Origin: Dryococelus australis
Taxonomy: Eukaryota > Arthropoda > Insecta > Phasmatodea > Phasmatidae
Assembly: GCA_029891345.1 (NCBI GenBank)
Contig: CM056995.1
Span: 211,557,047 to 211,621,046 of the forward strand
Reading direction: 5' to 3'
DNA: 64,000 bases
Under the pieces are notes generated by a model. That model saw only the letters and a program-made list of their open reading frames with translations, did no database searches and was not told where the DNA came from. Positions 1 through 64,000 of the stretch are shown in pieces. How positions within the stretch are numbered: position 1 is the stretch's first letter; each line of letters opens with the position of its first letter. The position numbers and the translations under genes were made by a program.

Positions 1-192
1 ATGTTCTCGACATATTAATTTAAAAACGTACTGGATATTCGTCAACGTACAAACAGTGAGTTCTAGGTTCGTATCCAGAGGAAAAAATTGAGTATATCCG
101 CTTTTTTTCGGGAGTAAGTTATGGACGTCCCTCTATGCGACTATACACTCGCTGTTCTTTTGTTATGCAGGTAAGCTTGCCAGGTTAGCAAG

Positions 193-284
193 TAATGAAA
201 ATAACTTCGTGCACCCGTACGGTAGGTGTAAATATGAGACATGTGCCCTCCCTAGGAAAAACAATTATCTGGCCTCTTACAGTG
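193..284 (+). repeat. 90-bp direct repeat, copy 1
   Basis: This segment, from GTAATGAAAATAACTTCG to CCTCTTACAGTG, recurs at 1255-1345 with only scattered substitutions. The second copy ends at the outer edge of a Polinton-like terminal sequence, so this copy may represent part of the uninterrupted target or an older duplication. Confidence 0.8.
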
Positions 285-640
285 TGTTTTAATCTTTATA
301 ACTTGAATTATGATGCAAACTGTACTTATATCTACGTTACCTGTCATTGTTTAAGTATAATATAACTACCTACATTTAATGTTTATCATAACTATAACCT
401 GTTTTTATACTTACCAGTGAAGATAGATTTTAACTTTTTTCTTGTACCCCCACCTATTTTTGGTCACTAAAGTTGTTTGCCCTTTAACGTATCAGTAGAC
501 AGAAAATAAATAACTCTTGCTGAGACCTGACCAATTGACCTACTACTCTTCAATCAATTTTAGTCAGCCAATCTAAGCTATTAGAGGTTGAATGTTGCGT
601 GCATCTGCTGGTCGGCGAGTCAGTGAACTGCATCAGTGGT

Positions 641-695
641 AGTGGAGCCGCGGTGCTCGAGTGGCTAGGGCACCGGTCTCTAACCCACACATGCC
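641..695 (+). mobile_element. tRNA-derived SINE head, truncated
   Basis: The segment contains a pol III A-box-like stretch, GAGTGGCTAGGGCACCGG, followed by a short anticodon-like region. No B box follows within tRNA distance. A MITE starts at 721, ~70 bp downstream of the A box. It resembles the 5' head of a tRNA-derived SINE, but the evidence is thin. Confidence 0.3.
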
Positions 696-720
696 TAGTG
701 CACACAGTCGTGTACGTTAC

Positions 721-1150
721 TAAAGGCTGTTCACGATAAAGTGAGCACTTTTGAAATCAACCTTAGAAAAAAACGTCACTGCCCCTGTCTGCGTATATTT
801 TGACGGGCGCACTGAGTGACATGCGCCCAGTAAAGATGGTGACGATGGAGGCCAAGTAGTTTCACATCTTAACGTCGAAAAAAAAGTGTTAGGTAACCAT
901 TTGCGATAACGAAGATTAGTTCTTTCGCTTCCGGTTTTTTAAATGCATCAAAATATAAAAATGAGTAAATTTGTAAAATATTTAATTTAATTTTATAATA
1001 ATTTTACAATTTGACTTAAAAGACGCATGAACAAAGTGATGAGGCCCGTGACATTGTTAATTTTACATAAGGCGGAAGAATACACAACATGTACACAAGT
1101 AGATATTAAGCAGGACTTTCGAGAATGCTCAGTTTATCGTGAACAGTATA
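721..1150 (+). mobile_element. MITE copy A (TA-flanked, ~0.42 kb family)
   Basis: A non-autonomous DNA transposon with ends AGGCTGTTCACGATAAAG and its inverse TTTATCGTGAACAG, flanked by TA. The same family occurs at 2271-2696, 3713-4123, 54303-54726 and 62469-62893. TA target duplications are typical of the Tc1/mariner superfamily; the mobilising transposase is not identified. The left part has a decayed version of the short open frame that stays open in copies D and E. Confidence 0.9.
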
Positions 1151-1254
1151 TATGGCCATTTACTCTAACTGCGAGGATCAGTGGCCAATGACCTTCCCTG
1201 TGCGAAACTGATTCGTAAACCGTGTTTCTGGCCTACGTATGATTGCTTCGTATG

Positions 1255-1345
1255 TAATGAAAATAACTTCGTGTGCCCGTACGGTAGGCGTAAATATGAG
1301 ACGTGTCCTACTTAGGAAAAAATAATAATTTGACCTCTTACAGTG
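1255..1345 (+). repeat. 90-bp direct repeat, copy 2
   Basis: Near-identical to 193-284. It runs directly into the terminal sequence of a Polinton-like element starting near 1342, so the boundary of that element can be placed by comparing the two copies. Confidence 0.8.
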
Positions 1346-1975
1346 AAATGATAAAGTTCAAGCTGGCACAGGCCGCAGACGCAGGATTGGAGGACAGGCG
1401 TCGGCCATATTGGATGTCGTCGGTCATCTTGTCATCAGTATGCCGGCGGCCATCTTGTCTGCCAGTACGTCTCTTCCTGCTCTTGCAGTTCACCTCAAAA
1501 CTTTATGATCTGTGATTCATCTCCGACGGTGGCCATCTTGGATTTCACTTCCCGTTCTTGCATTCTGAGGGTTTCCTCGGGGTACTCTCAAATCTTATTT
1601 CATTCCCATTCCTCCTTTTTCTCTTTTGCTTTCTCTCTCTTATTCTCTCTCTATATATTCCTCTCGTTCTTTCTCTTCCTTCGTTCTCTCTTATTCCCTG
1701 AGGGGTTTTCTCATATTCCTTACATCTCGTCAGCTGGAGTCGGCCATATTGTTTGATGTCTGCTGGTGGTGGCCATCTTGTTTTGCCATCATCTGCTGGA
1801 AGTGGCTATCCTGCTTGTCGATCATCTTTGATTCCCGCATCAGCCGCTAGAGTGTGCTCACAGCCATATTTGGTTTCAACATTCGCCACCAGAGTGTATT
1901 GTGAAGTTCCTCGTGGGGCAGCTAGAGGCGCTGGCGGCAATCTTGTGTTCACTCATCGTCTACCGAATTAAGTAC
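1342..1975 (+). mobile_element. Solo terminal repeat of Polinton-like element (element C)
   Basis: The segment starts AGTGAAATGATAAAG and continues with GCTGGCACAGGCCGCAG and GGATTGGAGGACAGGCG. These align with the left end of element A at 37379 (AGTAGTATAAAAT, then GGCACAACAGGCTGCAGG and GGAGGACTGGAGGAC). Further in it carries repeated GGCCATCTTG motifs and a pyrimidine-rich tract, as in the ends of elements A and B. No interior or second end follows, so it is probably a solo or truncated terminus. The 3' boundary is approximate. Confidence 0.6.
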
Positions 1976-2270
1976 AGCGCGCATCATACAAGTGGGGGAG
2001 AACTCGTAATGAAAAGGAAGGAGTAGCACGGGCTGACATCACTACTCTAGAGGTTCCCGCAGCAGTTTGTCAGTAAGCACAACTACGATGGGGTTTATGT
2101 CCCAAGAGCTATACTCTCCGCAGCTGCTCTGATGCCTCCAGATGACAGAGTAACCAGGCCTTAGGTGGCTGTAAGGTATTTGCATAGCCGGCTGCGTGAC
2201 TATATTAAGTGAGGGTAATTCAACTAAGGAAGGGGTATCTCTCTATACCAGGCCTTAATTGGCTGTTGTG

Positions 2271-2696
2271 TATAGGCTGTTTATGGTAAAAATGAGCCCT
2301 TTTTAAAACCCTGCTTAAGATTTACTTATACGCACTTTGTGTATTCTCCAGCCGTATGTAAAATTAACATTGACGTGGGCCTCAGCACTTTATTCGTGCA
2401 TCGGTCAAATGAAAGTGTGAAATTATTAGAAGAGCAAATATTTTACAGATCCGCTTATTTTTACACTTACCTGCTTTAAAAAAATAACGAAAAGCGAAAA
2501 ATATTTAAGTTTTTACAAATGGTTACCTAACAGTATTTATTCGACGTTAAGGTATGTAACTACCTTCCCTCCATCGTTACCAACTTTACTGTGCGCATGT
2601 CACTCACTGCGCCCGTTAAAATATAGGTAGGTAGGAACAGTGACTTATTCCGAAGGTTGATTTCAAAAGTGCTCACTTCATCGGGAACAGCCTTTA
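2271..2696 (-). mobile_element. MITE copy B
   Basis: Same family as copy A in opposite orientation. It begins TATAGGCTG and ends GGGAACAGCCTTTA. The interior aligns in reverse to 724-900 of copy A. A TA flank is visible on both sides. Confidence 0.9.
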
Positions 2697-3712
2697 ACAT
2701 GAAACCTGGTTGGGATAGCCTCGACTACGGAAGGAGCTTCAATTTCGCCATCTAGGAGGGTCAGTTCAGCTCCAGGATGGCGTCTCAATGGCAGGAGGTC
2801 CAGGCTGTGTACGCTGTAAGGTGGCGCCCAGGAGACACCGACCTGGTGGGTTCGTCCTCGATCGTAGAAACAAAGGGACTTCCCCCTTCACCTTGCGAGC
2901 GCCACCTTGGAGGCGGAGATAAATCTGGCTGCCTGATTACCCCTGCGCCCGGAGGTCAGATTGACGATGGGCTCTTACTGGCAGTGGTTTGAAAAAAGCC
3001 ACCGACAATGCCGCAATCGTCGAAAGACGAGACGTGACACGGCTGTTATGCCCCAAGTGTCGTGCAGGGCGCGGCCTCCGAAAGGGGAATTCGTGCCTTT
3101 GTAGGCTGGGAGGGAAAAAAAATCATAAGCCGGTATGGTGGTGGATAGTGGGCTTTAAAATCTACATAATAATATAATGCATCAATTGGGAATCAGTGAA
3201 ATACCAATAACTCCCAATATGGCACATAGCTCATAGCGTAATGTCGCTACTCCAGTAATGGCCTTACAGCTAGGGACTAGTGCAATTCAAGCCTTGTTGT
3301 TGTAGCACAGCAGTGTCCGATGCAGTGCCGACACAAGAAATGACGTGAGAGTCTGCGGCCAACTGGAGCCGAGTTAAGGTTTATTCTACTCAGGTTGGGA
3401 AGCTCAATACATTTAGTTTGGCTACTGAATTTTTCCGCCACTAGGTAAGCGCTAGTGTCGCATGTGTAAAGGATTTTCTCTACTCTCCACGTTAAAAAAT
3501 GAAATTAATGCCATAATCATAAATCAAATATAAAATAACTACTTAACTAAGTAGAATTTTTCTCTTTTATTAGTCACGTAGCTTAAAATTTTAATTAAAA
3601 GTGACCTCTTTCCTCTTTTGGAAGACTGCGCACCTAGCGGTGGAAATTTCCCCTATGCAAAACTCTGCCTTAAGAAAACTCAATTTGTTCCTAACATGCG
3701 TACAATGAACGT
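2697..3712. other. Unassigned, locally GC-rich DNA
   Basis: Bases 2700-3130 are clearly more GC-rich than their surroundings and hold two short open frames (71 and 62 codons) with no recognisable protein family. They could belong to a decayed retroelement or a CpG-rich regulatory stretch. 3180-3712 shows nothing recognisable. Confidence 0.5.
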
Positions 3713-4123
3713 TATAGGCTATTAACGATAAAATGAGCACTTTTTGAAGGACCTGCTTAATATCTACTTGTATGCACGTTGTGTATTATTCCGCCTTATG
3801 TAAGATCGACATTGTCATGGGCCTCATCACTTTGTTCATACGTCGGTCAAGCGAAACTGTGAAATTATTAGAAAAGTAAATATTCTACAAATTTACTCAT
3901 TTTTACACTTCGACAAACGAAAGAAATTTTTTAAGTTAACAGAAGTGGTTACCAAACACTTTTTATTCGACGTTAAGATACGGAACTACTTTCCCAACCA
4001 TCGTTATCAACTTAACTGGGCGCATGTCACTCGGGGCGCCCGTTAAAATATATGCAGGTAGGAGCAGCGACTTTCTTCTAAGGTTGATTTCTATAGTGCT
4101 CACTTCATTGTGAACAGCGTTTA
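3713..4123 (-). mobile_element. MITE copy C
   Basis: Same family and orientation as copy B, starting TATAGGCTATTAACG and ending GTGAACAGCGTTTA. It lies 1 kb from copy B, so three copies sit within the first 4.2 kb. Confidence 0.9.
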
Positions 4124-4780
4124 GCCGAGTGGCGATAGTCGAGCGGCGGTAGTCGAGCGACTTAGCCTGCTGTAGGTGGTAGTTACGAACACACGGCTAA
4201 AGCTCCCTGCGGGCCGGAGGCGCATTCCCGCTCAAAATTGCCTGCTCCCTGCGCGCCGTCCGCAGTGTTGCCAGACTGCGCTCGAAGAACACTGTCTAGT
4301 TAAGGATCTAGCAGTCAGCTATTTCACCCAAATATGAAATCAACAACAGAATTCGAACCACTGAATATATTTTCATGGAGATATATTTACTGACAAGATA
4401 ATGCTAGTTAGTGTCATACAGAGCAATAGTTGATACATTCTAAAGTTCTCGATTTAAAATTTGCTAACTTTTTTGCGAGAAATTTGAGATAAAATCTTCA
4501 AAATCAGGAAATATGACATAGTAAAATATTATTTACAACTATATGTTTAAAAATTATGCAACTCAAAAGGAATTAGATTAAAAATCATTTTTATTAAAAT
4601 TTTACTGCAGAGTTTTTAATAAGATTGCATAAAACCTCACTGAAATATGTAATGTGGTTGAAATTCTGTTTAGTGATTTTATGTTTGGGGAATTCACACA
4701 TTGCGAGACATTACCGCTGCTCTTGGAACATGTTCGCAGTCAACTTGCGCAGATTGCAAAGCCCTCTTATTTTCGCCCAC
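4124..4780. other. Unassigned
   Basis: A GC-richer start (4130-4300, with repeated TAGTCGAGCGRC-like words) passes into AT-rich sequence. No gene or repeat family is recognised. Confidence 0.5.
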
Positions 4781-5362
4781 GGTAATGTTCAGGAAACTAA
4801 ACGTCTAAACTGCGGCACGTTATTCCTTACGAAAAATAAAGTAGAAAATATGTAAGACACCATATACTTAAAACAGAATATTAAAGAAGATATGAGCTTA
4901 TGAAAATTGGGTTTTGAAAACCTATTTTCACTGAATGCCTTGAACATTTTACCAGTGGTAGGGATGGCGGCGATTTATCCACAGTAACTTACGTCCCACA
5001 CGGTTGATAGGGACACGGCTATTTGGCGCGCTATAGAGCGTGTACTAGTGGAGGGCATGTCTTTTATGTGCTGACGTGTCACTTCCTCAAGCAGAACAGT
5101 TCGCACAGATCGAGGACGGCCAACATTATGCATGTGTCTCTGCAGCATGGGAAGCATAAGTCAGCTTTTTGCTGCGGACTTTGTGGGCGCTGTACAACTC
5201 ATACAGTGAAAATACGTTTTCAAAACCGAATATTCACAGACTCATATGTATCTGCTTTCATATTTCGTTTAGATATACGGTGCCCTATATAATTACGACT
5301 TTGTTTTTCATAAGGTATCACCTCCCGCATTCTGGGCGTTTAGTTTCCGAACATTCTGTATA
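4781..5362 (-). mobile_element. Deleted mariner-like element with ~170-bp inverted ends
   Basis: The two flanks, 4781-4960 and about 5195-5362, are inverted copies of each other. Shared words include GGAAACTAAACG, TATTTTCACTG and the GGCGG edge. Between them lies only a fragment of transposase N-terminus (minus strand, 4979-5165). This is an internal-deletion derivative of an IS630/Tc1/mariner-type transposon with unusually long terminal repeats. Confidence 0.75.
4979..5165 (-). pseudogene. Mariner-type transposase DNA-binding fragment
   Basis: The minus-strand reading contains GRPRSVRT followed by STSTRSIARQIAVS and STVWDV. This is the second helix-turn-helix of DUF4817-type mariner transposases, in which a GRPR-like linker precedes a recognition helix ending in STVW. 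Only about 60 residues remain, and the catalytic DDE/D domain is absent because the element is internally deleted. It would bind transposon ends if expressed; no promoter is seen. Confidence 0.75.
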
Positions 5363-5764
5363 CATCCGCCACGTGTAAAAATTAACATGTTATGATTCAA
5401 GAGATCGTATCCTTGTGTCAACGAAGCGATACTATGTAATCGCAATAAACATGATAATGACGCTGAACACAAACGCTTAAAAATATATAAAACTATTTTA
5501 AGATGCCAAAACTTTAAGACGCAGTTCTCTGGTTATTATTTTGCTAACCTCATTACAAGGTCTCCAGTGATACATGAGTTCTAAAGACTAATACTTTTGC
5601 CAAATTTTGATTTCAAAAGTGCAGATAAAAAATTTAACACGTAAATAAAGAGCGCAAACATGCACAAATCTTTCCTATACTGCTTATTTCGAAAGGAAAT
5701 TAAAACGCTCGTCCAGATTGTTTTTGTCATCGATCTATTATGGTGTAAGATTTTTATTTTTTAG
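5363..5764. other. Unassigned, possible intron end
   Basis: AT-rich sequence without repeats I recognise. Its last 20 bases form a pyrimidine-rich tract ending TTTTTTAG, which reads as a splice acceptor for the exon proposed next. Confidence 0.4.
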
Positions 5765-5964
5765 AGTGCAGCAACTTTCGTGGAAGCAGCTATGAGTCGG
5801 CGAAACTGCACTGCCTAGTGACGGATGTTGACCTCACATCGGCGCCGCAGAGGACAATCAACTGGCGAGGCCGCGTGATCAGCAGGAACGGACTGTCGCG
5901 CGAGCAAGCAAGACTAAGTTACCATGTTCTCCTACACTGTAAAGATATTTCTAACTGGAACTGA
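5765..5964 (+). CDS. Candidate 3' terminal exon of an unknown gene
   Basis: A pyrimidine tract and AG at 5763-5764 precede a 66-codon open frame that ends at TGA 5962-5964. The exon is markedly GC-richer than the DNA on either side, as expected for coding sequence. An AATAAA signal follows at 6067-6072, about 105 bases after the stop. The predicted C-terminus contains the words VISRNGLSREQAR and LHCKDISNWN, and I recognise no family. The first complete codon is in phase after two exon bases. No upstream exon can be identified in this window, so the intron may be long or this may be a chance frame. Confidence 0.4.
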
Positions 5965-6066
5965 CAGTTTCTTGTATATATAACAATTTTTGTTAATTCA
6001 CAAATTTTATATTGTAAATATACAGTGTTTGTTCATTTGCAAGTGCAGCATTTATATGAATAACGA

Positions 6067-6072
6067 AATAAA
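6067..6072 (+). terminator. Polyadenylation signal AATAAA
   Basis: AATAAA lies ~105 bases downstream of the stop of the candidate terminal exon, a normal 3' UTR distance. AATAAA is common in AT-rich DNA, so its weight is modest. Confidence 0.35.
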
Positions 6073-6468
6073 CCATAGTTGTTGAAAAGATTTCGTTAAC
6101 AGCAGCGTGTCACTCATCACTTCTGAGAATTCCAAACATTCCGAGAACAGCCTTCTTGGCTCGAGGAGGATTGCACTTTTAAACAGTATAATATTTTAAA
6201 GAATGTCATTACAACATGTTGAAGCGGCAAATTCGATTATGAGTAATATAAAATAGTTTATAGACTTTAATTCCGTAGTTGTTTGAAGTAATTTAAAATT
6301 CGTCGTTAAAAAAGAGTAGGGACAGAGGATTCGGGACTTAAATTTTTTAGATAATTGATTACAATTACACAAATTAAGTATTTCAGCTTAAATTATTTTA
6401 TCTTCTATCATAATTGCACAGAAAAATATCCATAAAAATATTGAAACGTATTAAAATAAAAATTGGCG

Positions 6469-6525
6469 ATATATATATATATATATATAATATATATATA
6501 ATATATGTATGTGTGTGTGTGTGTG

Positions 6526-6554
<29 letters not shown>
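6469..6554. repeat. (TA)n/(TG)n compound microsatellite
   Basis: An 86-bp run of TA passes into TG repeats with small interruptions. Confidence 0.95.
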
Positions 6555-6557
<3 letters not shown>

Positions 6558-7186
6558 ACTATTTTTTGTTAATTTAATTTACAAAAAAATCTTGAAAACG
6601 TGTCATCAAGCAATTCCTTGCAAAGTTTACAAAGATTATTTTATAGTGTTAACTAAAACTTTTTTGGCAACCAGTTCCGAAACATTTTTTTTGTCAAGTG
6701 CGAAATATTTATTATTGTGTACTGCCGCCGACATAACTGCGTCCTCTATGCTGTTAAACTAATATACCACGCTGGAAGTTGCCTTGGAAGATTCCATGGA
6801 ATCGTGCATCACCGTTAGTATAGGATATTCTACTATTTGCTGTTTCCTTGAATTTATTCTACTATTTGCTGTTTCCTTGAATTGTGCTGGGCTCGGGATT
6901 ACCCAACAACATTCGGGCTCTTAGTTCTGTAGTTTAACGATGTTCAAAGGATATGACCTTAATTTTCAGGACTTACCACGCAGTCGCCCACAGTGTTTGA
7001 TAAACTAGGCCACATTTCCAATGATGGGGAACTACGGAACCCAGGGGAAGTCCCTGTATCTATGGTTTCGTCATCGAAGGTCAAATTCAGCGATAGTAAC
7101 TAGGCCTGCTAGGGTAATACCGACGTATTATTGTGGAGCGAATATCACGTTATTAAGCTTGCGAAATGTTCTTTCTCGCACGCTCT

Positions 7187-7194
7187 CACTCTCT

Positions 7195-7227
<33 letters not shown>

Positions 7228-7229
7228 GT
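7187..7229. repeat. (CT)n microsatellite
   Basis: About 43 bp of CT dinucleotides with a few interruptions. A (GA)n/(CT)n tract can act as a GAGA-factor site in insects, but nothing else here suggests a promoter. Confidence 0.95.
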
Positions 7230-7481
7230 GTCGGGACGCGTACACTGTCAAAAATAAATGTAACTTAAAAAAAAAAATGTTTTTTGGTAATTTTCATTTT
7301 GCATGTTATAATTTGTGAAAACAACTACAGTACGTATAATATTACACAAATATATTAATGTATTGCTTAAACATAATATTGGTGTTGATATGCACATTTT
7401 GAAGTATATGTAAAACACACCCACTTCCTCTATTAAAAACTTATATTGTGAATTTTTTCTGCTACATGGTCATCAATATCA

Positions 7482-7483
<2 letters not shown>

Positions 7484-7550
<67 letters not shown>
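7484..7550. repeat. (TA)n microsatellite
   Basis: 67 bp of pure TA repeat. It is prone to length error in assembly. Confidence 0.95.
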
Positions 7551-7560
<10 letters not shown>

Positions 7561-8892
7561 AATATTCGGTAATGTATATTTTTATGAGTAAATAACTAAA
7601 ATGAGTACAGTGTTTGTAATTTTACACTAATGTTCCTAGGAATTCAAAGATACTTACAAGTAATTGTTTAAAACTTGCGATCTAGCAGTAGGGCGTAGAA
7701 CTACTTCGGACTCCATTTGTGCGTGCAAAGGTAAAACTTTGCTTCCGCTGATGGGATATTCTGGCTTTTGCATGTGACTACGTATTCTATATCTGAAGTA
7801 AACTGTTATCCACATTTTTGACATAATTTCTTTATAAGTCTGTTAAAGTATTAAGTTACAAAACAGAGTACAACAGCGTGAAAAATTGTGAAACAACACA
7901 TAAATATAGTATGTGAATTAACATGACACAGCTGTAAAAGAACTTATACTGATGCTAAAACGGTGCAAATAAACAGTGAAAAATGTACATAAATTGTGAA
8001 TTTACAATTGCAACGAATCTGTTATTTAATTTTTTGTAAGTGAAAACATACAACATAAATACTGTGGTGAAATTACTTTTTCGATGTCTGTGTAAATTTA
8101 CTTGCAATGGATAACAATTATATGAATGTTGCAGTTAATTTTTTGCTACATAGTAATTATAATTTTACATCATTGTATGTAAAATTAGTTACGGTGTACG
8201 TGTTGTGCTTGTGAGCTCGTGCATGTCATAACTAAGGCTTGCTATGTAGGCGCGAGAATCTTCAATAAGTATTTATATACCTACAATTAATGAAAAACGA
8301 TAAAGATTGTTCGAGTAATAAAATAAATAAATAGTCCTCTAGCTTATTTCCCAGTTCAGCACAATATCCTGTAGCTGCTCCGTGCTATGTCTCAGCTATT
8401 GCAGTAAACTGTCCCTACATATGTACATGCATATACATATATATGTATGTGAATGAATAAATGCTCATAGGACAAAAATTGATCAATTCTAACTTCTGAA
8501 ATGTACCTTGCTTAGTATACAGCTTCCACAAGCATGAATAACAGGCGCAATTAAATTTACATAAACTAACGTATCCATAATTTTCGGTACACCATTACAT
8601 AAACTGAAGGAATTAGATATTGATAAATATTTAACACGAGATTAGAGATTAGCTTCAGAATATAAAAAAAAAAAAATTAGGGTAAGGCAAGTAACTGAAA
8701 TTAACAATGTCTTTACCTGTAAAGACAGGAAGTGGACTACAGCATGGTGAATTTTCACCATTTTTGATTTCATTTCTCATACATCGAATGAGGCATTTAT
8801 TGCACTGTACCACCTCTTCGCTATCTATGTAGCACAACATGTATATCCTAATAATTCAAATACAAAAACTACCACCTTGTTTATGTCAATTT

Positions 8893-9140
8893 TCTAGGTG
8901 TTTCAAGTGACCCCGAACAGGGACAAGGCATTCTTAGGGGAACATTAGACACTCAGGAATGGGGAAAGAACAGGCCAATGCTTATAGTAAAGAGCTTCCC
9001 AGCGTTTGCCTAGATTGTTTTCGGGGAACCATGGAAAACCGGAATCAGGATGGCCGGTCCGGGATCCGAACCCAGATAATCCCGAATGCAAATACCAAGG
9101 TTTATCAATGCTCCATCTCACTCGGTCCGGGAATCACTTA
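8893..9140 (-). mobile_element. tRNA-derived SINE, family 2
   Basis: On the minus strand it reads from a tRNA-like head (GGACCGAGTGAGATGG) to a B box (TCTGGGTTCGGATCCCGG), then CCGGCCATCCTGATTCCGG and CGGTTTTCCATGG. The same body recurs at 62894-63066 on the plus strand (GACCTGGGTTCCGG, CTGTTTTCCATATTTTCCC). The pol III A and B boxes mark it as tRNA-derived. Confidence 0.75.
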
Positions 9141-9263
9141 TGAACGAATACTATAAAAATAATTACAGATGCCAAGATTATAATTTCAAATACTTTGTGT
9201 AACTTAAAAGAGTGAATTCTATTAGCTTGGCGTATCACGTGAAAGTACGGTCTTCTGTTTCGT

Positions 9264-9490
9264 GGGGACCGTGGTGGCTGAGCGGTTAGACTGCTCGCCT
9301 CCCCCCAAGGCAAACCGGGTTCAATCCCCGGCCGGGTCACCGGATTTTCTTCGTTGGTCGGAAGGTTTTCTCGGGAATTTCCCGTGTCCCTCGCCCTGTC
9401 ATTCCGGCGCCGCTCCGTATTCAACCTCAATCACCCTCATCGGCTCTCAAGACCTCGCAGTTAAGAGCCGCCCAATTCTCTTCACTCTGT
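9264..9490 (+). mobile_element. tRNA-derived SINE, family 1, copy 1
   Basis: The head carries an A box (TGGCTGAGCGGTTAGA) and a B box (CGGGTTCAATCCCCGG) at tRNA spacing, resembling Ser/Leu-type tRNA. The body has GGTTTTCTCGGGAATTTCCC and ends CTCAAGACCTCGCAGTTAAG. Two further copies lie at 58375-58640 and 63071-63345. Short open frames across it are a by-product of its GC content. Confidence 0.85.
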
Positions 9491-10188
9491 TTTCGTGAGC
9501 AGGAGTGTGGCAAATTGGTGTCCGACGGCAGTCGGTAGAGGCAGCAGGTCGGCTCGCTTGGCAACGCCGCTTAATCGGCGGCTCCAAATCGCCAGCTTGC
9601 TCACGCAGAAGTTGATTGGGAGAGAAGTTGGCCTTGCACTAGTTGTGCGCCATCAGCCAGTGGGCTGACTGATCCCACACCGCCACTGCTGCCGCACGAC
9701 CGGCAACACAGGGTGCGTTCCAACAACTGACTTAGGGGACTATGCAGGGAAATGTTTTCTGTGAAATTGTCGTTTGTGCCTAAACGCTTATCTCGGCAAA
9801 TAAAAGTTCTGGCCATATTAATTTTGGTCAGAAAGCATTTAAAAAACTATTGTTTTTGTCCCTATCGTTTTACTTGTATCATATTAACAGTATTAATGGA
9901 GGAAAAATTTTTTGCAAAAGTGGTCAAATAAAGCAATTTTAAAGCTTGCCTATGCAGTTGCCTTAAGCGGCAAGAGAAAAATACGATACAGGCGTAGTTC
10001 AATCTGTGGTCTTTCATCGCGTGTAATGAAACCCCACTGTTACAGGTCTAATTTGAACAGTACAGCGTTACGACGATAACACTGCACGCTTTGCACGTAG
10101 GAGCGATGAGGCGCTAGGCGTGCGTGTAACTGTCGACCGTATCGCTCCCTCGCTTCTTAACCTTGGTCGCGCAGCTATATAGGACCCT
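9491..10188. other. Unassigned
   Basis: GC-moderate DNA directly after the SINE, with no recognised repeat or gene. Confidence 0.5.
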
Positions 10189-10552
10189 TAACGAGATGGC
10201 TCAGACCATGGCCGTAGAAGACAGGCCTAGACACTAGCTTGAAAAGTTGACGCTCTCGTTGACCCAGTTAGTTCATGAACCCAGCCGCAGAGCGCTGCTA
10301 CCGAAGTAGTGTTGTTGACATGGCTAGCATGGGGAGGGGAATTGCAATATTTTTCTTAAAGTAGTAAAATGACGTTCATATTTTTAAGGCGTTATCCATA
10401 TACCAGCAACGCTAATAACACTAGTTTGCTTGCAGCGCTCTGCGGCTACTGCATGAACTAAATCAGTCAATAAGGGGGACAATTAGCTAACATTGTTAGA
10501 TAGGCGAGTGTCCAGACTTGTCTTCTATGACCGTGGCTTAGACCATACGCTA
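10189..10552. mobile_element. Foldback/MITE-like palindromic element
   Basis: The two halves are inverted copies. Left words ATAGAAGACA-like, TTAGTTCATG and GCCGCAGAGCGCTGC recur inverted in the right half as GCAGCGCTCTGCGGC, CATGAACTAA and TGTCTTCTATGAC. The symmetry centre is near 10370. It has no coding capacity and was probably mobilised in trans. Confidence 0.75.
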
Positions 10553-12329
10553 CAATAATATATACATATGAGCGTGAATTTAAATAAGGGAATCGCCTAC
10601 CTGTGGCGCTGTGTTGCAGATTGATTGAAATTCACGTTTATCTACGATGCTGATCTACGAGAAGAGCACACACTTCAGACGAGGAATGTTAAGGTGCTTT
10701 CAAGACGTCACGCACGTGACGTGACACCATTTCAGAGTACTCAATCAAGCAAGGATAAAAACGGCTTTTTCAAAGCGCCCTGTCTTAAAATACACACGTC
10801 AGATACTTACAAATCACCTAAGGCCCTACATTGAACCTTGCTGCATACTTTCCACGAATGAAATGGTAGGGCCGCCACTGAAAGATCCCTAGGTAAACGC
10901 AGTACGAGAACTCTGCACGCAAGTTCAGAACCTTGCGCGTAGCGCACTTGAAGCGTGCGTCAGTCTCACTTTTCGACCTGAAACGTGGTTGAAAGCTCGA
11001 GGAAGGCGGGCCCGCTCTGCCTGCAGTCACCACGTTCCAATGAGAACTCAATGGCAAGGAAATTCCTTCTGAATGCTTCGATTTCAAACATACTGTTGCA
11101 AACCAAAATTTAGGTTTTCAATGCAACTTTTTCAGAAAATACTGCCCCGTTAAAAAATTGTTATAAATGTACATTTTAATGTTGCTTTTTAGAAAACAAA
11201 TTAAGCATAAAATTGGCAAAATTTGTTACCGTACCAGTATTCCTTAAATGTGTCACGTAGAATACGTTTTAGTTTGAAACGGTTATCTTTAAAAGTGATA
11301 AGTTGGGAAGGACCTTCTTTAACATTGATTCCTTATTTAAACTGATTGATTAGTAAAGGTTGTTTATTATACAAAGAACAATGAGTACATTAACATACAA
11401 CAGATATATGAACAGTAAAACAAAGCCAGCATGCCAGTGTGATTACACCCTTCTGCACTGCAATGGAGATGAAGGAACAGCAAATGGAAACAGAAACACA
11501 CAAAAGAGTGATAACTAAATGCAGGTGGGGGAAATAGCCGAAACCTCATACGTTAATAGTAAACAAACAAACGACAACAGGAAAGAGGGAAGAACACAAC
11601 AATGGAATGGAAAAAAAGGCGACGAAGGGATGTAGAAAGGGAAAAAGAGAACGAAACGTATTTAAAAAAGGGCAAGAAAGCGTTAAGGGGGTGGGGGGTG
11701 GGGAGGGTACCGTATGGCCATAGGATTGTATAGAAAGATATAGGGAATATATGTGAACTACATGGTTGCAGGCTTGGTACTCAGCGTCTTGCAGATGACA
11801 TAATTACATGTTATAAGCAGGGCCACCTGTTTTTCCGTGAACAGATATACACGTGGTTCTAAACTTCAATATACTACATGCACACATGTGCTTCTTCAAA
11901 TCGATATCATTTGCTGCACGCTTCTGCAACAAGTCACTCGACATCGCTTTTCCTATCAGAATTATGTTACTCCGCTACTGTACATACGTGATTCGCGGTC
12001 AGATGGCTAAAACGTGCAACGGTTGCAATAATCCAACCACGGACGTGTATCTGAGCCCAAGTATTTTGTAGTGCCTACAATTAGGTGTGGAATATTTCAG
12101 TGAAAAACGGGTACTCCTACTTGTAAGGCAACTAACACCTTTGTAATATTTTATTTGCGTGTCGTCAGAATCGTAACTACAGAAAAATGTGGCTTTTTAA
12201 ATAATCAAATCCCCAGCCACATTTCTTTTAAATATTTTCTTCATTTGTACTAAAACGTAAAAATCTACAGTGTCAGATATATCAGAAGACCAATTGACCA
12301 TATTCATTAAGGGCTCTGGCAACCATTCA
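10553..12329. other. Unassigned
   Basis: 10.6-11.1 kb is moderately GC-rich, with two overlapping opposite short open frames and no family resemblance. 11.57-11.72 kb is a purine-rich tract. No gene is called. Confidence 0.5.
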
Positions 12330-12333
12330 TTAA

Positions 12334-13293
12334 GGCGATATTACACGATACTAGACTCCGTATAAGCTTGTGCAAGGTCCACTATAGCGTCCGTTATACC
12401 GGCTAGTGTGGTACCCGTCATCGCATTTCCCGCCTTGTACGGCCAGATTCCGTACCAGGTTTGGTAATTGGACACGTCCTATTTTTCGTGGCTTTCGTAC
12501 CTGGCCAATCACGTCGCAGTTTCAGAGCGTAGGGCGCTCCCCGTGGCTAATATTTGAAACGAGTTGATGAAGAAACCGAAAAGGATGCTTCCATCTTAAT
12601 TATACATCCGTGAAGTTGAAACTATTTGCAATGGATTTAAAATGCGACAACGACGAATAATATTGGTTATGACAACTTTTAATTACTGTTTAAAACCGTT
12701 CTAAATACTTAAAACATTACCTACTCTATGAAAACATTAATTCGAATTATTTATCGTATCTACCATATATTAACTCCAATTCTGTATGTGAGCTGGTAGT
12801 ACAGTGGTAGAGTTGTGGTGTTCAATTTTTATTTTATTATTAAATTTTACATGCCGATAATATCCTGGTGCGCAAATTAAAAACTATATTTTGCTACCGG
12901 TCAGTAATTTTGGTGAAATTAAAAACTACACACTCGTATTCTAGTGACTTCAACTCATTTTCAAGAAAATGGATGAAACTATACTAGTAAGCAATCAATT
13001 TATGTAAAAGGCGAACAGTAATATAACAATATTAAGATGTGCTAACTAGTTTTTATCATAGGCCTACGCAAGTAACTAACTGGTAGCAGTTCTACGAATG
13101 GGGTTCATATATACTACATACCACACACTGCGCACCCACCGAGGGTGCCAAATGCTAGTACGCGAACTGCTGTCGTGTAATATAGATCTTCCATGGTGGC
13201 TCATATAGAGGCTGGTATACCGGCTCGTGCATCAGGGCTTGTACAATCTTGTAGAAGAACCAAGTACGGCTGCAGGTATCGTGTAATATCGGC
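12334..13293. mobile_element. TTAA-flanked 960-bp non-autonomous transposon
   Basis: The left end GGCGATATTACACGATAC and the right end GTATCGTGTAATATCGGC are inverted repeats (17 of 18 matching). They are flanked exactly by TTAA at 12330-12333 and 13294-13297. A TTAA duplication is the signature of piggyBac-type transposition, although these termini are not the usual CCY/GGG. No transposase frame is present. Confidence 0.8.
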
Positions 13294-13297
13294 TTAA

Positions 13298-15685
13298 GGC
13301 CTATAATATATTTTTTGAAAGTAACTCATTGTGTCTTTTTTCAATTGTAAATTATTTCATTCCGGCAAGTAAGTTGATGTTTATGATTAGTACATTACAA
13401 TATCACTAAAACTGTGGTTCTGACATGCCATTAAACAAAACTATGCGCAGTTACTCGAAAATTCGCGTTTATCATTAGAAGACAAAATAGTTAGAATACA
13501 AAATAGACTTCACACTCATATGCGTTTGTATTGTTGTAATTTAATTGGACTGCAGCTGGTTTGATACGCTCTGGGCGGCCTTGAGTCAGTTGGAAACAAG
13601 CAACGACGAAACAGCCCAATCACGCCCTGCTTAGTCAAAAGGGACTGTCGTTCCTCGCTGCGAAATAATAATGCGAATGATGCATGCAACGACGAGGAAA
13701 CTGTACTTGTTAGTAATGTCTACGAGTTGAACAATATTTCATACGAATGTAAAATAATGAATTTTCGGTTCCCAGCACACTTAAGTTGCCTGATACTTAT
13801 GAGCGAAGTAAACAATAGGGTAGCTATTTCCTAGTTTTGCAAACTGAATTTCAAAATTATGTGTGATGTAATAAAAATGCGTCCTTAGCGTTTCTGTATG
13901 TATTATACACTCTGAAGGCAAAAGTTGTTCGTGCGCCTTGCGGTACAGCAAACTATTTATGTACCAACTGTACAGATTTAGTACAACGAGTATGAGGAGG
14001 ATTCGCTGTTGATAATGCAAAATTGAATCGATTTTTCGCTATCCACTTCTTAATACCATTTGTAATCCTCACTTTCTGAGGTACTTTATTTTTAAAAATG
14101 ACCAGTCTCGTTATTTATTTTTAAATCCTTGACCATTCACTTAATACTGATATATCATGAAGATAACATATAACTGATTCCACCGAACTTTGAACAAGTT
14201 TCCCTAATCCCTTTTTGACACGTAGGGCGATCTATCAACTGTTAAATTCGTCCTCTTCAGCTGCCCACAATTCCGTCCCACAACCCTAGAAAAACATAAT
14301 TTTTTGAGTACATCAAAACCTACTAAAGATATGAAAATTCGTAGAATGTGACAATTCCACGCAAATTCAACCTGTATGCACTAGTTATTAAACATAAGTC
14401 GCAACACGACAATAAGCGTAGGTTTGAATGGTTATTAAATTTAAAAAGAACAGCAAAGGATAAAACTTATCTACGCCTATAAAATTCCAGATATCTACTT
14501 AATTTCTTATTATACCAACCTTGCTTCTTTACCTCTCCACCGGAAGACAAATGCGTGTTCGTCTTACATTCGTTCACATGGCATAATTTCCAGTACACAC
14601 ATTTTTGTAGATTTTTTCTTTATAAATAATGAATGTTCGATAGAAAACGAAAAAAGTTAAAGTTCATTAGAAATTCTATTTTTCACTTATTAACTCATTT
14701 TAAATAATTATTTTAAAGGGACTGCAGGGGATCGAGGTATGTGGAAGTACGATTTTAAGACTAAAACGGAGGTCTTAGTTTAACATATAATTTTCCTGAA
14801 AATTGGAAATTGAATTTTTTTCAGAGATTTCCCTAAGTTATATGAAAGCTTTAGGTTAATTACTTTTTCATGATGCAGTACTATATATTCGAAATAAGTT
14901 CCTGGAAATCTCAGATGGAAAGAATTTAAATCTCGAGATTTCTTCAACGAATTTTATCTTTACTAACATACCGCCAGAAAACTGTTAGGTCTAATAAGCA
15001 AATTCGAGTTTGAGCAATCGATTTGATATAGAACTGTAAAAAAAAGTTGTGATATAGGGACATGAAACAAAATCAGTAGTCTTCTATATAAACGCTTTCT
15101 TTGTTTACAGACTACAGACATGAAACACTTCTGATTCCATATCTTTCCTTTGTTTTTTTTTGTGTAACGTTTTATTGCCCTTTCAAAGATAAAAGATCCG
15201 TGGAAACCTTATACCTAGTAAAGTCCTAATACCGAAACAAATGACATCGATATTCGAGGTTGAGTATGGTAAATATGCAAAGGAAAAAGGGGAAAATATG
15301 AGTAGATATAAAGAACGATTGCGAGCCTATTTTTAAGAAAAAAAATCACTCATTTTAAAGTCAAAATCACTAAATTTTTCAATAAAATAAGATTTTTCAT
15401 CAGAATCAATTTTCACCAAAAATTCCTATTTTTCACCAAATTTCATTAAAATGAACAAAATTGAACAAATCTTGTGCGACTTTTCAGCATATTTTCCGAA
15501 GGAAAGAAAGGCTTATGAGATCACTTTTCTGCCTGTGCGTTTGTTTCTGGGCGTGTGTGTATACACCCCTCCCCCCACAATTTTTTAACGCGTTAACCGA
15601 ATTTCATCAACCTCGGTACACATATAGTACTAAGTAAGACCACCTAACTTGTATAGTTTCTATCACGCTGGGCACTTTATTTCAA
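13298..15685. other. Unassigned AT-rich DNA
   Basis: No gene, recognisable repeat or RNA seen. 13.55-13.72 kb is slightly GC-richer. Long A/T tracts near 15.33-15.47 kb include repeated TTTTTCACCAAA words. Confidence 0.6.
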
Positions 15686-15689
15686 AATG

Positions 15690-17220
15690 GCGGCTATTAA
15701 AAAAATTTAGGGCGATATGTCATGTTTCGGAAAACATTCAACCGATTTTAACTAAATTGTGTAAGCTGACAGCGCAAGTTGTAAGCATCAAATTCAGAGG
15801 GGAATATTGTTGTTGGTCTGCCATCTTGGAAGAAAGCACCACATGAAAAAATACAGTTTTATGTTATATCTCGAAAACTACTCAACCTATTTTCGCCAAA
15901 TTTGGTACGTAAGTAAAACTATAATTGGCAAGATAAATGTATGAAGATGAACGTAATCAGACACTTATGTTCAAAATGGTGGTCATATAGTTATTTTAGT
16001 TTTGTATGTTATATTGTCGAAACCGTGTAATTAATTCCGAAGAAACTTTGTATGATAGCTGTATATATTATAACAATCAAATGTCTACACACAAAATCTC
16101 TTTTGTCCACCATTTTGTAAAATAGTAACACTTGACAAATTGAAATTGTAGTCCCCGAAAAATCAACCGATTTCTACCAAATTTGACAAAAAATTATTAA
16201 CATTATTGCAGACTATGTAAACTGATAAATTTTGAGTGGATCAGACATAATATTTTCAAAATGGCGGCCATATAAACATTTTAGCTCAGAATTTTTTTCT
16301 AGGAAACTGCAAAACAAATTTCAACTTAACTTTGTATGCAGACAGTATCAGTTATATACATAAAATTTTTCTCCGCAGAGCCTCATTTCTCCACCATTTG
16401 TTAAAATAGCCCCAAATGAAATAATATAGTTTTTATGCCATATCTCGGGGGAAAATCAACCGATTTCTTTCAAATTTGTGGAGACGTACTGTGGTAGCCA
16501 TATTAATTTATGTGTTTTAAGTATGTAAGTCTTTTATTTTATGAATCGCGCGTATAAAACATTTTACCTTAGTGTGATACAGCTACGAAACTATGTAACA
16601 AATTTAAATTTAAATTTGGATATTTTATCTATGAAAATAATCGAAAGTGCTATTATATACATTTTTTACCCTCCATTTATGAAGATCGTCACATGATCAA
16701 TGGAGATTTTATGCCATTGCTCGAGGACCAATGAACTGATATGCATAGAGATATTCCTTAGCCGGATTTTTCTGCAAAGTAGTGTCAGGCGAGTAAACGG
16801 AATATTTTGTCATATTTGCGGAGTAATTGGACTCACGTTAACAAAATTTTGCACACCTACAGAAGGCCAAGTATAGTCACATGATTTTAATGTGATAAGT
16901 AAATGATTTAAAAATGGCGGCCATATAAATATTTTCATATGTTTGGCTTATCTATTTGACAATTTAACATTTTCAATAAACTTTTATGCTGGTATTATTT
17001 ATTACAAACATCTTGTACAGAACCTATTTTTAAGCAATTTTGTAAGATAGCTCCATTCCAGAAAATAAGGTTCTTATGCCATATCTCGGAGACCAATCAA
17101 CCGATATCCATAACATTTTTCACACAAGTAGCATTATGATAGGCCATATAAACTTATGTGTTTTAGTGGCTCAGACGCTTATTTTCAAAAAGATCGCCAA
17201 GTAAATATTTCAGGTTAGTG
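15690..17220. repeat. Degenerate ~300-bp satellite, about five units
   Basis: Units share TATATCTCG, a CAACCGATTTCTACCAAATT-like word, a CAAAATGGCGGCCATATAA word and a CACCATTTTGTAAAATAG word in the same order. Anchors recur near 15.73, 15.89, 16.17, 16.46, 16.74 and 17.10 kb. Divergence between units is high, so the array is old. It has no coding capacity. Confidence 0.75.
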
Positions 17221-18199
17221 AATCCTATCATTCAAAACATTAGACTGATTACATCCGAAGTTGATACTCCGAATCCTTCCTCCGTGATGCAGTTGATTGT
17301 AAGCTAGCTTCAATTTACATTTTATTTTCTGAATTAGAATCTCGGGTGTCACTCGTGTATTTTAATTGTCTTTGTTCTCTTTCACATGTTTCTGGTTTCA
17401 TCTCTAGTGATCTTGCTGTCAATGAGACGTCAATGCCTACCTACCTTCTAAGATCTCAAGAACTTTACTAGAATTTATTTGCACCCATGTAGAACTTTTT
17501 GTTTTATTCCATATTATTAAGTTTTTTTAGAAGGGAAATATGGCACAGAAAACACGTTTTGTCACAAAATTATTAAATTTCTCGTCAAGAAAGTGGGCCA
17601 GTAGCCCTCTATAAACCAATTTTTAATACTGTTCCTTAATTTGTCAACACCTATTGAAATAGTGTTTTGAAATTCAGTCATCATTCCAGAACTCGCTAAC
17701 TCCATCGCCGTCATCGTTCCAAAACCTGCTATATCCGAGCAGCCAATGAATGTAATGTGTTGCAGTCATGTGATGTGATTTTCTATGGTATGTCTTACAA
17801 AGTGAGTTACTGTTGTTGTGCTGAATGTTTTGTGTTGTTATTGCTATTACTGACGCTATCAAAACAACATATTATGAAAAATGAATTGCGACAGAACTGT
17901 AACACCATCCCCTGAAGGGCAAGGACGAATAAGAACGAGCAATCTGAGCTAATGGAATAAAACCATTCAGTAAATGAAAAGGTATGCATGAGTGTTGCTA
18001 TTATGATGCTGTGATTATGCTAGTCCATTATCCATTATTGCTTCATGATTTAGATTGCGATCCCCTGTTTTCTTCAAATTATTAATGTTTGAACACAATA
18101 TAGTGTAACCAAATGTTTCGTTTAAGGCACTCTTCTATGGAATCACTGGCCTACCGAGTATGCAAACATAATGGTAAACATTGAAATGCATAACACTGA
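17221..18199. other. Unassigned
   Basis: Opposite-strand short open frames near 17.7-17.99 kb have no family resemblance and are not called. Confidence 0.5.
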
Positions 18200-19770
18200 A
18201 AATGAAGGCTGTCCAAGTTTTCAAACAAACTTTTACTATTTATGGCATAAAATAAATAAAGATTCATTCCTTATGAAGAACAATACAATCCATACACCAA
18301 AGAGACATCGTGGTTCTGGTAAAGGTAATAATAAAGGTATAAGTATTAAGTATTATGAGAAGTAACAGCATGCAGACAAATTTCAAGCTCAGGTATTCCA
18401 ATCTACATATCTTAATATCCTGCATGTATCCAATGAAAGGGATCAGAGAATTGCGTGCAACCATTTGCGAACCGGACAAATGCCACGCGAGAAAAGTGGA
18501 GAAGCACAAATTCAACGCAGGCACTCGGAGCAAAGGAAAAGCATACGAAGCTTTGTAGAATCTCTTAAATGTACAGAAACCCATTACTGCAGAGGGAAGG
18601 CATTATTTACCCATTGACATGTCAATCAGTAATGCATAATGCTAAGGTAACTTCTAGCTCTCAGCAGGTCACGAAGACCTTCTTCAGAAACACTGTTACT
18701 AGTGAATACGATCTTGATTTTGGCACCCCAGTTACGGATTCATGTTCAACGTACATTTCATTCCACTAGGCAATAAAACGCGAGAAAGGCATTAGCAAGG
18801 CAAAAGAGTTGTTGATCTATCCGAGAGTACATAAATTAAGGGCGAAGACATTTTTTTAGCATTCTGAAAGAAGAACTACCAGGAGTAATTTAGTTCTCGT
18901 TCGATTACCAGAAGAATTTGGTGAGCCCAAAAGTCCCACATCAAATAGCTTACTACAGCAGACAGTTGTTACCTTCCAACTACACCATCGTTCAGGGATA
19001 TCCTAAATCAAAGTTGACAAAGGATAGAGTCACACCGTTTACATGGATGGAACATGAATATAAAAAAAGGTTCGAATAAAATATAGTCTGCTGTTTGGCA
19101 CTGTTTAACTGAATACGATTTGGCACATTGTTATACCATTAGGCTATGTGCAAATGGTCGGTGGAGGGGGGGGACCGTAATTATGCAATGATTACCATGA
19201 CCTGCCATTTATTATCTCAAGGAGCTCCAGGAAATGTGAAACGTATTGAACTGATTTTGCCTGACAGTTGGCACTCTTTTTTTACCTTCAGACAGGGTTT
19301 TTAGTAACATCGAGAAAGTGCTATGAAAGACACCAGTGATTTGCAATCACATAGAGTATCAGAATTTTTTTTTCAGAAATTTGGGAAGGTGTACGGTTAG
19401 GTGAAGATTGTGATGTGAAAAACTGGAAAGAATATGCACGCAAAGTTGTGAAGTTACCCGCAAGTTGGTATTTCAAGTTTGCATCAGCCAAGAGATTCAT
19501 TATTGAAAAGACATTACCCGGCATGGTAGTTGTAACTGGAGACCCCAACTATTATGCAAATTTAGGAGAGATTAAGTCTGTGATGAAGAGAAGGAAATGG
19601 TTTGTTGACTGCACCCCTGAACTTCTGCCAAGAGGTGTGGTACTGAATCCCACGAAAGTTACGGCCAGTCATTTTGGCGAGAAGTGGGCTGAAGATAACA
19701 TTGTGACAGAGAAGATAGTTTGTATTGCGAACACACTGAAGTTACTGAATATCAGGACTTACGAATCTAA
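18200..19770 (+). pseudogene. Decayed transposase-like multicopy insect gene
   Basis: Successive frames keep the order of a familiar insect family of ~500-residue proteins. KAFLMKN-like and HTPKRHRGSGKG words are followed by HLRTGQMPREKSGE, SLKCTETHYCRGK, DLDFGTPVTDSCST, RVHKLRAK, LTKDRVTPFTWMEHEYKKG and LTEYDLAHCYTIRLCADG-like words, then a long intact C-terminal frame (19377-19770) including WKEYARKVVKLPASWYFKF and GEIKSVMKRRK. Stops and frameshifts interrupt the first 1.1 kb, whereas the last ~130 codons are open, preceded by an AG. The family occurs in many copies in insect genomes and is probably transposon-derived. The function is not known to me, and this copy is broken. Confidence 0.65.
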
Positions 19771-20225
19771 GGTGTTTGTTTTTCACCATTCAATACATTT
19801 TCTTCTTTTCAGGAACTAAAGTACCAATCAGTGGTTTGATGTTGCAGACCAATTGGTGTGAACATTCTATAATATCGTTTAATGTGTTTTTCTGTCGATT
19901 AAATTTTGAAATTGTCATAATAATTTCCTTTTCATACTGGTCATTCTTTTACATATGTTTTACAATTGGTTTGCAATTTGGGTGCTATGACGATTCTCTT
20001 TACTTGAGTGGTAATCCCTAAAATGCCCTTCTCCATATGCTGCCATTCCATAACTTTCTTTCTCCATTCAGTAATTCCAAAACATGTTAACCCCACATCT
20101 CTTTTTCACTTTTCACAGAATTCCTTAGATGCATTTATATAAGATTAGTACAATTTCACCAGCAATGTCATTTTAACAGTCCCAATCCATTTGTGCTGCC
20201 CATAAATGTTATAGTACCCTGAAAA

Positions 20226-20229
<4 letters not shown>

Positions 20230-20283
<54 letters not shown>
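20230..20283. repeat. 54-base T homopolymer
   Basis: An uninterrupted T run. On the minus strand it would be a poly(A) tail, but I could not identify a retroelement body beside it. Confidence 0.95.
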
Positions 20284-21344
20284 CCAAGTGGAGTTAGCAG
20301 GTTTCGATATGGGGGGTTAATACAATGGGTGGCCACTGGCCCACTTAAAAAAAAAACTAATTTTTACTATTTCACTAATTTTTTTCAATAAGGGGCAATT
20401 GGCCTACCATTTAAAACATGATGGGGGACAAAGTGGTACAATAATAATAAATCAATAATACCAATGTATATAAAATTATCATCATAGTACTAGATCAATT
20501 AGATTAATTCTTTTACCCTAATATTACTATAGAAAAAAAAATAAGAGTGGGATGAAATGTCATAAAAGTGTCACAAGAATAATTCAATAAATAATAATTA
20601 TGAAATTTCAGCAAGTACGAGAGTACTTGCCAGAAAATGTAAGATAAGTAGGTGACTTTGCCCCCACCTAAATCTTACTACTCATAGAAATGGCACAAGA
20701 AAAATTGCATAATAATAACTATGGAACTCTCGTAAATGGGGAGCCACTCGCTGGGATATTAAAGAAATATTCAAACACAAATATATTAAATAACTGCATT
20801 ACAGAGATGACCAAAAATTAGGTCAAATACAGATATTATTAAAATTTACATCAGAATAATTTTGTTTTATTTTAAAAATACATCTATGAATTAAACTCAT
20901 TAGAATTAATTTGATTATATATTCTTCGTAAAATCACTTTAAACTTGTTATCTAATTCAACAAAATATTAATAACCATTAATAATATGTAAAAAATTAAT
21001 ATTCATAATCACATAACAATCAGGTTGTTTTAATTCACACAATTTTTTTTAGAAATTCTATTTTATTAATGGTGTTATGCTCATTCTAAATTCGTGTTTG
21101 GATCTTTCAATATAAAAATATTTCTTAGAAAAATATTTCTTTGTTCGAACGAGTAATTTATGTATAGTTAAACATCTTTATAAAACTATCAATACATTTT
21201 GCTGTTTGCATCAACGTTGTCCATTCAATAACATAAAAAATTTTACAATTTTGGGTTCATAAATTACCTTATATTTTTCTTAGTTGTAACATATAGATGT
21301 ACAATTAAAATAACATACGCTGATAATAATATATGAAGAATAAC
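20284..21344. other. Unassigned AT-rich DNA
   Basis: Very AT-rich with no recognisable coding or repeat structure. It forms the left flank of element B. Confidence 0.6.
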
Positions 21345-22489
21345 AGTTATAAATTGTAGCTTTGGTGACACCTGGCTGCTGTCTGGGGACGAGAGGACGA
21401 CCCACCGCCATCTTGAATGATGTTACGCCGCCAGTTTTTTCCCGTTTTTCCCTTCGAATTTCCCTGTTTCCATTTTTTCCTTCGAATTTCCCTTCTTTCC
21501 CTCGGAATGCCTTATTTTCCCCTCCGAATGTCCCTTTTCATCCTTGGAATTCCATGCTCCCGATAGCTGTTTCGCATTCCGGTCAATTTCCGCCGATGAC
21601 TCCACAATATGGGTATTGCCTCCTTGTTGAGGAGGAGGAGCAACGTCCTGCGCTGTCATTCTGGTTGTGATGTTCTCCGGGTACTCCCGGACGCTTCGTA
21701 CCGAAAGTTCTTAATTCTAATGAATGTGTACAACATGCGCCCGCATTCTGTGTGGAGGGAGGCGATCCCCGTCACTACGCCCTGCTGTGGGCGACCATCT
21801 GTAATTCCCACACCTACCGCGAGTCGACCGCATTTGCCACCAGAACGCGTGAAGTTCGACAGGTCGAAGCTAGGAGCGCTGGTATCTGCACGGCCATGTT
21901 TTGTTGGCTGGTTCACCAGTCACTAGCAGCGATGCACTAGTATCGGGGAGTGTAGTTAAAATGCCAGCCACCAGGAGCGCTGGGAATAATTGTAAGTTGT
22001 TTGGGAATTTAAAAAATGCATGAGGCATGTGGGATTGTTCTGGATACCCGTGGGTTACTAGTCAAATGCCTTGCCCACATGGCCACCATTGCATGATAAG
22101 TGTTAGGATATGAAATAACGAATGTACACGCATCGGCCTACGCACTCGACAGACATTGCGGGGTTAGGAGAAAAATAAAGTACATACTCATACGGGCCTT
22201 CGCTCTAACCAGACAATAAACTTGCATCGCGAGTCGGCAAGGTTGTCTCATACTACTTTTGGACTCACCTATGTTATGACGTCATTTCTGAATACATTGG
22301 GGCTTGAGGCTGGGGACGAGGGGACGAGCTGGCATACTTGTGGGTTTCTCTCACATATCTTCTGGATTCGCCTATGCTAAAGTTGCTAATTATGAAGATG
22401 CTACTATCTCACACATAAATTTCCACCACCTGACTGCTGACTGCGGATGTGCGGAAGGGCTAGCATTCTCGCGGGTGACCGCATATTCC

Positions 22490-23375
22490 TTTCACGTGGC
22501 AACCTGACAAGGATTCGAAGTCTCATGCACTGGCATTCCACCCTAATTTTATCATATTCCTTCCGGTCTCCTTTCACCTGGTGTCCTGGTGGGGATCGGA
22601 GATTCGATGTCTCATGCTTTGTCACCTTAGTTTTCTCATATTCCTTCCAGGATCCTTCCACGTGGTGTTCTGGCAGGGGACAAGTCTCATGCTCTGTCAT
22701 TTCAACTGGATCCTTTCACATGGTGTCTAGGCAGCTATGAGTAATGTTTTGTCATTCCAAAAGGGTTTTCTCATATTCCTTGGATTATCTGTTCACCTTG
22801 CATCCTGACAGGGACGAGTCTCATGCTCTGTCATTCCAATAGGGCTTTCTCATATATCTTCTGGGATCCTTTCACCTGGCATCCTGGCTGGGACGAGTCC
22901 AATTCTTTGTCTTTCCACCTTAGTTTTGTTGTATTATTTCAGGATCCTTTTACCCTGCATCCTAGCAGGGATCCTTTCACCTGGCATCCTGGCCAGATGC
23001 TGAGTATCATTTTATGTTACTCCACCTTAGTTTTCTCATATTCCTTCTGGGATCCATTCACCTGGTGTCCTGGCGGGAATGAGTCTTGTGCTCTGTCATT
23101 TCAATAGGATTTTCTCAAATTCCATCTGGGATCCTTTCACCTGGCGTCCTGGTAGAGATGAGTCCTTTTGGGATCCTTTCACTTGCCAGGGACGAGTCCC
23201 ATGCTCTGTCATTCCAATGGGGTTTTCTCATTTTCCTTCTGGGATCCTTGCACCTGGTATCCTGGTGGGAACGAGTCCCACGTCCTGTCATGCTCATATT
23301 CCTTTCAGGATCCTTTCACCTGGCTTTTTCTTGGGGATGGGTCCCATGCTCTGTCGTTCCACCTGCATGCCATAG
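22490..23375 (+). repeat. ~75-bp satellite, about 11 units
   Basis: Each unit has TTTTCTCATATTCCTT, GGGATCCTTTCACCTGG, a CATCCTGGCGGGGACGAGTC-like word and CATGCTCTGTCATTCCA. Units vary by substitutions and short deletions. The reading frames that cross it in all directions are artefacts of the repeat. Reverse-oriented units lie at 29520-29860. Confidence 0.9.
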
Positions 23376-23399
23376 AGTAAAGCCTGCCCATGCACACTA

Positions 23400-23640
23400 G
23401 CCTAGATTCGCACTGTGCACACATCAAGTATGCCCAAAGTGCACTAATAAGCCTAGTTGGCTGTAATTTCCGAACCATAAAAAAGATATAATCACCTAAT
23501 TTATAAAATAGGCATTACCCCGGCAACAAAAATGACTACAGGGCTAAGTATGTCCTAAGCACACTTATAAGTGTAGGCGACTGTAATTTGCGAACCATTT
23601 AATATAGTCACCAAGGTCCACATCCATCACTGGAAAAAAA
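23400..23640 (-). repeat. 116-bp satellite, two inverted units
   Basis: On the minus strand it reads GGTTCGGAAATTACAGCC-like, TTATAAGT and GGGCATACTTG words. It is the same satellite as 28985-29510 and 52150-53310, in the opposite orientation. Confidence 0.75.
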
Positions 23641-24242
23641 TTACCCGATTTTTTCTATGTCTGAAAGATAATTAATATATTTGTATAGTTCCAAGTCTCG
23701 AACTCAGCTCCCTACCAACTGCTGTTTGAGCAATACACATTGATGCTCTCACCATTGTCGTTTCTCCAGTTGACCACTAGAGTGCACGACCATTGTCTGC
23801 TAGGGTCATGGTGGTCTTCGGCCATCTTCGTTAAATGTGTCAAAGAGGGACGCCAACAATGTTTGTGTTACTGTTGACAGTCGTAAGGAGCATTCGTGTC
23901 GGCACACATGACCGAATTCAAACTTACATCATGCAGAACACTAACCCATGCATGTAGTACTTAGTGCAAGTAGAACAAAAAATGACAGATGCACGAGGTT
24001 TCGATCCATCCGCCAGTGAGGACTGCAGCTAGATGATTCTGTTAGCACAGAGGGTCTGCAGCAGTATGGTTCGACTGTGAGTGCTGAAGGTCGCAATAAA
24101 CAGCCTCAGCCTAACACATGGATTGGGGTAAGCTTGTGCAACATATAAAACTATCCCAAACATGAAATAATTTTCACATAATAATAAAGGCCAAACATAT
24201 ACACAAGTGCACTGTGAGCATGATGTTGTATCGAACCTCAAC
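23641..24242. other. Element B interior, unassigned
   Basis: No coding family recognised between the left satellite and the Tc1 insertion. Confidence 0.5.
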
Positions 24243-24244
24243 TA

Positions 24245-25433
24245 CACTATCGACCAAAAAGTAATTGGGCACCCGTGGAGATAGGTAATTCAGTACGTCA
24301 GTTGACTTGTGTGGCCGCCATATGCTGCAGGCCGGCATAGAACCAGTTGACAAGGAGATGGCACGAGGTACAGAACTATCGGACTTCGATAAGGGTGTGA
24401 TTGTGGGTTGCCATTTCAGTGGGCTGTCTAGCCGGGCGATTGCATGGAAGGTAAACAGGCCCAAACCAATGGTCGCAATCGACCTGTGTAAGCAGAAGGT
24501 CGATGGGCATTGTGCCAATGCTACACATTCTGGGCGACCTCAAATCTTGACCAACAGAAATTGCAGAACCCTGGAATGTGAAATTGTCAAAAATTCGACA
24601 CAACCCATGGCTACCATCCGACAGGAGTTTCATGAATTGACAGGAGTATCGATTTCCATTGGAACATTGTGTACAGAGGCCCACCAACTTGGATATTTCG
24701 GAAGAGCAGCTGCACATAATCCCCATATCACGATAAGCAATAAAGCTTGGCAACTCATATGGTGTTTAGACCGTCATAACTGGACACTGGAGCAGTGGAA
24801 ATCGGTTCTGTGGAGTGATGAGTAGAAGTTTACATTAGTTTGGTTCGATGGACGTGTATAGGTGTGGCATCTACCTGGGGAATGGCTTCTGCCGGAGTGT
24901 ATAGTGCCAACTAGGAAATTCGGTGGGGGTGGAGTGATGGTGTGGGGCTGTTTCATGGCCTTCCGCATAGGACCGCTGGTGTCTGTCCGTGGTAGCATGA
25001 ACACAGAGGCTTATTTTAACATTCTGGATAATGAAATACTCTCAACATTGTGGCGTTTTTACAGAATGGACCCGTGTTATTTCCAGGATAACAATGCCAG
25101 GTGCTATGTTTCAAGGGCTACTATGCAATGTTTGCCGATTGGACTGTCCCGCCTAGAGCCCCAACCTCAACCCTATAGATAATCTTTGGGACGAATTGGA
25201 TCGCCGGGCGAGGGCTTGTCAGGCAAGGCTAAAATCCATTGCTCAACTCATGGAATGGTTGCAAGAGGAATGGTGACGAATCCCGTGGATGTCATGCAAA
25301 CACTTGTAGAGAGCATGCCAGACAGGGGGGCTGCTGTTATAGCCAAAAGAGGTGGCCCTACGAGATTATAACGGGATGACAACCACCGAGAAAAATTGTG
25401 GACAGATGCCCAATTACTTTTTGGTTGATAGTG
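24245..25433 (+). mobile_element. Tc1-like transposon, full length, inactive
   Basis: A 1,189-bp element with inverted ends CACTATCGACCAAAAAG and its inverse CTTTTTGGTTGATAGTG, flanked by TA on both sides (24243-24244 and 25434-25435). Its length and TA duplication are standard for Tc1-like elements. It sits inside element B and is therefore younger than it. Confidence 0.95.
24361..25370 (+). pseudogene. Tc1-like transposase, broken
   Basis: The usual ~340-residue Tc1 transposase layout is present. An N-terminal paired-type helix-turn-helix (ELSDFDKGVIVGCHFSGLS) is followed by HSGRPQILT, then the DDE domain. The first catalytic Asp is in VLWSDE, directly followed by a stop (24823-24825). A second stop follows GRV (24858-24860). 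The second Asp is in FQDNNA. A frameshift near 25130-25180 moves the third segment (SPNLNPIDNLWDELDRR) to another frame, with Asp where most Tc1 proteins have Glu. At least two further stops lie in that tail. It would cut and paste DNA if intact; this copy cannot. Confidence 0.95.
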
Positions 25434-25439
25434 TATAAA

Positions 25440-26424
25440 AATGAGCTTATAATCCTTATAATCCCAAGGACCAACATCTACAATATGTCAAGTACAGTAC
25501 ACATTACACGACTTGTAAAGGTATACAATGAAACCAGCAGTCATGGAAGAGACAATTACACTAATACATATTGATTATTAGACATAAAATGCAAAGGAAA
25601 ATTGTTATGAACACCTACCAACAAACACATATTGCCTAAGCAACAAACACTGTACATCACATCAGCCATTGTTAGACAAGACCATGCATATGGTGTCGTA
25701 ACCTTGGTTAGTACAGTCGAATAGCAAATGACTTTCCCTACGAACACCCTCTGACCGAGCTACACTACAGTACAGAGGCATTACCAACCAACGTTATGTG
25801 CGAACATCGAGCAACATACATTCCATTAGACAAAGTCGAGAAGCAGGAGGAGCAACAAGGTCCTCACTTCTACATAACGTTGCATATAGATATAAAGGAA
25901 ACTAGACATAAAGGTACTTACCAACCAATGCATATTGCACAAGCATCGAGCATTGTACATCGCGTTGGATGACGATAATTAAGACCAGGTAGCCCTGACT
26001 AGTACAGTAGAATAGCAAACAATTTCCTTACGAACTGATTGGAATGAAACCGACAAATTCAGATTACAGCTAACACTCACATCACTAGCGGTGGAACACA
26101 TCCACCCTGTCGGGAATCTGAACGGTAGCTAGGTGGTCGACCGATGGTGTAGGCACTGTGCAGGTCTTAACAAGTCGAAGGGATGATACATACACTAGTC
26201 GAGTCAGGCTCCAGGGTAGCAGACCAGTTGAGTCACTCATGCACTTACCTTTATGTGAGGAAGTCAGTTGCTGTCTCCGGTTATAGAGTGTTTTCAAGGA
26301 CGTGCTACTGTTATGGACACGCCAAAGTCAAGGAGTTGGTGTAATGCACATCGGAAGGAGCATTTATCAGATGAGATGTGTGTCACAACAAACAACAGGT
26401 TGATTTATTAGTAATTCCCTTAGG
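25440..26424. other. Element B interior with a repeated motif
   Basis: Non-coding. A block with CATATTGC, AAGCA, CGAGCATTGTACATC and CATCAG occurs near 25620-25670 and 25930-25975, and again in element A near 44310-44355. GTACAGTMGAATAGCAAAY also recurs (25707 and 26003). This is a local duplication of ~300 bp and a shared element landmark. Confidence 0.55.
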
Positions 26425-26700
26425 AACTCATGAAGGACAGATACATCTGAGAGAGATGTGTACCTGGAGGACAGGAGCAGCTGAAGTTGTTGACGAGTTC
26501 GTGGCTGGTGTCATCGTTCTGACATGGGTTCGGCTGACAGTCATCAACACTGAGCTTGCAGTTCTGTCCCTGGGAGACCTTGGTGAGTGGCAGAGGTAAC
26601 CCCATTGAGGCAGGGTGCGCTCTCGCACTTGTTGATCTCCTCCTGGCAGTAGAAGCCATCCTGACGGCGATGGCTGTTGCCGATGTCCTCACAAAAGAGT
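26425..26700 (-). pseudogene. EGF-repeat gene fragment
   Basis: The minus-strand frames read [19 protein letters not shown], then [12 protein letters not shown], then after a frameshift [17 protein letters not shown] and [13 protein letters not shown]. This is the spacing of tandem EGF-like modules of Notch/Crumbs-type extracellular proteins. The expected GGTC is degraded (DDTS), and a one-base shift breaks the frame. The sequence ends CTCCAG followed by GTACAC, which looks like an exon-intron boundary. Its GC content is far above its surroundings. It was probably captured from a host gene; a genuine host exon is the alternative. Confidence 0.7.
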
Positions 26701-26884
26701 TTTCAGTTAGGTGAATGGGGATGTGAGGTTGATAGACACGAATTCCAAAGTTTTAGTTAAACTAGAAATATGAAGTTTTTACTATAGGCTGACGGGCAAC
26801 TCAGTTGCCATTCAAACTCCGAGGAGTCTGAATGGAGAATGTGCTCTTCTTCAGTAATGAACAATATTCGTGACAGTTATTTGT

Positions 26885-27535
26885 GTTGTAAGTGGAAGAA
26901 GGCCTATTTTAAAGCTGCCATGCCCGTCGACACGAGACTGGTTGCTCTCAAAATATGAAGTGTGTTATCTTATCATGTGTAAAGTGTAAATCATAGTTTC
27001 AACAGCTTGATAGCTTAAAAATGCACATTGCAACATGCAAAGACCTCCTTCCTGCACATGCCAATAGGTATTTGCTGAGGTTAAAGGATGCGAAGATACC
27101 TGTGAAAGAAAAGACTTCGTACCAACCCATGAAAAAAACAACAATGGCCTGATCAGTTCATCTCCTAGACATCCATGCATCTGCTATAACATAACATTTT
27201 CATATGCTTGCAATGCGAAGAGATATATGAAGAAGAAATGCAAGCTGAATCCGTATCGCACAGGCTATCGACGTGATCGCTGTTAAAGCGTGTTCACTCA
27301 TATAGACAGTTTAAACATACATATGAAAAAGTGTAAAGTCCTTGTACTTCCACCCGCTAAGCAACAAAGTGTATTGACATCGTCACAAACTTGTGACGAT
27401 CAGGTGCCTACTGTATAGAGTATTGGTACACCAATGTCCGACCTTCATGCGAACAATCGAAGTCATTTTCTAAAAACTGCAATGCCCGTTGACATGAGTC
27501 TGGTTGTTCTATGAACACGAAGCAATCTACTTTAA
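26885..27535 (+). pseudogene. C2HC zinc-finger gene of element B, degraded
   Basis: Plus-strand frames preserve half-fingers with the same spacing as in element A: SCHARRHETGC, then CVKCKS, SLKMHIATCKDLLP, DSLNIHMKKCKVL and NCNAR followed by HESGC. Fingers have Cys as the last ligand (C-x2-C-x12-H-x3-C). In-frame stops lie at the start of the first finger, after CKS and before HESGC. It was probably a nucleic-acid-binding protein of the mobile element. Homology with 40.6-43.2 kb ties B to A. Confidence 0.65.
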
Positions 27536-27539
27536 CATG

Positions 27540-28450
27540 TGAACAGTACCTGATGATGGTTCGTGTTGCCTCGTCTTGGGTTACCACAGTGTGACCTGCT
27601 TGTTACCTGCTTATAAATGACTGGCATGCTGCACATATTTATGATGTACATACATTGAGTACGGTCATGCTCGAAAATAATTTTTGTTGGCGATATAGAT
27701 TACATTGCTAGATACTTACGTTTGTATATATGTATATAATTATAACATATCCAGGAGTTTTTTTACCTGTGAAATGATAGGAATCTCTACGAGAATTGAA
27801 CCTGCCATACAGCATTTTCAAGGATGATGCACTGTCTGCGATGTCGTCAGGGGACATGATTTATTTCCTATAGCATATGTACATTTTGCAAGGGTGGTGC
27901 AATTACAGTATTTGTAAATGCCAAATTGCTTTCTTGGTCGGTAAAGTATACCATGCATGGAAAGGCAGGACGGTAATTGTAGTCTGTGCTTCCATTCGGC
28001 TCGCATCGATAGCTAGACTCGTGACCTGCAGGCCTTCTGTGTATGATTTTACTACATCAGTTAAGGTAAACCTCTGATATTTTGGTTTTGCATCATCTAA
28101 AAGCAGAGAACATACACAGTGGAGATATGTGTGTTGTGCGATACCTCCTTACTCACCATTACAAAGTTCGTACACTTAATTATATGGATAATTCGTTTCG
28201 TAATGTGCTTATAGCTCTAGCACAATAAATAGTATGTATTCAAAAAATGAGTGCATGAACTATTAACTTTTATATCTGTTTGCCTCAGCGCATAGCAGTG
28301 TCGTCTTTCTATAGCAGTGTCGTTTATCTTGTGTGGCTAATGGGTATGTTGTTTCGAATGTGCTTACAGTTCTGGCACTAGGTACTGCACAATGTCTGTC
28401 GGGTGCGAAGACCGATATGTGTATGTACACTGTTTCTCCTCCTAACACTT
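27540..28450. other. Element B interior, unassigned
   Basis: Short opposite-strand frames only; no family recognised. Confidence 0.5.
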
Positions 28451-28454
28451 ATCA

Positions 28455-28530
28455 TGCAATGGTGGATGTGTGGTTAAGGCATTGTACTGGTAACTCAAGT
28501 GTATCTGGAACGATTCCGAATGCTTCCTGC
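28455..28530 (+). tRNA. tRNA-Thr-like sequence, degenerate
   Basis: The A-box-like GTGGTTAAGGC and B-box-like GGAACGATTCC are spaced as in a tRNA. The anticodon loop region CTGGTAA would give GGT (Thr). Two anticodon-stem pairs and part of the T loop are mismatched, so it is probably a tRNA-derived relic rather than a functional gene. A similar sequence occurs in element A near 39690-39745. Confidence 0.35.
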
Positions 28531-28984
28531 ATTTTTTTGAGTTCACAAACACATATAAACAACTTCCTGGTGCTCCTGCGGTGGGTGTGGGTATTACAGT
28601 AGCAGACGACGTCGATGGTGATGGAGGGCATGATAATGGAGGCCTGGGGATTTAGGATGGCGTCCTGGCAAGGTGCCGGGTAGAATAGCATTGAGGACAC
28701 CATCGCATTCTGGTGGGGAGCCAGGAGGGGCGCTTGGCAATGTGCTGGTAGTGAGAGGTAGGCTGGCATCCTGGCGGGGAGCCAGGTTTTGAGAGATCGG
28801 TTCTTGTGATCATGTCGGCATGCATTTTAGCTTTTTACTAAACTTATTGGAATGATAGCAACACTGATATCACTATTATGGGCTTAGGCTCCATCGGGAT
28901 ATATTATATATATTGCTATTTGTTATGACATAATTCTTGTGATGTGTTTGCATATATGTCAGTCATTTATTGTTTATGTGCCTG

Positions 28985-29510
28985 TGCAGAAATTACAGCC
29001 AATTATGCTTATAAGTAGACATAGGTTATATTTGGCCCTGCGACCCTTTTGGTTGTCGGGAGTGATGCTTATGTTATGCATTTGACAACTGTATCTTTAA
29101 TGGTTCGGAAATTACAGTCAACTATTATTATAAGTGCGCTTGGGGTATATTTGGCCCATTGGCCCTTTTGGTTTTGGGGGTGATGCATATGTTATGAATT
29201 TGACAACTATATCTTCAACAGTTCGAAAATTACAGCCAACTAAGGTATACTTGGCCCTGTGTCTCTTTTGACATCGAGGGTGATTGCTATGTTATGCATT
29301 TGATGACTATATCTTCAACAGTTTGGTAATTACAGCCAACTATGCTTATAAGTAGACATAGGGTATACTTGACTCTTCTGTCCTTTCCTTTGTTGGAGGT
29401 GATACATGTGTCATGATTTTGGCGACTATATCTTAAACAGTTCGAAAATGCAGCCAACTATGCTAATGTGCTCTTAGGGCGTACTTGACCTACAGTCCTT
29501 TTCATTGTCG
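28985..29510 (+). repeat. 116-bp satellite in element B right end, about 4-5 units
   Basis: Units contain GAAATTACAGCCAA, CTATGCTTATAAGT, a GGTATACTTGGCCCTG-like word, and GTTATGCATTTGACAACT. Anchors lie near 29068, 29183, 29287 and 29405. Same family as 52150-53310. Confidence 0.9.
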
Positions 29511-29519
29511 CCAGATGGA

Positions 29520-29860
29520 TGTAAAACCTAGGGGTGGATGGAAAACCAAGGTGGAATAACAGAGGACGAGACTCGTCCCCGCTAGGACGCTGGGTTTTAA
29601 CTTTAGTGTTTTTCTCAGAGTCCTCCCAGCTCCTACCAAGACGTCATGTAAAAGGATCCCAGCAGGTATATGAGAAACCAAGTTGGAATGACCGAGCATG
29701 AGACTCGTCCCCACCAGGATGTTAGGGTCTATCCTTACAAAAAGGGTAGGTTGGGGGGGGGGGGGGGTTGTATCAGTGCCCACCCGGCTCCCTGCCAGGA
29801 CGCCAGGTGAAACGATCTCGGAAGGAATATGAGAAAACCTTGTTGGACTTAATAGAACGG
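29520..29860 (-). repeat. ~75-bp satellite, inverted units in element B right end
   Basis: On the minus strand the units match 22490-23375: GAGACTCGTCCC, CAGGACGCCAGGTGAAA, AGGAATATGAGAAAACC. About four units are present, interrupted by a G homopolymer (29753-29766). Confidence 0.85.
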
Positions 29861-30457
29861 CCGAGAGGTAGGAAGGAATGAGAGACATTACAGGGCTATT
29901 AACTCGAACGTTCTTCAGACAAGACAGATGGTGATGGCATGGCATGACAGAGCGTGACTGTCGGGGTAATTCCACAACCCCCAACTCCACACACAATTAC
30001 TCAATGCCACGTTGTAGGGTTATCGGTGAAATTTGACCAGAATGCAAGATGGCTACCGGGAATTATTTCTCAATACATATTAATCTTGTTCACTTTCTGC
30101 CGGTTCCATCCGCTTTGAGCGAATGTCCGTCGTGTTGAGCTGGGATGGAATGCAATAACGTGAAGTGCACACTTTCTGTGTGTGAAAGTCAGCCTGCAAA
30201 ACCATATTTCTTGTGCGAAATTTTGGCGGTTTCACAGAAAATTCTTGCGATTTTACCGATTTTGCAGGGGAAAAGGGAAATTCACAGGGAAAATCCGAAA
30301 TGGCCGCCACGGGTGCGAGGGGGAAAAAAACGGATATTTGGGGGGAAAAGGGGGAAACGGGAACATTTCCTGATTGACGTCATCCAAGATAGCGGGCGCG
30401 GTGCCCTGGCACCCCAGCCCCAAGCTCAAGTCCTGGTGGTGTCCATTTACTACTACT

Positions 30458-31160
30458 CTGCACCCGTATCGCCGTGAAAAGGTGTAAGCCTTACACCCAC
30501 TGATTTCCAGTCACATGTCGATTTCGCTCGCTGGTTTCTGCATCACTGCGCAGACGAACCTGGCTTTCCTCGCTATATTCTGTGGACAGACGAGGCTGCT
30601 TTCACGCGTGATGACGTTCTCAACAGTCGAAACTGCCACTTTTGGAACGACGCAAACCCACATGCAATGGTTGAACACCGCCATCAAGCGACATTTGCTG
30701 CTAACGTCTGGGCCGGCGTTGTCGGCGAGAGCCTTATTGGACCGTACTTCTTGCCACCATGTTTGACTGGCCACCTCTATCGAGAGTTTTTAGAGGATAC
30801 AGTGGCCGTTCTGTTAGATGACGTGGATTTACACACACGCCAGCGTATGTGGTACCAGCACGACGGAGCCCCTGCACTTTTCAGTTTGGCACCTTACCGC
30901 CAGATTTGGTGAGCGTTTGATAGGCAGAGGTGGACCAGTGAGGTGGCCATCACACTCCCCAGACCTGATGCCGCCTGATTTATTTCTGTGGAGTCATCTC
31001 AAGACATTGGTATACGAGACCCCGGTCAACGCGGTAGCTGAACTTCACGCCCGAATTACTGATGCCTGCACTGTAATTCTCAACATCCCACACATCTTTG
31101 CCTGCTTCAGACAGCCGAGTGTGCGTACTTGTCGTTTATGTATCGCAGCTGGTGGTCCCA
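30458..31160 (+). pseudogene. Mariner-like transposase, C-terminal half, broken
   Basis: A DDE domain of the DUF4817-associated mariner family. Residues run LHPYRR, FARWFLHHC, then YILWTDEAAFTRD (first Asp), FWNDANPHAMVEHRHQ, VWAGVVGESLIGPYFLP, MWYQHDGAPA (second Asp), a frameshift near 30880, then WPSHSPDLMPPDLFLWS (third Asp region) and TLVYETPV. A stop precedes ALHP near 30488. The N-terminal DNA-binding half is missing because the end of element B abuts it at HPYR, which suggests that B or a rearrangement disrupted this gene. Confidence 0.9.
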
Positions 31161-33200
31161 TTTTGAATAGTTACTGTAAAACACACACAAGGATGATTTG
31201 CAAGGCATGTTCTCGTGCAGTTACCTTCTACGGTCTTCCTCTTTGAATTACAACTACCCGCAGAACCTGTACTGTACGAACATGCTGTCTTGTCAACATA
31301 ACCTGCATTTACACACATCAGTCAAGCTGTAATCGTACGACCTGCCTTGAAACCGTGGGTTGCGTACCTAGCAGGCAACCAAGTGCACCCTTACGAACTT
31401 CGATTTTCTCGCAAACTGTTCGCCTGAGAGTGTTTCATCAAGGTAACGTTTTTGTGCATTAACGTACTGTACGCATGATTATGACGTGTTACAGAAATAC
31501 CCAAGGGTTATATACACATTGGTAGGATACTAACATACCACCCCCTTTTTTCTCACTGTACGGGGATGATAGTACGCCACAACTGTTCGCAGGCTTCAGG
31601 TCTTGGTTAAACACAACATTATTCACAGAATGGATCCTTCATCTCATGTAGGTTTCATTATTGTGCAGTAGAACCATTTGAAATATCACTTTTCAAGGGT
31701 AGCTTCTTCAATTACGAGTTACTGTACAATATTGTTCGTATAATGCTTTCCATCCCTCTTTGAATATCATTCGTACCTGTAGTTCAGGGCCATTCTGTAT
31801 TAAAAAAATCGTTATCTTGATATCATAATTCTATATTATAATTATATTTTGGTTTCATTATATTACACTGAAAATTATACAATTATTCTTTATATAAGAA
31901 ATAATATTGTCATACTAGCATATATAGGTTTATCATATTTTATTTTGGTTTTATTCATATGAATAGGCATACCTACTGGATTTTCATTAAATATCATTCT
32001 TTCTTCAAAATTTGGCTATGTAATTAATTTTTATACACATTCTATATTTGATATATATATATATTCTGGTTCTTATGTTGTCCATTGTTTTTTCTAAGAT
32101 AGAAATATCCATTAATATATATAAATATTGATCAAAATCGTTTCTTGCCTTTGTTATCACTTGTGTACCCTAATTAGTATATTGCATTAGCCAACTGAAT
32201 TGATTAAACTTCAGAAGTATATGAATTTTCATTAAAATTAAGCCATCAGATTAACATTGTTTTAGATTTATATACTGTATAACAAATTTATTTTGATTTT
32301 CTAATATTGTTAATAATTTAGATTGAATTCAGATTTATTTTATTTTCGCAACACGATGTTTAACTTTTTTTTTTTTAAAGTTATGTCATTTTTGATAATA
32401 TTCTAAATATACTTCTAATATATAACCATGTTTAGAATCATATTTCACATTTGATATAGATTTTCAAAACTGTAAGTAGAATTATGAATAGTTAAATCAT
32501 TCCAAGCTACCATATGGTAAATGTCGTGACATGGCCCAACCATATAAATTATATTTGCATCTAGATACATTAAATAATCCGATTCTTGATTTTCATCATA
32601 ATATTATAAGTACTGAATGTTTGTTTTAACATATAGTTTACAAAATTATGAAATTCCACCTTTAAACTTTTTCCAGTTATTAATACCATGTCATAATGCT
32701 GTAATAAAACCAATAATTGTTTGGCCATTTCTAACATTGCAAGTTAATGTGTCAAGTGATGGGTCAAGGTCATAGGTCAAGGTCAAGGGTCACTGGGTTG
32801 TTGAAGTGGTTTAGTATGGAGAGGGGTGTGGAGGTGAGGGTATGTGTGGTGGTGGGTGATAAATTTTTATTGAAATATTATTTTTAATAAAATATATATT
32901 ATTGAAATAACTTTAAATAAAATATTTTTATTAACATAATCTTTACTAGAGTAATTTTTAGGGATGTCGGGGTAATATCATACAACATGGCATGGCGGCC
33001 TGGCTGCAACGCCTACCTAGATGGCGGACTGCACCGACCAACATGGCCCACGGCAGCGCCTAGCAAGATGGCGGAAACTCTACGTCCTGCTACCAGATGA
33101 CTTGCTTCAAAATTGGCTTTACCTTACTACTATAAAATCAAATTGGAATCTCATCGTTTGAACACCTCCGACTCCAGCTTAGTATAAATAAAATTACAAT
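31161..33200. other. Unassigned, mostly very AT-rich
   Basis: 31.8-32.75 kb is extremely AT-rich. 32.99-33.08 kb contains several ATGGCGG words. No gene is seen. Confidence 0.6.
32762..32797 (+). promoter_or_regulatory. Cluster of nuclear-receptor half-sites
   Basis: Within 36 bases there are two TCAAGGTCA sites, an additional AGGTCA and a GGGTCA. TCAAGGTCA is the monomer site of the FTZ-F1 and ERR nuclear receptors. No gene is close, so this may be chance expansion of an AAGGTCA simple repeat. Confidence 0.3.
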
Positions 33201-33442
33201 TACAGGCTGTTCACAGTAAAGTGAGCACTTTTTAAGGCCGTTGCAATAGGCTTTAACCACTAATAAATATGTTTTATGGCAGATTTAGACGTTAACTTTT
33301 GGGAGTGGTGGAATGCATTTAGTGTGTTTATTGGTCACAAGGCAATGTTTATATTGAAAAGTGGCGGAAAGATAGAAAATGGCCACAAGGAAAAATTTTG
33401 CAGTGCCTTGAAAAGTGTTCACTTTACCGTGAATAGACTATA
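33201..33442 (+). mobile_element. Small MITE with the same termini as the 0.42-kb family
   Basis: It starts TACAGGCTGTTCACAGTAAAG and ends ACTTTACCGTGAATAGACTA, so the termini match MITE copies A-E. The 242-bp interior is unrelated to theirs but matches part of 47567-47765. It is a second subfamily using the same ends. Confidence 0.8.
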
Positions 33443-34790
33443 TGTCTGATAATGATATTAAAATGTATGTGCAACTAGGTACATACGAGTAGTTATATTA
33501 ACTGTTATAATAGTTTCTACGTGAATGTCTAAATATTTGTTCTTTATTATACCGTTTATTAATACACAACTTGTTACTCTCTTTTTAGTTCAACCGACTG
33601 TCAGTTTATAGGGATTATAATAATTAATTATAAACTTACTACGTCCTGAGATAAAAGAAACAGCATTCATTACTTACCTTGCATCAGACAGTAAAAAACC
33701 ACAAAACTTAGATAAGAATTTATAACTTGTTAGACAACCAGCTCAGATGCTCTCAGAACACTAATGCTTCCCTCTAAACTGTTTCAAATACTCGCCACCA
33801 GACTGCAGCACCCTACAGCACAGTAACAGCTGGTGGCCACTTTACCCTGCTCTCCTCTACATACGTATTTTTGTCGTAGTCAGTTTTTTTATTAAATTAA
33901 ACTTTTTTTCTGTGGAACTTTAAAGAAAAGGATCTCGAATTGCAAAATAATTAATTTATTCACCTATACTTATGCAATTAAAAATGTTAGCGCTAAAATA
34001 AATTTTCTTAGGTCACTGTACATTAGTTACATTGTTATCGGCAAAGAAGCAAGATTTCCTAACAAATAAATACAAAGTTCAGTGTTACAATATTACTGAA
34101 TCTTATTGCTGGTCTTTGAAAAACCTTACTACATACAACAAATTGTAATCAGGATCGTCTTAGTAGATAAATGCACTTACTGTTTGTCATAAACGCAGTT
34201 GTTTTTACACTCTAACAATTAACATTTTGAGTCTCATGAACAGCTACCCTATTTTTTGAGGACTTTCAGTAGATGTTTGGAGACTCGGTTACAGAGAGCT
34301 TTATTGGCTCGGTTTCTGAGTATAAGGTAAATTTCACTTTCAGAGGACGTGAACACGCGTGAAATATTCTTCGTAGCTGCCTTTGTTTGAATTTAATTTC
34401 GTCAAGATGATTCTTTGTTGCGAGGAGAAGTCTGTTGTAAATGCCAAGCCACAAAGAAGCAATAAATGCGCGCGCGCTTTTATTTTAACTAAACGTTTTC
34501 AGGCCGTTGTTGGCAAATTTTTTAATAACTGTGTAAGCCTCCTTATTTCTTCAGGTCTTCACAGAGAGCAGCGAACGAAGGGCGGAACGGCACGAAAGGA
34601 GCTTACCACCAACAATTCACAAATAAGACTAAAACTGTTTGCAGCAGATACGAGTTCTAAGTCACAATTAATTAAAAGCCTTTTTGTGACGTAATGAAAT
34701 TTACCGGCCCATTTATTATTATTTCTTGGTCTTTCAGGCGTTAGGAAGCGCATTATTCTATTCATGGGCTGCATTAAAAATCTCAGTTTG
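33443..34790. other. Unassigned AT-rich DNA
   Basis: No recognised gene or repeat; opposite-strand frames at 34.27-34.77 kb have no family resemblance. Confidence 0.5.
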
Positions 34791-34794
34791 ATTT

Positions 34795-35127
34795 ACTGTA
34801 ATAAAAAAATATTTTTGCCACACAACAGAGAACAAAGAAGTGGAATACGCGTATTTCATTTTCTGTTGCAACAATGATTTTGAAATGATTACCCAACGTG
34901 ACTACGAAACCCTCTATTTGTATTCTTCAAGATGGACTCATTCCGAGGAGAATAAATTATTGTCATTGCTTTCTAAGATCTCATTTGAATGTGTTGTGTT
35001 ACACGCTTATCTATCTAACATAATCTTGTTAAATGGATGGGTGCTGTCAGACATCGATGAATTTGGCTTATTTTCAAATAATTTCGCGTTTCTTAACGAA
35101 ACCATCGTTTATTCAACGACAGTGTAG
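34795..35127 (+). CDS. Candidate exon, unknown protein
   Basis: An open frame of about 110 codons ending at TAG, with an AG acceptor-like site (CACACAACAG) at about 34826. The residue composition is protein-like (words RDYETLYLYSSRWTHSEENK, SFECVVLHAYLSNI). No family is recognised, codon bias cannot be judged, and no partner exon is identified. A chance frame remains the likelier alternative. Confidence 0.2.
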   Translation, partial: TVIKKYFCHTTENKEVEYAYFIFCCNNDFEMITQRDYETLYLYSSRWTHSEENKLLSLLSKISFECVVLHAYLSNIILLNGWVLSDIDEFGLFSNNFAFLNETIVYSTTV

Positions 35128-36412
35128 GAAAAATAATATTCGCCTGTTTCATGGAGAGCTGCTGTGTGAAGGTTATAATTTTGCAAGATTTTGATGAAAT
35201 TGAGTGATTTAAATTAACAAATGAGTGATATTTTTCTTTTTCTTAAAAATGGGCTAACATGTGTCCTTTATATATACTAAAATATCACACGTGGACTAAG
35301 CCATTTAGTGGAGGGGCGCTACAGTCTCCGCCATTAATGAATTCTGTCGTTTAATATGCTCTATTTTACCTGATTCGTTCTCCAGATTGGCCGGCAATGA
35401 CAGTGCTGTCCCTGGCGTAATACATCCTGCTCCAAAGTCGGCATCATCTCATTTGTGCTGTTGCTTATTTAGGCGGGAAAAACGTGCAGATGTTTTTATC
35501 TAGTTCGCGGAAACACTTGTTAGTCGGGAATTATCCTGTGTGCTGGAAGCTTGTTTTTTTTTGTGCCGTTTTTTCCAACTGGCGGTTTTTCTTTGCAGGG
35601 CAACTTGTTTCTCCGTCAACATCACAGTTGCAACATAGTTGTTCCCAGCTCAGTGGTCATTTTACCTTATCATGTATTATGGTTGCAGACTTTATGATTT
35701 GGTTGAGTCTTAATCTAATATTTTTATATGACAAACCTTTATTCAAAAATTACTAAAATTAATTTTTAAGGATTTTTCTGCGCTTACTTAATTCAGAGTG
35801 TTTTTCGACTTGCTGGAAATTTTCCTTCGATATAGTTTGGCAATGGGAACACAAAATGTATACAACGTTCTAACATTTAGTTTTAATAACTTTTCTGTCA
35901 AAGCGCATGAGTGTTTTTCCTTACATTGTGTTTGTGTGAATTAATTCATTTCGGATCGTAGTGTGACTTTGTGAAGCAAGGACTGCAAAACTTGTGACGG
36001 ATTGTTGCAGCATACATAGAACTAGGTGTTGTGTCTCATTGCCTCCTCAATGTAGATGATGAAATTGAAAATGCCCGAGACCCTCCCCAATATGTTCGAA
36101 AGAGGTTGGATTTACTTCAGTGAAAACGGTTCTCACAGTTAAAACATTTTTTTAATATAACATTTCAAAGATTTACAGCTTTTCCCCAAATTGAAAAGAG
36201 TAGTATCAACAATATCACTTGGTTAAAATATTACCTTTTCCCACAATAAATGCAAAAGTTATATTAAATGAACAATAGTAATAAAGATTAGATATCTTTT
36301 TTAATGGCAGCAAGCCTTCCTCTTTTTTTTAGTTACCTTAGCAACAGCAGTTCGTCCCTATAATGGAATACTGATGTGTCTCCCCACTCCAGGGCGAGGC
36401 CTCAGTATTTAA
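35128..36412. other. Unassigned
   Basis: No recognised gene or repeat. Confidence 0.5.
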
Positions 36413-36902
36413 ACAGAGTGTCCCAGCGTTCACCTACCATTGTGAAACACGTGCAGTATGATCAAATAGAGACAATATTTATCGACGTTACAGAAAACTG
36501 AAAGATACATGTCTGCCATCTGTGATAACACAGCTGCCCTTACATGGTTGATGTTCTCCTATGTCCGCACAGATTTCACACTATCACCCGGTATCTTGTC
36601 TGCAACATATGCTGCAGCGCGAAACTCAATCAACCAGTCCGTGATGGTGTGACGTTCGGGTACCCTCCCGCGTCTGCCAATATTGAAATGTTGTCTAAAC
36701 AATCGCTGTGATGACAACAGAATCGGCATGTTTGACATACGCTTCCACCGTGAACGCGTGGTGTGCAGGTGACTACTACCCCATGCTTACTGACAATGGC
36801 ATCACTCGCCGGACAGGTCTGGACGTGTCACGCCATCCTGACCCTAGGTACACACGAGTACTATGCGCGTCAAATTGGTAGGTTAACGCTGGGGCATCCT
36901 GT
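36413..36902 (-). mobile_element. Deleted mariner-like element (~490 bp)
   Basis: The inverted ends ACAGAGTGTCCCAGCGTT at the left and AACGCTGGGGCATCCTGT at the right bracket only an N-terminal transposase fragment. TA follows the right end. It is an internal-deletion derivative, parallel to 4781-5362 but of another family. Confidence 0.7.
36455..36840 (-). pseudogene. Mariner-like transposase N-terminus, broken
   Basis: Minus-strand frames read AFTVEAYVKHADSVVIT, LFRQHFNIGRRGRVPERHTIT-like words, WLIEFRAAAYVADKIPG and SVKSVRT followed by a stop and ENINHVRAAV. This is the two-helix-turn-helix head of DUF4817-type transposases. One frameshift and a stop are present and the catalytic domain is absent. 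Confidence 0.75.
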
Positions 36903-37372
36903 ACTTTATTCTACAGCTTCGAGAAGGTTAAGAAATATTCTTCGTCCGGAAGTTCCCCGGTGGTGCGTCGCTGGTTGGGCGGCGTCACGTCGTCATGGTG
37001 ACGGTCAGCGGTAGGGGTGGTGGCCGGCGAGGTTTTGCAGGCGACCGCGCAGCACGCAGCCCGCACTTGTCGACCAGCAGTCATGCCAGCTGGACGTGAG
37101 GCGAGTTGGTCAGTCGAACGGTCCCCGACGCACCAAAGGTAAGCCGTACCCACGGCCCACTTTTGTAGAAAACTCCATTTCGAGGCTCCGTAGACTTTTC
37201 TTCAATACAACCCAACATACTTTGATATTACAAAACTTTTACGTGATATTTGTGATTGTAGTCAGGAGATTTAATATTTGCTTGGTCTGGAGTCGGCCGC
37301 CGCTAGTTTCGGGGATCTTGATCCATATGGAAGGTAATGGATTAGAATTCTGCCTCGGGCACAGCTTTAAAT
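36903..37372. other. Unassigned flank of element A
   Basis: GC-rich at 36.95-37.14 kb with no family recognised. It ends with AACGTT, the left target duplication of element A. Confidence 0.5.
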
Positions 37373-37378
37373 AACGTT

Positions 37379-38018
37379 AGTAGTATAAAATAAATGGTTC
37401 TGGCACAACAGGCTGCAGGCGGAGGACTGGAGGACTGCAATTAGCATATCAAGGCCCCGCCGAATTTCCCTTTTTCCCCTCTTTTTCCCGTCCAAAATGT
37501 CCGATTTCACGTACAAAAACTGCATTTTTCCCCCATTTTTCTCTCAACATTTTACGAGTTTCCCTCTCTTCATCAGAGGCCATCTTGGCAACCAGTGCCA
37601 GAAAGTGCATTTGCTCTATTTCACACATTGTGACCGAGGTTCGCTCCTTGTGGCTGATTCGGTCAGAGCTTCTCTCAAATTCGGAGATTCTCAAATTCCT
37701 ATCATTCCCGGCGGCCATCTTTGTATTGATGACCTATGTCTATCCAGGACAAATGGCGATCAGCTGAAGATGTCGACCATTTTGGCGGTCAGCGCCTCGT
37801 CGGCGGTGGGACATCAAGGCGTTACAAACGATCAATTTCGGATCTTGTGTAACACTGCCTCCCCCTGAAGTCTGTGTGTGTGCATAACACTTGTAAGCAT
37901 AGTTGGCTATAATTTCTGAACCTTTTCAGGTATAGTTGTCAAATTCTGAACATAGGCATTCACCCCGACCAGGAGAAGGGTCGCGGGGTCAAACGTGCCC
38001 CATGTCAACCAATCCAAA
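37379..38018 (+). repeat. Element A left terminal inverted repeat
   Basis: Matches 53187-53809 in inverse. Landmarks from outside in: GGACTGGAGGACTGC, TTTCCCTTTTTCCC, GGCGGCCATCTTTG, GACATCAAGGCGTTACAAACG, then the first unit of the 116-bp satellite. Similarity ends at about 38018, where an AT-rich insert begins. The 123-codon frame across it is non-coding in character. Confidence 0.95.
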
Positions 38019-39040
38019 TCTTACATTGGTTGGTTTAGTTTTATTTCCTAGCAACTCTGCAATAGAATATTTGGCTGAAGACATTTTGCTATCAGCTTAC
38101 ATTTAAGAGTACACAATTTTATATACACTTCAAAAACGCAGCAGAAGCGATATTGGTAACAATTGGTAAAATTAGTTAAAAATTTGGAAAATGAAAATGT
38201 ATCTGAAACTGGGTATCTGAAAGCATGGTGCAGTGCTTTTCGTACCTCTATTATGATAATTGTTCATATAATCACTAAAATGTTTCTTACATATGATTGA
38301 ATAATTGTCCTTGCCATTTTTATTAAAAGAAAATAATTTTATAGATTTACTCACATTACATATTTTTGTCGGATAATTATCATGTTGATTTTCATTTAGA
38401 ATATCTATTGCTGTATTGCGTAATTTACTATTTTTATGCTTTTTGAGAACTGTATTATAAACATATTTTCTACATTCGCACATTACTCTCTCTTTTTTTA
38501 ATTCATAACGACTACTAGCATATTCACTATAACATTTGTTACTGATGTTAAATAAAATGTGTAACTTTTGTGTGATAATGTGGTGAAAATCTTTCTATGT
38601 TTAATACTTTGCCACACTTATTCCATTGCTTGCATGTGTTATTATTTTCCATTTCGAGCATATTTTCCATTTTCTTTATTAAGAAAATTATTTTATAAAG
38701 AGAAAATATCTTCAAGTTTCTAGAAAATGAGAAATTTACTTAATTTTTGTATAATTTTGCATGTTTTTACCTTGTACCAAATCCTGTATGTTCATTTTTA
38801 ACGAATTTGAAAAATTTGCTTATTTTTGCATGATTTTGGCCTAAATTTGCATATTTTGGAGACTCGAAAATTGCTACTTCTAGAAACCTAGAACATTGCT
38901 TAATTTTGGCTTAAATTTTCTTGCTTTTGTCTTATATTTGCTTGCTTTTGGGTGAAAACTGCTTGATTTTTAAATAAAATAGAAGGGGTAGTGCAGGATT
39001 GGCATTATACATCTATTGCCAGGCAACCATCTTGGCTGTA
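38019..39040. mobile_element. AT-rich insert in the left end of element A
   Basis: The satellite-bearing terminal repeat breaks off at about 38018, and a further satellite unit resumes at about 39041, so the ~1.0 kb between is probably inserted DNA. It is strongly AT-rich, with imperfect TTTTTGCATRATTTTGG-like repeats at 38.7-38.95 kb. No clear ends or target duplication were found, so the boundaries are approximate. Confidence 0.5.
38172..38680 (-). pseudogene. Small cysteine-rich (zinc-ribbon-like) gene, broken
   Basis: The minus-strand frame at 38172-38483 continues upstream without a stop to about 38555. A second in-frame piece lies beyond a stop, and the total is about 160 residues. Visible features are an N-terminal TCKQW/KCGK pair, then VMCECRKYVYNTVLKKHKNS and ICKKHFSDYMNN. 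The CEC-x-K-x-V...LKKHK pattern resembles small Cys-rich proteins common in large DNA viruses and Polinton-like elements; that resemblance is my judgement, not a search. Base composition is distinct from the rest of element A. Function unknown. Confidence 0.35.
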
Positions 39041-39180
39041 AAATGCTTATCATTATCGTCCCCAGCGATGAGAGGGGTCGCAGGAGCAAGTATACCATTT
39101 TTCGACTTATAGGCATAGTTTGCTGTAAGTTCCGAACTACTTGAGATATAGTTGTCAAATGCATAACACAGGCATCACCT
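39041..39180 (-). repeat. 116-bp satellite, single inverted unit in left arm
   Basis: On the minus strand it carries TAGTTCGGAACTTACAG-like and GTTATGCATTTGACAACT words. It is the left-arm counterpart of the right-arm array at 52150-53310. Confidence 0.75.
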
Positions 39181-39491
39181 AGGTTCTTTCCTTACTAGCA
39201 TGCTACTTCTAAAGTCGCCCTAGGCAAACACCATCTTGCAGCCCCACTGAATCCCAAACATACACGGATCTTCAATGTGTGTACGTACTTCCAGACTGTT
39301 GGTCAGTACCACCGTCCGTGCACTCGTCAGCCGTGTACCGAAACGTCGATGCATGTATGTATATATCTAATGAGATGTCACTCGCAATGAATACACAGTC
39401 ATCGCTATGCAGCCGAGTCCCCACACTTACAACAACACATGCTAGAATGATATGCTTCCTATTACGAAACGAATTATCCCCTACCTTAACT

Positions 39492-39685
39492 GGTGTAGCA
39501 GTGAATACTCGTAGGCCATGAGTGCATCTCGTCGTCGTCGTCGTCGTCGTCGATGTGACTTCGCTTGAAGCGGAGACCACATTGACCGGTCCTGCCTTTC
39601 AGTTCATGTTATATAGCGACCACGTACTACATCCCCACCACCTCCCCCTTGTCATTGTACTTATCGGTATACTATTGAAAGGACA
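39492..39685 (+). repeat. ~190-bp direct repeat upstream of the zinc-finger genes, copy 1
   Basis: Shares with 39918-40095 the ordered words GCAGTGAATA, GCGGAGACCACA, GTCCYGCCT, CACCACCWYCYCCCYTTG and CTTATCGRTATACTATTGAAAGGA-like ends. Copy 1 also contains a (CGT)n run at 39528-39552. This is probably a duplicated 5' regulatory or leader region. Confidence 0.8.
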
Positions 39686-39689
39686 CAAT

Positions 39690-39745
39690 GCATGTGCCCT
39701 GTACCAACCTCGAGGTATCGCAGGTTCGATTCTCGTAGAGAGTGG
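39690..39745 (+). tRNA. tRNA-derived relic with B box
   Basis: GGTATCGCAGGTTCGATTC contains a canonical pol III B box. The upstream part aligns loosely with the tRNA-like sequence of element B at 28455-28530. Arms are poorly paired, so it is not called functional. Confidence 0.25.
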
Positions 39746-39917
39746 TAATATAAGTCAGCATAAAAGCTGACATGTTGTCTACAACAGTGTTAGTAATTAC
39801 AGACAGTCAGTCCCCGACCTCTACTCACGTAGAAGCTCATCACACACACAGACACACACACACAACTCACACACTGCTAATACCATGCAGAAGAGAGGTT
39901 TATTTATACCCTGATTG

Positions 39918-40095
39918 TTGTTGCAGTGAATAACCATAGACCGCGAGCGCATCTTGTTGACGTGATCCTGCTGTAAGCGGAGACCACAATGATAGTCCCG
40001 CCTATCCGTGCACGGTAGATGCCGACCAAATACTGCATCACCACCACCATCTCCCCTTGACAACGTGCTTATCGATATACTATTGAAAGGAAGAA
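39918..40095 (+). repeat. ~190-bp direct repeat, copy 2
   Basis: Second copy of 39492-39685, placed immediately upstream of a TATA-like box and the first zinc-finger remnant. Confidence 0.8.
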
Positions 40096-40099
40096 GAGG

Positions 40100-40106
40100 T
40101 ATAAAT
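40100..40106 (+). promoter_or_regulatory. TATA-like box ahead of the zinc-finger genes
   Basis: TATAAAT directly after the duplicated 5' block and ~100 bases before the first zinc-finger remnant. Weak alone in AT-rich DNA, but the position is consistent with a promoter. Confidence 0.3.
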
Positions 40107-40202
40107 TGCTGCAACAACAGATATTCACACACACAGTCGTGAAACAGTGATTGAGGTGTGTGTGAAGTCAGCAGTGTGGAGTCAGTAGTGTGGAGACAGC
40201 AG

Positions 40203-40505
40203 CGTGGAGTCAGCGTTTGAACACACTGGTACGTGTAAAGGTAATGCACCTTTGCTTGGCACCAGGCAGCATGCATTGTCGCACGACAAGTCTAACCTTC
40301 CTGCTGATTTGACATGTAAACTAACATTTGTTCGTGCGCCCATAATATCATGTAGACCTGCATGGTGTTCCAAACCAGTGTGCGAAGAGTGAACTATGAG
40401 TGCCGCAGAGCAAGAACCAGACAGACTGTCAGGAGTTGTAAATATTAGACCTGCACCACTAACATGTGAAGTGAAAACCACAGATGCTACCCAGGAGCAA
40501 TACGA
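40203..40505 (+). pseudogene. Zinc-finger gene remnant, copy 1 of the 'TGTCKG' block
   Basis: The reading HTGTCKGNAPLLGT, then SNLPADLTC and FVRAPI, matches 43068-43345 (HTGTCKGTIPLLDT, SSLPADSSC, LLRAPI). The H-x3-C end of a finger is kept but its first Cys pair is lost upstream, so this is a truncated duplicate. It is preceded by a GTGTGGAGTCAGCA-type minisatellite (40160-40210), like its counterpart. Confidence 0.7.
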
Positions 40506-40589
40506 TAGTTTTAGTGTAGGGTTGGCCAGCTCAGTTGTCATCTAGACTTCGACAAGTGAACATTGGCTGTGGATAACGTGCTCTTATAC

Positions 40590-41303
40590 ACAGATGGAAC
40601 AGGAAAGTTTTTCATGTCGTTACTGTAAAAAGGTATTTTCTAACAAAAACATCTACAGACAGCATCAAGCTGGGTGTTATCAGAATGCAGGTTGTATTAT
40701 TTTCGGATGTAAAAATTGCAAGTCCCAATTATGTCGCCGAAGTAACTTGAAAAGATCATGCATTATGTAAGGGCCACGCTGCACCAGCATCCAAAAAAAA
40801 AAAATCTGAATGTTGATTGTTATCAGAATGCAGGTTATATTATGTTCGGATGTGAAAAGTGCTAATCTCAATTTTGTCGTCAAAGCGACTTGAAAAGACA
40901 TCTTGCATCGTGCAAGGGCCATGCTGCACTAACTGTCAAGCATCTTCTGAAGATATTACCAGTCCAATGTAAGGGTTCATCTGAGAACAGTTCTTTGACC
41001 TTGCCACGACACCCATGCAAGTATTGTAACAAGATTTTTACATATGCATACGACACAAGGAGACACGCACAAAGTTCATGTAAGAAGAGCACAATCCGTA
41101 TGTCATATCGATGCGATAAGTGTCGAAGAATGAATGTGCATGTTGACGTCTTGAAAAGACATTTGAAACTGTGTAAGTCACAATCAACAGTTCATATATA
41201 CATTGGAAACCTCGTAACAGAAAATATGCAGGGTCTGCTGATAATGAACAACCTCAAAGTTATTCTGCAGCTTCGAAGCCTAATGTTAATGTCGTCTTCC
41301 TGA
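40590..41303 (+). pseudogene. C2HC zinc-finger gene of element A, unit 1
   Basis: It begins MEQESFSCRYCKKVFS. Finger 1 is CRYC...HQAGC. Finger 2 (CKNCKSQLCRRSNLKRS) is damaged and followed by a stop. A 141-bp duplication (40675 onward, repeated at 40816 onward) gives a second finger pair with SDLKRHLASCKG. Two more fingers follow, CKYCNKIFTYAYDTRRH...C and CDKCRRMNVHVDVLKRHLKLC. Spacing is C-x2-C-x12-H-x3/4-C, so the last ligand is Cys rather than His. Stops at the duplication joint make the unit a pseudogene unless spliced. Likely a nucleic-acid-binding protein of the element. It shares a ~1,045-bp repeat with the next unit. Confidence 0.75.
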
Positions 41304-41533
41304 TAGACCCTACTGTTAGCAAATCATCTAGAGATGAGAACAAGTGGGTACTATGACCTTAACGAATAGGAACAACCTGATTTCCCTCACACCACTACTG
41401 CATAGTTTCATCTCTGACCAGCATAATGTAGGTATGAAGTACTGCAACGACACTGCACTGGAGACTTTACAAGTTACAAATAAAAAAATACTTGCTCTCA
41501 AAATGATTCTAATAGTACCCTCGTCAGGTTGCC

Positions 41534-42283
41534 ATGGCAATGTGGTATAAAACAGGTTTTATTAGTGCGGTCAGCTCAGTCACCGTTCAGACCTCGATGA
41601 GAGATTATCAGTTGTGGGTAATGTGTTTATATTCGATGATGGAACAGGAAAGTTATTTGTGGTGCTACTGTACGAATACCTTTTCTACAATAATCAGCTG
41701 CAGAAAACATGAAACCGGTTGTCATCAGAATCCAGAGCATACTATGTCCACATGTGAACAGTGTAAATCACAGTTTGTCCGATATGGCAACCTGAGACAG
41801 CATCCTGCAACCTGTAAGGTTCGCCCTGCACTGCCTGCCAGGCGTAGATTAGCAAATATACATGCGGGCTCATTTACAAATGTTGAGACTAGTTCAATGC
41901 ATCCACCAAGAGATCCATGCAACTATTATGACAAAACATTTATAAGTGCATACAATGCTAGGACACACGAAAATAGTACTTTAGTGAGGAACGCCATTCA
42001 TAGGACATATCAATGTGATAAGTGTCGAAGAAGGTATGTACATGATGCCGATTTACATAGTCATTTGAAACTATGTAAAGTACAGACAACTGATAAACAA
42101 CCACAATATTATTCACCACCTCCAAAGCTTAATGATAATGGATTTTTCCTGAAGCGATCTGGATTCATGGGACTTTTTAAAGATTTGGTTACACCGAATA
42201 TGTCAACTACACCAAACAATGTTTGCTCTTTCCTGACAAGTATGAGTCCTAATATACCAAACCAACTTATCGATGAGGTATAA
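41534..42283 (+). CDS. C2HC zinc-finger protein of element A, unit 2 (intact frame)
   Basis: The longest uninterrupted frame in the window (249 codons). The natural start is probably the later Met in MEQESYLWCYCTNTFS, aligning with unit 1. Fingers: CYCTNTFSTIISCRKHETGC, CEQCKSQFVRYGNLRQH...C, a decayed CNYYDKTF (second Cys replaced by Tyr) with H but no final Cys, and CDKCRRRYVHDADLHSHLKLC. A ~70-residue tail follows, ending LTSMSPNIPNQLIDEV. Three of four fingers keep C-x2-C-x12-H-x3-C. The role is inferred as DNA or RNA binding, perhaps tied to element replication. Its open frame among broken sisters suggests that it is recent or was under constraint. Confidence 0.65.
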   Translation: MAMWYKTGFISAVSSVTVQTSMRDYQLWVMCLYSMMEQESYLWCYCTNTFSTIISCRKHETGCHQNPEHTMSTCEQCKSQFVRYGNLRQHPATCKVRPALPARRRLANIHAGSFTNVETSSMHPPRDPCNYYDKTFISAYNARTHENSTLVRNAIHRTYQCDKCRRRYVHDADLHSHLKLCKVQTTDKQPQYYSPPPKLNDNGFFLKRSGFMGLFKDLVTPNMSTTPNNVCSFLTSMSPNIPNQLIDEV

Positions 42284-42689
42284 CAAAATTGACCTGTCAA
42301 ATATAATATGTGGCTGGACTATATCTATACAAAACCAGAACCTCGCGAAGATGAATATTGTACCAGAACCTTCAAGACTTTTGCTGTAGCTGTGTGCCAT
42401 TGATCTGCAGCAGAACTTGCGATTGTCGATATCATACACAAGATATGTCAAGAGGAAGAAGAAATGGTGGCCAAGGGTTCAGGTTGGACCCTGGCTTCAG
42501 TAAATACTCTAGAGTTGATAACTAGTGGGTACTGCCTACTGCACACGTATACACATACTGATCTCCCCTCACTATGGAGAAGATGACAACATAGCTTCAT
42601 CAACTGTTAGAAGGAGAGGTACAAAATACTTCATCAATAGACATCCACATACAGTTGCTAAACTGTTTTGTACGACATCGGTGCTGTAA

Positions 42690-42826
42690 AGAGTCATCCA
42701 TGAGGAGTCAGCATTAAGGAGTCAGCATTAAGGAGTTAGCATCAAGGAGTCATCTCTGAGGAGTCAGCATCAAGGAGTCATATGTGAGGAGTCAGCATCA
42801 AGTAGTCATCCATGAGGAGTCAGCAC
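42690..42826 (+). repeat. 15-bp minisatellite (GAGTCAGCATCAAG-like)
   Basis: About nine head-to-tail copies of a 15-16 bp unit containing GGAGTCAGCAT or GGAGTCATCC. A related shorter array (GTGTGGAGTCAGCA) precedes the copy-1 block at 40160-40210, so the array and the coding block were duplicated together. Confidence 0.9.
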
Positions 42827-43194
42827 TACATAGCAGTACGTGTTTGTGTTCGCACATATGTTTGAAGAGGATGCACTCGAGTATGCCTATGTGTAAAACT
42901 TCCTACAGCAATCAACAATTACGTGGTAAACAATGTAGTTACTGTGACAAGTTGTTCAGTAAAAGTTGCAATGCTTGCCGCCATGAACAGAGCGACTGTA
43001 CAAAGGCACCAACCTCTAGAATACAAATATGTGATATATATGGTGCAGCATTCGGTAGAGGTGATAATATTAAGAGACATACTGGTACATGTAAAGGTAC
43101 CATACCTTTGCTTGACACTGGAAGGCACGATAAATCCAGTCTTCCTGCCGATTCGTCATGTATATTAATGTTACTTCGAGCACCCATATCATAA
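42784..43194 (+). CDS. C2HC zinc-finger protein of element A, unit 3
   Basis: An open frame whose natural start may be a Met after the minisatellite. It contains CSYCDKLFSKSCNACRHEQSDC (C-x2-C-x12-H-x4-C) and a second finger with Cys-to-Tyr loss (CDIYGAAFGRGDNIKRHTGTC), then KGTIPLLDTGRHDKSSLPAD. Its finger words closely resemble the remnants in element B (NCNAR...HESGC). It is probably the N-terminal part of the gene whose C-terminus is at 43322-43880, separated by stops and a frameshift. Confidence 0.6.
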   Translation: MRSQHQVVIHEESALHSSTCLCSHICLKRMHSSMPMCKTSYSNQQLRGKQCSYCDKLFSKSCNACRHEQSDCTKAPTSRIQICDIYGAAFGRGDNIKRHTGTCKGTIPLLDTGRHDKSSLPADSSCILMLLRAPIS

Positions 43195-43321
43195 ACGTGC
43201 ATGGTCCTCCAAACCAATGTGGTAAGAAGCAACCACGAGTAGTGCAGAGCATAGGGCATACAGATCGTCAGAAGTTGTGAACAACACTCCTGCACAGCTA
43301 TCATGTAAAGCAAAAAACGAA

Positions 43322-43880
43322 GATTCTACCCAGGATGTTGAGAACGACAATGTGACCTCCAAGTCCACTGAGGACGTTAATGGGACCTCCAAGTCAGCTG
43401 AGAACGACACTGTGTCTTCCAAGTGAGAAAGATGATGTGACCTCCAAGTCTGCTCATGATGATGTGACAACATATGCAAAGTGAAAGCGTGGTGCTGAGA
43501 CATACTCAACATGGAGGAAGAACATATATGTTGTCATGTATAATGTGACCCTCAAGTCTGCTGCAAACGGTAATATATCTTCAACATCTACTGAGATCGA
43601 CCATTTGACCTCTAAGTCTATTGGTGATGATATGCCTACATCTGCAAAGCGAAACCATGTTGCTGAGACCTACTCAACTCGGAAAAAGTACATATATTTA
43701 GATATGTATCGTAAACCTTGTGCGAAGAGTGACGTGGAACCTGGCTACTCGAAAGACCCGAATGCCCTAATTGATAGACTACAATGGTTGATTTCATTGC
43801 AGAGAGGTGGGTATCTGTCTGTCATCAGAGAGATAAATTCGATTATCGATGGACTCAGAGATGGAGGCTTTATTGAATGA
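43322..43880 (+). pseudogene. Repeat linker and conserved C-terminal domain of the zinc-finger protein
   Basis: A degenerate ~15-residue repeat (VTSKSTED, GTSKSAEND, VSSK, VTSKSAHDD, LTSKSIGDD) is interrupted by stops near 43425-43480. From 43536 the frame is open for 114 codons and ends at TGA 43878-43880. The last 45 residues, containing NALIDRLQWLISLQRGG and REINSIIDGLRDGGFIE, look like a compact helical domain. I have an impression of similar C-termini on Polinton-associated proteins but cannot confirm it. A polyadenylation signal follows 39 bases later, so this is the 3' end of a transcript. Confidence 0.6.
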
Positions 43881-43918
43881 TATATGTATATGTGTGTGTG
43901 CCATTTGGTTATGTATGT

Positions 43919-43924
43919 AATAAA
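43919..43924 (+). terminator. Polyadenylation signal AATAAA
   Basis: AATAAA 39 bases after the stop of the zinc-finger/linker gene, an ideal position for its mRNA 3' end. Confidence 0.6.
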
Positions 43925-43949
43925 TATAAACATCAACAGTAAATTTGAT

Positions 43950-44460
43950 TTCTTTTTGTTTTAATTCCTACCATGTAAGAAATGTACCTACCATTGTGTG
44001 TTTGCTGGTGTCTTGCTGCGTGCACTTCCTGATGATGATCAACACTTGGTGTGTGTGTGTGTTTATATACAGGTTACCACATCAGGAAACCACAGTGGAC
44101 TGTCTTGTATGCTGGGTTGAAAATGTAATGTCAAATTTACCCCAAGCATAATGTATTTTCCACACAGATACCATTTGCTTACAGCGAGCCTTCAGAGACC
44201 CTTGTTATCGCTGATGATGTTATAGATGGTAAGTCGTTGGTTATGTTGCAGTAGAGTACCCAATCACAGTAGTACCACCGATACCATAGTAACCCATCCT
44301 ACCAATATTCACATATTGCACAAGCGACGAGCACTACATATCACATCAGTCATTGGCTCAAGTCTGCCAGAGCACTTTTGACTGCATATATACACTTATT
44401 TTATGCACATGAAAGCCTTATCTAACATGGGTAATACACCAACAAGGATGCAGGAAAATA
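43950..44460. other. Element A interior, unassigned
   Basis: Non-coding. Contains at 44310-44355 the landmark ACATATTGCACAAGC with CATATCACATCAG, shared with element B. Confidence 0.5.
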
Positions 44461-44463
44461 TTT

Positions 44464-44548
44464 GTCAAGTGTAGGATTCGAACCTATGCTCCCCACACAG
44501 GGATAAGGAGCTTAAATTCATCACCTTAGACCTCTCGGCCAGCCTGAC
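44464..44548 (-). tRNA. tRNA-Leu(UAA)-like sequence
   Basis: 85 bases, the usual length of a tRNA-Leu with a long variable arm. On the minus strand the acceptor start GTCAGGC faces ACTTGAC (six of seven positions pair, counting G-U). The A box is GGCCGAGAGGTCTAAGG and the B box AGGTTCGAATCCT. The anticodon loop TTTAAGC reads TAA (Leu). The anticodon stem and one T-stem pair are imperfect, so it may be a pseudogene or the head of a SINE. It lies inside element A. Confidence 0.5.
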
Positions 44549-44559
44549 AATCTGTATTA

Positions 44560-45055
44560 GTAAGGAAATTACAAGGCTTATTGAATGTTATACTATATGT
44601 GCAATGTGGTTACTTTCTAATTTGAGAGATGGTTATGTTGAATATGATACAATAGATGATGTACTTACCTTTATGTTGGAGGGGGCTGACATCGTCGGAA
44701 CAGAAGCGATTGCTATTCATTACCCTTCATTACTTGCATTAAAGTCCTGGTATTTATCGAACCACGAGTGCATGCTCAGCGGTTGGGGTTGACGGTTGGG
44801 CAGACAGGGGGGAGGTATGGCTAGAAAGGCTCGGTTCTTGGGTAAAGTATGAAACTGAGTATAATTACGGACATGGACGTCTGTAGGCTCAGTACACTAG
44901 TGTGCAGAGACTGTAGCTACATGCAATGATTGTTCGGTGTGCATGCTCGGTACACAAGTGTGGATAGGTCATGAAGACAGAGTATGACTGCCTGTAAGTA
45001 AGTAAGTGTTGGTTGGTGTATAACCACTGTTAATTGGAGACTCGGTACATGCAAG
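44560..45055. other. Element A interior, unassigned
   Basis: An open frame of 62 codons (44604-44792) has no recognisable family. The polymerase fragment begins in frame only at about 45060; the rest of the ~1,000-residue polymerase is absent upstream. Confidence 0.5.
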
Positions 45056-45059
45056 TACA

Positions 45060-45407
45060 TCGGGCAAGGTCATCGGCAAGTTTAAGGATGAGTGTGGAAG
45101 GGGGGATGTCATGATGGAGCTCGTCGGTCTGAGGGCCAAATTGTACACATATGTGTGCAGGGACAAGGTCGTGAAGCCGGCCAAAGGGGTTCAGAGGAGC
45201 ATCATCCATCGAGTCATCACCATTGAGGACTACAGGCACGTTCTTCTGGACCTCCAACTCATGAGGGTGCAGGTCCACAGCATTAGGTATCACCTCCACA
45301 AGGTTTACTCCGAATGTAGCAATAAACTCGCACTGTCGTGGATGGACGACAAGTGTCGGATCATGAACGACGGCATACATACCATCCCCTATGGCTACAT
45401 TGGGTAA
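45060..45407 (+). pseudogene. Polinton-type family B DNA polymerase, C-terminal fragment
   Basis: About 115 residues in one frame ending at TAA 45405-45407. The order of motifs is that of the extreme C-terminus of Maverick/Polinton protein-primed polymerases: GKVIGKFKDECG, then ELVGLRAKLYTYV, KPAKGVQRSIIHRVITIEDY, LALSWMDDKCRIMNDG and IHTIPYGY. In the family this part lies after the polymerase motifs and contacts the primer terminus. The exonuclease and polymerase active-site motifs are missing, so the gene is reduced to its tail. This is the strongest protein evidence that the element is a Polinton. Confidence 0.85.
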
Positions 45408-45629
45408 ATCATGGTGCACACATACCTGTGCAAGCACGTATAATCATCTATGTGTCTGCCCTCGGGAGGGCAACAGGGTCGGGATGTATAATAGGAGGCA
45501 GTGCCTCACCCCAAGATCGTCGAAGCTGAAGCACCTCTGATACCCTCTCCTGCAACGACTTACCTGTGTGTGCGTGTGGATTTGCCCCGGCATACTGGCC
45601 AGAACTTCCTGCTCTGTCAATTCGGTCTC

Positions 45630-46525
45630 CCATCTTGGAAGTCACACTGTCTAGCAAAACTGTGGCTGGTGATGTGCGGCTATGTTGGCGACCAGTGCAC
45701 CGACAATGTCTATTTGCAAAATGTCGGTGGGTGGCAGGTGGCCATGGCAGCAGCCAGTACACCAACAAATGACATTTTCTATTGTAAGGATGAAGTCTGA
45801 ATGGGACATCTCGGAAGTCGCACTGTCTAACAAAATTGCGGCTGGTGGTGGTGGGCGACTATGGTGGTGGCCAGTGCGCCGGCGATGGTCATTGCACATA
45901 TGTCATGAAGACAGAGTATGACAGCCTGTAAGTTGGGGGTAGGCAGCCATGATATGGGCCAGTGAGCTGATGATGTCCATTTGCAAAATGTCGGACAGTG
46001 GCAGACGACCATGACAGCAGCCAGTACATCGACACTGACATTTCGTTGTAAGGATGAAGTCTGAATGCCAAATCTTGGATGTCGCATTGTCTAACAAAAT
46101 TACGACTGGTGGCAGGTGGCCATGTTGTTGGCCAGTGTACCGACGACGATCATTGGCGACCACCGGTGGTGGGCTGCCAGAAGTCTGAATGTGGGTGGAC
46201 ATGTTGGTAGCCAGTAGCCATATGCAAAATGGTAACTGCCATTGGTGGGTGGCCAGAAGGGTTGGTGGACATTTTGGCAGCCAGTACAATGACGACAGCC
46301 ATTCGCAAAACGGCAGGCACTGATGGCGCACAATGAGAATTCTGAATGCCACAAGCGGTCAGAAGGGCCGGCGGTCATATTGTCGGCCATTACAATGATG
46401 ACAGTTATTTGCACAATGGTATCACGGTCGATGGTAACTGCCGGTGGCGGGGGCCAGAAGTGTGAATGTGGGCAGCAGCTGGTGGCAGGCGGTCAACAGG
46501 GCCGGGGTGGTGGGCGGCAAAAATT
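45630..46525 (+). repeat. Degenerate minisatellite block (GGCCATGTTGG type)
   Basis: Irregular tandem copies of CACTGTCTARCAAAAYTG, GCTGGTGGTGGTGGGCG-like, TTGGYGACCAGTGYACCGAC-like and CATTTGCAAAATGTCGG words. Anchors lie near 45633, 45810 and 46073. Frames that cross it in all directions are repeat artefacts. Confidence 0.8.
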
Positions 46526-46718
46526 CTGAATACCACCATTGACCTTAACCTTGAACATGACATGTGCCCACCATTTCTAACTTAGAAAATTTTACCGCTT
46601 AAAAGAAAAAATCATAATATTTAGAAATTTTTTAAATTGTAAGTCAATGGCGGCAGCTTCGTTGTAGACGATTCCGAAGTCGGGGGCTTGCCCTCAGCCA
46701 TGGGGGCTGAAGTCCAAC

Positions 46719-46985
46719 ATGGTATACAGAAATTTAAATACATAACATTAGATTTATAAAAGACATGCAATTAGGGTTAAATTAATTCCTCCCCTCTTTA
46801 CCTCTCGATGTGATCCCTTTACCATGAACGAAAGGAGTAATTATGTTTATGTTTGTTAAGTTGGTGGATCAAATGTTTAAGTTGGTCAACATGTTTGCAC
46901 TTGTGTGTGTGAGTTGCATGTAACAGGATGTTGTAATCAGCTGTGATAGTGCTTTGTGCTTGGTTGTAACCAGAAGTTGTTTATC
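46719..46985 (+). repeat. ~260-bp direct repeat flanking the hAT region, copy 1
   Basis: Shares with 51497-51750 the ordered words CATGGTATACAGAAAT, CTTTACCTCTCGATGTG, AGTTGGTGGATCAAATG and TTGGTTGTAACCAGAAG. The hAT element inserted immediately after copy 1. Confidence 0.9.
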
Positions 46986-47566
46986 GCCCAAAAGCAGGCC
47001 CGACCCTAGGGCAGGGCGAGTGGGCCCGTCGCCCCGTGCGCCGAGATGAAGGGGGCGCCAAAATCAGACGAGCAAGTAATTTTTCCCCCCTCAAGCATGG
47101 TGGAAATTTGCCACGCACAAAGGTATTTAAACACATGTATTGCTGGTAATGTTGGCAGTCCAAGGTTGGTATAAAAAGGGCACAAAATCTAGAAGACTTT
47201 ACGAATGTGATGTAGTTGTAAATACCGTGTGGCACTCTGTTGATGAAATTGATTAATGGGTGAGCTACTGAAGATATGAGGCTTACCGCATAGTGTGCTC
47301 TGAGCCCTGTAGTTCAAACTATGTGATGTAGTTACAGTTTGGAAACATGCAACATTCTCATCGAGTGTGCTTTGTTTTGAGAGTTTGTCTGCATTCTGAG
47401 AATAGTCTGTGATTAACCGTATTTACAGATGGCTATTGTGACCTTAGACAATATAATTTTGTGATTGTTGATCTTAACTAAGAATGGGATTTTATTTCTT
47501 GTTATCTAATCCGGTAGGTTACTAAATAAATACTTCCCTTTTTTGTGTATGTACATAAGTTTTGTT

Positions 47567-47765
47567 TATAGCCTATGCTATTCATGGTAGAGTGAGCCCT
47601 TTTTGAGACCCTGCTAAGATTTTCTTTTCACCCAATTTTTGTCCTTCTGCAACTTTTTAATACAAAAAGTGCTGTCCAAGTTGTTATTAGCAGTTTAATA
47701 AACACTATTTTATCATTCTACTGATCTCAAAAGTTAACTTCTGAGGCCACCATAAAATATATGTA
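47567..47765 (+). mobile_element. Truncated small MITE inside the hAT element
   Basis: It begins TATAGCCTATGCTATTCATGG and GAGTGAGCCC, like the MITE ends. An inner part matches the interior of the 33201-33442 MITE in reverse (AGTTAACTT and ATAAAATATAT words). The second terminus is missing. Confidence 0.55.
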
Positions 47766-48599
47766 TTTGTTATGTATATGAGAATGATATAGGCCTATGG
47801 CCGTGCAGATGATATTATCACTGCACCTACTAATTATGTACCGAAATAATCGCATAGTTGTGGGGTCATTACAAGAGAAACCAACATAAATTATTATCGA
47901 TTACAGATATCCCAGTTAATAACATTTTTACTACTTATACCGATCATGCTAAAAAATATTTTTTATAGGCATGTTGCTTTAAAAATTCTCAAATATTAAC
48001 AAAAATGTTCAAATTTTTAATTTTTTTTTGCTGGTTCCCCTCATAAAGCATTGTAATATTTTCTAAATATGTCTTAAAACAAACTTCATCAATGATTTAT
48101 ATGCTTTGCACATTGCATTGTAATTCATTTATCAATAGTTAGAGACCGTACCATCTCGAGTTATAAAAGAACAATCTCTTTATACTTCACAATCCTGTGC
48201 ATCCTAGAGTGCTACAGTAGAGGTCGTTCATTAATTGGTTGTTGCCACATTTGGACCTCACCATCCTGTTCGACTGATTGTCTCAGGAGTTAGGTCAGCC
48301 GAGGGCTACCTTTTCCTGTTGGTGTATAGATCTTAGAGGCATGTCGGAGTAGTGAATGTCATGTGACGTACGTGATAACAGTATAAAGTTTAATGATGTG
48401 TAGCTCGCTTCTGAATTATTTCGAGATATTATAGGGACTTAATAATAATATTTTTTCCTATTATTATGCATATAAAATTGTTTTTATTTCTAGGCAAGTA
48501 ATGCCATACACATGAAGAAATTCGGTCAGAAGTAGTTGTCTATCTGGACGTTGTTGGTGTAGTTAAAAATAAATGAACATTTTTTTGGGATTTCGAAAA

Positions 48600-49942
48600 G
48601 CCGAAAATGGAGTAAGATTAGAAGACTGCCGTGGCCAGGGATACGACAATGGTGCCAAAATTAGAGGTAAAAGTAAAAGTGTTCAAGCGAAAATTCTTCA
48701 AATGAATAAGAGTATAATTTATACATTGTGGATATTATTCTTTTAATTTAGCGGTTTTGCATGCAGTTTCATCATCGACTATTTCAATTACACTGTTTGG
48801 TGTTCTGCAGAAAATATATGTGTTGTTATCAGCTTCTGTTCAACATTGGGAAATTTTGAAGAACCACGTGGCCAGTCTCACTGTGAAACAAATAAGTGCT
48901 ACTCGCTGGGAAAGTAGAATTGATAGCATCAAGGCTATTAGATATATAGTTGAAGAATGTGTATGATGCTTTAATTGCAGTGTTGGAACCTAGTTTGGCA
49001 GATGCTGGTTTTGAAGTATGTAGCACACTCTTTAGTGGACCAGTTAATGAAATTTGAATTTTTTTAGTTATAATATGATATTTTTGTTATCAAGTTAACA
49101 CCGTGAGCAAATAAATGCAAAGCCCAGTGATGGATATTTATAATGTCACCACTTTATTAAAGAGATGTAGGTCTTTAGAGCATGTATCTTCCTACAGAAA
49201 AATGCAGTTATAACTGCAAAAGAGCTAGCAGATACATTAGGAGGTGATGCTTCGTTTGGAGAACTCACTCATTCACGAAGAAAGAGGAGGCAGTTCGAAT
49301 ATGATGGTTTTGACGAGTCAGCAAATGATAGTCCAGAAGAACAGTCTAAACGGAATTTTTTCTATCTCACATTTTATGCTGCACAAACATAATTGAAACA
49401 ACGGTTTGAGCAACTCCAAGAACACAAAAATGTTTTGGTATTATGGCTTGTGCCAATCCCCAAAACATCTAGACAATGCTCAAGTGGCTGATAATGCTTT
49501 ATTGGACATGTGTATGGTAATGCAAACAGCTCCAAGAAACACCAATGGAAGTCATTAGGATATTAATGGCTTGAAGATTTGTGAAGGATTAAAACACTTA
49601 CTGTGTTTTGTACCACCATTTCTGAAGAGTTCCCCTAAGGAAGTTTTACAATATATAGAATAAGAAAAAGCACGAGTACTACATTTCCTAATATCTGGGT
49701 GTCGCTTCTAGTAATGCTGAATTTTCACAGTGACAGTAGCTAGCTGAAAACACAGTTTTTTGAAGTTAAAATTGATCAAAACTTATCTTCGATCTATGAG
49801 TGGCGAACGGCTCTCATTGTTGGTGATATTGTCCATAGAGAATGATATAGCTCGCAAGATTGACGTTTCTTCATCTATAACCAAATTTGCGCAGGCCAAG
49901 GCAAGAAAAGTCCTATTTTATAGAGCAATGAAGTGTACATAA
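48600..49942 (+). pseudogene. hAT-family transposase (ZMYM1-like), broken
   Basis: Pieces in order: GQGYDNGAKIRGKSKSVQ and ILQMNKS; then FGVLQKIYVLLSASVQHWE, ILKNHVASLTVK and SATRWESRIDSIKAIRY, matching the DUF4371-type hAT domain; a linker with TAKELADTLGGDASFGE and CFVPPFLKSSP; and a C-terminal LKLIKTYLRSMSGERLSLL, SIENDIARKIDVSS and AKARKV, the hAT dimerisation region. Several stops, frameshifts and a missing middle show that it is dead. The family cuts and pastes with 8-bp duplications. Confidence 0.9.
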
Positions 49943-50439
49943 ATGTGCAATTTGATTTGTATATAAAATTTATATATTAAATGGTAAATCTTAGTGAATC
50001 TCTTCTTTAATAATGTTACAGTGATAGCAAGAAAGTTACGTGTCTTATTTTCTCAGGACTGAAGAAAAAAATTAATGAACTCTTCCTATTATGAGTTAAT
50101 TTTTCCATTGCAGGAGTTGTATGCATAAGAATTATTATGGAGACTTAGTTCCGTATTAACAAAGTTTGGTGACAGAGACTAGATAAACGGCGAATCAGAC
50201 GAGGATGTGACAATAAATATAACACATTATAGTGATTACATAAATGTGAAAGTCATTTTGTGTATCAACATTACATCTTAAATGCTAATGACATGTAAAA
50301 TTTATTTGTCAATTTGTTAAACGAAATTGCATTTGTAATCTAAGAATTTAAATTTTAATTGATAAAAATGCTGGGGCATATTAAAAGCCCCTTGCCCCGG
50401 GTGCTGAATGATCTAAGGCTGGCCCTGCCCGAAGTGGCG

Positions 50440-50725
50440 CCTTGGTGGGGCCCAGAAGTACATCCGGTGATAAGGAACCCAGCACGGAGCGGCAGCGTTA
50501 AAGATACTGTTCAATGCCGTGGTGTTGGCACTTGTATGTTAAATGCCGAGCGAGTAGGTTGAAGTAGTAGGTCCAGGCTGAACCTGGACTTTTCTGCTTT
50601 CAGTTTTTTTGTGTTATTACTTGGTTTTGAGGTATGTGTCTGTGTTGTATTAATAGTTAAAATCTTTTTTGCATATTATATTAATTTTTACGATTTTTAA
50701 CATTATTGATTCTGTCTTTTTGAAA
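50440..50725. other. Element A interior between hAT and the next gene trace
   Basis: No gene recognised. Confidence 0.5.
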
Positions 50726-50729
50726 AGAT

Positions 50730-51229
50730 TTCATCTTATCATGTATCAGAGATGCATTCATTCTTATGGTTATTACCCGAGGAAGGTTTATTATAATACT
50801 GTGTCTTTTACTAAGTATGTCAATAAAGATGATAGGTACTGGACAGCTAAGATCCTTGATATTGAAGAGAATTATATTTTGTTTTTTTTTTTTGTACCAT
50901 TTTGGTCTTGAAGGAATAGCCTCTAAAGCTGGTAGTGGTTTGTTGGAAATGTGTTTCTTCAGGAGCTCTCATGTTGAGAAGAAGCCTGCACCAAAGGAGA
51001 TTAGTGAGATTGTTACAAACATGATAATCTGTTGGAAGACTTTTCCATTCATGAGGGCAAAGCAGACAACACTGCTGTAATTAGTGTTTTTGGAAATGTG
51101 TCTATGTATTCCCATAAGAAGATGAAGATGGAACTTGGTGATCAGATTTGGTTGTATCGGAAATTTGTTGATACTACTGGTGATATGCATATTCTTTGTC
51201 ATGTGAAATTGTTTTCAAGTTGTGATTAA
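50730..51229 (+). pseudogene. Unknown element-A gene, frameshifted
   Basis: Three consecutive frames read as one protein broken by two shifts. The first holds KYVNKDDRYWTAKILDIEEN, the second GIASKAGSGLLEM and EKKPAPKEISEIV, the third LEDFSIHEGKADNTAVISV, MELGDQIWLYRKF and GDMHILCHVKLF, with stop at 51227-51229. AATAAA follows six bases later. A fragment with related N- and C-terminal words occurs at 55990-56281. I do not recognise the family. The D-rich YWTAKI motif recalls Tudor/BAH-like small beta domains, but this is only an impression. Confidence 0.45.
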
Positions 51230-51234
51230 CTGTA

Positions 51235-51240
51235 AATAAA
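51235..51240 (+). terminator. Polyadenylation signal AATAAA
   Basis: AATAAA six bases after the stop of the unknown element-A gene. Confidence 0.4.
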
Positions 51241-51310
51241 TGTTTTGTAAGTACGAAATGTACTGCACATTTTTTTTGTATTTGTTATATTCCTTTCCTT
51301 TACATTATAA

Positions 51311-51326
51311 GGGGGGGGGGGGGGGG
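51311..51326. repeat. 16-base G homopolymer
   Basis: Uninterrupted G run; a potential quadruplex and a likely sequencing-error site. Confidence 0.9.
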
Positions 51327-51496
51327 TTGTATTGAGGGGGAAATATTCGAAAATTTATTTTATGCTATTAAATATACAGAGTGGTATAAATATATGTCAA
51401 GGACATCACACAAAATACTAAAAAAGTACACCCTTCAAAAATCCTATTATTAAAATTAATAGAGACATTTATGGAGCTTCCTTAGGGAAATGCCAA

Positions 51497-51750
51497 CATG
51501 GTATACAGAAATATAAATAAATAACATTAGATTCATAAAAGACATGCAAGAAGCTTTAAATTCATTCGCCCTCTTTACCTCTCGATGTGGTCCCTTTACC
51601 ATGCCCAAAAGGAGTAATTATATTTATTAAGTTGGTGGATCAAATGTTTATGTTGGCCAACATGTTTGCACTTGTGTGTTGCATGTAACATGATGTTGTT
51701 ATCAGTTGCAATAGTGCATTGTGCTTGGTTGTAACCAGAAGTTGTTTATT
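51497..51750 (+). repeat. ~260-bp direct repeat, copy 2
   Basis: Second copy of 46719-46985 on the other side of the hAT element and the unknown gene. Confidence 0.9.
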
Positions 51751-52149
51751 GTTGCAATCGAATGCTGAGGACATTGGTGAGTGGGTAGAATTTTGGTAGT
51801 TAGTCACAACATGGATGGCAGCGACATGGTGTGTGAGTAGAATTTGTATTTATAATGTCTAACAGACTGCTGGGATGTAGACATAGGTCGTAATTGATCA
51901 CATGTGTGTGGTAATACTAAGCATGAGGGTCGGGAAGGGAATGTGCTCTCTATTACACAAGTGCTTGGGAGGTCAGCACCCAGCGAGTCACTGGCACTTG
52001 GCCAGGGAAAGTGCACAAGGATGTATGGTCAGGGGTGATGTAGGTAGGTGGAGGTGGAGGACGGGATACAAAGAGTGCGAGGATGAGTGGAAGGTCGCTG
52101 GTCAAGTCACCAAGGGATTTTGGTAGTTGTATCTCAAATGCTTCGTAAA

Positions 52150-53310
52150 TTAAAACCATCTATCATAGTTGGGGGTTGTTTATGTTATGAATTTTGCGAC
52201 TATAACTCAAAAGGTTCGAAAAGTACAGCCAACTGTGTTTATAAGTTGGAATAGGGCTTACTTGTCCCTGCGACCCCTCTTCTGGTCTTGGCAGATATAT
52301 GTTATTAATTTGACAACTATAACTCAAATGGTTCGGAAATTACACCCAACTATGCTTATACACTGACATAGGGCATACTTGACCCCACAACACCTCTCCT
52401 AGTTGTAGACGATGTCTATGTTATGAATTTGTCAACTATAACTCAAATGGTTCGGAAATTACATCCATCTATGCTTATATACTGATATATGGCATACCTG
52501 ACCATGCGACCTTTCTCCTAATCATGGATGATGTCTATGTTATGAATTTGACAACTATAACAAACTGTTCGGAAATTACAGCCATATGTTCTTTTAAGTT
52601 AACATAGGGCATACTTGACCCTGCGACTCTTCTCCTAGTCGTTGGTGACGACTATGATATGAATTTGGCAACTATAACTTAAATGGTTCGAAAATTACAT
52701 CCACCTATGCTTATATGCTGACATATGCCATACTTGACCCTGCGACTCTTCTCCTAGTCGTGGATGATGTCTATGTTATGAATTGGACAACTATAACTTT
52801 AACATTTCGGAAATTACAGTCAACTATTCTTATAAGTTGACATAGGGCATACTTAAGCCTGTGGCCCTTCTCCTAGTCATGGTTGATGACTATGATATGA
52901 ATTTGGCAACTATAACTTAAATGGTTCGGAAATTACAGCAACCTATGCTTATAAGTTGGCATGGGGCGTGTTTGACCCCGACCCTTCTACTCGGGGTGGA
53001 TGCCTATGTTATGAATTTGACGTTTATAACTTAAGTCGTTCGGAAATTATAGACAACTATGCTTATAAGTTGACATCGGGCATACTTGAGCCCGCAGCCC
53101 TTCTACTAGTCATGGTTGATGCCTATGTTATGAATTTGACAACTATAACTTAAATGGCTCGGAAATTACAGCAAACTATGCTTATAAGTTGACATGGAGC
53201 AGATTTTTACCTTGCGACCCTTCTCCTAGTCGGGGCGGATGCCTATGTTCAGAATTTGACAACTATACCTGAAAAGGTTCAGAAATTATAGCCAACTATG
53301 CTTACAAGTG
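52150..53310 (+). repeat. 116-bp satellite, about ten units, right subterminal array
   Basis: Units share ATGTTATGAATTTGACAACT, TAACTTAAATGGTTCGG, AAATTACAGCCAAC, TATGCTTATAAGTTGACAT and CCCTTCTCCTAGTCG. Anchors recur about every 112-120 bp (52180, 52293, 52410, 52529, 52650, 52766, 52885, 53000, 53116, 53239). The last unit runs into the terminal inverted repeat. Confidence 0.95.
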
Positions 53311-53809
53311 TTATGCACACACACAGACTTCAGGGGGAGGCAGTGTTACACAAGATCCGAAATTGATCGTTTGTAACGCCTTGATGTCCCACCGCCGACG
53401 AGGCGCTGACTGCCAAAATGGTCGACATCTTCAGCTGATCGCCATTTGTCCTGGATAGACATAGGTCATCGATACAAAGATGGCCGCCGGGAATGATAGG
53501 AATTTGAGAATCTCTGAATTTGAGAGAAGCTCCGACAGAATCAGCCACAAGGAGCGAACCTCGGTCACAATGTACGAAATTAAGCAAATGCACTTTCTGG
53601 CACTGGCTGCCAATATGGCCGCCGACGGCGGGAGGGAAATTCGAAAAAAATTGAGGGAAAAAGTGCCGTTTTTGTACGTGAAATCGGACATTTTGAACGG
53701 GAAAAAGAGGGAAAAAAGGGAAATTCGGTGGGACATTGATATGCTAATTGCAGTCCTCCAGTCCTCACCCTGCAGCCTAGTATAGCAGAACAATATATTT
53801 TATACTACT
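53187..53809 (-). repeat. Element A right terminal inverted repeat
   Basis: Inverse of 37379-38018 with few differences. It carries AAAGATGGCCGCCGGG and CAATATGGCCGCC and ends in CT at 53809, followed by GACGTT. Confidence 0.95.
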
Positions 53810-54007
53810 GACGTTTCTGGTGGGAGATTGTGTAAAAACGAGCGTGTAAGGTGCCCCTTGATGGTTATCGGCAGGTGGTGGTGGGCATTCATATAAACTT
53901 TTAGACAAATAATTTCTATATTTTTTTTTGCGTATAAATTGGCGATTTCCTGTTGGCACTCTCTGTGTATGAAAATAATTGAGTATTAGTTATACAGGAT
54001 AATTATA

Positions 54008-54439
54008 ATGTCTCTATCCATTTGTGGGAAATCGGTAATATATCTTGTTTGTTACGATGCAGTGAGAGCTGGTTTCACACGAAGATTTAAGAAACCTGAC
54101 CCTATAAATGTTACCATTCGCCATATTGTCAACAAATCCAATCACACAGGAGTGTTAAGGACGAAGAGCGTTCAGACAGGTCATCTGTACCTGCAGACAC
54201 CTCTGCAACGGATTCAGGATGCCATTGAAATAAGCCCTTGTACATCGACTCTGTGTCTTATTCGTAAGCTTAAAGTTTCACAATCCACTGTGTGGAAGCT
54301 ATTAAAGGCTGTTCACGATGAAGTGAGCACTTTTGAAATCAACCCTAGAAAAAAGTCACTGCTCCTACCTGTATACATTTTAATGGTTGCACTTCGTGAC
54401 ATTCGCTCAGTCATGTTAGTAGCGATGAAGGGGAAATAA
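54008..54439 (+). pseudogene. Mariner transposase DNA-binding domain fused to MITE sequence
   Basis: A 143-codon open frame. Residues 20-100 are the double helix-turn-helix head of a DUF4817-type transposase: AGFTRRFKKPDPINVTI, then LQTPLQRIQDAIEISPC, LCLIRKLKVS and QSTVWKLLK. At WKLLKA it passes without a stop into MITE D and ends with KKSLLLPVYILMVALRDI and a stop. It lacks any catalytic domain. Whether it is expressed is unknown; if so it could bind transposon ends without cutting. Confidence 0.65.
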
Positions 54440-54726
54440 GTTTTATATATTAACGTGGAATAAAACGTTGTTGGGTAACCACTTGTGATAACTTATATTA
54501 TTTCTGCCCCTTTCTGTTTTTTCAGTGCATTGAATTGAAAAAGGAAGCAGATTAGTAAAATATTTACTTTTCTAAAAATTTCAGTCTCATCTTACCGACG
54601 CATGAATAAAGTGCTGAGGTCCATGACAATGTTAATTTAAATAAGGCGGCAAAATACACAATGTACATACGAGTAGATCATAATTAGGGCTTTTAAAATT
54701 GCTCAGTTTACAGTAAACCGACTATA
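54303..54726 (+). mobile_element. MITE copy D
   Basis: Starts TAAAGGCTGTTCACGATG and ends ACAGTAAACCGACTATA. Same family and orientation as copy A. It sits near the centre of the palindromic mariner element. Confidence 0.9.
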
Positions 54727-54727
54727 G

Positions 54728-54906
54728 ACTCCCTGTACGATTGATTTTGTTGACAATATGCGAATGATCACATTTGTGATGCCAGGTTTCTTAAATCTTC
54801 GTGTGCAATCAGCTCTCACTACATCGTACGTTAGTGCTTTAGGACGAGCATCGACCACGGCTATCCTCTCTTCAGTGGTGAACATTTTCAATACCAGAAC
54901 AAACAC
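54728..54906 (-). pseudogene. Mariner transposase N-terminus, inverted arm
   Basis: On the minus strand: MFTTEERIAVVDARPKAL, then YDVVRADCTRRFKKPGI and NVIIRILSTKS. It is the intact beginning of the protein whose later part is in the left arm and includes the EERI start missing from that arm. Confidence 0.75.
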
Positions 54907-55989
54907 AAGATATATTAGCGATTTCCCACAAATAGTGACTTTACAATCACTTGGTATATAAATTGTGAGCCGTGACTAACATTTTTTTCTGTAGCGTGTA
55001 TTTAAAAAAATGTAATTTTGAATTAAATTTTTTTTAAAATTAGAAACATTTATTATAATATGTTTATACATATGATTTATTTTAATATAAATATTTAAAA
55101 AAATAATCCTTCCTACTTTCATATGTCAAAAGTTAATGTATATTTCTGGTTAATTTACAAATAATTTTTAAAGATAATAATAATTTTAATGTATTTACAT
55201 GTATAATAGGTTGTATATACACTACTCCCCCGCCCACTATCAGCAATTTAACTGTGAAAAGCCTATAAAATACTCATGAATATTCTATCTCATGCATATT
55301 TCCATCCTTAATTTCTTTACATACGAAGTGCTCTCATCAAAGGGCTAGTTAAACGGTTGGAATACCTGAACATTCTTTTGAATGGTTGTTTGAGTTGTTC
55401 GGTCTTTTGTTAAAAAATTAATCATTTCAAATCCATACAAATGAAACCAATTATATAATATCCATTTTGTTTTCAATTCTTAAATTAATGTTTTAATAGG
55501 AAATAAGACATGGCATGTTATATAAATTACTTTAAGGAGACTTGGTTATTTCAATATTGATTAAAAGAAAGTGCATTAAAAATAAAAATATAAAAAAATC
55601 GTATTTGTTAAGAAATTTTTCAAATACATTTTAATGTTATAATAACTGGTAAATTATTTTTAATGACAAAAATTATAATTAATAAACAACAAATTGCAGT
55701 ATAAAATATTACATTTTTGTTCATTATTATTAAAATATAATAATTCGAATAAACATAATAATGTACATAATTTTGAATGCAGGAAATATAAAATAAAAAT
55801 CAGTCATTCGATAACTGAGAAATATATAAAAATCTAAAATTAAAACATGATAGTTATAAATTTGAATAAGTAATATGATTTAATAAGGTGTTCTGAACTA
55901 TCAAAAAGATTGTTAATAACATGTCAAACAAATTAAAATATCTTATATTATACCATGCATTTGGTCTTGATTACCCAAACTGTCTGTTA

Positions 55990-56281
55990 TTAACATTAAT
56001 AAGGATGATAGTTGGTATACAGCGATTGTGAAGATATACCCGATGATAAAATTGGTTTATTATTCTTTTTGATAGGTTTATTACATATTTTGAAATATTA
56101 TTCAGCTGTGTATATTTTGTATAAATTTAATTATTTTAAATTAAACCAAGATAGTATTGTAAAAACCCAAATCGTATGTAAAATGGTTTGCCTTGCTTTA
56201 ACTAATGACACTGATTCTTACGTTATTTGCATTTTGATCAGTGATAATTTATCTAATTATTACATAAAAATGTTTGGATAG
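55990..56281 (+). pseudogene. Fragment related to the unknown gene at 50.7-51.2 kb
   Basis: One frame reads ININKDDSWYTAIVKI, comparable with YVNKDDRYWTAKILDI in element A. After a shift, an open frame to 56281 ends LTNDTDSYVICILISDN, comparable with TTGDMHILCHVKLFS. The DTDS word looks like polymerase motif C, but the alignment to the element-A gene is the better explanation. The family is unknown. Confidence 0.35.
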
Positions 56282-56787
56282 AAACATTGAAAGTAATTAA
56301 TTAATTAATTTTATAATTTAATTGTTTTATCCACTAACTAACTCTAATAATTTTATTATATATAAAAACCATTTGGAGAAATAGGTTTGTAGGTAATATA
56401 ATTTTTAGGAATGATTATTTTACTTTTGTGTTCACGTGAGCAATTCATCCAGCTCTTTCTTTTACTGACATAAGAGATTGTTATACAATCAAGAATGGTC
56501 TTAATTCATATTTTGGGAAACAGATAACCTTTTGATAAAATATATTGTAGTAAGTTATATGACTAATTTTTAAATAAAACATCATATACTGTTATATATC
56601 GCACTATTTCAAATATCATATAGCACAAATGACTCTTTATAGGTATAAATAATTTATTATGTTTTTCCAAAAAAATACCTTTTGCTAATGCAATGAATTA
56701 TTAAAAAACATATTAACTATAGATTATTTATATTTTTTTAATTTATTGGTAATCAAATTTGAGAAAATTATATATATAATATATATA

Positions 56788-56831
56788 TTTTATTACTGAA
56801 AATGTATATATATACATTTTCAGTAATAAAA
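56788..56831. repeat. Perfect 44-bp palindrome
   Basis: Two 22-base arms, no mismatch and no spacer, centred on a TATATATATA core and bounded by TTTTATTACTG and CAGTAATAAAA. It can form a cruciform. Confidence 0.95.
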
Positions 56832-58374
56832 AAGATATTTCCTTTATTTTAGATTTATTTTAGATGGAAGTAGTGATTCTTGGTTTGAAACTAAGTGTGT
56901 TTGTAATGTATTAGAAGAGTTTCTCAGTACAAAAAAAGGTAATACATATCATTTTAAGGAGCATATATACAAATTATGTTAGATTCATTGCTCTTACATA
57001 CTGGTAGGTTGTTTTACTAATGAGTAATAATTCCATACTTTTGTCTTGAAATTTAAAGTGACATTTTAGATTTGGTTTATGAAGTTTACCATTGCTGAGA
57101 AAAACAGTTGAATATAAGTTATAAAAAGAAAAAGCGTAACTAGCATATTTTGTGAATAAATTATAGATTAAAGACAATAATCCACAACATACAAAGATTT
57201 AATTATATGTGTACTTAATAACAGTGAACATACGACTAAAGAAGACACAATATAACGACAATCAATCAAAATTATTTCAAAGAAGTACTGATAAAAAATT
57301 ATATCAATAATATATTACCATACATTTTATACAGCTAGAGCTACAGAAGGTAAAAACATGAATGTAATAGTAATGAAGTAATCGATTCTATTATTCCAAC
57401 ATATTTAAAGCAATTAAGAGTTAATGAAGAAAATATAAATATCAGATGTATTAAAAAATTGAAACAATATGTGACCAAGATAATATTTTTTATGTTTTAC
57501 TATTGTTGAAATAAAAAACAGATACTATATGTTAATTAGATTGTTTTATAATTTGGTTAAAATTACCTTGTAAAGCAAAATTTTCCTTTTATTTTTCAAT
57601 ACTATTTCATTAACTATTTTACCTTTCTAAAAGAGTTATTTTTAATTTCTGAATATGATGATAAAGATCATTTTATATTTTTGCATGGATACTTTGAAAT
57701 GTTTTTTCTTAATATATTCCTTACAGTTTTCTGTTTGTTTAAGTTAAAAATACTTTCAAAGGCATTTACTACATTAAATACGAATTTACTTTTAAAAGAA
57801 ACAAACACATTACCCCTAACTGTAGATGTTTTACTTTCCAAACTTCCTGCATTTGGTTGAACTTTATCATACATAAATCATTACCATCGAAACTACTTTT
57901 CTTCTAGGAAAATATTTACTGACTGTCTTACACAATATTGATTAAGTGTACCTACTCTCATGTTCAATCATTTTACTGATTACATCCTTAACAACAGTAT
58001 TAACTTCCAAAAATCTATATATTTTTGTATTTATATATTGAACACATACTCTCTTGTACAACTTTATTATATATAGTTCGTAAATATTATTGTATCTTGT
58101 CAGCAGTATCAGCTTTTCGCTTTAAATACCAGGAATTATTATTCAGCTAATGCTGTCGAGGTCTTTAAGACATCCGCATCCTTTGAAGACACAGGCATGT
58201 TATTTCGCAGCAGCTTTCATAACGTTCCCACTACAGCCAAAGGGTAAATACTCAAACGAACAGGATCGATTGTATATTATCAAACGTAGGAAAGGGAACA
58301 TTTGAGTGGAACACTTTCAACTCGGCATTATATAGGCAGAAAGCCGGTCAGTAATGAGTTTTGTTCAGAACAGA

Positions 58375-58640
58375 AGGGGACCGCGGTTGTCCAGTTGTCA
58401 GACAACTGGCCTCACACCTAGGCGGACTGGCTTCGATTCCCGGCGGGGTCGCTCCCATATTTTCGCGTGTGGGAATCGTGCCGGACGATGCCGCTGGTCG
58501 GCGGGTATTCTCGGGGATCTCCCGTTTCTCCTACCCTTGCGTTTCGGCACTGCTCCATACTTACCTCGTTTCACTCCCATCGGCTCTCGAGACCTCGCTG
58601 TTAAAAACCATCCAAATTTCTTCACTTTACTTTAGTACAA
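58375..58640 (+). mobile_element. tRNA-derived SINE, family 1, copy 2
   Basis: B box GGCTTCGATTCCCGG, then GGGTATTCTCGGGGATCTC and a CTCTCGAGACCTCGCTG end, as in the copies at 9264 and 63071. The A-box region is diverged. Confidence 0.85.
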
Positions 58641-58829
58641 TAGCGTGTCAGGTGTTGCGTGATTCAGTAGGACAGTTGTAAGTGGTAATACCGAGATCAG
58701 CATAAATTATGGCCATCAGTCGCATATACATGCGACTCTCTTCCAAGGTGTCTTAACTGTAAATATGTACCGCACTCGAAGTGTTAAGAGGGATGAAATA
58801 CAGCAACACCTAGAACGCATTGAGAGTAA

Positions 58830-59339
58830 TGTCGGGATCACATAGCCCCGATCAACACAGCACGACACGACCAAAAACGCTACCACGACACATTTCAATG
58901 TGACTACTTGAATTTACAGCACGACCGACACTACGCTCTCGGCATTTGACATAACTATTTAGAAGGCGCTGATAGGCTATATTAGTTTCAAAGGCGGCGG
59001 ACAAGAGGGAAATTTTTAATACATAATGGTGACAAATTACTATCGCTAATGCATACAAGGGTAAAATTATTATTTTTAAGAGCTAGATACAGTGATTTTC
59101 AATTTAATTTTCTTTTAAACTGAATTTTCCATTGTAGGGAAAGCTTGTAATACAATTTTATTTTGTAAGGTTGTACATTCTGTGCGTCCTGCTGCACGAC
59201 AGAACAAATAATAGAAATCATTCCCAATCCAAAACTGCTGGTAGGACGTCAGAATCGGTCGGACGTACGACGATCTATCTTGTATTTCATTGACTGTTGG
59301 CCGTCGTGTCGTGCGCGTCGGAGCTATGTGATTCCGGCA
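58830..59339. mobile_element. PIF/Harbinger-like non-autonomous element (510 bp)
   Basis: The left end TGTCGGGATCACATAGCCCC and the right end GGAGCTATGTGATTCCGGCA are inverted repeats of ~50 bp that include ACGACACGAC. TAA flanks both sides (58827-58829 and 59340-59342), the 3-bp duplication expected for PIF/Harbinger. No transposase. Confidence 0.75.
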
Positions 59340-59342
59340 TAA

Positions 59343-62300
59343 GACAGAAAAAAGAAGAGAGGCATGCCTTACCTTAATTTAAACATACTTGGCGTATGTA
59401 TTGTCACTAAAGATAACTACGTACCTTAAACTTGCACAACTGTACAATGAATGAAGAGGTGACAATGCTTCTCGAAAACAAAGTTGAAAAATAAAACACG
59501 ACAGTAGTAGTTTTGAGCTGTATATTTCGACAACAAAGGATTCACATACAATAACATCATCATATAATTACTTTCTGGACAGCACTAACATGACTTTGTT
59601 TTCGTGGCCGGGTGTACGAACGCAGGGCAGGGAACAGGTAAATGTTCTAAAGTATTTGCGCGTGACACGGGTCATATTGGGTTGCAGTTAACATTCATAT
59701 TAGTGATACATTAACACACGCGTTTGCTTTATACTTGCACTTTATAGGGTTTGAAAATGTTTTCATGTCATGTGTTGGTAACACTTATGTTTCCAACAAC
59801 GTGGAACTTTAGTAAATATGCTGTTTCGCTTTTATAGATATTCAGAATAACTGAATCCACCATAAACTTGCAGATAAATTTTTGTTTACTAGACACCAAT
59901 CCACCATTAACTCAGTTGCTTTAGTAAGAAAAACAAAGCTAACTTGTTTGTAAAAAATATAAAACTTTTATTAAAAAATAATCGAACTTACGATTTTCTG
60001 GAAAATTAAACTATATAAATATATATTAACTAGAGATTTTGCCGCCATAATTTACGTCTTACACTGCCGAACTTGTACCTTATTTTACCCGTTAAACACC
60101 TTTGATAATTTCCGAAAAAAAAAAAGACAGTATATAAATTACGTCGTTCGAAACTTAACGAAAGTTTTTTTGCGTGAAAGAAAGTCCGATTCCGGTTTAT
60201 TCCACGATGTTGAAAACTGATATTTGTGCATGAATGTGAAAGTATGACGGGGTACCATTTTCTTTTCAAGACAAATTTCACATGTTCCTAATAAACTTTA
60301 AAACTAACTTTCAGTGTTATGTAACTGAATTTCAAATTATTTTGTCAGGTCACTACGTAATACTAATGTGGCAGCGTTATCAGCTTCAAAAATAAACATT
60401 CTATCGTCACAGATTTTGAATGGCTGTGTTTAGTTTAAAATACACTTCGTTTTACATATTTTTGGTATAGAGCTAATTATATTTCAAGTGATACTGAGTA
60501 TTAATACATTTTTTCTCTCGATATAACGGATTCGCATGCATGCCAACAAAATCTGAAATATATAAATTTACTTCTAATATATAAAAATAGACGTGTTTAG
60601 ATATGTCTCAAGGTATTGTTTTACTTAATGTAAGTGGCTGGTATACAGTAGCTAGCTAAAACTAGGGTTATTCAAATATTGGATTTTGAGTTTTGCAACA
60701 ATGTTCGTCTAATACCCAGAATGTTTTACAGAATTAAGTACATTTTTAGTACATTAAGTTTCCAAGCCGTAACTAATAAGTGTTACAAAATTGGCTTGCA
60801 GGATGTAAATAACTAACAAAATAATATAAAACTTGTCGGTGTAAACGCACGAATGAATCACACGTCTGTATTATGATGGGAAATGAAATGCTGATTTTAT
60901 TATCCGTGCAGTTACCGTACATAATTATTGTCCAGATAAATTTTATGACTTCGTGCTCTAACTATGGCTTTGAAATCTTAGCAGACTGGAAGATGATAAC
61001 TTGTGGGTCAGTTTACTCGGAGCTACACTGGGTTTTCGAAGATATTAGACTAAGTAAGAGGAAAATGAAGGAGATATTATCACGTGCATCGACCATCACG
61101 TTCTTTGTCATACACAGCGCATGGGAGTAGTCGTTGAACCTGCATCATGCAGACAGAACCATCAGATGGTTAAGCTGTCATTTTGTGACGGAAATTATGT
61201 AGGTCTTTATGTTGACAGGATGTATTTGAGACTCTCAATCAGGATGTTAGTTGTCAGCAGCCGTACCTAATTTTTTTTAAAACTGTAATGCAGTACACAT
61301 AAGCGGACACATAAAAAAATAGAATAGGTTTTAAAAATGAAACTTTTGAATATTTAATGTATTTATTTTTAATGCAGACATTTCATTTCGTGAACAAAGC
61401 GGCGAAAGACTTAAAATTTCCTCTCAAGTTTGTGAATATAATCGGAACAGAACGGAGAAATTCATAGCCACGACAGACACAGACTATCAACAAGAATATG
61501 GGGTAGGAAATGGTCCCGTCATTAAGGAATGTCAAGATGTGAACAAATAAGAAGAAGAATACGCACGAAAGAAAAGCTGTGCTAACAGATACTAGGTTCA
61601 CGAGGTCTCAACGAACCAACGCTAGGACTATAGATGTTCTTGTCTCCATAATAAATTACAGGATTAAAACCGAAGTGAAGAGAAGACCACGACATATTTG
61701 GTAATATTTGTATTACATTGCCAGCTGTTTGCATAACGGGGAAACGAATGTATTGTCAATATTAGTCCACAGAAATGAAAGGTAAAGCAGCAAAATCAAG
61801 GAAAATGAACAGCGTGATAATAGCTGGCTACACAAACTCGTTCGAAACTAGATGCTCGGTAAATACACTTCAGCCACGCTGGAAAATTCAGACAGGCAAA
61901 CAAGCACGTTTAATACATCGCTCCAAAACAAATCTACCAATTAAAAACATTATAAAACGTGTAAATTTTTAAATAATCGGCAGTGTACAAGAGGATTTAT
62001 CAATTAGATTAATATGCCAGCATGGTAGTATCGACACAGGCGAAATTGACCGCTTGTTATCAGTAACATATTTAAGAGAAGTTAAAAATTCATAGTAACT
62101 GACCTTGTAGAGAAATCTGATCCTTTACCAAATAACAGAATTCCGCAAGGAAAAATAAAGGAATTGGGAGTATGCGAGACTTAAATGCCGAACTAATACA
62201 AACGTACAGCTAAAGAAGTCGCAAACTGCTAAGCCTCTAAACCAGTCTTTAGAAAATGTGGGGACAGTAACTGTAGGTAGCAGGCTCTAGTAGAAAGGTG

Positions 62301-62440
62301 CTGATATATGAAAGCGACTAATGAAAGTTGCTCGGTACAGAAGTTCGGTTTGAAAAGGAGAGGAAATAATATCAGGTAAATAGTAAACATGGCTAATGCA
62401 AAATCATTTTTGGCCAATGAAGCTACGTGGAATTATAGGC
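59343..62440. other. Unassigned AT-rich DNA
   Basis: Short open frames (for example 60873-61130 plus and 60030-60281 minus) have no recognised family or flanking signals. No repeat family identified. Confidence 0.5.
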
Positions 62441-62442
62441 GC

Positions 62443-63066
62443 TGACACCAAGCGAGTCGGCACAGTGGTAAAGGCTGTTCACGATAGAGTGAGCATTCTT
62501 GAAATGAACTTTAGAAAAAAATTACTGCTCCTGCATGCACATATTTTAATGGGCGCACTGAGTGACATTCGCCCAGTAAAGTTGGTAACTATGGATGAAA
62601 AGTAGGTCCATATCTTAACGTCGAATAAAAAGTGTTAGGGTATCATTTGCGATAACTTAAAATTTTTCTTTCGCTTTCTGTTTTTTTTTTTTATGCATCG
62701 AAATGTAAAAAAATGAGCAGATTTGTAAACTATTTACTTTCTTCATAATTTCACAGTTTCGTTTGACCGATGCACGAATAAAGTGGTAAGGCCAATGTTA
62801 ATTTTATATAACGTGGAATGATACACAGCATGTCTACAGGTAGATCTTAAGCAGGGCTTTTAAAAGTGCTCATTTTATCGTGAACAGCCTATAAACATTC
62901 GGATCGCAGTCGAGAGGACCTGGGTTCCGGCAGTTCTGATCTCTGTTTTCCATATTTTCCCGAGATCACTCCAGCAGGTGAACGCTGGGTAGGTGTCCTA
63001 CTACAGTCCTTTGCCCATACCTTCCCCGTCCCCACTTCTCCGAGTAACTTGCTCCGTCTCTAGTGA
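62443..63066 (+). mobile_element. tRNA-derived SINE, family 2, split by MITE E
   Basis: The head GCGAGTCGGCACAGTGGTA ends at 62470. The body resumes at about 62894 with ATTCGGATCGCAG and the B box GACCTGGGTTCCGG, then CTGTTTTCCATATTTTCCC and GCTCCGTCTCTAGTGAC. Removing the MITE leaves a continuous SINE, so the MITE is the younger insertion. A family 1 SINE follows directly. Confidence 0.75.
62469..62893 (+). mobile_element. MITE copy E
   Basis: Ends TAAAGGCTGTTCACG and CGTGAACAGCCTATA. It contains an open frame (KAVHDRVSILEMN ... DIRPVKLVTMDEK) similar to that of copy D (KAVHDEVSTFEIN ... DIRSVMLVAMKGK). Confidence 0.95.
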
Positions 63067-63070
63067 CCCG

Positions 63071-63345
63071 GGGGCCGCGATGGTGTAGTAGCTAGACGGC
63101 TCACCTCCCACCAAGGCGAACCGGGTTCGATGTCGGTGGCGCCCCCCCCCCCCCCGGATTGCTGCATATGGAAATCGTGCCAAACGATGCCTCTGGTCGG
63201 CGGGTTTTCTCGGGGATCTGTCGTTTGTCCCTCCGTTACATTCTGGCGCTTCACCATACTCCCCTCGCTTCACCCTCATCGGCTCTCAAGACCTCAATGC
63301 TTAGAGCAGCCCAAATTTCCCCACTCACTCCTTCACTCGCCCTAC
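63071..63345 (+). mobile_element. tRNA-derived SINE, family 1, copy 3
   Basis: GGGCCGCGATGGTGTAGTAG head, GAACCGGGTTCGATGTCGG B box, a C homopolymer (63143-63157), GGGTTTTCTCGGGGATCTG, and a CTCTCAAGACCTCAATGC end. Confidence 0.9.
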
Positions 63346-64000
63346 CTACGCGCCTACCTATACCTTAAAGTGGATGCACACGTTCGTTGGTAGCAACACC
63401 ACCAGATAGAGCGAGCTGAGCGGATATCAGTGGCAGCAGATCACGCGTCACCAGAATTGATACGCTATCCGCGTTCCGATGATTCCTAACTAGGTGTTGT
63501 TCTTAAACTACGGGGAACTAAGTTTGCGGTTTTTTAGAAGATATATTGATTGGAATTAAAATTACGCTGAGATTCCCTGCGAATAATTTCTTTTTCCTTT
63601 TGTTCTTAAGCTATATTTTTGATGCATCATACAAGGGTAATCTTGTCCTTATATGGTTTGCGAACCTTTAGGGTCATCCATTAATATAAAAAAAAAATAT
63701 TTTTAACGCTGCTTTGTAGTTTTTTGACGTGAGTTTAATGATAACTCGATAAAACATGAAATCACTTGAAAAGTAACAATAATACATCTTAGCACCAACA
63801 CGACAATTTTTACTTTAGCTATTAATTCATATAAATTTCTTAGTTATTTTAACACATAGTTCGGATTTATAGTCCATTCATCGTTAATACGAACAATTTT
63901 GATGCCATGCTAAACTTCTATTTACAGAATATTATTCCGCCTCAAGTAAACAAAGTTTAACCAAGTTTAGAAATTTACACCAAAGGACAATGCACCGCAT
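63346..64000. other. Unassigned
   Basis: No gene or recognised repeat. Confidence 0.5.

What the first reader, a model, noticed from the sequence alone, without database searches (positions are those of the whole stretch)
37379..53809. A 16.4-kb Polinton with intact ends and a near-perfect 6-bp target duplication
Seen: AG...CT termini, ~0.62-0.64 kb inverted repeats, AACGTT/GACGTT flanks and a Polinton-type polymerase C-terminus inside. Known: Polintons are 15-20 kb with 6-bp duplications. Inference: the element moved as a unit but has lost integrase, ATPase, protease and capsid genes, so it may have been mobilised in trans or decayed later.
Basis: partly seen in the sequence, partly recalled or inferred. 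Interest (0 to 1): 0.75.

Follow-up and report, generated by a model that had tools for sequence, protein, structure and literature searches.

The report
Gutted Polinton, probably moved by relatives
This is an old, gene-poor copy of a virus-like jumping element (a Polinton) in which no working enzyme was found and which was most likely copied and inserted by gene-bearing relatives that still share its outermost 80 base pairs.

Summary
In detail: terminal inverted repeats (TIRs) of ~0.62 kb (37379-38009, 53188-53809; 90.8% identical), (AGT)2...(ACT)2 ends and a 5-of-6 target duplication. Over 12 elements of the genome the flanking 6-mers match at 55 of 72 bases; 0 of 100,000 permutations reach that. 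The polymerase piece is real: homologues lie just downstream of Pfam DNA_pol_B_2 matches. But the gutting predates this insertion: its polymerase breakpoint (~45062/45066) recurs at four other unlinked places, and its TIR recurs on elements of 2.4-15 kb in which tblastn found no integrase. One element sharing only the outer ~80 bp of the TIR (94%/90%) encodes integrase, double-jelly-roll capsid and phospholipase-like proteins. Best reading: a non-autonomous Polinton lineage mobilised in trans. At four of 12 elements or loci compared, inverted duplication goes well beyond the TIRs. About 5 kb of the 16.4 kb is probably a nested foreign repeat. New variant of a known kind. Trans-mobilisation is inferred, not shown; the ATPase was not searched for in the genome and the protease search was uninformative.

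The parts
37373..37378 (.). left copy of the 6-bp target duplication, AACGTT
   Evidence: read directly; 5/6 match to the right copy; family-wide test
37379..38009 (+). left TIR; begins AGTAGT (the (AGT)2 end motif); the outer ~80 bp are shared with an integrase- and capsid-coding element
   Evidence: end motif as reported for vertebrate Mavericks in PMC8097293 (passages)
39055..39179 (-). single inverted unit related to the 119-bp subterminal repeats
   Evidence: (I4, I5)
40546..42280 (+). broken C2H2 zinc-finger array; pieces at 40546-40767, 40866-41300 and 41516-42280 lie in three different frames; taken as the N-terminal part of the polymerase protein (inference)
   Evidence: weak zinc-finger matches, all below the curated cut-offs; the 41516-42280 query has 13632 candidates, 149 scored, 153 matches; dN/dS values of the zinc-finger pieces scatter too widely for a claim
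42158..42583 (+). N-terminal module of the Polinton-type polymerase (KGSGWTL motif), broken
   Evidence: tblastn from the DNA_pol_B_2 locus L069: 42158-42478, E=3.7e-15; the 42404-42583 frame matches L069, E=7e-6, upstream of its polymerase; no Pfam match of its own
42760..43191 (+). frame with a further zinc-finger-like unit (by eye), overlapping an internal duplication (40221-40496 resembles 43077-43335)
   Evidence: self comparison; no Pfam match
44350..45062 (+). module of the non-autonomous family; at 12 or more other places the match stops at its right edge (45047-45061)
45066..45598 (+). 3' end of the polymerase gene (open frame 45024-45404); its left edge is the shared breakpoint
   Evidence: 25 of 30 polymerase loci begin to match at 45065-45081, 16 of these 25 stop at 45598-45608; Pfam DNA_pol_B_2 just upstream in four other copies
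46713..51749 (.). stretch bounded by two direct copies of a ~270-bp repeat (46714-46984, 51493-51749, 86.7% identical); at least 48600-49600 is a separate dispersed repeat, so the stretch is probably a nested insertion; edges not fixed
51758..52106 (-). inner part of the right arm; in some other copies its reverse complement lies in the left arm
   Evidence: e.g. L039, L043, L054
52177..53309 (+). about 9.6 copies of a 119-bp subterminal tandem repeat that runs into the TIR
53188..53809 (-). right TIR; ends ACTACT
53810..53815 (.). right copy of the target duplication, GACGTT

Best explanation
A non-autonomous Polinton. Its interior is a patchwork of the two ends of a polymerase gene, family-specific modules and subterminal tandem repeats; what it keeps acts in cis: the (AGT)2 end motif, where protein-primed copying would start, and an outer ~80-bp block. 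Gene-bearing Polintons of the same genome keep the same ~80 bp (one shown with integrase and capsid, others beside integrase or polymerase matches), and their enzymes most likely copied and inserted the non-autonomous elements in trans, each insertion leaving a 6-bp duplication. Afterwards this copy decayed, received at least one nested repeat, and the inner halves of its TIRs were probably made alike by gene conversion. Shown: ends, duplications, shared termini, a coding partner, the shared breakpoint. Inferred: trans action, protein-primed copying, gene conversion.
For: TIR copies bound elements of 2.4, 2.45, 3.8, 5.7, 6.2, 12.6, about 14 and 15.1 kb; those with a credible duplication have different ones, hence independent insertions. 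In none of the pieces held of these elements did tblastn find the integrase, capsid or phospholipase proteins of the coding element. Element C11:83832117-83843026 matches the window TIR only over its outer ~80 bp (94% left, 90% right) and encodes DJR capsid (PF21738, E=2.4e-39), phospholipase A2-like (2.2e-9) and rve integrase (1.6e-6, below the curated cut-off). Of 40 C11-type termini, 14 (from 12 elements, C11 included) have an integrase match within 20 kb on the inner side and 0 on the outer side; of 40 window-type termini 3 do, two of them the C11 element itself and one C1:377645466. Integrase and polymerase matches within 20 kb: 27 same-strand and 7 opposite-strand pairs. Shared breakpoint: 25 of 30 polymerase loci start to match at window 45065-45081, while the window and three other places match through it; a genome search finds it at five places including the window. 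dN/dS of the polymerase C-terminus is 0.20-0.28 against six and 0.45 against a seventh locus with the full-polymerase junction, and 0.36-0.77 against copies at two core-less places (only the first 14 matches were printed).
Against: No movement in trans was observed. In the coding element C11 no polymerase was found (no palm, no DNA match to the C-terminus), its frames are broken up and its TIRs are only 85% alike, so no presently active helper is shown. Sharing of the outer 80 bp could be common descent without function. The genome searches score only the best candidates, the integrase query came from C11 itself, and the 40 + 40 termini are the best matches only, so the association is sampled, not counted. 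Two of the 12 elements show no credible duplication. Host flanks at the four other breakpoint places were not checked. The adenain-type protease was found nowhere, but the controls were silent too.
Confidence: 0.76

Rival explanations
1. A once autonomous Polinton that inserted with all its genes and lost integrase, capsid, ATPase, protease and polymerase core in place.
For: Polymerase pieces remain in gene order; the span lies within the size range of intact vertebrate Mavericks (12.7-24.6 kb, PMC8097293, passage); the frames are broken.
Against: The same core-less junction occurs at five unlinked places; the TIR beyond 80 bp is unrelated to that of the coding element C11; about 5 kb of the length is probably foreign.
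Confidence: 0.12
2. A helper-dependent, defective-interfering-like form: inverted duplications arose during protein-primed replication of a Polinton virus and are spread, perhaps packaged, by gene-bearing relatives.
For: Inverted repeats reach well beyond the TIRs in four of 12 elements or loci compared (C6b 81%, C4 52%, C1:161M 41%, C1a 37% of the length), against 7% in the coding element; at three of the five places with the breakpoint the junction is present twice in opposite orientation; the (AGT)2 end motif is retained.
Against: Inverted arms also arise by conversion or recombination between inverted copies, as described for Galileo, in a paper that cites expansion of Polinton inverted repeats as already reported (PMC3573991, passages). 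In C6b the inner arms are 95.6% alike and the outer TIR 74%, which points to later duplication. The window itself is only 12% inverted repeat; C13 20%, C9 10%, C14 5%, C6:51.88M 0%; the 54% of the two short elements C6a and C7 is mostly their TIRs.
Confidence: 0.2
3. A compound repeat: two TIR copies inserted separately in opposite orientation, with unrelated repeats between them.
For: A nested foreign repeat is present; 119-bp-type repeats also occur elsewhere in the window.
Against: Perfect inverted terminal 14-mers, a 5/6 duplication outside both, and stretches of shared internal order with other TIR-bearing copies.
Confidence: 0.04

Closest known systems
Polinton/Maverick elements (polintoviruses), e.g. 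the vertebrate Mavericks of PMC8097293 (passages seen)
   Same: 6-bp target duplications, TIRs of the same size class (46-1447 bp there; ~0.62 kb here), (AGT)2//(ACT)2 ends, pieces of a Polinton-type polymerase, and a relative with integrase and DJR capsid in the same genome.
   Different: No integrase or capsid found in this element; polymerase core missing; interior mostly family-specific modules; host probably not a vertebrate (inferred).
Tlr elements of Tetrahymena
   Same: Were once suggested to be a non-autonomous derivative of Polintons (passage of PMC4028283).
   Different: That paper disputes it and finds a capsid gene in Tlr, so it is not the same situation.
MITE-like and deletion-derivative non-autonomous DNA transposons (general kind)
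   Same: Share terminal sequence with a gene-bearing element of the same genome; several size classes.
   Different: Far larger (to about 15 kb) and tied to a self-synthesizing virus-like element rather than a cut-and-paste transposon.
Galileo/Foldback elements (PMC3573991, passages seen)
   Same: Long TIRs with internal tandem repeats, and recruitment of internal sequence into inverted arms.
   Different: Different superfamily and enzymes; the resemblance is in structure only.
Defective adenovirus genomes with duplicated left ends (recalled; one search gave no source for it)
   Same: Inverted duplication that keeps a terminal origin at both ends.
   Different: Those are episomal; here the forms are chromosomal and old; no evidence of packaging.

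Membership tests
Polinton/Maverick | 6-bp target duplication | tested here: met
   5/6 here; 12-element permutation test, 0 of 100,000
Polinton/Maverick | TIRs of several hundred bp, with AGT-type end motif | tested here: met
   ~0.62 kb, 90.8%; AGTAGT at both ends, and at 12 of the 17 termini aligned
[quoted passage not shown]
   N- and C-terminal pieces present, core absent; identity by linkage to DNA_pol_B_2 in other copies; no direct Pfam, PHROGs or PDB match
Polinton/Maverick | rve-type integrase | tested here: not met
   no tblastn match of the C11 integrase in the window at E<=1e-3; 30 open frames of the element scanned against Pfam, none rve (88 frames of 60 aa or more exist)
Polinton/Maverick | DJR capsid protein | tested here: not met
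   no tblastn match of the C11 capsid pieces in the window; none in the 30 frames scanned
Polinton/Maverick | adenain-type protease and packaging ATPase | tested here: inconclusive
   protease: no match in the genome and none in the controls; ATPase not searched for in the genome; neither appears in the 30 frames scanned
Non-autonomous Polinton (derivative) | termini shared with a gene-bearing element in the same genome | tested here: met
   outer ~80 bp, 94%/90% with C11; C1:377645466 with an integrase match 1.6 kb inside
Non-autonomous Polinton (derivative) | several independent insertions of the same gutted structure | tested here: inconclusive
   shared junction at five unlinked places, and different duplications at other TIR-bounded copies; flanks of the four other junction places were not checked
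Non-autonomous Polinton (derivative) | mobilised by the partner's enzymes | not testable with these tools
   needs a bench test; step referred

The most novel reading that the evidence does not exclude
A large invertebrate genome carries a helper-dependent satellite system of a Polinton virus: inverted-duplication, defective-interfering-like Polintons that keep only the terminal origin and integrase site, were replicated by the protein-primed polymerase, and were perhaps packaged by capsid-coding Polintons.
Probability: 0.2. Interest if true: 0.8.

Novelty: new variant of a known kind. Interest (0 to 1): 0.55.

Why it matters
Polintons are regarded as close to the root of many eukaryotic DNA viruses (PMC6431247 and PMC8097293, passages). 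The authors of PMC8097293 call the hundreds of defective Maverick copies in axolotl and tuatara perplexing, with the process unclear (passage). A lineage that shares only the outer 80 bp with gene-bearing partners offers a concrete answer, amplification in trans, and points to the sequence the integrase should recognise. No paper of the held library holds the phrases nonautonomous or non-autonomous Polinton or Maverick, though Tlr was once proposed to be such a derivative (PMC4028283, passage) and expansion of Polinton inverted repeats is cited as reported (PMC3573991, passage). Repbase and subscription journals were not searchable, so such elements may well be catalogued there.

Tried and rejected
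Direct identification of the polymerase piece by Pfam, PHROGs and PDB, singly and as a profile, gave nothing useful; linkage inside the genome settled it instead. Two viral-contig scans with the polymerase piece and its alignment gave no relative; the tool warns that records near this genome may be left out. I first read the zinc-finger region as a separate regulator gene; the L069 comparison places the module that follows it in the polymerase protein, so I dropped that, though zinc fingers directly upstream of an intact polymerase were not seen. dN/dS against the core-less copies (0.36-0.77) overlaps the control frames (0.38-1.07), so no claim of a protected protein is made. A packaging or satellite reading is kept only as the novel case. 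I found no support for the 46.7-51.75 kb stretch being an LTR element or a hAT relic. The cross-match of zinc-finger hits used only 12 of the 153 matches and is not used. Rfam: no match in the window.
Full report
Observation. The two ends and the repeats are there as described. The left TIR begins AGTAGTATAAAATA at 37379 and the right one ends TATTTTATACTACT at 53809; they align over 632 columns at 90.8%. The flanking words AACGTT and GACGTT match at 5 of 6. For chance, I took 12 elements of the genome with both termini read: the left and right 6-mers match at 55 of 72 bases, against a mean of 1.48 of 6 for the 132 mismatched pairs, and 0 of 100,000 permutations reach that. Two of the 12 fail (0/6 and 3/6) and stay in the count; four further loci were left out because one terminus was not recognisable (C13:30.47M, C1:35.03M) or not fetched (C6:51.88M, C1:161.13M).

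Where it is. The window is part of a 3.415-Gb assembly of 646 contigs. A nuclear copy of COX1 holds 9 AGR codons in 447, which would be stops under the vertebrate mitochondrial code, so the host is probably an invertebrate animal. That is inference from one copy.

The polymerase piece. The frame 45024-45404 has no Pfam or PDB match of its own. Its homologues in the genome give 150 matches from 11,771 candidates, 150 scored. In 24 of the 30 loci held (the query locus L018 is one of them) a polymerase palm stretch, with the motif YMDTDSF or a degraded form of it, lies just upstream. At C12:20.50M, C3:185.67M, C4:16.30M and C5:210.27M, four of the 54 rows, a row lies about 270-385 bases downstream, same strand, of a Pfam DNA_pol_B_2 match (compared by eye). 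In the DNA_pol_B_2 locus L069, sequence upstream of the polymerase matches window 42158-42583 and sequence downstream matches 45048-45398. The window thus keeps an N-terminal and a C-terminal piece of a Polinton-type polymerase gene, with the catalytic core missing between them.

A shared breakpoint. In 25 of 30 polymerase loci the similarity to the window begins at 45065-45081, and in 16 of these 25 it stops at 45598-45608. In the window and at three other places (five of the 30 rows, two of which are the same place) it runs on through the breakpoint. A genome search with 44350-45404 finds the continuous form at five places in all: the window, C1:223.96M, C2:262.67M, C1:161.13M and C6:51.88M (40 of 1176 candidates scored). 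At 12 or more other places the match stops at window 45047-45061, so the module left of the breakpoint also exists without that polymerase piece. The gutted structure therefore most likely predates these insertions. I did not check host flanks at the four other places, so segmental duplication is not formally excluded for them.

Elements with the same TIR. Paired termini define elements of 2.4 to 15.1 kb; the outer left end of the C13 one was not recognised. Where the duplication is credible it differs from element to element, so these are independent insertions. Tblastn with the integrase, capsid and phospholipase proteins of the coding element finds none of these in them; the only other locus hit is L015, a polymerase locus that also carries capsid and phospholipase matches.

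Elements that could help. C11:83832117-83843026 shares with the window only the outer ~80 bp of the TIR (94% left, 90% right); beyond that no similarity of the TIRs was found. It is flanked by AGTGTA/ACTGTA. It encodes a double-jelly-roll capsid (two pieces, E=2.4e-39 and 1.5e-14), a phospholipase A2-like protein (2.2e-9) and an rve integrase (1.6e-6, under Pfam's cut-off). No polymerase was found in it. Its integrase gives 150 matches, 150 of 14,674 candidates scored. Among 40 C11-type termini (424 candidates), 14, from 12 elements, have an integrase within 20 kb inside and 0 outside; 6 have a polymerase C-terminus inside and 0 outside. Among 40 window-type termini, 3 have an integrase inside and 0 outside; 2 have a polymerase C-terminus inside, both being the window's own, and 1 outside. 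A further element, C1:377645466-377658730 (13.3 kb, TAGGAT/CAGGAT), is matched at its left end by the window query and at its right end by the C11 query and has an integrase match about 1.6 kb inside its left end.

How it most likely works. Vertebrate Mavericks end most often in (AGT)2, and the end motifs allow the jumping-back step of protein-primed replication (PMC8097293, passages). The window keeps that motif at both ends, as do 12 of the 17 termini aligned. With the outer block shared with gene-bearing elements, the simplest account is copying and insertion in trans. Shown: ends, duplications, a coding partner, the breakpoint. Inferred: the enzymes' action on these ends.

Inverted arms. 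Inverted repeats cover 81% of C6b, 54% of C6a, 54% of C7, 52% of C4, 41% of the C1:161M locus, 37% of C1a, 20% of C13, 12% of the window, 10% of C9, 7% of the coding C11, 5% of C14 and 0% of the C6:51.88M locus (the C1:161M and C6:51.88M loci were measured over fetched DNA, not over an element with both ends). In the two short elements C6a and C7 this is mostly the TIRs; well beyond the TIRs it is C6b, C4, C1:161M and C1a. At three of the five breakpoint places the junction is present twice in opposite orientation. Such forms recall defective adenovirus genomes (recalled, no source found) but are equally expected from recombination or conversion between inverted copies, as described for Galileo (PMC3573991, passages). 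In C6b the inner arms are 95.6% and the outer TIR 74% alike, and in the window the inner 300 TIR columns hold 6 differences against 35 in the outer 290 (Fisher p = 9.6e-7). Both favour later homogenisation.

Nested sequence. Window 48600-49600 matches a dispersed repeat at 39 other scored places at 77-90% (40 of 244 candidates scored); by eye none of them is at a TIR place. With the flanking direct repeats 46714-46984 and 51493-51749 this suggests that about 5 kb is foreign; its edges were not fixed.

Selection. Against six loci with the full-polymerase junction the C-terminus has dN/dS 0.20-0.28 (0.45 against a seventh), against two core-less places 0.36-0.77; control frames give 0.38-1.07 (first 14 matches per piece). 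The constraint is that of the coding polymerases; nothing shows that the piece in the window is in use.

Literature. Searches in the held library. No paper holds the phrases nonautonomous or non-autonomous Polinton or Maverick. Papers of which passages were seen: PMC4028283, PMC6431247, PMC2871265, PMC8097293, PMC8504770, PMC3573991; no paper was read whole. The founding Polinton paper is not held.

Verdict. A real Polinton-type insertion, correctly seen, that most likely belongs to a non-autonomous, trans-mobilised lineage; new variant of a known kind.

Noticed in passing
window 31802-32439 (-): A second, more broken polymerase remnant of the same type, matched by the L069 polymerase (33% over 127 aa, E=1.5e-10, and shorter pieces).
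   Followed up: no
window 21990-29490: 119-bp-type repeats at 28989-29490 and 23424-23614 and inverted arms (21990-22158 with 28390-28558, 23483-23606 with 29092-29215): perhaps an older, degraded member of the same family.
   Followed up: partly
window 720-1152, 2268-2699, 3713-4123, 54302-54729, 62469-62893: A ~430-bp repeat in five copies in both orientations, 75-78% alike; unidentified.
   Followed up: no
window 37379-38009 and 53188-53809: Inner halves of the two TIRs almost identical (6 differences in 300), outer halves not (35 in 290); looks like partial gene conversion.
   Followed up: partly
window 44001-52000: Positive GC skew, 0.115 to 0.231 per 2 kb, unexplained.
   Followed up: no
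G000, e.g. L065: 102 COX1 matches spread over the contigs, nearly all with TGA codons: many nuclear copies of mitochondrial DNA.
   Followed up: partly
L015: A polymerase C-terminus beside capsid and phospholipase matches: another element of the coding type, without a palm match upstream.
   Followed up: no
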